From the NCBI GenBank assembly GCA_013151575.1, contig JAADHZ010000098.1:1-34401 (forward strand): 34,401 nt of DNA, read 5' to 3'. A program made the position numbers and the translations under genes. How positions within the stretch are numbered: the first letter of the stretch is position 1; the number at the start of each line of letters is the position of its first letter. Source of the stretch: Gammaproteobacteria bacterium (GTDB lineage: Bacteria; Pseudomonadota; Gammaproteobacteria; SZUA-152). Under the pieces are notes generated by a model. The model saw only the letters and a list, made by a program, of their open reading frames with translations. It made no database searches and was not told the DNA's origin. Of the stretch, positions 1 to 34,401 are shown in pieces.

Positions 1-30
1 CTTTCGCAGTCAACAAAAACTTCATCGACT

Positions 31-679
31 CTACCACCAAACCTTCGTGGCCGCTGCCTTCGCTTGACACACAGGTATGGGCAAAGGATTAACATTGAGA
101 TAGCGTTTGAGTCGTTCCCAGGTAAAACTTCGCCGTCCACTGCGTCGATTTAGCCACTTATGCAGCAGCTCCATCGTGTGTTGCAATACAGCGTACAGCC
201 CAGCCAAATTACCCACTACTCCGAAGTAGTTGTAACTTCCTCGTCAAAGATTTCAGCAGCTCAGAGGTCTTCATATGCCGCTTCTCCCTGATATAGTCTG
301 ACAGGTTACGTTTCGCTGTTTGCAGTCTTTTTCTGCCCTTTCGGCGAAACAGATGCAGCTTTCCTTTGCTGCCTGAATCCCAATAGAATTCAAAGTTCAG
401 AAAACAGAATCGATTCTTCAGCCCAGGTTGGAATCGACTAAAGCGCAGGATACGTGTTTTATCCTCTGCCACCTCCAAATTGAATTTCTCCAATCTGCTG
501 GGAAGCACTTTGTAAAATCGCTCTGCATCTCTGGCGTACTGAAATGCGCAAACAAAATCATCGGCAAATCTGCAGATGATCGCATCACCTTCACCGTGGG
601 GTTTAACCACTTTCTCGAACCATTCATCAATAACAGTGTGCAGGTAGATATTCGCAAGTATCGGGGGAGACGCTACCAT
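31..679 (-). pseudogene. Group II intron reverse transcriptase/maturase remnant (5'-truncated and frameshifted)
   Basis: ORF 209-679(-) has RT motifs VASPPILANIYLH and FADD (ICRFADDFVCAF). ORF 31-216(-) carries the typical group II RT C-terminus (VVGNLAGLYAVLQHTMELLHKWLNRRSGRRSFTWERLKRYL) in another frame, so a frameshift lies near 215-230. No RT N-terminal domain lies upstream. Confidence 0.85.
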
Positions 680-791
680 CTCGCCTAAAGCGCCTACTTT
701 TGGTGGTTTAGGACATTTCAGCTAGCGATCCCATCGTCCCGGAATTGATCAGGGGTTCCTTGAGCGCAAACTCTGATTTATCCGTATTATT

Positions 792-815
792 CGTCATTCC
801 GGCGCCGGGATGACG
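792..815. repeat. Imperfect palindrome CGTCATTCCGGC/GCCGGGATGACG
   Basis: Read directly: 12-bp arms with one mismatch, in the spacer between the RT remnant and the 3' end of ampD. Confidence 0.7.
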
Positions 816-850
816 GTAGTATTAGGCTTAAAATAAGTGCTATTCACCGC

Positions 851-1414
851 CTACCTCAATAGCTGTCGAAATGCTGCCCAGTCGAACAACGGCCCGGGGT
901 CGGTCTTGCGACCGGGAGCAATGTCGCTGTGGCCGGTGATGCGCGCAGGGGTAATGCCGGGATAACGATGCATTAGCGCCCGGGTCAAGGTTGCCAATTG
1001 TTCGTACTGCACCGGCTCGAAGGCTTGCTGGTCGCAGCCCTCCAGTTCAATGCCGATGGAAAAATCATTGCAGCGTTCCCGACCCTCGAAGCAGGACTGC
1101 CCCGCATGCCAGGCGCGCTGTCCAAAGGGCACGTACTGGACGATCTCGCCATCGCGGCGAATGAACACGTGGGCGGACACGGTAAGTCGGCAAATGTCAG
1201 CAAACTCCGGGTGGGCATTCCCGCCCAGTGTGTTGCAGAACAGCGCGTCGATCCATGGGCCGCCGAACTCGCCCGCAGGCAGGCTAATGGCGTGAATGAC
1301 CAGCAGATCAATAACGCTGCCTAGCGGGCGAGCATCAACATTGGGCGAGGCCACTTGTCGGGCATTTTCCAGCAGGCCGCTGTGTGGGTCGATGCGCATG
1401 GACGAGGGGTGCAT
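851..1414 (-). CDS. ampD: 1,6-anhydro-N-acetylmuramyl-L-alanine amidase AmpD
   Basis: 187 aa; LLVIHAISLPAGEFGG, HVFIRRDGEIVQYVPFGQRAWHAGQS, ITGHSDIAPGRKTDPGPLFDW are typical amidase_2/AmpD motifs. Confidence 0.93.
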   Translation of the reverse strand: MHPSSMRIDPHSGLLENARQVASPNVDARPLGSVIDLLVIHAISLPAGEFGGPWIDALFCNTLGGNAHPEFADICRLTVSAHVFIRRDGEIVQYVPFGQRAWHAGQSCFEGRERCNDFSIGIELEGCDQQAFEPVQYEQLATLTRALMHRYPGITPARITGHSDIAPGRKTDPGPLFDWAAFRQLLR

Positions 1415-1492
1415 GGCCGCAGTGTCGATGGTCTGCCATCTCCTGTCCAGCCACCTCTGGACTCTCGCCCCTCATTTTCGGACACTGTGCCC

Positions 1493-1717
1493 ATGCGCGC
1501 ATATCGCTTCCGACTCTCCATTCCCGCCGAGGAATATCTGGCTTACTACCAGGGCACCGCAAGCCAAGTGGTGGTGGCTCTGAGCAATGGCGTGAATCTA
1601 CAGTTTCCTGCTGGGAACCTGCGCCCCTTTGTATCGCACGAGGGGGTGTACGGGCGGTTCGTGTTGCGGGTGGATGACAACAACAAACTCCAGAACCTGG
1701 AACGGGTGGGCGACTGA
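1493..1717 (+). CDS. DUF2835-like small protein
   Basis: 74 aa from the internal ATG: MRAYRFRLSIPAEEYLAYYQGTASQVVVALSNGVNLQFPAGNLRPFVSHEGVYGRFVLRVDDNNKLQNLERVGD. Stop overlaps the next start (TGATG). Confidence 0.75.
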   Translation: MRAYRFRLSIPAEEYLAYYQGTASQVVVALSNGVNLQFPAGNLRPFVSHEGVYGRFVLRVDDNNKLQNLERVGD

Positions 1718-2634
1718 TGCGCATTGGCATCGACCTCGGCGGCACCAAAATCGAGGGTGTCGGGCTGGGGGAGTCGGGCCAGGTGCTGGCGCGCGTTCGG
1801 GTGCCCACTCCCGCGGGTGATTATCCGGCGACGCTGGCAGCTATCGTAAAACTGGTGGCAGCGCTGGAGTCCAAGGCCGGGCAGATAGGGCGCGTGGGGC
1901 TTGCCATTCCCGGAGCGTTAGAGCCGATCAGTGGGCAGGTTAAAAACGCCAATTCTGTGTGCTTGAACGGGCAGCCGCTACGTGACGATCTGGCGCAGGC
2001 CCTACGGCGTGAGGTGCGGCTAGCCAATGACGCCGATTGTTTTGCTCTGTCTGAGGCCACCGATGGTGCGGGAGCTGGTGCTACTGTAGTGTTCGGAGTG
2101 ATTGTGGGTACCGGGACCGGCGGTGGAGTGGTGGTGAACGGGCGGTTGTTGTCGGGCCCCAATGCCATTGCCGGGGAGTGGGGGCACAATCCCCTGCCCT
2201 GGCCCCGTGCCGACGAGTTGCCGGGGCCAGTTTGTTACTGCGGCAAGCATGGCTGCATCGAAACATTTCTTTCCGGGCCGGGGTTGGCTGCCGATTTTGT
2301 CCGCGCCGGTGGAAGGCAACTGGACGCGGCGGCCATCGGTTTGCTGGCCCGGCGGAGGGAGCCGGAGGCCTTGGCCTGCGTGGCCCGTTACGTGGATCGC
2401 ATGGCGCGCTCGCTGGCTGCGGTGATCAATCTGTTGGACCCGGACGTGATCGTGCTGGGGGGCGGCCTTTCTCAACTGGATATTCTGTACGAGGCCGTAC
2501 CGGCCCGTTGGGGGCGTTACGTTTTTTCGGCGACCGGCTCGGCGGGTGACGATGAGCCGGTGCGCACGCGTCTGCTGGCCCCACGTTTTGGTGATGCCAG
2601 CGGGGTGCGTGGGGCGGCGTGGCTGTGGGACTGA
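1717..2634 (+). CDS. ROK family sugar kinase (fructokinase/NagK-like)
   Basis: 305 aa; MRIGIDLGGTKIEG phosphate-binding motif, GTGTGGGVV, EWGHNPLPWP, and the Cys-rich CYCGKHGCIETFLSG ROK signature. Confidence 0.9.
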   Translation: MRIGIDLGGTKIEGVGLGESGQVLARVRVPTPAGDYPATLAAIVKLVAALESKAGQIGRVGLAIPGALEPISGQVKNANSVCLNGQPLRDDLAQALRREVRLANDADCFALSEATDGAGAGATVVFGVIVGTGTGGGVVVNGRLLSGPNAIAGEWGHNPLPWPRADELPGPVCYCGKHGCIETFLSGPGLAADFVRAGGRQLDAAAIGLLARRREPEALACVARYVDRMARSLAAVINLLDPDVIVLGGGLSQLDILYEAVPARWGRYVFSATGSAGDDEPVRTRLLAPRFGDASGVRGAAWLWD

Positions 2635-2650
2635 GTGGTGGCGCAGCCGG

Positions 2651-2938
2651 TCAGGAAATAATCGGAATCAACGGGCGATCACTGCGCACGCCATCAAGTT
2701 TGCAGCCGGTCAAATCGGCCCCGTCCAAGTCAGCGCCGCGCAGGTCGGCCCCGCTGAGGTCGGCCAGTCGCAGGTCGGCATCACGCAGGTTGGCCCTGCG
2801 CAGGTCAGCATCGCGCAGTTCGTATTGCACCAGATTGGCATTTTCCAAATTGCTCTCACGCAGGTCGGCGCCGTTGAGGCTACTCCGTTCTGAGGTCAGC
2901 AATTGGCTGAGGCCTTTGCGGTCGAAGATGACGATCAT
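2651..2938 (-). CDS. Small pentapeptide-repeat protein
   Basis: 95 aa; tandem A(D/N)LxxAxL-type units ([58 protein letters not shown]). Confidence 0.9.
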
Positions 2939-2943
2939 TCGTC

Positions 2944-4473
2944 TTATCCTTTAATGATTTGTTGGCAGGCGGATGCTTCCGCCTCGGCTAGCGCGCCGCG
3001 CGCACGTTCCAGCACCTCGGCCGCATTATTATCGCGGTGGCCATGAATCAGCGTATAACCACAGCAGAAGCCACAGATGTGTTCGTCCTCAATGGCTGGG
3101 TGTTGTTTCTGTTGGTGGAGAAACAGCGCGTGCAGACGTTCCAGACGGGAAGTGGCGCTGTCGGCTTTCATGCCGAACATGAGCAGTACAAATTGGCCAT
3201 CTTCCAGCTGCGCCACATAATCAACTTTGCGGGCATTATCGCGAAGAGTGCGGCCAAGCACCTTGATGGCCTGCTCCCGCTGTTCTGGGGTGAGCGGGTC
3301 CAACCCTGACAGGTGCAACGCGGCGGTGCAAACGTCGGCCCCGCGCCGGGCAAAATCGTAGGCGCGGGTGAAATCGATATCGAACTGACGTTGATTAGGC
3401 AGGCCTGTGAGGGAATCGGTGAGCTGGTGGCGTTCGAGCAGTTGCCGTTTTTTGTCGAGCTTCCGGTGAATGAGGCCGATAGTGGGCAGGATCTCTGCGG
3501 TTTCACGTAGCAGAGGGGTGGGTAGACCGTTATCGGGCAGTGTGTCTTCCGTCAGGCGGTTGAGCAGGCCTTTGACGTTCTCAAAATCCGTGCTCAGTCG
3601 CCGCATGGCGAAACGGAGCAGAAAAATGACCACGCCCACAGCGAGCAGTAGTGCAGAAATATTGAAGGTCACCAAGCTGAAAAAACTGGGCAGAGAGGCC
3701 GGGGCTTTTTCAGTTAAGCTCAATTGCCAGTTGGTACCATCGATGGCCAGTGTGCTGGAGTGGGTGTTGTGCTCACCGTCAAGGTTGATCTGCCGGGCGA
3801 TGATCTCGCCGTGGCCGTCGCGCAAGGTCAGGTTTTGGTTGGCGTTAGCGCTGTTTTTCACCAGTTCGCGTAGGGTGTCAAGTCGAAAGCTGACGATCAA
3901 CGTGCCGATGGGGTTTTCCGCCTCGTCCAACACCGGGGCGGTCAGGTCGTAGTGCTCGTTGCGCGGGTCCTGGCGATGCACAGGCGGCACTGGGACGCCC
4001 CCTCCCTGGCTGATTCGGACCAGATCGGAAAAACATTGCGGACCAAGCTGGTGACCCGCGGGTTCGCCCAGCACCTGTCCATTTTCGGCAAGCAGGGCGA
4101 CGCCGATGGCTTGCGGCAAAAAGCGACGCATTTGTAACGCCCATGCCTGCGCGCCGGAGGTGTCGTTGTACTCCAGAATATCCTGGGTGGTGGGTTGTAC
4201 AGCAACATTGCCGACAATCTGGCGCAGCAGCAGCAGTTGCCCATGAATACTTTCAGCCTTGTCCGACAAATGTTGCGCAACAGCTTCGGAGGGCTGGAAA
4301 TGGTTGCGGGCCAGCAATAGGTTAGCCGCAATGATGGCGAGAAACAGGGCGACAATGACCGCCACACCGACATAAGCCATCAGTTTGACGGACAGGCCTC
4401 TCCGCTGTGTTGAGGTGGGAGGCTGTTCTGCGGAATATACAATGGGGCCGTTATGTTCACTTGCTTGATGCAT
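2944..4473 (-). CDS. Membrane sensor protein with periplasmic domain and degenerate GGDEF domain
   Basis: 509 aa; N-terminal TM, periplasmic segment, second TM ([23 protein letters not shown]), then [18 protein letters not shown] (GGDEF-domain start) but EDGQF in place of GGDEF. Confidence 0.8.
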
Positions 4474-4667
4474 TGGGCTTCGGTTCCTTTATCTGACGAG
4501 GGTGGGTTCGTCGTGGCTACATTTTACGACACATAGGGAGGGGAGTGAAACTGATATTTTTTATGTGGAATTTGTTGTTTTGCCCTCGTCCCGTTGCCCG
4601 CTAGCGTTGGGTTGTGATGGGTGATGGGGTATGCTTGCGGCGTGAAAAAAAGCTTGAGTGGTGCAGT

Positions 4668-5198
4668 ATGAAACAGGTTTGGACAAGGCTGCTGTTGGGC
4701 GGGTTATGTATCGCAGCTACAGCGGCGGCGGCATCGACGCTCGAAGCCACCTTTCAACAGCTGGATGCAGAGGCGGAAAAAGCCCTCGGCGAAGTGCTAG
4801 TGCTGGGGGCCGAAATGGCCTTGCTGGAGGAATCCCGAACGATTCCACTCAATAACCGGTTAGAAGTGCTGGTATCGATTGAGCCCAGCCCTTTTTTTCG
4901 GTTGGAAGCGGTGCAGCTTCAAGTGGACGGCAAAACCGTCAGTTCTTACACCTACACGCTTAATGAACTAACGGCGCTAAGCAGCGGTGGTGCTCATTCA
5001 CTGTTTCGAGGCGAGCTACCGGCTGGTCGGCATCAACTGGTCGCCGTCCTGTTAGGACGTTTCCCCGAGGATGCCGAATTCAAACGCGAGGTGGCATTCA
5101 TACTAGTCTCAGGAAGCGGGCCTCGCGTGATGGAGCTACGGGTGGAATCCGGGGATGAAAAAACCCCTCCCGGGTTTTTCGTGAAAGAATGGAAGTAA
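4668..5198 (+). CDS. Exported hypothetical protein, first gene of the TPR/ExbBD/TonB-like block
   Basis: Starting at the internal ATG gives a signal peptide (MKQVWTRLLLGGLCIAATAAAAS). Overlaps the next CDS by 10 bp. ORF track start is 4614. Confidence 0.75.
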   Translation: MKQVWTRLLLGGLCIAATAAAASTLEATFQQLDAEAEKALGEVLVLGAEMALLEESRTIPLNNRLEVLVSIEPSPFFRLEAVQLQVDGKTVSSYTYTLNELTALSSGGAHSLFRGELPAGRHQLVAVLLGRFPEDAEFKREVAFILVSGSGPRVMELRVESGDEKTPPGFFVKEWK

Positions 5199-6703
5199 TC
5201 TTGATTGTCCTGAAGTTCAGCAAATCATTGTGCGCGATGCTGATAGTCCCAGCCCTGTGTTTCGGCACGGGTGTGTCTGCTGCCGCAGCGCTGAAAACCA
5301 CCCCGGTGTCTCAAGAGGCTGTTGCCTGGGAAGGAATAAAATCCCCCCTCCTTCGAGCTGCGCAGTTCGAGCTGTTGATGAGGCGCCCCGTTGCTGCGAT
5401 CACCCGTCTGCTGGCCGATCAATCACAGGGATACTTTGCCCGGCATCCGGCTCAGGCCCGGCTAGTGTTGGGGGGTATCTATCTGGCTTACGGCGCCCAC
5501 TACAAGGCCGAGAGTATTTTTCAGGGCTTGACGATAGCGGAGCAGCCCCAGGGCCTTCGCGACATGGCGCGGTATCAACTCGCCCGGTTGCAATTTCAGC
5601 GCGGCCAGCCGGACGAGGCTCTTGACTCCCTGGGGCGCATCGACGGTGAGTTGCCAGCGAAAATGCAACAGGAACGCATGCTGTTGTCCTCACTACTATT
5701 TTTGCAGGACGATCAATTCGACGAAGCTGAGGATAATCTGCGCAGCATGGAGCACCAGGCGCAGAGGGACGACTCGGACGCCACATCGACCTGGGCCGCT
5801 TACGGCCGCTTCAATCTTGGTGTGACCCTGTTCCGACAAGGGCGGGAGCAGGAGGGCCGCAAACTGTTGGAGGCCGTAGGTAAAATGCCCGCAGACAACA
5901 GCGAAATTCGGGCCTTGCGGGACAAGGCGAATCTGACGCTGGCGTTCAGTTATCTCGGTCTGAATGAGCCGGATGCGGCACAGAAATATTTTGCCAAAAC
6001 CCGGCTGGAGGGGCCGTTGTCCAACAAGGCGCTGCTGGGGCTAGGACGGGCGTATGCCGCCCGAGGCGAGTACAAAAAGGCCTTGACGCCATGGATGCAG
6101 CTCACCAAACGTGACGCCAGCGACCCTTCGGTGCAGGACGGGTTGCTGGCAGTGCCTTTTGCTTTTGGCAAATTGGAGGCATTGAAACAGTCACTGGGGT
6201 ACTACCAGTCTGCGCTGAATGTTTATCAGCAGGAAATGAAACAAGTTCACACCGCAGAGGCCGCAGTCAACAACAGAGCGTTGCTGGACAGCTTAGTGCG
6301 AGGGGTCAGCAGTGAGGCGCTGAAGCAGCGCTGGTTTCTCGCAGATTTATCGGATGTGCCAGGGGCCCGGTATTTGTGGCCATTGTTTTCCACCCACGAA
6401 TTTCAGGAAACATTAAAAAACTACACCCGGATATACCGCTCTCGGGACACGCTGACGCACTGGTCTGCACGGCTTGGCAGCGGTGATATCGACCCGCAAC
6501 TGCGTCGTAGCTTGCAAGACCGCATCGATGCGTTGGAGAAAAAACTGAGCACAACGCAACAGCGCCTCGGCACTCACCTCACGCAATTGGCGCTAATGGA
6601 ACTGAACCGGCGCAAACAGCGTCTGGTGAGTTATGCCGCTGAAGTACGATTTTCCATGGCTCAAATTTATGATTACGCCGCCAAGCGCTGGGGAGGAGAG
6701 TAA
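5189..6703 (+). CDS. Exported TPR-repeat protein
   Basis: 504 aa; signal peptide LCAMLIVPALCFGTGVSAAAA, helical TPR-like repeats (LLGLGRAYAARGEYKKALTPWMQL). TAATG overlap with next gene. Confidence 0.8.
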   Translation: MEVILIVLKFSKSLCAMLIVPALCFGTGVSAAAALKTTPVSQEAVAWEGIKSPLLRAAQFELLMRRPVAAITRLLADQSQGYFARHPAQARLVLGGIYLAYGAHYKAESIFQGLTIAEQPQGLRDMARYQLARLQFQRGQPDEALDSLGRIDGELPAKMQQERMLLSSLLFLQDDQFDEAEDNLRSMEHQAQRDDSDATSTWAAYGRFNLGVTLFRQGREQEGRKLLEAVGKMPADNSEIRALRDKANLTLAFSYLGLNEPDAAQKYFAKTRLEGPLSNKALLGLGRAYAARGEYKKALTPWMQLTKRDASDPSVQDGLLAVPFAFGKLEALKQSLGYYQSALNVYQQEMKQVHTAEAAVNNRALLDSLVRGVSSEALKQRWFLADLSDVPGARYLWPLFSTHEFQETLKNYTRIYRSRDTLTHWSARLGSGDIDPQLRRSLQDRIDALEKKLSTTQQRLGTHLTQLALMELNRRKQRLVSYAAEVRFSMAQIYDYAAKRWGGE

Positions 6704-9591
6704 TGAACCCCAGGATGTGCGCAATAACGGCTGACGTTTTTTCGTTTGGGGAGCGATTTCAAACAAATGCCTTCCGATATTGGCTAACCGCCCTGATTGT
6801 GCTGTCAGTGGTCGGTTGTGCAACAGAGCAAAAAACCCTAGGTGACCTCAGTGAGGTAGAGATCAACATCGAAACTGACGCCCCTATTCTTGGCGCTCGC
6901 GACAAGGCCATGGACAACTATTGGGAATTCATGGCGGGCTCCCAAGGGCAGTCGCAAACAGTGGAGGCCCTGCGCCGCTTGGCGGATTTGGAGCTGGAAC
7001 GTAGCGAAGAACGTTTTCAAAAGCAGATGGAGGTGTTTGGCCAGGGGCAAGGCGAAGTGAATACCGATGTGGACACACTGAGGAGTATCACCTATCGCAG
7101 CGCAATTAAACTGTACGAAGATGCGCTCAAGGCCGCCGTCGGAGGCCCCCTGGAGGCGGCGATTCTGTACCAGGTGTCCAAGGCCTACGAACAGGCTGCA
7201 CAACAGGAAAAGGCCATACTGACGCTGGAAAAATTATTGGCCCTGGAACCGCTGGCCGCGAATCGGGATGAGTTGCAGTTTCGTCGTGGTGAGTTGTTGT
7301 TTGATCTGCGTCGTTTCACCAAAGCAGAGCAGGCCTACCGACAAGCTATGTTGGCCAATCCGAATTCCGCCTATTTCGAGAAGGCCCTGACGAAACATGG
7401 CTGGGCCTATTTTAAGCAGGAAAAATTCGGGCTGGCATTAGAATCATTTTTTCGTCTGGTGGACCGCAAGTTACAGCCGGTGCCGGGCAAACCAAAAAAA
7501 GTCCTAAGCCGTGGCGACAGTGAACTGCTCAATGACGTGTTTCGTGTGGCCATGCTGGGGTTTGACGAATTGGGGGGCGCCAGCGCCATCAAGGACTATT
7601 TTTCCCGGGTGGGGCGGCGCGACTACGAGACACGAGTCTACCGGCAACTGGGGGAATACTATATTGAAAAGGGACGAATTCGTGACGCCGCCGATACCTT
7701 TGCCGCTTTTGCGAGAAATTTCCCCATGCACGAGCAGGCGTTTGAATTTGATCTCAAGGCGATCGACACGTTCACCGCAGCTGGTTTTTCCAGTGTGCTG
7801 ATGAAACTAAAACGTGATTTCGTGAAACGTTATCGCGTCAAAGGGCCGTATTGGACGCACTATCAGGAACAGGAAGACACGGTGCTCGCCCGGTTAAAAA
7901 AAGCCTTGCAACACAATTCCGAAGACGTTGTGCGTGCCGCTCATGCCCGGGCGCAAAAAACCAAATCCGCACAGGACTATCAGAAAACTTTCTTTTTGTA
8001 TCGTCGGCACCTGAGATGGTTTGGGCAAAGTGACACTGCGCAAAAACTGAATTTCCTGTTTGCCGAATTACTGTTCGAGGCTGGCCAGTTTGAGTCAGCG
8101 GCCAAGGAATACGAAAAAACGGCCTATCGATATGTGCGTTTCGGCAAAAATGTGGAAGCTGGCTACGCCGCCCTACTAGCCTATGCCGAACAGGAAAAAC
8201 GTGCCGAAGGAAAACAAAAAACAATCTGGAGCCGCCTAGCCGTCGGCAGTGCTATGCGTTTCGGGAAAACGTTTCCCAACGACAAACGCGCGGCCAACGT
8301 CTTGACTAAAGCCGCTCAGGACATGTTTGCATTAAAAAAATATTCGCAGGCTGCCGTTGCCGCGCGCCAGATTCTGGAATTGTCGGTGGACCCCAGTGCC
8401 GATACTCGGCGCATAGCCTGGAAAATTATCGCCCGCGCAGAATTCGAAAGAGGCGACTACACACGCGCGGAGGTCGCCTACAAAGTCGCCCTGAGTTTGC
8501 TAGGTCCGAATGACAGCAGCCGCAAGAGTCTGGAGGAAGGTCTTGCCGCGGCGGTATACAAGCAGGGTGAATACATGCGGTCCAAGGGCAACATCAAAGC
8601 AGCCATAATGCAATTCGCTCGCGTTGCGCAGGTGTCACCGGATAGCAGCGTGATCATATCGGCAGAGTTTGATATCGCCGCAAGCATGCTGGAAGCCAAA
8701 AATTGGAACGGGGCGATTCAGGAATTTTTGATTTTTCGACAGACCAACCCCAACCATCCCCTGACGGCAAGAATTCCCGGCCTTCTCATCAAGGCCTATC
8801 TTGCCAGCAGCCAGTGGGTGAAGGCTGCCGAAGAATTGCGGGTGATGGAGCAGGTATTGCGCGAGCCCGAGCAAAAACGGGCGGCTATCTGGCAAGCGGC
8901 AGAGCTTTATGAAAAAGTCGACGATACGCCGAAACTTATCGAACTCTACCAGCGTTACGTTCGTCAGTTTCCCGCGCCATTGGAGCAGGCAATGGAAGCA
9001 CGCCAGAAGTTGGTGGTATTGTATGCAGCTGCTGGCCGGAAGCAGGATCGCGAGCATTGGTTAAAAGAAATTGTACACCACAGTAAGGGGAATGCAGGAC
9101 AAAGCACGCCTCGCATCCGTTACCTGGCCGCGAAGGCCGCCTATGAATTAGCCAAGCCGGAGTTGGCATTGTTTCAAGCCATCAAACTGGTGAAGCCATT
9201 GCGGCAAAATTTGAAGCGTAAAAAACAAAAAATGAAAGCCGCGGTCGATGCCTATATGGTGGCCGCCAACTTCGGCATTGCGGACGTCGCTACCGCATCC
9301 GTTTACTGGGTGGCAGAAATATACAATGAGTTCGGTCAGGCATTAATGTCCTCAGAACGTCCCCCGGGGCTGTCAGAAGAAGAGCTTGAACAATACGATA
9401 TTTTACTCGAAGAACAAGCCTACCCCTTTGAAGAAAAGTCTATTAACATTCACGAAACCAATGTTGAGCGTATCGTTGAAGGAACCTATGATAAATGGAT
9501 TAAAAAGAGCCTGGGCAAACTCATGGAGCTGAGCCCGGTGCGCTATGCCAAAACTGAAAAGGGTGAATTGTTTGCGCAACAAATTTACTAA
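6703..9591 (+). CDS. Large TPR-repeat lipoprotein
   Basis: 962 aa; lipobox LSVVGC; many TPR-like units (AILYQVSKAYEQAAQQEKAILTLEKLLALEP, YFEKALTKHGWAYFKQEKFGLALESFFRLV). Confidence 0.82.
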   Translation: MNPRMCAITADVFSFGERFQTNAFRYWLTALIVLSVVGCATEQKTLGDLSEVEINIETDAPILGARDKAMDNYWEFMAGSQGQSQTVEALRRLADLELERSEERFQKQMEVFGQGQGEVNTDVDTLRSITYRSAIKLYEDALKAAVGGPLEAAILYQVSKAYEQAAQQEKAILTLEKLLALEPLAANRDELQFRRGELLFDLRRFTKAEQAYRQAMLANPNSAYFEKALTKHGWAYFKQEKFGLALESFFRLVDRKLQPVPGKPKKVLSRGDSELLNDVFRVAMLGFDELGGASAIKDYFSRVGRRDYETRVYRQLGEYYIEKGRIRDAADTFAAFARNFPMHEQAFEFDLKAIDTFTAAGFSSVLMKLKRDFVKRYRVKGPYWTHYQEQEDTVLARLKKALQHNSEDVVRAAHARAQKTKSAQDYQKTFFLYRRHLRWFGQSDTAQKLNFLFAELLFEAGQFESAAKEYEKTAYRYVRFGKNVEAGYAALLAYAEQEKRAEGKQKTIWSRLAVGSAMRFGKTFPNDKRAANVLTKAAQDMFALKKYSQAAVAARQILELSVDPSADTRRIAWKIIARAEFERGDYTRAEVAYKVALSLLGPNDSSRKSLEEGLAAAVYKQGEYMRSKGNIKAAIMQFARVAQVSPDSSVIISAEFDIAASMLEAKNWNGAIQEFLIFRQTNPNHPLTARIPGLLIKAYLASSQWVKAAEELRVMEQVLREPEQKRAAIWQAAELYEKVDDTPKLIELYQRYVRQFPAPLEQAMEARQKLVVLYAAAGRKQDREHWLKEIVHHSKGNAGQSTPRIRYLAAKAAYELAKPELALFQAIKLVKPLRQNLKRKKQKMKAAVDAYMVAANFGIADVATASVYWVAEIYNEFGQALMSSERPPGLSEEELEQYDILLEEQAYPFEEKSINIHETNVERIVEGTYDKWIKKSLGKLMELSPVRYAKTEKGELFAQQIY

Positions 9592-9601
9592 TACACTTGA
9601 T

Positions 9602-10285
9602 ATGCGGACCAACCTGCCACCATTTCAGGTTATGAAAATTTGCCGACGTTCTATAACGCGACAGTATGGGCGGCAAGCGGCAAGTGTCGTGCTGATCTGC
9701 TCGTTGATGGCATTACTGCTGGCGGGTTGTGCAACACAGGGGCCTTCCGTCGAACCGCAGGAAAAAACCCAAACCGCTGAACAGGCTCTGCCTAAAATAG
9801 ACCCCAAAGCATCGGCGCTTTTTGAAAAAGCGCTGACCGCGATGCGTAAAGATAAGGATGCTGTTGCGGAAAAACAATTATTACAGTTAACCAAACAGTT
9901 CCCGAATTTTTCCGGGCCGCAGGTCAACCTGGGTATTATTTATTACCGGGCGGGAAAGTATGATATTGCGCGCGAAGCCTTTAACAAGGCACTTGAACTC
10001 AATCCCAAGAGTGTCGCAAGCCTGAATCATCTCGGCATTATCAGTCGGAATGAGGGCAAGTTCAAAGAGTCCTCTGAGGACTATGAAAAAGCCTTGCGAA
10101 TCAACCCGGATTATGCTTACGCTCATCGCAACTTTGGTATTCTGCTGGAGCTGTACATGGGTAGGCTGCCGGAAGCGCTGGCGCACTACAAGCGCTATCA
10201 GACACTTGTCAAACAGCAAAATAACGCGGAAGACGGCGAGGTTAGAAAATGGATAGTGGAATTAGGCAGAAGAATAAAAAAATAG
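9602..10285 (+). CDS. TPR-repeat lipoprotein
   Basis: Lipobox LLAGC; TPRs (VNLGIIYYRAGKYDIAREAFNKALELNPKSVASLNHLGIISRNEGKFKESSEDYEKALRINPDYAYAHRNFGIL). ORF track start is 9545; the start may be 9602 or 9632. Confidence 0.85.
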   Translation: MRTNLPPFQVMKICRRSITRQYGRQAASVVLICSLMALLLAGCATQGPSVEPQEKTQTAEQALPKIDPKASALFEKALTAMRKDKDAVAEKQLLQLTKQFPNFSGPQVNLGIIYYRAGKYDIAREAFNKALELNPKSVASLNHLGIISRNEGKFKESSEDYEKALRINPDYAYAHRNFGILLELYMGRLPEALAHYKRYQTLVKQQNNAEDGEVRKWIVELGRRIKK

Positions 10286-10560
10286 CGGCTATTGCATTGT
10301 TGGTAGTATTGCTGGCTTCTGTGGCCGTTGCGGAAGACCGCTTGAACCTGGAAGGTGATTCCATCGTCGGGAGCCGGGAACTGCCCAAGGTGTTGTACAT
10401 TGTGCCGTGGAAAAGCGCTAGGCTGGGGGCTTTGGCAGGCGGCGCTGGCAGCAGTTCGCTGGACACAAGCTGGGAGGCGCTGGATCGAGATCTGTTTCGG
10501 CGGCAAGTCGGGTATTACGAAATGTTGTATAGCGCCAATGACAAAGAATCATTAAAATAG
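10249..10560 (+). CDS. Small exported protein
   Basis: 103 aa; signal peptide KIAAIALLVVLLASVAVAE, then DSIVGSRELPKVLYIVPWK. Overlaps the preceding TPR gene by 37 bp on the same strand. Confidence 0.72.
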   Translation: MDSGIRQKNKKIAAIALLVVLLASVAVAEDRLNLEGDSIVGSRELPKVLYIVPWKSARLGALAGGAGSSSLDTSWEALDRDLFRRQVGYYEMLYSANDKESLK

Positions 10561-10637
10561 GCATTACGTGTACACGAGTAAGGGGTACAAATCGGCCATT
10601 TGCTGACATCCGCCGGAATAGGGGGACATGCGGTATA

Positions 10638-10657
10638 CTTGCACTTTCGCGTGCAAG
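10638..10657. repeat. Hairpin CTTGCAC-tttcgc-GTGCAAG upstream of the TolQ-like gene
   Basis: Perfect 7-bp inverted repeat with 6-nt loop in a ~350-bp noncoding gap. Confidence 0.6.
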
Positions 10658-10914
10658 CTTTCGTTATCGCTTCCGATCACTACCCCAGCAATACTCGATT
10701 TAACGAGGTTTTATCCCGCAACACAGGCTTTCCGGCTCTGAATTTGTGAACCCCATCATTCATTTCAAATTGAATATTTGTCATCGTTGGCCGTTACTCA
10801 ATTGATGGCTGAGTTCATGGGCACGCATGTTGAATTAATGGTTTTGAATTGAACAAATATCGGCGTCGGGAGCTGGTTCACGATGCCGTCAATGTATGAG
10901 GTAAGGAGAATAAT

Positions 10915-11571
10915 ATGGATGTCTTTAACACAGGCGTAAAGTTTTTCCAGGAAGGTGGCTGGTTTATGTACCCCATCGTATTAGTGTTTGCGTTAGGCGC
11001 GGCCATTGCTTTGGAACGTTACATTTACCTGAGCGCCGCCAAGCGCAGCAATCGCACTATGTGGGAGAAACTCACGCCGCTGGTGAAAGCGAACAACTAT
11101 GACCAGGCGATGGCATTGAGCAGCCGCTCAAAAACCGAAGTGGGGAAAATTCTGTCCTATGGGTTGAGCCGGTTACGCGTCACCCATCGGCGCGATGACA
11201 TCGAAATCGCCATGGAAGAAGGTTTGATGGAAGTGATCCCCCGCCTGGAAAAACGCACCCATTATCTAGCCACCTATGCCAATATCGCCACGCTCTTGGG
11301 TCTGTTGGGCACCATCATCGGCCTGATTCAGGCGTTTACCGCTGTGGCAAACGCCAACCCTGCGGACAAGGCTGATCTCCTGTCAGCCAGTATTTCCGTT
11401 GCCATGAACACCACCGCGTTTGGTTTGATGGCTGCCATTCCCTTGTTGCTGCTATACACCGTGTTACAGACCAAAACCACCGAGTTGGTTGACAGCATGG
11501 AAATGGTCACGGTGAAATTCCTCAACGCCATCACGGAATTTCGTAACGAATCTGCCCGGTCATCGGATTAA
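10915..11571 (+). CDS. MotA/TolQ/ExbB family proton channel subunit
   Basis: 218 aa; GGWFMYPIVLVFALGAAIALERYIYL, TYANIATLLGLLGTIIGLIQAF, SISVAMNTTAFGLMAAIPLLLLY. Confidence 0.93.
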   Translation: MDVFNTGVKFFQEGGWFMYPIVLVFALGAAIALERYIYLSAAKRSNRTMWEKLTPLVKANNYDQAMALSSRSKTEVGKILSYGLSRLRVTHRRDDIEIAMEEGLMEVIPRLEKRTHYLATYANIATLLGLLGTIIGLIQAFTAVANANPADKADLLSASISVAMNTTAFGLMAAIPLLLLYTVLQTKTTELVDSMEMVTVKFLNAITEFRNESARSSD

Positions 11572-11586
11572 ACAGGACCTTCACAA

Positions 11587-12081
11587 ATGTCCGTCAGAAG
11601 TCGCGTCAGACGCTCGGCTACCGAAGCGCCAGAACTAAACATCACTGCCTTCATGAACCTCATGGTGGTATTGGTGCCCTTTTTGCTGCTGTCCGCAGTA
11701 TTTTCCAATTTGGCCATTCTCGAACTGAACCTTCCGCCGGACAGCTCCGCTCAGGCCAATAAAAACCAGAAAAAAGAACGCAATTTTGAAGTGATTGTGC
11801 GTAAAAACAAACTGGTTGTTGCGGACACACTCGGGGGCGTCATCAAAACAATTCCCAACGTCAAAGGAAAACATGATTTCAAAACGCTTTCCGATATTTT
11901 GATGAGACTCAAAGCGCGTTTTCCCAAAAAGCAAAACATTACACTGTTGTTGGAACCACAAATTCCTTACGATTTACTGGTCCAGTCAATGGATACTGCA
12001 CGCTCCGTTGAGGTCATCGAAATGGCGTCAGTGGTCAGGAAAGAACTGTTTCCTCAAATCGCCATCGGTGATGCGCCATGA
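11587..12081 (+). CDS. ExbD/TolR family protein (first paralogue; Asn in place of TM Asp)
   Basis: 164 aa; TM segment LNITAFMNLMVVLVPFLLLSAVF aligns with the ExbD/TolR pattern but has MNL where (I/M)D(V/I) is expected. Confidence 0.85.
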   Translation: MSVRSRVRRSATEAPELNITAFMNLMVVLVPFLLLSAVFSNLAILELNLPPDSSAQANKNQKKERNFEVIVRKNKLVVADTLGGVIKTIPNVKGKHDFKTLSDILMRLKARFPKKQNITLLLEPQIPYDLLVQSMDTARSVEVIEMASVVRKELFPQIAIGDAP

Positions 12082-12584
12082 ACAAGTCCCGCCGCGCCAA
12101 GCGGATGTCGCGCCATCACGCGCGCACCAAGCGTGGGGCTTCGCTCAACATGGTGTCGTTAATGGATATTTTTACCATTTTGGTATTTTTTCTGTTGGTG
12201 AGTTCATCGTCGGTAAAGGATTTGCCTAATGCAAAACAGATTCAATTGCCGGAGTCGATTTCTGATCAACTGCCCAAGGAAAATGTCGTCATCATGGTGA
12301 GCGAGACAGATATCGTGGTGCAGGGGCGAAAAGTCGCATCCGTGAAAGATGTGAATAAATCATCGGTGCTGGAAATCAAACCGCTGAGAAAAGAGCTGGA
12401 ACGCCTGGCCAATCGCAGCGTCGTCACGACGCTGCCGGATGGCAAGCCCGTCCCGCGCGAAGTCACCATCATGGGAGACAAAAAAATTCCATTTGAATTA
12501 CTCAAAAAAATCATGTTGACCTGCACCAAAGCCAACTACGGGAATATCTCTTTAGCCGTATTGCGCAAATCAGGCGAAGGGTAA
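12078..12584 (+). CDS. ExbD/TolR family protein (second paralogue; Asp retained)
   Basis: 168 aa; SLNMVSLMDIFTILVFFLLVSSSS. ATGA overlap with the first paralogue. Confidence 0.9.
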   Translation: MNKSRRAKRMSRHHARTKRGASLNMVSLMDIFTILVFFLLVSSSSVKDLPNAKQIQLPESISDQLPKENVVIMVSETDIVVQGRKVASVKDVNKSSVLEIKPLRKELERLANRSVVTTLPDGKPVPREVTIMGDKKIPFELLKKIMLTCTKANYGNISLAVLRKSGEG

Positions 12585-12590
12585 CAGGAC

Positions 12591-13559
12591 GTGGCCGCAG
12601 CAACTTATCGTCTTTTCGTTCTACCCTGGACTCGCATTGAGGCCGATGATGGCCTGCTGAAAAAGATCGTGATCGTCACTATGGCGCTGACGTTTTTTTT
12701 CAGTATTGCCATTCCATTCATCTCCCTTCCTGAGCCTGACCGCGATAAAATTGAAAAACTGCCGCCTAGGCTGGCACAGATGTTGTTGGAAAAGAAAAAG
12801 CCCAAACCGGTGCCAAAGAAAAAGGTAGAGAAAAAGAAAGAAGAAAAGAAAAAAGAGAAAAAGAAAGAAAAGAAAAAAGAAAAGCCGAAGGAAAAACCGA
12901 AGCTAAAAAAGGCCAAGCCAAAACCTAAGCCAAAACCAAAAGTTGATCGCGTCGCCGAAGCCCGGAAAAAAGCAGCCAGCGTTGGGTTGTTGGCGTTTTC
13001 CGATGAGCTGGCAGACCTGCGTGATACGCCGTTGACTAAGTCGCTGAATAAAAACAAGCGCTTGTCGAAGGGCGCCACCTCGGCCAAAACATTCAAACGC
13101 AACGTGCTGACCTCGGGCACCACGGGCAGCGGTGGCATTGACACGTCCCGCTTGAGCAGCGGCGTGGGCCGTAGCGCCCTGGCGGGCAGGCAAACGACCC
13201 AGGTGGAGAGCCCAGTAGACATGGTGGCCAAGGCTGCGCCATCGACCTCCGGCAGCGAAAGTTCCAAACCATCCCGCACCTACGAGGAGGTATCGCTGGT
13301 TTTCGACAGAAACAAAGGCGCTATTTATTCCCTGTATAGCCGAGCATTGCGCAAAGATCCGATGTTACAGGGCAAGGTGGTGCTTGAAATTACCATCGCG
13401 CCGTCCGGGAGGGTCACCTCCTGCAAAATTATTTCCAGTGAGTTGAATAACAAACGGCTGGAACGCAAGCTCGTGTCACGCATCAAATTGTTGAATTTTG
13501 GCGCACGGGATGTAGAACAAATGGTGGTAACTTACCCCATCGACTTCCTGCCATCGTAG
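12591..13559 (+). CDS. TonB-like / AgmX-PglI C-terminal domain energy transducer
   Basis: 322 aa, GTG start; N-terminal TM, K/E/P-rich linker (KKKPKPVPKKKVEKKKEEKKKEKKKEKKKEKPKEKPK), C-terminal GKVVLEITIAPSGRVTSCKIISSELNNKRLERKLVSRIKLLNFG. Confidence 0.88.
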   Translation: MAAATYRLFVLPWTRIEADDGLLKKIVIVTMALTFFFSIAIPFISLPEPDRDKIEKLPPRLAQMLLEKKKPKPVPKKKVEKKKEEKKKEKKKEKKKEKPKEKPKLKKAKPKPKPKPKVDRVAEARKKAASVGLLAFSDELADLRDTPLTKSLNKNKRLSKGATSAKTFKRNVLTSGTTGSGGIDTSRLSSGVGRSALAGRQTTQVESPVDMVAKAAPSTSGSESSKPSRTYEEVSLVFDRNKGAIYSLYSRALRKDPMLQGKVVLEITIAPSGRVTSCKIISSELNNKRLERKLVSRIKLLNFGARDVEQMVVTYPIDFLPS

Positions 13560-13571
13560 GGGCTTCCGCGT

Positions 13572-14402
13572 TTAAACCGACAAGTCCAGTGGCTTACGAG
13601 TTTGTTCATTACCAGGCAGGACCGCATTTTCGGCCTGCCGATAGACTTCAATGCCCGGTTCAATTGCGCGTGCGGAAGGCCTGTTAGCACCTGGGCTGTC
13701 GTTATTTTCTTCCCTGCTGTTTTTTGCCTCACTGAGCAGGTCCACCTGGGCCTGCACCGCCATTTGTCCGGCCTCGGCCGCAATAGTGCGATCCTGCTCT
13801 GAGGGTTGTGCCGGTGCCAGGGCGGCAACGCGAACCGTGTCTGCTTTTTGCAGGGTCGCCTGCGGATCGCCCTCCACAGCTGAGACATCAATGCTGACTT
13901 CACCGCCCACCGCGTAACGGCGGCCATCTGCCCCCTGCTGATAGCTAAAACTGGCGGAGCCTTGGGCCAGAGCTCCCGCAGCGGCTTTGTGCGCGGCTTC
14001 GTGAGCCTTAACTTCCCGATCGCGGGTTTTGAGTTCATCCAGCTGACGTTGGTCAACCTCGGGCAGGTTATTGCCTCGGGCACCACGGTTTTTTTTCTCG
14101 GCACCGGTCGCCGTTGCACCATCAGCAGCGGCTTTTTCTTCGGGTGCGGTGGTGCTGGTTTCGGTGATGCTGGTTTTTTCACCGGGTTGGACCGGGATAC
14201 TGCGCCGGGCCTCGGCCGAGCCCGCCTTCGATTCCGTGTTCTCTCTCAGCGGGCTGCCCGCCCTGTTGGGCTCGGCGGTGTCTGCAATGGCGACAACCGG
14301 CCCTGCTGAACGGGTTTGCGTCCCCACTTGCGAGTCGAATGGTTGGCGCGGCAGCGTAGATTGAAAAGCGTTAGTTGGGGAAAGTCCGATGGTGTTTATC
14401 AT
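13572..14402 (-). CDS. Putative metalloprotease-like protein (SprA-related / CJM1_0395-like family)
   Basis: 276 aa; LDELKTRDREVKAHEAAHKAAAGALAQGSASFSYQQGADGRRYAVGGEVSIDVSAVEGDPQATLQKADTVRVAALAPAQPSEQDRTIAAEA with HExxH-like HEAAH. Confidence 0.8.
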   Translation of the reverse strand: MINTIGLSPTNAFQSTLPRQPFDSQVGTQTRSAGPVVAIADTAEPNRAGSPLRENTESKAGSAEARRSIPVQPGEKTSITETSTTAPEEKAAADGATATGAEKKNRGARGNNLPEVDQRQLDELKTRDREVKAHEAAHKAAAGALAQGSASFSYQQGADGRRYAVGGEVSIDVSAVEGDPQATLQKADTVRVAALAPAQPSEQDRTIAAEAGQMAVQAQVDLLSEAKNSREENNDSPGANRPSARAIEPGIEVYRQAENAVLPGNEQTRKPLDLSV

Positions 14403-14417
14403 GGCTACGGAGGCGAA

Positions 14418-14672
14418 TCAGGCCATTTCGTCCAGCAGTTGGCCCAGCAGCTCGTTCACGGAGCCGACCACCTTGGCCGAGGCCTGCACCTGCAAAGCGT
14501 CCACTTTGAGATTCACCAGTGCATCCGTCGCACTGGGTTGAGAAGCGGATCTGTCGGCGGAGGGAGAAACTGCCCGTGCCACCGCCGATGCATCGCGGCG
14601 CATATTGGAAATACCCTGATTGATGCCGTTGAGTCCAGATTGAAGTGCGCCAATGCTCATGGGTGTACTCAT
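14418..14672 (-). CDS. Small conserved-looking hypothetical protein
   Basis: 84 aa; MSTPMSIGALQSGLNGINQGISNMRRDASAVA...VNLKVDALQVQASAKVVGSVNELLGQLLDEMA. Same strand as and 15 bp from the SprA-like CDS; weak resemblance to flagellar-rod-type short helices only. Confidence 0.6.
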   Translation of the reverse strand: MSTPMSIGALQSGLNGINQGISNMRRDASAVARAVSPSADRSASQPSATDALVNLKVDALQVQASAKVVGSVNELLGQLLDEMA

Positions 14673-14804
14673 TAGTCTTTCGTGGTTGTGTGCGATTCAC
14701 CCGCCTAACAACGAAAGAATTGCGCAGGATGTTTGTACCAGCGCCGGAGTCGGGAAGGTCTTGTTAGCGTTATCGGCCCCATTGGCAAAGGCTTTAATTG
14801 GAGG

Positions 14805-15596
14805 TTACGTCACTAAACACAACGTAATCAACGCCACCGTTTCGCTGAGTTCGGTCACCGCGCCGGCAGTATCACCCGTGCAGCCACCGATGCGTTTGAG
14901 CATCAACATGCGCAGCAGCCAAACGCCGACGCTCACCGCCATCAGCGCGGCCAGGCCAGAAATTCCGAGCACAATGACGCTGAGCAGGGCCAACACCAAC
15001 AGAACAATTGCCGCCGGACGACGCGGCAGGTGGTCCCGCAACGTTTGGGCCAGCCCGCCACTGCGAGCGCTGGGGGTGGTGAGCAACAGCGCCAGCGCCG
15101 CGCCGCGACCGATGGTGGGCACCATTATCAGCACAAATACGGTGCTGGCGTCCGGCATACCGCTCAGCAGAAATTCCAGAGCAGCGAATTTTGTGATCAA
15201 TATCAGCGCCACCACGATGACCGCTGCGCTGCCGGTGTGCGGGTCCCGCATAATGGTGAGGCAGCGTTCCCGGTCGGCGCCGCTGAGCCAGCCGTCTGCG
15301 CTGTCTGCCAGGCCGTCAAGGTGAAGCCCTCCGGTCAATCCCACCCACAGAGTGAGCAGAATCGCCGCAAAGACACCAGAGGTTTCGTGCACCGGTGCGG
15401 TTGTCACCCACAGCAACAGCCCGAGGCCCAGCGTCAGCAGCCCACCGATGACCGCGCCCACCAACGGATAATGCAGCCCCGAGCGGCCGATGAGCACATC
15501 ATCGATCCGCTGTGGCCCTGGCAGAGGCAGGCGGGTGAGAAATTGCAGGGCGGTGAGAAAGACCTGCATCAGTCCGCTACCCGGTGAAACCGCCAC
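14805..15596 (-). CDS. cobS: Adenosylcobinamide-GDP ribazoletransferase
   Basis: 263 aa; FLTALQFLTRLPLP, GGLHLDGLADSADGWLSG, RCLTIMRDPHTGSAAVI. Confidence 0.95.
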   Translation of the reverse strand: MAVSPGSGLMQVFLTALQFLTRLPLPGPQRIDDVLIGRSGLHYPLVGAVIGGLLTLGLGLLLWVTTAPVHETSGVFAAILLTLWVGLTGGLHLDGLADSADGWLSGADRERCLTIMRDPHTGSAAVIVVALILITKFAALEFLLSGMPDASTVFVLIMVPTIGRGAALALLLTTPSARSGGLAQTLRDHLPRRPAAIVLLVLALLSVIVLGISGLAALMAVSVGVWLLRMLMLKRIGGCTGDTAGAVTELSETVALITLCLVT

Positions 15597-16213
15597 GTGG
15601 TTCGGTTGCCCCGCGCGGTGTGGTCAACGCAGAGACGCGATAAACAGGCGTAGGGAATGTTGATGCCGAACATCGCCTGCTGCGGTACGTTTAACACGTC
15701 GTTGAGCAACACCCGCATGACGCCGCCGTGAGTCACCAGCAGAACATGTTTTCCGGCATGGCGGTGTAACAATCGGCCCCAGGCGTCGGCAACGCGGCGT
15801 TGAAATCGCGCCAGGGGTTCCCCGCCGGGCGGCGTCACCGCTTGCGGATTTTCCCAGTAGCGCGGCAACGTGTCCGGGTCCTTCCGCAGGATTTGTGCGC
15901 TGGTTTTTCCCTCCCACTGGCCGAAGTGGATTTCCCTGAGCTGCGGTTCGCGCTCCAGCGTGATGGCGCGCCGCCGCGCCAATTGCTGGGCGAAATCATG
16001 ACAGCGTTGCAGCGGCGAGCTGATGATATGCGACCAGGCGGAGTCCTGCCCGTCCAGCTGTTCGACGGCGTTCGACATTTGTTGCCAACCCCGAGTGGTA
16101 AGCGGGTCATCGCGGTGGCCGCGATAACGCGGGCCGCCGACGGGCTCCCCGTGGCGCAGCAGGTCGATGATGGTGGTCAGGTTTTTATGGCTTGGCATGG
16201 TGCGGCAAATCAA
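15569..16213 (-). CDS. cobC: Histidine phosphatase, alpha-ribazole phosphatase type
   Basis: 214 aa; [12 protein letters not shown] (RHG), [26 protein letters not shown]; embedded in the cob cluster. Confidence 0.88.
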
Positions 16214-17277
16214 TCCGACTTTTCAGAAACACCGGCCTCGGCAAAAGTCGCCATCTCATTGTGCAGCGCACAGGCGAGTCGCAACAAGGGCAGCGCTGCC
16301 GCCGCGCCACTGCCTTCACCCAGGCGCAGCCCGAGATTAAGCAGCGGCCGGGCGTCCAGCGCCTCCAGCAACAGGCGGTGGCCGGGTTCGGCGGAATGGT
16401 GTCCGAACAGCAGCCACTGACGCACCGCCGGGTTGTGTCGCGAGGCCACCAGCGCCGCGCAACCGGCAATGAAACCGTCCACCAGCACCGGCAAACCGAC
16501 TTGCGCACAATGAATAAACGCGCCGGTGAGCGCGGCGATTTCAAAACCGCCGAGACGTCGCAGAGCTTCCAGCGGTGTGTCGGCGAACGGACCGTGTAAA
16601 GCCAACGCGGTGTCGATAACGCGCACTTTGCGTGCGACCCCTTCGTCATCCAGTCCCGTACCGGGGCCAGTGACGGCACGCGCCGGTTGCTCCAGCAGGG
16701 CACAAATCACCGCCGCAGCGGACGCGGTGTTACCGATGCCCATGTCGCCGCCGATGAACAGCTCGCCGTGCTGATGCTGCGCCCGTGACACCGCTTCGCG
16801 CCCGGCGTCGAGAGCGTCCGTTAATTGCTGTTGGGTGAGCGCGGGTTCGCGGGCGGCATTGGCGGTGCCGGCCCCCAATGGGCGATTCACCACGCCGGGC
16901 AGTTCGCCGGGGTCATTGATGCAGCCGAGGTTCACTACCTCAAGATGGGCGTTCAAATGCCGTGCCATCACGCTGATGGCGGCGCCGCCGGTGGCAAAAT
17001 TTTTCACCATTTCGCCAGTCACCGCCTGCGGAAAGGCGGAAGTACCTTCGGCGGCTATGCCGTGATCGGCAGCGAACACCACGATGTGCACGTTGTTGAC
17101 GGCAGGGTCGGCCGCTCCCTGCATGGCGGCCAGTTGCACGGCAATGGTTTCGAGCTGATCCAGCGCGCCCGGTGGTTTGGTCAGCCGTGATTGGCGAGCA
17201 AGGGCATCGCGGTGTGCTTGCGCATCAATGGGATGAACGGCAGCGTTAAGCCAGTCAAGCAGTGCGGAAACGGTCAC
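16210..17277 (-). CDS. cobT: Nicotinate-nucleotide--dimethylbenzimidazole phosphoribosyltransferase
   Basis: 355 aa; [77 protein letters not shown]. Confidence 0.96.
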
Positions 17278-17288
17278 GATTATTTTTC

Positions 17289-17840
17289 CTATATTTCAGG
17301 GGGTATTTTTAGAGGGACGGGTTGTTTCAGAGCCATGGGCAGCCCAGCCACCATCAGCGTCACGTGATCGCAAAGTGCGGCCAGCTGCTGATGCAGGCGA
17401 CCGGTCTCATCGACAAAGCGCCGGTTGAGTGGGCCAAGGGGTGTGACGCCGAGCCCCACTTCGTTGCTAACGAGAATAATGTGCCCCGGCAATCGGGGTA
17501 ATACGTCGAGTAGAGCATCCCTTTGAGACATGAAGAGTGCGTCATCAGAATCCTCCCCACCGATGAGGTTGCACAGCCACAGGGTGAGACAGTCCACCAG
17601 CATGCAGCGCTGTGCGGCGGCATGTTGCGACAGCACGTCGGCAAGCGCGACGGGTTCTTCCACGACGGCCCAATGCGTCGGTCGCTCGGCCTGGTGGTGT
17701 TGAATACGGGCGGCCATCTCCGCATCGTCCGCCGTCGCGGTGGCAATAAAGGTAACGTCTTTGCCGGACGCCAGCGCGTGTTGCTGGGCCAGCGCGCTTT
17801 TGCCGGAACGTGCTCCGCCGAGAATGAGTTCTTTGGTCAT
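17289..17840 (-). CDS. cobU: Adenosylcobinamide kinase / adenosylcobinamide-phosphate guanylyltransferase
   Basis: [20 protein letters not shown]-loop, [48 protein letters not shown] extends to 17861; MTKE is the more likely start. Confidence 0.95.
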
Positions 17841-17898
17841 CGGGTTATACTCGCGATTCAATTCTCGCCAGCCAATAAGACTAATTTGAGGTTTTTAC

Positions 17899-18813
17899 AT
17901 GACTGGATGTCGTTTCGCAGCAGTGCGGATTTTTTTATTTGTATCATGTTATTTTTTTCTCTCAACTAACAGTTATGCTGGACCGAGCGTAGAGGATGAT
18001 GCGGGCAACACCGTGACGTTGACGCAGCCCGCCCGGCGCATTATCAGCCTCGCCCCGCACGTGACAGAATTGTTGTTCGCCGCTGGTGCCGGTCAGCACA
18101 TTGTCGGTGCGGTATCTTACAGCGACTACCCCGACGCCGCGAAAAAATTGCCAAGGGTTGGTGCGTACAACGTCTTTGATCTGGAGGCCATCGTCGCTCT
18201 CAAGCCGGACTTGGTGGTTGCGTGGAAGAGCGCCAACCCGGCAGCCGCCCTGAAAAAATTACAGGCGCTCTCCATCCCAGTATTTTTGAGCGAGCCGCGC
18301 CTGCTGGAAGACGTGGCCAGCAGTCTTGAACGTTTTGGAAAACTTGCCGCCACCGAGGACATCGCTAATGCTGCCAGCGCGGTGTTTCGCCAACAGCTCG
18401 CCGGGCTGCGCGCAACATACAGCACAAAAAAACCGGTGTCCGTGTTTTATCAGGTCTGGCATCAGCCGTTGATGACCATTAACGGCGAACACATTATCAC
18501 TCAGGTGATTGAACTGTGCGGAGGCCGAAACATCTTTGCCAACCTGCCGACGCTGGCCCCAAAAATTAGCCCCGAAGCGGTATTGCAGAAAGACCCGGAG
18601 GTGATTGTGGCGGGAAATTCTGCACTCAATCATCCGGGCTGGAAAGATGACTGGAAGCGTTGGCCTGGTTTGCGTGCGGTGAAAAACGGACATCTGTTTT
18701 ACGTCAACCCAGACATTATTCAACGCCACACGCCGCGTATTTTGCAGGGGGCGGAGGTGCTGTGCAAGCAAATCGAAACGGTGCGCCGAAACAGTTTAGA
18801 CATTATGTATTGA
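17899..18813 (+). CDS. btuF: Cobalamin ABC transporter substrate-binding protein
   Basis: 304 aa; signal peptide, RRIISLAPHVTELLFAAGAGQHIVGAVSYSDYPDAAKKLPRVGAYNVFDLEAIVALKPDLVVAW; divergent from cobU. Confidence 0.88.
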   Translation: MTGCRFAAVRIFLFVSCYFFLSTNSYAGPSVEDDAGNTVTLTQPARRIISLAPHVTELLFAAGAGQHIVGAVSYSDYPDAAKKLPRVGAYNVFDLEAIVALKPDLVVAWKSANPAAALKKLQALSIPVFLSEPRLLEDVASSLERFGKLAATEDIANAASAVFRQQLAGLRATYSTKKPVSVFYQVWHQPLMTINGEHIITQVIELCGGRNIFANLPTLAPKISPEAVLQKDPEVIVAGNSALNHPGWKDDWKRWPGLRAVKNGHLFYVNPDIIQRHTPRILQGAEVLCKQIETVRRNSLDIMY

Positions 18814-19103
18814 CCTGCCCTGCCCAACGTCAAGCGACGTGGATTAAGCTTCGGCTGGATAGATACCCTGTGGTTCAGAGCCACTATTGAGAGGGACAGG
18901 TCATGAATGAGTTTAGCCAATAGCCAACTGGACAGAGCAGGTGAACTCACCTCGGTCTGGAACGCGTGACCAGGCAACGTCTGAATGCCTTTTCCCTGCG
19001 TTATCTCAGGGTATGGAACAGTTAACTTGCCAAGATGCACTGGTCGCTGTTCCACGGTTTTTTCGCTGCTCGTCTTCATTCCATCTCCCCAGCAGCAACC
19101 CAT

Positions 19104-20171
19104 TTAAGCCTCTTCAATAACCGGTTTATCTCCCTTAGGCCAGGCGCTGAGCACCGCCTTCACCAGAGTGGCGAGGGGAATGGCGAAAAAAACACCCCAA
19201 AAACCCCATAGCCCCCCAAACAACAGCACTGCCACGATGATGGCCACCGGGTGCAGATTCACCGCTTCAGAAAACAGCAACGGCACCACGATATTGCCAT
19301 CCAAGGCCTGAATAATGCCGTAGGCTAACATCAGGTAGGAAAACTCCGGCCCCCAGCCCCATTGAAAAAAAGCGATCATGGCCACCGGGATGGTCACTAC
19401 CACCGCGCCGATGTAGGGAACAATCACTGACAGGCCCACCAGCACACCCAGCAGCGCCGCATAGTTCAACCCCATCAATACAAAAACGATATAAGTAACA
19501 CCGCCGACAATGAGAATTTCGACAAATTTTCCTCGTACGTAGTTACCGATTTGCTGATCCATTTCCGTCCACACCACCCTAGCCAGATCCCGCTGCTGCG
19601 GCATATACCTCGCGACCCAGTGCAGGATCAAGCGTTTGTCCTTCAGGAAAAAAAACACCAGCAACGGCACCAGGATGAGGTAAATCACGATGGCGATAAG
19701 GCCGGGAATCGAAGCTAATGACAGCGATAACAGGCTCTGCCCGAGAGCCGCGATTTCACTACGAATGGCGCTCATGATTTCGCTCACCTGCTCAGGTGAC
19801 ACCACTCGTGGGTACAGTTCCGGCAGGCGCATCAGCAATTGCTGGCCCGCATCAATTTGGTGTGGGAAATCCTGCGCCAGTTGCGCCATCTGCCCAGCCA
19901 GCACCGGGATCAGCCACAGCATCAAAAATAACAGCGCAACCACGAAAATTAAAAACACCAACAGCACTGCAGCAATGCGCGGCAGCTTTTTTTGTTGCAG
20001 CTTCACCACCACGGCTTCCAGCAGATAGGCGATCACCACACTGGCCAGCAACGGCGCTAACATGCTACCCCAGTAAATCACTAGGGCAAATCCACCCACC
20101 AGCAACAGGGCGAGAATAACAGCCTGGGGATCGGAGAAATTACGCTGAAACCAGACGCGGAAAACGTTCAT
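19104..20171 (-). CDS. AI-2E/PerM family permease
   Basis: 355 aa polytopic; LIPVLAGQMAQLAQDFP, VPLLVFFFLKDKRLIL, LVGLSVIVPYIGAVVVTIPVAMIAFFQWG, DGNIVVPLLFSEAVNLHPVAIIVAVLLFGGLWGFWGVFFAIPLATLVKAV. Confidence 0.9.
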   Translation of the reverse strand: MNVFRVWFQRNFSDPQAVILALLLVGGFALVIYWGSMLAPLLASVVIAYLLEAVVVKLQQKKLPRIAAVLLVFLIFVVALLFLMLWLIPVLAGQMAQLAQDFPHQIDAGQQLLMRLPELYPRVVSPEQVSEIMSAIRSEIAALGQSLLSLSLASIPGLIAIVIYLILVPLLVFFFLKDKRLILHWVARYMPQQRDLARVVWTEMDQQIGNYVRGKFVEILIVGGVTYIVFVLMGLNYAALLGVLVGLSVIVPYIGAVVVTIPVAMIAFFQWGWGPEFSYLMLAYGIIQALDGNIVVPLLFSEAVNLHPVAIIVAVLLFGGLWGFWGVFFAIPLATLVKAVLSAWPKGDKPVIEEA

Positions 20172-20530
20172 GAATCGAGGCCGTTCCTGTTGCTGAACTG
20201 TTGGTCATAAAATCGCCGGAACAGAACTTCCAGCTCGTCTACCACGTCTCCGGCTTCACGTCCCTGCATGACATGCTGAGTCATCAGCACCGATGATTCA
20301 TTGAGCAGCTCCGGCCTATCCAACATGGGATAGGTGGCGGAAAGACGTTTGATGGCGGCCACCACACTCTCGCCTTCGGGGCGGGGAATGGGTTGCGGCT
20401 CGGGAACCGGGCCCGCAGATTCCGCTTTTTCACGGGAACATAGGAATTCGGCAAAAGCCAGCAGGCTTTGCCGGTCCGATTCGACCAATCGCTTAAAAAA
20501 GGTGAGTAGTTTTTTTTCTGCGGGGCTCAT
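20168..20530 (-). CDS. Hypothetical protein
   Basis: 120 aa; 4-bp overlap with the perM-like CDS suggests co-translation. Confidence 0.65.
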   Translation of the reverse strand: MSPAEKKLLTFFKRLVESDRQSLLAFAEFLCSREKAESAGPVPEPQPIPRPEGESVVAAIKRLSATYPMLDRPELLNESSVLMTQHVMQGREAGDVVDELEVLFRRFYDQQFSNRNGLDS

Positions 20531-20587
20531 GCTTCATTCACCGTGCTGTTAGCAGTCAAGCGAAATTGTAGCACCCTCGGTCCGGGG

Positions 20588-23500
20588 CTATTTATCGCTA
20601 AAGGCATAAAACATCACGGGGATAATCAGCAGCGTCAACACCGTGGACACCAGGATGCCAAAAATCAGTGAAATAGCCAGGCCGCTGAAGATGGGATCAT
20701 CGAGAATGAACAACGCCCCCAGCATGGCCGCCAGCCCAGTGAGCACGATGGGCTTGGCGCGCACGCTGCCAGCGCGTAGCACCGCCTCCTCCAGCGCCAC
20801 GCCAGCGGCTCGCTGCTGGTTAATGAAGTCCACCAGCAAAATAGAGTTACGCACGATGATGCCTGCCAGCGCGATCATGCCGATCATCGAGGTGGCAGTG
20901 TACTGCGCGCCCAGCAGGGCATGGCCAGGCATGACGCCGATGATGGTCAGCGGGATCGGCGCCATGATGATCAACGGCAGGCCGTAGGAACGGAACTGCG
21001 CCACCACCAGTAAGTAAATGAGAATGATACCCACCGCATAAGCGATGCCCATATCGCGAAAGGTTTCGAAGGTGACCTGCCATTCGCCATCCCATTTCAG
21101 ACTGTAATCATAGGGGTTTTCGGGCGCACTGAAAAAATACTGCGGCATGTTGGCGAGTCGGGCCGAGATATCAAACATGCCATACAGCGGGCTGTCCAAC
21201 TGGCCGGCCATATCACCGGTCACGAAGGTCACCGGCAGCAGGTCCTTGTGATAAATGCTGTGCTCACGCTCGCTGTTCACCACGGTCACCAGTTCGTGGA
21301 GACTCACCAGTCGGCCGTTGTCGGCACGCACTTTCAGCGCCAGCAGAGAATCCAACGTGGCCTTGCGGGACACCGGGAACTCCACTCGGATGGGTAGCGG
21401 AAATTTAAGCTTCGCGTTGTGCAGATAGCTCACATCTTCACCGCCGAGCACGGTGGCCAGCGCCGTCACCACGGTCTGCTGCGAGATGCCCAGCAGCGCG
21501 GCCTTGGTCCGGTCCACGCGCACGATGACCCGGGGTGCCCAGCTTTCCACGCTGTCGTCCACGTCCACTACATCCGGCGTGGTCTCAAACACCGCACGCA
21601 CCGCACGGGCCCGTTCACGCTGCCCCTCATGGTCGATGCCGTAAATTTCCGCCACCAGCGGCGACTGCACCGGCGGCCCCGGCGGCACCTCGACGATTTT
21701 CACATTGGCATTGAAACGTCGGCCGATGGCCGCCAGTGGCGCCCGCACCGCCCTGGCAATCTCATGGCTTTTTCGCTCGCGTTGATGCTTGGGCGCGAGG
21801 TTCACCTGGAGGTCCCCCAGGTTGGCACCGCGCCGCAAATAATACTGGCGCACCAGGCCGTTGAAATTGATCGGCGCGGCCAATCCGGCATAGGCTTGGT
21901 AGTCCGTCACTTCCGGCACTGTGGCGAGAAATGTCCCCAGCTCACGTAACACCCGCGCAGTCTGTTCCAGACTGGTGCCTTCGGGCATGTCCACCACCAC
22001 CTGAAATTCCGACTTGTTGTCGAAGGGCAGCATTTTCAGCACCACCAGTTTGAATACTGGCAACGCCACCGACACCGCGATCAGCAGCAGCACGGCACCC
22101 AGCAGCAGCCAGCGGTTGCGTCGCCCCTGTTTACCGCCCAGCAGGGGGCCCATGACGCGCCGAAAAAAACCGTAGAGTTTGTCATTGCTGTCGTTGCCAC
22201 CCTCCGCGTCTCCAGCCGCCGGATGCGCAGCACGGGACAAATATTTGCAGGCCATCCACGGCGTTACCACAAACGCCACGGCCAGTGAGATCAGCATGCC
22301 CATGCTGGCGTTAATGGGAATGGGGCTCATGTACGGCCCCATCAGGCCGGTGACGAAGGCCATCGGCAGCAACGCGGCGATCACCGCCAGGGTGGCGAGG
22401 ATGGTGGGGCCACCCACTTCGTCCACCGCTTGCGGAATGGATTCCAGCAGGGTTTTCTTGCCCATCTGCATATGGCGATGGATGTTTTCCACCACCACGA
22501 TGGCGTCGTCCACCAGGATGCCGATGGAAAAAATCAGCGCAAATAACGACACTCGGTTAATGGTGAACCCCCAGGCCCAGGAGGCAAACAAGGTGGCCGC
22601 CAGGGTGATCACCACTGCCACGCCGACGATAAACGCCTCGCGCCATCCCAACGTGAACAACACCAGCAACACCACAAACGCTGTGGCGAACACCAGCTTG
22701 CCGATAAGTTTCTGCGCCTTGTCGTTGGCGGTGGCACCGTAGTTGCGGCTCACCAGCACCTGCACGCCGTCGGGGATCACCGTGCCCTTTATTTGCTCCA
22801 CACGGTTGATGAGCTGGTTGGCCACGTCCACCGCATTGACACCGGCCTTTTTGGCCACGGCGATGGTCACCGCCGCGTGCTCGCCCGCCCCTTTTACTGT
22901 GCTCGCCGGGCCAAAGCCGGTCCACACGTAATGCTCAGGCTGGTCCGCGCCCAGGCGCACCGTCGCCACATCGGACAATCGCACCGGCTGGCCGTCGTTC
23001 ACTCCCACCACCAGCTGCGCCACCTCATCAGCAGAAGTGAGAAATTGCCCGGCACGCACCGCGATTTCCCGGTTGTCGGCCACCAAGTTGCCGGCATTCA
23101 TCACTTGATTGCCAACCTGCAACGCACGGCGCAAATCAGCAAGTGTGATGCCGTAACCGGCAAGCCGGGCGGCGTCCGGCAGCACCTGCACCACCGGCTC
23201 GGCACCGCCCACCGTGTAAATGTCCCGAGTGCCTGGCACACGCTTCAGCTCGATTTCCATGGCGTGAGCGACCTTTTCCAGCACCACACCACTGGTATTC
23301 GCATCATCATTCTCTATCCACAGCGTTAAGGTCACGATGGGCACGTCATTGATGCCCTTGGGTTTGATGATGGGTTGGGCCACGCCGAGATTTTTCGGCA
23401 GCCAGTCCTGCTTGGAATAAATGGCGTTGTACAGACGCACGATGGCCTGGGTGTGGTCTTCGCCCACCGCGAACTGCACAGTGAGCACCGACTGGCCCGG

Positions 23501-23776
23501 CTGCGACACCGAGTACACATGTTTGACGCCGGCAATTTCCGATAGGATCTGCTCCGCCGGCGTGCTCACCAGCTGCTCCACTTCCGTGCTGGTGGCTCCG
23601 GGGAAGGCCACAAACACGTTGGCAAAAGTCACGTTGATTTGCGGCTCTTCCTCGCGTGGCGTTACTAGCACCGCAAACACGCCCAGCAACAGGCCCATCA
23701 GCGCCAGCAGTGGCGTGATCTGCGAGGTGAGAAACGTGCGGGCGATGGTGCCGGAGATGCCGAGTTTTTCACTCAT
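20588..23776 (-). CDS. RND efflux transporter permease subunit (AcrB/AcrF-type)
   Basis: 1062 aa; FPGATSTEVEQLVSTPAEQILSEIAGVKHVYSVSQPG, SIGILVDDAIVVVENIHRHMQMG, GIIVRNSILLVDFINQQRAAG. Confidence 0.95.
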   Translation of the reverse strand: MSEKLGISGTIARTFLTSQITPLLALMGLLLGVFAVLVTPREEEPQINVTFANVFVAFPGATSTEVEQLVSTPAEQILSEIAGVKHVYSVSQPGQSVLTVQFAVGEDHTQAIVRLYNAIYSKQDWLPKNLGVAQPIIKPKGINDVPIVTLTLWIENDDANTSGVVLEKVAHAMEIELKRVPGTRDIYTVGGAEPVVQVLPDAARLAGYGITLADLRRALQVGNQVMNAGNLVADNREIAVRAGQFLTSADEVAQLVVGVNDGQPVRLSDVATVRLGADQPEHYVWTGFGPASTVKGAGEHAAVTIAVAKKAGVNAVDVANQLINRVEQIKGTVIPDGVQVLVSRNYGATANDKAQKLIGKLVFATAFVVLLVLFTLGWREAFIVGVAVVITLAATLFASWAWGFTINRVSLFALIFSIGILVDDAIVVVENIHRHMQMGKKTLLESIPQAVDEVGGPTILATLAVIAALLPMAFVTGLMGPYMSPIPINASMGMLISLAVAFVVTPWMACKYLSRAAHPAAGDAEGGNDSNDKLYGFFRRVMGPLLGGKQGRRNRWLLLGAVLLLIAVSVALPVFKLVVLKMLPFDNKSEFQVVVDMPEGTSLEQTARVLRELGTFLATVPEVTDYQAYAGLAAPINFNGLVRQYYLRRGANLGDLQVNLAPKHQRERKSHEIARAVRAPLAAIGRRFNANVKIVEVPPGPPVQSPLVAEIYGIDHEGQRERARAVRAVFETTPDVVDVDDSVESWAPRVIVRVDRTKAALLGISQQTVVTALATVLGGEDVSYLHNAKLKFPLPIRVEFPVSRKATLDSLLALKVRADNGRLVSLHELVTVVNSEREHSIYHKDLLPVTFVTGDMAGQLDSPLYGMFDISARLANMPQYFFSAPENPYDYSLKWDGEWQVTFETFRDMGIAYAVGIILIYLLVVAQFRSYGLPLIIMAPIPLTIIGVMPGHALLGAQYTATSMIGMIALAGIIVRNSILLVDFINQQRAAGVALEEAVLRAGSVRAKPIVLTGLAAMLGALFILDDPIFSGLAISLIFGILVSTVLTLLIIPVMFYAFSDK

Positions 23777-24022
23777 GGTGTGTAGGTCCGAGCGTGCTTG
23801 GGAAACAGGGAATCAGCTTATTAGTGCAACATCCTAAATAAATCGCGTATTAACGCCCTACTCTCTAGGTACCATTACGTTATGTAACGGTTATCCGGTG
23901 CAGTAGTTTGGAGGTCTTCTTCTTTACGTCCCTTATCTTTTCCCCATGAGGGGCTAATGATAGACAATGACGCAGAAAAAATTACAGTCTCCGTTATAAA
24001 AAAAGCCTCAACGTATAAAAAT

Positions 24023-24046
24023 CTCGGCCGCAAGCGACCGAGTTTT
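24023..24046. terminator. Terminator-like hairpin CTCGGCCGC-AA-GCGACCGAG + TTTT
   Basis: Inverted repeat with one mismatch followed by TTTT; reverse strand also gives a T-run (ATTTTTAT). Confidence 0.55.
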
Positions 24047-24135
24047 AAGAACCCAACAGCTCCATCGCTTCGCGATAAAAGCGTGAACAAAATTAGAGAC
24101 CTCTACGTTTATATACATCACAGAGATATCCCAAA

Positions 24136-24223
24136 AGCTGGATAGTATCGACTGGGGCACACCCCAGTCACACTATCCAGCTCGGGGGCAAGCCCCCGAA
24201 ATTTACGCTACGCGGTTAAATTT
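24136..24223. repeat. Three consecutive inverted repeats (REP-like multi-hairpin element)
   Basis: (1) AGCTGGATAGT..GACTGGGG-CACA-CCCCAGTC..ACTATCCAGCT; (2) TCGGGGGCAAGCCCCCGA; (3) AAATTTA-N11-TAAATTT; contiguous with no gap. Confidence 0.75.
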
Positions 24224-24302
24224 GATGACGAAAACTGAATGTCTGCGAGCGATCGGGGTCGGTTTCACCCACACCATCGAGGATGGCAAAATAAGGTTTT
24301 CC

Positions 24303-24644
24303 TCAAAACAACGCCTCGTACTCCATTGATTTGAAACCTACCTGGACGTTGTTATGCTGAACGAGCACTGGCCGTTTGATCAATGTGGGGTGCTCTAACA
24401 TCAATTCGATCGCATGGCTTTCATCGATGGCGTGCTTGTCCGCCTCCGGCAACTGCCGCCAGGTGGTGCTGCGACAATTGAGCAGGTTTTCCCAGCCGAC
24501 GGCGTTCACCCAAGCGGATAATTCCTTTTCATCCAATCCATCACTGCGCACATCGTGAAATCGATATTCGACACCGTGCGCGTCCAGCCACTTGCGGGCC
24601 TTGCGCACGGTGTCGCAGTTTTTGATGCCGAAGAGTGTTGTCAT
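24303..24644 (-). CDS. yffB: ArsC/Spx-family reductase-like protein (YffB)
   Basis: 113 aa; TTLFGIKNCDTVRKARKWLDAHGVEYRFHDVRSDGL, HPTLIKRPVL. Confidence 0.9.
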   Translation of the reverse strand: MTTLFGIKNCDTVRKARKWLDAHGVEYRFHDVRSDGLDEKELSAWVNAVGWENLLNCRSTTWRQLPEADKHAIDESHAIELMLEHPTLIKRPVLVQHNNVQVGFKSMEYEALF

Positions 24645-24652
24645 CGTAAAAA

Positions 24653-25474
24653 TCAGATGCCGCGCAGCAGCTCGTTAATGCCCACTTTGCTACGGGTTTT
24701 TTCATCGACTTTTTTCACGATCACCGCGCAATACAGCGAGTAGCTGCCGTCCTTGGAGGGCAGGTTGCCGGAAACTACCACGGAACCGGCAGGCACGCGG
24801 CCGTAGCTGAACTCACCGGTTTCGCGGTCGTAAATTTTGGTGCTCTGGCCGATGTACACACCCATGGAAATCACCGAGCCTTCTTCGACAATGACGCCTT
24901 CCACGACTTCTGAACGCGCACCGATGAAGCAATTGTCTTCAATGATGGTGGGGGCGGCTTGCAGTGGTTCCAACACGCCACCGATACCGACACCGCCGGA
25001 CAGGTGCACGTTTTTGCCGATTTGCGCGCAGGAGCCGACGGTGGCCCAGGTATCAACCATCGTGCCACTGTCCACGTAGGCGCCGATGTTGACGTAGGAC
25101 GGCATCAGCACCACGTTGGGCGAAATGTAGGAGCCCCGACGCACGCTGGCGGGCGGCACCACGCGCACACCGGATTCGCGGAAATCACGGGCATTGTAGT
25201 CGGCGTATTTGGACTGCACCTTGTCGAAATAATTGGTGAAACCACCTTTCATGAATTCGTTGTCTTCAATGCGGAAAGATAGCAGAACGGCCTTTTTCAG
25301 CCATTCGTTCACCTGCCATTCGCCGTCGATTTTTTCGGCCACACGCAGTTCGCCGGAGTCCAGTAGGCGAATGGCCTCGCTGACGTATTCCTTCACGTGG
25401 GTGTCCACGGTGCGCGGGGTGATCTCGGCGCGGTGTTCAAAGGCTTCTTCGATGACTTTTTTCAGGTCGGTCAT
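24653..25474 (-). CDS. dapD: 2,3,4,5-tetrahydropyridine-2,6-dicarboxylate N-succinyltransferase
   Basis: 273 aa; left-handed beta-helix hexapeptides ([60 protein letters not shown]). Confidence 0.97.
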
Positions 25475-25559
25475 TTTTTACTCCACTCAAATGATTTGAA
25501 TTTAATTCTCTATTTTCGTCATCGACGTAGGTCGAAATAACGGTAAACAAGAGATTCCA

Positions 25560-26780
25560 CTAATTTTTCAGTGTTTCCACATAATGGCGAATACGCTTCG
25601 CCGCCTCGATACATTCTTCCAGTGGCGCTACCAGCGCCATGCGCACGCGTCGGCTGCCTGGATTGATGGGGTTACCGTCACAGTCGGTGGTGTCCCGAGA
25701 CAGATAACTGCCGGGCACCACAGTGACGTTCTGTTGCGCGAACAGGTCACGGGCAAAGGTCTGCTCATCGATGGGGGTGTGCGACCACAGGTAAAAACCG
25801 GCGGCAGGGCGTTGCACGTCCAGCACCGGGCTGAGGATTTCCAGAACGGCATCGAATTTCTCCCGGTAACAGTTGCGGTTATCGCGCACATGTTGTTCGT
25901 CGCCCCAGGCGATAATACTGGCGGCCTGTGCTGGTGGCGACATAGCGCTACCGTGGTAAGTGCGATAAAGCAGGAATTTCGCCAGTATATCCGCGTCACC
26001 CGCCACAAAACCTGAACGCAGGCCAGGCAGGTTGGAGCGTTTGGAAAGGCTGTGAAACACCACGCAACGGCGGAAATCGCTACGGCCTATTTTTTCTGCT
26101 ACCTCCAGCAGGCCCACCGGCGGCTGCCCTTCGTCAAAATAAATTTCGGAATAACATTCGTCGGAAGCGATGATGAAATCGTGCCGGTCCGCCAGTTCGA
26201 TGAGTCGGCGCAACGCGGCTTCGCCCACCACCGCGCCGGTGGGGTTGCCCGGCGAGCACAGGTACACCAACTGGCAATCGTCCCACACTGTGGCGGGCAC
26301 AGCGTCGAAATCCGGCTCAAAATCGGTGTTTTGCAGGGTGTTGATGAACCAGGGCTCTGCGCCTGCCAGCAGGGCTGCGCCTTCGTAAATTTGGTAGAAA
26401 GGATTGGGCATCACGACGAGTGGCTGGTCGGCGTTGCGGTCTACCACGGTTTGCGCGAAAGCGAACAGCGCCTCGCGGGTGCCGTTCACCGGCAGCACAT
26501 GGCGTTCCGGGTCCAGATGTTCGGAAGCCACGTGGAAGCGTCGCGTCAGCCACTGGGCGCAGGCCGCGCGTAGTGCCGGGCGGCCTTTAGTCAGTGGATA
26601 ATTTTCCAGTCCGCTCAGGTGGGTGATGAGTTCTTCCACCACCTGGCTGGGGGCGGCATGTCGAGGCTCACCGATGGACAGTGCGATGTGCGACAGCGCC
26701 GCTGGCGGTTGCACGCCATCTTTCAACGCCTGTAGTTTTTCGAACGGGTACGGTTGCAGCCGATTGAGGTCCGGATTCAT
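25560..26780 (-). CDS. dapC: Succinyldiaminopimelate transaminase
   Basis: Class I aminotransferase (VYLCSPGNPTGAVV, SDECYSEIYFDEGQPP, SLSKRSNLPGLRSGFV) adjacent to dapD. Internal ATG at 26780 (MNPDLNRLQPYPFEKL) preferred over 26957. Confidence 0.92.
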   Translation of the reverse strand: MNPDLNRLQPYPFEKLQALKDGVQPPAALSHIALSIGEPRHAAPSQVVEELITHLSGLENYPLTKGRPALRAACAQWLTRRFHVASEHLDPERHVLPVNGTREALFAFAQTVVDRNADQPLVVMPNPFYQIYEGAALLAGAEPWFINTLQNTDFEPDFDAVPATVWDDCQLVYLCSPGNPTGAVVGEAALRRLIELADRHDFIIASDECYSEIYFDEGQPPVGLLEVAEKIGRSDFRRCVVFHSLSKRSNLPGLRSGFVAGDADILAKFLLYRTYHGSAMSPPAQAASIIAWGDEQHVRDNRNCYREKFDAVLEILSPVLDVQRPAAGFYLWSHTPIDEQTFARDLFAQQNVTVVPGSYLSRDTTDCDGNPINPGSRRVRMALVAPLEECIEAAKRIRHYVETLKN

Positions 26781-27566
26781 GTCACACTCGTTGGGAAAAC
26801 GTGTTGGAAAAACTAGCCCGGAAAACCGTCCCGGCCATGAGTCCAATTTGTCAGAAAGCGAAGGCCGTACGTCGGCCAGGAAAAACAGGCTGTGCAGTAT
26901 AACGAAGAAACACGGCGGCTTCACCCAAGAGGGTGCGGGCGCGCAAGGCGATCGCATATAAATTAACGGGGAAACATGATCTTAGCGCAGTTTTCATCAT
27001 CCCATGCAGAGATGACGAATGCTGACTATGACGGCCGAACCATTGCCTTTGGGACGGAAATTAAATAACTCATACAATTGACATCCCTGCTTCAGCCCGT
27101 CTTTTCCTAAAGCACCTACTGTTGGCGCCCGTTCTTCAATCGTAAAAGCTCGAAATAAGAGCGACTATTCCTGCACTTTTACTCAATCAAAACAAAAACA
27201 AATACGGACTAAATCAGAGCGCCACTTAATATAAGTTATTAAATTTCCATCCCTTGCAGATACGGCTTGCCTTAACTCACCCAACACAACATCCAGCCGC
27301 CAATGCAGAGGCATTTTCAATGCCCACGCACTACGTGAGCGAAAGGCTTTTCCTGCGCAGGAACAAAACAAACTATCCCGCAACAAGCTGTGGGGAATTC
27401 AACCCGTAAATGAGTGAAAGTACAAATGGGCACAGTAATGATTTAGATGCGTAAGCGTTGCTATGTGAAAGTGGCAGTTTGTCCCTAGGAGCCTGTCGGA
27501 CTTAGGATGAATCTACTGTGGACCACGATTCGAGTCATATTGTTTTAGAAAACAATAACCTACAAA

Positions 27567-27656
27567 TGGCGGAGAGAGAGGGATTCGAACCCTCGATACG
27601 CGTTAACGTATACACGCTTTCCAGGCGTGCTCCTTCAACCGCTCGGACACCTCTCC
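27567..27656 (-). tRNA. tRNA-Ser (anticodon GGA)
   Basis: Reverse strand GGAGAGGTGTCCGAGCGGTTGAAGGAGCACGCCTGGAAAGCGTGTATACGTTAACGCGTATCGAGGGTTCGAATCCCTCTCTCTCCGCCA: acceptor, long variable arm, GGTTCGAATCC T-arm, encoded CCA. Confidence 0.97.
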
Positions 27657-27874
27657 AGTTATTTCCATCCCGGACCGGGCGGAAAAACAGCGCGCAAGGA
27701 TAAATCAATTTTTCGGCCGGTGCAATGTGGCCATGCGATTTTATAGTCCAAACCCAGATGCGGTTAAAGGGGAGTTATTTGCCACACCCTCCTCAAGCTG
27801 CGGGGGATGTTGTCGATAGCTGTAGCGTCAATGGCGCTGAGAAGTTTGGGCAGGCAAGGAAGAATTTTGCAGAT

Positions 27875-28736
27875 ATGAAATTTATTATCGGAGTTATCAC
27901 GGTGGTGGGTTGTGTGGCGGGGGGATTTGTCCTGTCGCACGGTAATCTGATGGCGCTGTGGCAGCCTTTTGAATTGCTTGCTGATTATCGGCGGCGCAGC
28001 CTTCGGGGCATTCGTGATTTCCAATCCCGGCACGGTGATTAAGGGTGCATTGGGTTCCATCGGTAAACTCCTGTCTGGTTCAAAACATAATAAGCAGAGC
28101 TTCATGGAGTTGCTGTCACTGATGTACGACCTGTTTACCAAGGCGCGCAAGGAGGGCTTGATGGCGCTGGAGGCCGATATCGATGAGCCTGAAAACAGCC
28201 CCATTTTTCAGAAATATCCCAAAATCCTCAAAAATCACCACGCGCTGGAATTCATTGCCGATTACCTGCGCCTGATGGTGGGGGGCAATATGAACCCTTT
28301 TGAGATCGAAAATCTGATGGATGTAGAGCTGGAAACCCACCACCATGAAGCGGAAAAAATCCCGGGCGCGATCACGGCTGTGTCAGATGCACTGCCTGGT
28401 TTTGGCATTGTAGCCGCAGTGCTGGGCATCGTGATTACCATGGCCTCCATCGGCGGTCCTATTGAAGAATTGGGGCATCACGTGGCCTCAGCCCTGGTGG
28501 GCACCTTTCTGGGTATTCTGCTGGCCTACGGTTTTGTAGGGCCCATGGCCACCAGTTTGACGAATATGAACGAAGATGACAGCAAAGTGTTTGAATGCAT
28601 CAAGGTATGTTTGTTGGCCACGTTGAATGGTTATGCTCCGCAGATTGCCGTGGAATTTGGGCGTAAGACCTTGTATTCCCACAATCGTCCGGGTTTTCAG
28701 GAGCTGGAAGATTTTGTCAAAGGCAAGGCCGAATAA
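27875..28736 (+). pseudogene. motA: Flagellar stator protein MotA, frameshifted
   Basis: N-terminus MKFIIGVITVVGCVAGGFVLSHGNLMALWQPFELL in frame of ORF 27725-28042; the rest (LLIIGGAAFGAFVISNPGTVIKG... to stop 28736) is in another frame. TTGCTTGC at 27974-27981 explains the shift. Confidence 0.88.
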
Positions 28737-28784
28737 TCCCCGCGAGACAGGCGCCTTGACAGCGTATTAGCCTGGAAAAACCCC

Positions 28785-30050
28785 ATGGACAACCAGACGA
28801 TTGTCGTCAAAAAGATAAAGAAGGGTGGGCACGGCCATCATGGTGGCGCGTGGAAGGTGGCCTTTGCCGATTTTGCCGTGGCCATGATGGCGTTTTTTTT
28901 ACTGCTGTGGCTTATCGCTTCCACCACCAAGGAAGAAAAAGCGGGGTTGTCCGAGTATTTCAGCCCACCCACCCAGGGTTTTGCCGATGGCAGCGGCGTC
29001 AGCAAAGATATTATCGATATGGGAGGGGGACAGAAAATTTCCCAAGGTGATGATTCCAGCGAGAATGCCCGGGAGGCCCGCGCGCCTAACGAGGCGGAAA
29101 TTCAGCAAGCCGTCGAGATGGAAAAAGAACGGCTGGAATCGTTGATGGAAGACCTGAAAAAGGCCATTGAGGCCAGCCAGGCCCTCAAACCTTTCAAGGA
29201 CCAATTGTTGCTGGACATTACAGCGGAAGGTTTGCGCATCCAGATTGTCGATAAAGAAAACCGCCCCATGTTTGACAGTGGAAGCGCGGAGCTGAAGGAC
29301 TACACCAAGGTCATTCTGCACGAACTCGCCAAGAGCATTAACACGGTGCCCAACAAAGTCAGCCTCACCGGCCATACGGATGCGACGCGTTTTGTGGGGC
29401 GAAAAAATTACAGCAATTGGGAATTGTCGGCGGACCGTGCCAACACCTCCCGCCGCGAGCTGATTACCGGTGGGCTCAAGGATGGAAAAATAGTCAAGGT
29501 GATGGGGCTGGCATCCACGGTATTATTTAACAAAGCGGAACCGCGTAGCCCCATCAACCGACGCATCGCGATCATCGTGATGAACAAGGCTGCCGAGGAG
29601 GCCCTGCTGAGTCCGGTACAGCCAGTATCCGACGGTGAAGAGGCCAGGGTATTGATAGAGCAGGGTGTGGGTGGCGCAACGGTGCAGAAACCCGTTGAGA
29701 AAATCGCCCGCGAACAGGATGGAAAAAATGAAGGGCAACATGCGCACGATACTGAAGTCGCCGCTGATGCCAAGGCAAAACATCCGTTAGAACCGGTGCC
29801 GACGGAAACTCCCGCCGCAGAGCTGAAGGCGACTCAGGACATTCCACCACCCCCAGTGTCAGAAGGCCACCACGAAGCTGGGGGTGAGCCCGCAGGAAAA
29901 CATGCTCAAGGCAACAAAAAAACGGCCAAAAAACGCCCACCGACGGCAGAGCCTGGCGAGCCCGACTACACGGGCATGAGCATTGCGGAGCGTATCAAAG
30001 CGCGGCGAGAATGGAATCGCCAACGCAGCAAAGCGGCCAAAAACCGGTGA
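28785..30050 (+). CDS. motB: Flagellar motor protein MotB
   Basis: 421 aa; KKGGHGHHGGAWKVAFADFAVAMMAFFLLLWLI, OmpA-type KVSLTGHTDATRF; long charged C-terminal extension. Confidence 0.93.
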   Translation: MDNQTIVVKKIKKGGHGHHGGAWKVAFADFAVAMMAFFLLLWLIASTTKEEKAGLSEYFSPPTQGFADGSGVSKDIIDMGGGQKISQGDDSSENAREARAPNEAEIQQAVEMEKERLESLMEDLKKAIEASQALKPFKDQLLLDITAEGLRIQIVDKENRPMFDSGSAELKDYTKVILHELAKSINTVPNKVSLTGHTDATRFVGRKNYSNWELSADRANTSRRELITGGLKDGKIVKVMGLASTVLFNKAEPRSPINRRIAIIVMNKAAEEALLSPVQPVSDGEEARVLIEQGVGGATVQKPVEKIAREQDGKNEGQHAHDTEVAADAKAKHPLEPVPTETPAAELKATQDIPPPPVSEGHHEAGGEPAGKHAQGNKKTAKKRPPTAEPGEPDYTGMSIAERIKARREWNRQRSKAAKNR

Positions 30051-30071
30051 ATCGGTAGTGCAGTTTCTGCG

Positions 30072-30086
30072 CCGGGTGTAACCCGG
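30072..30086. repeat. Hairpin CCGGGT-GTA-ACCCGG between motB and aroC
   Basis: Perfect 6-bp inverted repeat, 3-nt loop; no T-tract. Confidence 0.5.
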
Positions 30087-30099
30087 TACAATGCCGGGC

Positions 30100-31203
30100 A
30101 TGTCTGGAAATACCTTTGGTAAACTTTTTTCTGTCACCTCCTTTGGAGAAAGTCACGGCCCGGCCATCGGTTGTATCATCGACGGCTGCCCGCCCGGGCT
30201 GGCCCTCAGCGAAGCTGATTTACAGGGCGACCTGGACCTGCGCAAGCCTGGCACCTCGCGCCACACCACCCAACGCCGTGAGGCCGATGAGGTGCAGATT
30301 CTCTCCGGCGTGTTCGAAGGCCAGACCACTGGCACGCCCATCGCGCTGCTCATTCACAACACCGACCAGCGCTCCAAAGACTATTCCAACATCCTGGACC
30401 GCTTCCGGCCTGGTCACGCGGATTACACCTACCAGCAAAAATACGGCCTGCGCGATTATCGCGGCGGCGGGCGTTCCTCAGCGCGGGAGACCGCCATGCG
30501 CGTGGCGGCCGGCGGCGTCGCCAAAAAATATCTGGCGGAAAAATACGGCATTGCTATTCGTGGTTATCTCAAACAACTCGGCCCGATTGTGGCCGAAATG
30601 CTGGATTGGGACGAGGTGCACAATAACCCGTTCTTTTGCCCCGACAGCAGTAAAATAGAGGAGCTGGAAGCCTACATGGACGCCCTGCGTAAATCCGGCG
30701 ATTCCATCGGCGCGCGTATTAACGTGGTGGCCAGCGGCCTGATGCCCGGTCTCGGTGAACCCATTTTTGACCGCTTGGATGCTGATATCGCTCACGCCAT
30801 GATGAGCATCAACGCGGTGAAAGGCGTAGAAATCGGCGCCGGTTTCGAGAGCGTGGTGCAAAAGGGCACCGAGCATCGCGACGAAATCACCCCGGACGGT
30901 TTTCTCAGCAACCACGCTGGCGGCACCCTTGGTGGTATTTCCTCGGGGCAGGATATTTTGGTGAGCATGGCGCTCAAACCCACTTCCAGCCTGCGCCTGC
31001 CAGGCAGAAGCGTGAACCTGCAAGGCGAGCCCATTGAGGTGATCACCAAGGGCCGCCACGACCCCTGCGTCGGCATCCGCGCCACGCCTATCGCCGAGGC
31101 CATGCTGGCCATCGTGCTGATGGATCACCTACTGCGCCATCGTGCGCAGAATGCGGATGTGGAGAGCGGAGTCTCCGTCATTCCGGCAAGCCCCAAGTCG
31201 TAA
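30100..31203 (+). CDS. aroC: Chorismate synthase
   Basis: [76 protein letters not shown] track start is 30091; the second ATG is likelier. Confidence 0.97.
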
Positions 31204-31245
31204 CTGTATTTTAGACAAGGCGGCTTTTTCTTGTTTGGGCAATTA

Positions 31246-31330
31246 AACGCAGAGATCACAAAGGCGCAGAGGCACAGCGTTTTCCAAATGTTTTTTCTCT
31301 GCGCCTCTGTGTCTCCGCGACCTCTGTGTT
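31246..31330. repeat. Inverted repeat of CGCAGAG-type units
   Basis: Left arm AACGCAGAGATCACAAAGGCGCAGAGGCACAG, right arm CTCTGCGCCTCTGTGTCTCCGCGACCTCTGTGTT; extensive complementarity in the aroC-MFS spacer. Confidence 0.75.
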
Positions 31331-31373
31331 ATTTACGGGGCTGTTTTAAAACTGCCCCCTTTCCCCTGCTGTA

Positions 31374-32516
31374 ATGCCTTACTGGCGCCTGTCCGGCTTT
31401 TACCTGTTTTATTTTGCGCTGGTGGGTGCGCTGATCCCCTATTGGTCACTGTACCTCAAAGAGCTGGGTTTTTCCGCGCGTGACATTGGCACGCTGATGG
31501 CGCTGGTGATGGCCACTAAAATCGTCTCCCCCAATGTGTGGGGCTGGATCGCCGACCACACTGGCAAACGCATGTTGATCGTGCGTCTGGGTTGCCTGCT
31601 GGCAGCAATGGCTTTTGCCGGTGTGTTTTTGGGAAATGGCTACTGGTGGTTAGTTTTGGTAATGCTGGTGTTCAGTTTTTTCTGGAATGCCACCCTGCCG
31701 CAGTTCGAAGCCACCACGCTTAATTATCTCGGCGAACAAAGTCACCGCTACAGCGGCATTCGCCTGTGGGGTTCCGTTGGATTTATCGTCGCCGTGGCGG
31801 CATTAGGGCCGGTGCTGGATACACAGGGCGTCACCATCCTACCGGTAATTTTGATGGTGCTGTTTGTGGCCATGTGGTTGTCCAGCCTGCTGGTGCCGGA
31901 GCGGGTCGTGCAGCATCTGCCGTTAACCCACGAACCCCTGCTCAAGGTACTGCGTCGACCGGAGGTACTGGCGCTGCTGGTGGTGTGTTTTTTATTGCAG
32001 GCCAGCCACGGGCCGTACTACACCTTTTACACCCTTTATCTGGAAGACCACGGCTATTCGCGCTCGTTGATCGGCCAGTTATGGGCGTTGGGCGTGGTCG
32101 CCGAAGTCGGAGTGTTCCTGCTGATGCACCGCTGGGTGCCGCGCTTCGGGTTGCGCAATCTTCTTTTGTTTAGCCTGGGGCTGACGGCCCTGCGTTGGGT
32201 GTTGATCGGCCAGTTCCCCGAGCTAACTTCAGTGATAGTTTTTGCGCAGCTATTGCATGCCGCCAGCTTCGGTATTTATCACTCAGTCGCCATCCAACTG
32301 ATTCATCGCTATTTCACCGGTCGTAATCAGGGGCGCGGGCAGGCCCTGTACAGCAGCGTGAGTTTCGGTGCCGGTGGCGCAGTGGGTAGTTTTGCCAGTG
32401 GACTGGGTTGGGACACGATCGGTCCCGCCAATGTTTATTGGTTGGCAGCATTGCTCGCAGTGTTGGCGCTGGGCGTCGCCGCGGTGTGGATACGACCTGT
32501 TGCGTGCGAGAAGTGA
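31374..32516 (+). CDS. MFS transporter (3-phenylpropionate/HcaT-like)
   Basis: 380 aa, 12-TM pattern; YWRLSGFYLFYFALVGALIPYWSLYLKELGFSARDIGTLMAL, GSVGFIVAVAALGPVLD. Confidence 0.88.
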   Translation: MPYWRLSGFYLFYFALVGALIPYWSLYLKELGFSARDIGTLMALVMATKIVSPNVWGWIADHTGKRMLIVRLGCLLAAMAFAGVFLGNGYWWLVLVMLVFSFFWNATLPQFEATTLNYLGEQSHRYSGIRLWGSVGFIVAVAALGPVLDTQGVTILPVILMVLFVAMWLSSLLVPERVVQHLPLTHEPLLKVLRRPEVLALLVVCFLLQASHGPYYTFYTLYLEDHGYSRSLIGQLWALGVVAEVGVFLLMHRWVPRFGLRNLLLFSLGLTALRWVLIGQFPELTSVIVFAQLLHAASFGIYHSVAIQLIHRYFTGRNQGRGQALYSSVSFGAGGAVGSFASGLGWDTIGPANVYWLAALLAVLALGVAAVWIRPVACEK

Positions 32517-32530
32517 AATTTTCTTTGAAA

Positions 32531-34401
32531 ATGGGAAAAATGGTGATGCGGCTTAGAAAGTTGTATTTATTGATGTTGTCGGTGGCTTTGTTGCTGGCGT
32601 CCATGGGAACGGCTCTGGCAGATGACGCCGCACAGACGGCTTATGATAATGGCCAATACGAGCAGGCGGTAAAGCAGTGGCGTAAACGCGCCAACAATGA
32701 TGACACCGAGGCACAGAATCGGCTTGGGGAGCTGTATCGCAAAGGTCATGGTGTTGAACGCAACTATAAAAAGGCGGCACAGTGGTTCAGGCGAGCCGCC
32801 AGGCTGGGAAATGCCGAGGCACAGTTCAACCTGGGTGCATTGTATCGTGTGGGCAAAGGTGTAAAAAAAGATTCCAAACTGGCTGCTCAGTGGTATCAGC
32901 GAGCGGCAAAAAAAGGTTATGCCAAAGCGCAGTTTAGTTTTGGCTTGATGTTAGAAAATGGTCGTGGTGTTGAACATGACCATGTTGCTGCTCGCGAGTG
33001 GTATGTCAAAGCTGCTACGCAAGGCCATCGCAAAGCCGTGAAACGGCTGAAAATTCTCAAGGTAGATTCAAAAAAACGCATTGCAGGTAATCCCGCTGAG
33101 GTTTTGCGCAGAGCCGCGCGTAACGGAAACCTGGAAAGTGTGCAGCGTCTCGCCAAATATGCAAATAAAGCCGCAGATGGACAAGGCACTACACCTCTGA
33201 TGGTGGCGGCTGAAAAAAATTATCATGCGGTGGTTGCGGCACTGCTGTCTGCAGGTGCCAAAGTGGATGTGCGCAACAAACAAAAGGAAACGGCTTTGTT
33301 ATTGGCCAGTAAAACCGGTGCCTTGGAAACCGTGAACTATTTGTTGAAGGCCGGTGCACGTGTTGCCCATTCGGACAGTTTTACACGCACGCCGTTGATG
33401 GTGGCAGTCGATAAAAATCACCCTGCGGTTATCCAGCGTTTGTTAGACGCCAGGGCCGACCCAAATCGTCGTGACAAACGCGGCGAATCGGCATTTAGCC
33501 GAGCAGTGAAACGTAGTAAGCCCAAATTGGTCACATTGTTGTTGAAACACGGCGCCAACGTCAACCAACGCGATAACAGCGAAGTACCGCTATTGATGGT
33601 GGCGATAAACCATCGGCAAACCGGGATCATTCAAACATTATTGGCTGCGGGAGCTGATGTGTCCGCTAAAACAGATGATGGTCGCACGGCTTTGCTGAAC
33701 GCGGCTAACAACGGTTTTTCTGAAGGGCTGTCTTTGTTGTTGCAGAAAGTGTTGCCGCAGGGGCTTGCGGTAAATCAAACAGACCAGCGAGGCTGGACCG
33801 CGTTGATGTTGGCAGTAAAAAATGGTCATATAAAATCAGTGGATGTGTTACTGAAAGCCAAAACATTTTCTAATAAACAGATCAATGCACAAAACGAATA
33901 CGGCGATACCGCTTTGATGATTGCCAGTAACGTGGGGCAGGTTGAGGTGGTTAAACGCCTGTTGCAGGCTGGTGCAGATGTGCAGCGACGAAACAAACAG
34001 ACCTGGACTGCATTAATGTTTGCGGCTGCCAAGGGTTATTTGGCGATCACCGGAGAGCTTATTACCGCGCGTGCCAAACTCAATGCACGCAATCGCATGA
34101 ATGAAACTCCACTGATGTTTGCAGCAGAACAGGGGCACCTGAAAACGACAACGTATTTGTTGGACAAAGGCGCACGCATCAACTTGCGTAATCGCGCTGG
34201 ACATTCCGCGCTAAGTTTAGCGCGACAAAACAAAAAAACTACGGTGGTCGCCTTGTTGAAAAAGCGTGGCGCACAAACACATGCAATACCGGCGGCACCT
34301 AAATTTACACCGGCAAAAAACAAAAAAATCCGCAAATTGTATCAAGGCTGGACGCCGTTGATGGAAGCCGCTTGGGAAGGTCGTCTCGGCGTAGTGAAGC
34401 A
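32531..34401 (+). CDS. Exported Sel1-repeat plus ankyrin-repeat protein (truncated by the window edge)
   Basis: Open frame from ATG 32531 to the edge with no stop, so absent from the ORF track. Signal peptide (RLRKLYLLMLSVALLLASMGTALAD), about three Sel1 units (AEAQFNLGALYRVGKGVKKDSKLAAQWYQRAAKKG), then about eleven ankyrin-like units (ETPLMFAAEQGHLKTTTYLLDKGARINLRNR). Confidence 0.9.
   Translation, partial: MGKMVMRLRKLYLLMLSVALLLASMGTALADDAAQTAYDNGQYEQAVKQWRKRANNDDTEAQNRLGELYRKGHGVERNYKKAAQWFRRAARLGNAEAQFNLGALYRVGKGVKKDSKLAAQWYQRAAKKGYAKAQFSFGLMLENGRGVEHDHVAAREWYVKAATQGHRKAVKRLKILKVDSKKRIAGNPAEVLRRAARNGNLESVQRLAKYANKAADGQGTTPLMVAAEKNYHAVVAALLSAGAKVDVRNKQKETALLLASKTGALETVNYLLKAGARVAHSDSFTRTPLMVAVDKNHPAVIQRLLDARADPNRRDKRGESAFSRAVKRSKPKLVTLLLKHGANVNQRDNSEVPLLMVAINHRQTGIIQTLLAAGADVSAKTDDGRTALLNAANNGFSEGLSLLLQKVLPQGLAVNQTDQRGWTALMLAVKNGHIKSVDVLLKAKTFSNKQINAQNEYGDTALMIASNVGQVEVVKRLLQAGADVQRRNKQTWTALMFAAAKGYLAITGELITARAKLNARNRMNETPLMFAAEQGHLKTTTYLLDKGARINLRNRAGHSALSLARQNKKTTVVALLKKRGAQTHAIPAAPKFTPAKNKKIRKLYQGWTPLMEAAWEGRLGVVK

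Follow-up and report, generated by a model that had tools for sequence, protein, structure and literature searches.

A gammaproteobacterial Agl-Glt/Nfs-type core gene cluster, its motor and a motor-less second cluster

Agl-Glt and Nfs systems and the gammaproteobacterial core

In Myxococcus, the AglRQS motor serves both the Glt and the Nfs complexes, and together with Nfs it moves spore-coat polymer (PMC3858216). An Agl-Glt core complex (Group B genes) was described in Gammaproteobacteria by Luciano et al. in 2011, with its function unknown (PMC3169522). In the same study, disruption of MXAN_1922 left motility intact and the core genes were insufficient for motility. Marinobacter, Saccharophagus and Teredinibacter are among the carriers that it names. 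Among the papers searched, none describes functional work on this core since then.

The window analyzed here is a stretch of 34,401 nucleotides from a Gammaproteobacteria bacterium (contig JAADHZ010000098.1). Nine same-strand ORFs were confirmed at 4668-13559 (+), in the order A-B-C-D-E-Q-R1-R2-X. All of the genes listed in the initial annotation were found, and Pfam and NCBIfam domain calls match the domains it had named. By sequence comparison, these genes represent the Agl-Glt/Nfs core complex in its gammaproteobacterial version, with relatives of AglR, AglQ, AglS, GltC, GltD, GltE and GltG. The main inference of that annotation, the core of a proton-driven Agl-Glt-type machine, is therefore correct, yet it is not new because the core was published in 2011 (PMC3169522). 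The same seven relatives lie in one region in the core of Luciano et al., which is duplicated in some genomes (PMC3169522). Two further genes, A and E, are constant here, as compared to one further gene mentioned there, and both have relatives in Myxococcota. In the family and class loci compared, all core members occupy one genomic region outside Myxococcales.

The Myxococcus gliding machinery (AglRQS-GltA-K) has the same motor type, TPR lipoproteins and a TonB-like protein, GltG, and two of its barrels, members of TIGR04565, adjoin gltC, as barrels of this family do in a gammaproteobacterial module described below. In contrast to the gliding machinery, the gammaproteobacterial system has no MglA in the genomes tested, and X has no counterpart of the N-terminal half of GltG. 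The nearest Myxococcus relative of the gammaproteobacterial core is the cluster adjoining mglA, which is taken to be G4 (MXAN_1922). It has the top GltD-profile score among Myxococcus clusters (about 276 bits) and the order A-B-C-D-X. Unlike the gammaproteobacterial core, its Myxococcaceae version contains no motor genes.

The nine genes

B (5189..6703, +; start at 5189 or 5207) encodes an exported, GltC-like TPR protein. Its profile weakly matches Anaeromyxobacter GltC (28.7 bits, E 1e-7), which itself reaches 730 bits with the GltC model, above the GltC cut-off, and on this weak match B is taken as a GltC relative. C (6703..9591, +) encodes a GltD-like TPR lipoprotein of 962 aa with the lipobox VVGC and an invariant Cys39. 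The C profile gave 188-294 bits on the majority of GltD-type proteins from Myxococcus, Corallococcus and Hyalangium, and 110-127 bits on one further paralogue type. D (from about 9632 to 10285, +) encodes a GltE-like TPR lipoprotein with the lipobox LAGC, which scores 56 bits against NCBIfam GltE, under the cut-off of 225. X (12591..13559, +) encodes a TonB-like, GltG-related protein with a short N-terminus, one transmembrane helix at residues 21-47, a Lys/Pro-rich linker and an AgmX/PglI C-terminal domain (70 bits, cut-off 40). It is much shorter than GltG and scores 61 bits against the GltG equivalog, missing the cut-off of 650. The reference was a Corallococcus locus at which GltE and GltG are bona fide, scoring 742 and 1083 bits, respectively. 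The D and X profiles match these two proteins at 84 and 55 bits, respectively, and the C profile matches the adjoining GltD-type protein at 206 bits. Together with the match of B to GltC, this supports homology to the Agl-Glt core, beyond a mere likeness.

In the case of A (4668..5198, +), an exported protein of 176 aa, no Pfam or NCBIfam family was matched. An AlphaFold2 model built with Myxococcota relatives (pLDDT 84.7) predicts a long N-terminal helix followed by an Ig-like beta-sandwich, for which no PDB fold match was found at E <= 0.001; a single-sequence model was dropped (pLDDT 42). PDB sequence searches with the A and E profiles returned coiled-coil or chance matches only. The position of A is kept in the family and across class loci. 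A genome-wide profile search found no A in Myxococcota, and the absence that it suggested was overturned by a locus-level search beside mglA and a reverse search, which located A relatives downstream of mglA. E (10249..10560, +) overlaps the end of D and encodes a small exported protein of 103 aa with the motif ELPKVLYIVPWK; its position is likewise kept in family and class. Weak Myxococcota relatives of E (15-19 bits) occupy the equivalent position in the loci next to mglA.

Q (10915..11571, +) encodes an AglR-like channel protein of the MotA/TolQ/ExbB type (MotA_ExbB, 103 bits). Its equivalog scores are 68 bits for TolQ (cut-off 221) and 45 bits for ExbB (cut-off 206). In a tree, Q groups with AglR-type proteins, and a 98/94 branch parts it from TolQ and ExbB proteins, including the genome's own; several branches of this tree are long, and the entry ownTtp, a stray short ORF on a very long branch, was disregarded. 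The genome's own TolQRA (contig C7), ExbBD and TtpC-ExbBD-TonB sets are located elsewhere. Both the homology of the core to AglRQS and GltC/D/E/G and its separateness from Tol-Pal and TonB-ExbBD were thus demonstrated at the level of sequence, in agreement with the initial annotation, which had set the locus apart from Tol-Pal and from siderophore ExbBD-TonB.

Two ExbD/TolR-type genes follow the aglR-type gene, as in the Agl-Glt core. R1 (11587..12081, +; ExbD, 43 bits) is in the AglQ position and R2 (12078..12584, +; ExbD, 63 bits) in the AglS position. R2 keeps Asp30, whereas R1 has Asn24 at the position at which one would expect the proton-carrying Asp. In AglQ itself, Asp28 is essential. 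Among 53 gammaproteobacterial clusters, the proton-site residue of R1 is Asn in 52 and that of R2 is Asp in all 53; in Nitrospirota, the printed R1 sequence has Asp, and an Asn in the alignment count looks like an alignment slip. The equivalents of R1 and R2 in the Myxococcus Agl motor both keep Asp, and the lack of Asp in R1 also sets this core apart from that of PMC3169522. Without it, the axle probably has a single working proton site, on R2. The R1 Asn also bears on the choice between heterodimers and homodimers of AglQ and AglS, a point stated as unknown in PMC9389320.

The genes had been described as tightly packed, which is not true of the whole cluster: a non-coding gap of 354 bp (10561..10914, +) parts A-E from Q-X. 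Such a gap is usual in the family. It contains sequence blocks common to the family, in which its median length is about 254 bp, as compared to about 80 bp in other class loci, and it had no match in Rfam. A terminator-like hairpin lies within it at 10638-10657; the region has no excess of such hairpins over shuffled sequence. The gap and hairpin make two transcription units (A-E and Q-X) possible, and the gap may possibly hold the promoter of the motor unit.

Conservation, neighbours and the motor-less second cluster

The nine genes are complete and in order at 12 of 15 loci in same-family relatives; of the other three, two are truncated at contig ends, while one has an A detected by tblastn only. 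Across the class, all nine genes are present in order at 29 of 40 loci, and at least eight at 34. This conservation is far beyond chance. A GltD relative was found in 89 of 370 sampled gammaproteobacterial genomes, about one quarter, which indicates a common envelope machine. A divergent dCache-GGDEF gene (Pfam; 2944..4473, -) adjoins A in 12 of 15 relatives, and an SprA-related gene (PF12118, 112 bits; 13572..14402, -), convergent with X, is a frequent neighbour in the family.

MglA was found in none of 24 gammaproteobacterial genomes carrying the system (E <= 1e-8; completeness 86% for the own genome and 97-100% for the others). The description of the core as free-standing and without a polarity regulator thus holds, with the correction that outer-membrane partners are probable on another contig.

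On contig C72 the same genome carries a second A-B-C-E cluster without the motor genes and also without D and X. It is accompanied by GltA/GltB-family barrels such as OMP2, by a DUF3570 barrel, by a dihaem lipoprotein and by an SH3-OMP gene; the adjoining module also has DUF4266 and a TlpA-like protein, with ApbE in some other genomes. TIGR04565 (cut-off 60) scores 119-168 bits on Myxococcus GltA/GltB and 160-162 bits on gammaproteobacterial OMP2, and in 1.58 Mb of sequence, mostly from Myxococcota, all ten OMP2-profile matches adjoin gltC-type genes. The barrels share the NCBI family of GltA/GltB and their placement relative to gltC, here on another contig than the core. According to Luciano et al., Myxococcales and Bdellovibrionales alone have GltA and GltB (PMC3169522), whereas barrels of this family accompany the gammaproteobacterial core. 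The redox/barrel module accompanies the motor-less sister cluster in 7 of 8 family loci. Among the 40 class loci, 11 have it immediately upstream of A, and the core stands without it in the other 29. Near-complete two-cluster genomes of the family have one Q each, and no contig with a motor-less cluster carries it, which suggests that the motor is probably shared. The Nfs spore-coat complex of M. xanthus, a paralogous assembly that borrows the Agl motor, offers a parallel to such an arrangement. We found no published account of the Asn in R1, of a motor-less cluster linked to barrels, of the Myxococcota relatives of A and E, or of the absence of MglA.

Possible functions

We favour, at a probability of roughly 60%, a non-gliding machine, powered by protons, that pulls on outer-membrane partners in the manner of TonB, with a single motor serving two assemblies. 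Judged from the protein families, the machine probably spans the cell envelope. A ring of Q would surround an ExbD-type axle of R1 and R2, assumed to be a heterodimer, and proton flow through the motor would produce rotation. X, anchored near the motor, would pass force across the periplasm by means of its linker and C-terminal domain. The receiving scaffold, in the periplasm and outer membrane, would consist of the lipoproteins C and D together with B, A and E. Less certainly, this force may act on outer-membrane barrels, foremost the GltA/GltB-family and DUF3570 barrels of the second cluster, and one motor may drive both assemblies as AglRQS does with Glt and Nfs. The presumed cargo of such a machine is a complex of the outer membrane or cell surface, which it would move or put together. 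With the recurrent outer-membrane module, one motor for two clusters and the change from Asp to Asn in R1, the function becomes testable by deletions and point mutations.

A rather unlikely alternative is an Nfs-like surface-biogenesis machine with polysaccharide or lipoprotein cargo, for which the redox/outer-membrane module is merely a frequent neighbour. The precedent is the transport of spore-coat polymer by the Agl motor with Nfs (PMC3858216), and most core loci (29 of 40) do not have the module. A polyprenyl-phosphate-type glycosyltransferase gene also lies just downstream of E2 of the second cluster in genus relatives (L053 5520-6596, L056 6046-7083). Against this, genes for making or exporting polysaccharide do not recur next to the core in the 40 class loci, and the sister cluster is paired with the module in 7 of 8 loci of the family. 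Nfs also has other partners, and its polysaccharide cargo has been shown. A gliding engine of the Myxococcus type would account for the seven gliding-protein homologues and for closest Myxococcota clusters that adjoin mglA, but we consider it very unlikely given the absence of MglA from 24 of 24 genomes, the missed GltE and GltG equivalog cut-offs, and the insufficiency of core genes and intact motility upon MXAN_1922 disruption (PMC3169522). A variant Tol-Pal or TonB-ExbBD nutrient-uptake system is the least credible reading. Q, R1, R2 and X do fall in the same superfamilies, and coupling to outer-membrane proteins is alike in principle; however, the low TolQ and ExbB scores of Q, its place in the tree and the separate Tol and Exb sets of the genome argue otherwise, and no TonB-dependent receptor was recognised by eye among the ORFs listed around the cluster.

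A bolder version of the preferred puller, which we regard as doubtful, is that one Agl-type motor with a single-proton-site axle drives two paralogous assemblies, one of them powering an outer-membrane flavin/haem redox module via the GltA/GltB-family barrels. If true, this would amount to a hitherto undescribed energised system for redox chemistry or secretion at the outer membrane. Against the preferred puller itself, the second cluster is possibly not powered, as it has no D, X or motor, and the module may serve another purpose, since no more than 11 of 40 loci link it to the core and it has a contig of its own here. DUF3570, DUF4266 and a TlpA-like protein are shared with the ApbE/DUF3570/thioredoxin/DUF4266 flavinylation cluster of PMC8238504, the main text of which mentions neither ExbB nor gliding; the gammaproteobacterial module differs in being joined to an Agl-Glt core, to GltA/GltB-family barrels and to a dihaem lipoprotein. 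Most DUF3570 members of the module have no [ST]GA[ST] flavinylation motif, and the own organism's protein is among the 6 of 18 that carry it.

The nine-gene cluster and its Agl-Glt identity

All nine ORFs proposed in the initial annotation (A, B, C, D, E, Q, R1, R2 and X, on one strand at 4668–13559) were found in place when the ORFs were re-read. Pfam and NCBIfam searches identified B, C and D as TPR proteins, Q as MotA_ExbB, R1 and R2 as ExbD, and an AgmX/PglI C-terminal domain in X (70 bits against a cut-off of 40). Neither A nor E matched a family in either collection. Lipoboxes are present in C and D, and X carries a single transmembrane helix and a Lys/Pro-rich linker. The packing, described initially as tight, is uneven, as 354 non-coding bases (10561–10914) separate E from Q. 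Short blocks common to family members occur in this gap (TGTGAATT..GTCAAT and TTGYGGCAT) and are a possible promoter or operator.

The proposed Agl-Glt relationship was tested by homology, using profiles and a Q tree, and was borne out. In a Corallococcus locus (L213), GltE and GltG exceed the cut-offs of their own families (742 against 225 bits and 1083 against 650 bits, respectively); the D profile matched this GltE at 84 bits, the X profile matched this GltG at 55 bits, and the C profile gave 206 bits on the protein adjoining them. For B, the profile picks out a protein of Anaeromyxobacter scoring above the GltC cut-off. In the tree, which has long branches, gammaproteobacterial Q and AglR-type proteins are separated from TolQ/ExbB with 98/94 support. 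This split, together with separate TolQRA, ExbBD, TtpC-ExbBD-TonB and MotAB sets elsewhere in the genome, upholds the suggested distinctness from Tol-Pal and TonB-ExbBD. Luciano et al. reported gltC, gltD, gltE, gltG, aglR, aglQ and aglS together in one gammaproteobacterial region of unknown function in 2011 (PMC3169522), and a 2013 follow-up termed the set a stand-alone basal transport machinery (PMC3858216). The window cluster is this set and is not itself new (PMC3169522).

C was present in 24/24 genomes of the same family. Among 15 family relatives compared, 12 have the nine genes in the same order; contig ends truncate two more, and in the remaining one A is detectable by tblastn only. 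Within the class of the window's genome, C was found in 89 of 370 sampled genomes, all at least 90% complete except the window's own (2.48-Mb assembly, 86% complete). This class is taken to be Gammaproteobacteria from the initial annotation and from the agreement with the published core. Forty loci from many families keep the order unchanged, with all nine genes in 29 and at least eight in 34; one Nitrospirota MAG also has all nine.

Myxococcota relatives of A and E

The constant extra genes here are two, A and E, and by sequence comparison they are not lineage-specific. The Myxococcota relative of A lies immediately downstream of mglA, ahead of B, C and D; it aligns to A with an HHalign probability of 95.5%, and the best 25 matches of the reverse search are all gammaproteobacterial A. 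Relatives of E score only 15–19 bits in Myxococcota, yet stand at the expected position, and some MAGs have mglA-A-B-C-D-E-Q-R1 in a single row. Some two dozen Myxococcota loci (including L084, L092 and L108) place the core directly after mglA, some with motor genes in the same row. In Myxococcus the highest C score falls in the mglA-linked cluster, which, from its gene content and locus numbers, we take to be probably G4. In the 2011 description the set has a single extra gene, with no homologues in Myxococcales (PMC3169522); both extra genes here have Myxococcota relatives.

A gliding role is unlikely. Disruption of MXAN_1922 (G4) left motility intact (PMC3169522), and MglA was found in none of 24 gammaproteobacterial genomes carrying the core, in agreement with the initial annotation, which saw no obvious polarity-regulator gene nearby.

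A second cluster, an outer-membrane module and one motor

On contig C72 the same genome carries a second set, A2-B2-C2-E2, which lacks D, the motor and X. Ahead of it lies a module comprising a ~940-aa lipoprotein that bears two CxxCH haem motifs, an SH3-barrel protein, a TIGR04565 barrel (OMP2), a TlpA-like protein, DUF4266 and DUF3570, the last a known ApbE flavinylation substrate (PMC8238504). The module recurs in 6/7 further family loci of the motor-less type. In 11 of the 40 class loci it also immediately precedes the core, with the motor present in nine, which ties module and core together physically. In this genus, the motor-less cluster has a polyprenyl-phosphate-type glycosyltransferase gene just 3' of E2 (L053, 5520–6596, minus strand; L056, 6046–7083, minus strand).

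Myxococcus GltA and GltB belong to the NCBI family of OMP2 (168 and 119 bits; gammaproteobacterial OMP2 160–162; cut-off 60) and occupy the same place, before gltC. The OMP2 profile gave ten matches in 1.58 Mb, mostly Myxococcota, all ten beside gltC-type genes. At the family level, with orthology not proven, these matches revise the stated limitation of GltA and GltB to Myxococcales and Bdellovibrionales (PMC3169522).

Within the family, Q was never found on contigs of motor-less clusters. Five genomes at least 96% complete (G005, G016, G018, G019 and G023) carry a single Q against two C matches, the second match in G023 being a fragment adjoining a probable run of N. In L065 (G023:C5), a reported open frame of 24,315 aa extends over a C-like match and is probably a stretch of N in the assembly. 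Outside the family, the checked genomes with a motor-less cluster also have Q elsewhere. These counts are consistent with, but do not prove, a single motor serving both clusters, paralleling Myxococcus, where AglRQS is common to Glt and Nfs (PMC3858216).

Proposed mechanism and neighboring genes

The proton-carrying Asp position is Asn in R1 of 52/53 gammaproteobacterial clusters and Asp in R2 of 53/53. Myxobacterial R1-position proteins mostly keep Asp, and two Myxococcota MAGs have Asn. In MotB, replacing Asp by Asn mimics protonation (PMC9389320). We infer an R1-R2 axle with one working proton site; alternatively, R2 would form a homodimer and R1 act in another role. In the best-supported reading, Q-R1-R2 would be a proton-powered motor whose force X passes on in a TonB-like manner to an outer-membrane and periplasmic scaffold of C, D, B, A and E. 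Less certainly, this machine would act on the module's barrels and redox proteins; an Nfs-like role in surface polymers is the main rival. A search of main texts, largely in open-access journals, found no published account of Asn in R1, of the barrel/redox module, of one motor for two clusters, or of relatives of A and E in Myxococcota; the 2011 Figure S1, which draws gammaproteobacterial clusters, lies outside that range.

A dCache-GGDEF gene (2944–4473, minus strand) diverges from the cluster and is kept there in most family relatives, which suggests control via cyclic di-GMP. An SprA-related (PF12118) gene (13572–14402, minus strand), convergent with X, is a frequent family neighbor. A MotA-type gene and, after it, a MotB/OmpA-type gene with an extended tail (27969–30050, plus strand) make up a second MotAB pair besides that on contig C133 of the same genome. 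By eye, the window also contains an apparent group II intron reverse transcriptase fragment (209–679, minus strand), cobalamin genes (cobS, cobT, cobU-like, phosphatase) with a BtuF-like protein (14805–18813), and a Sel1-like and ankyrin-repeat protein (32408–34399, plus strand) running off the contig end.
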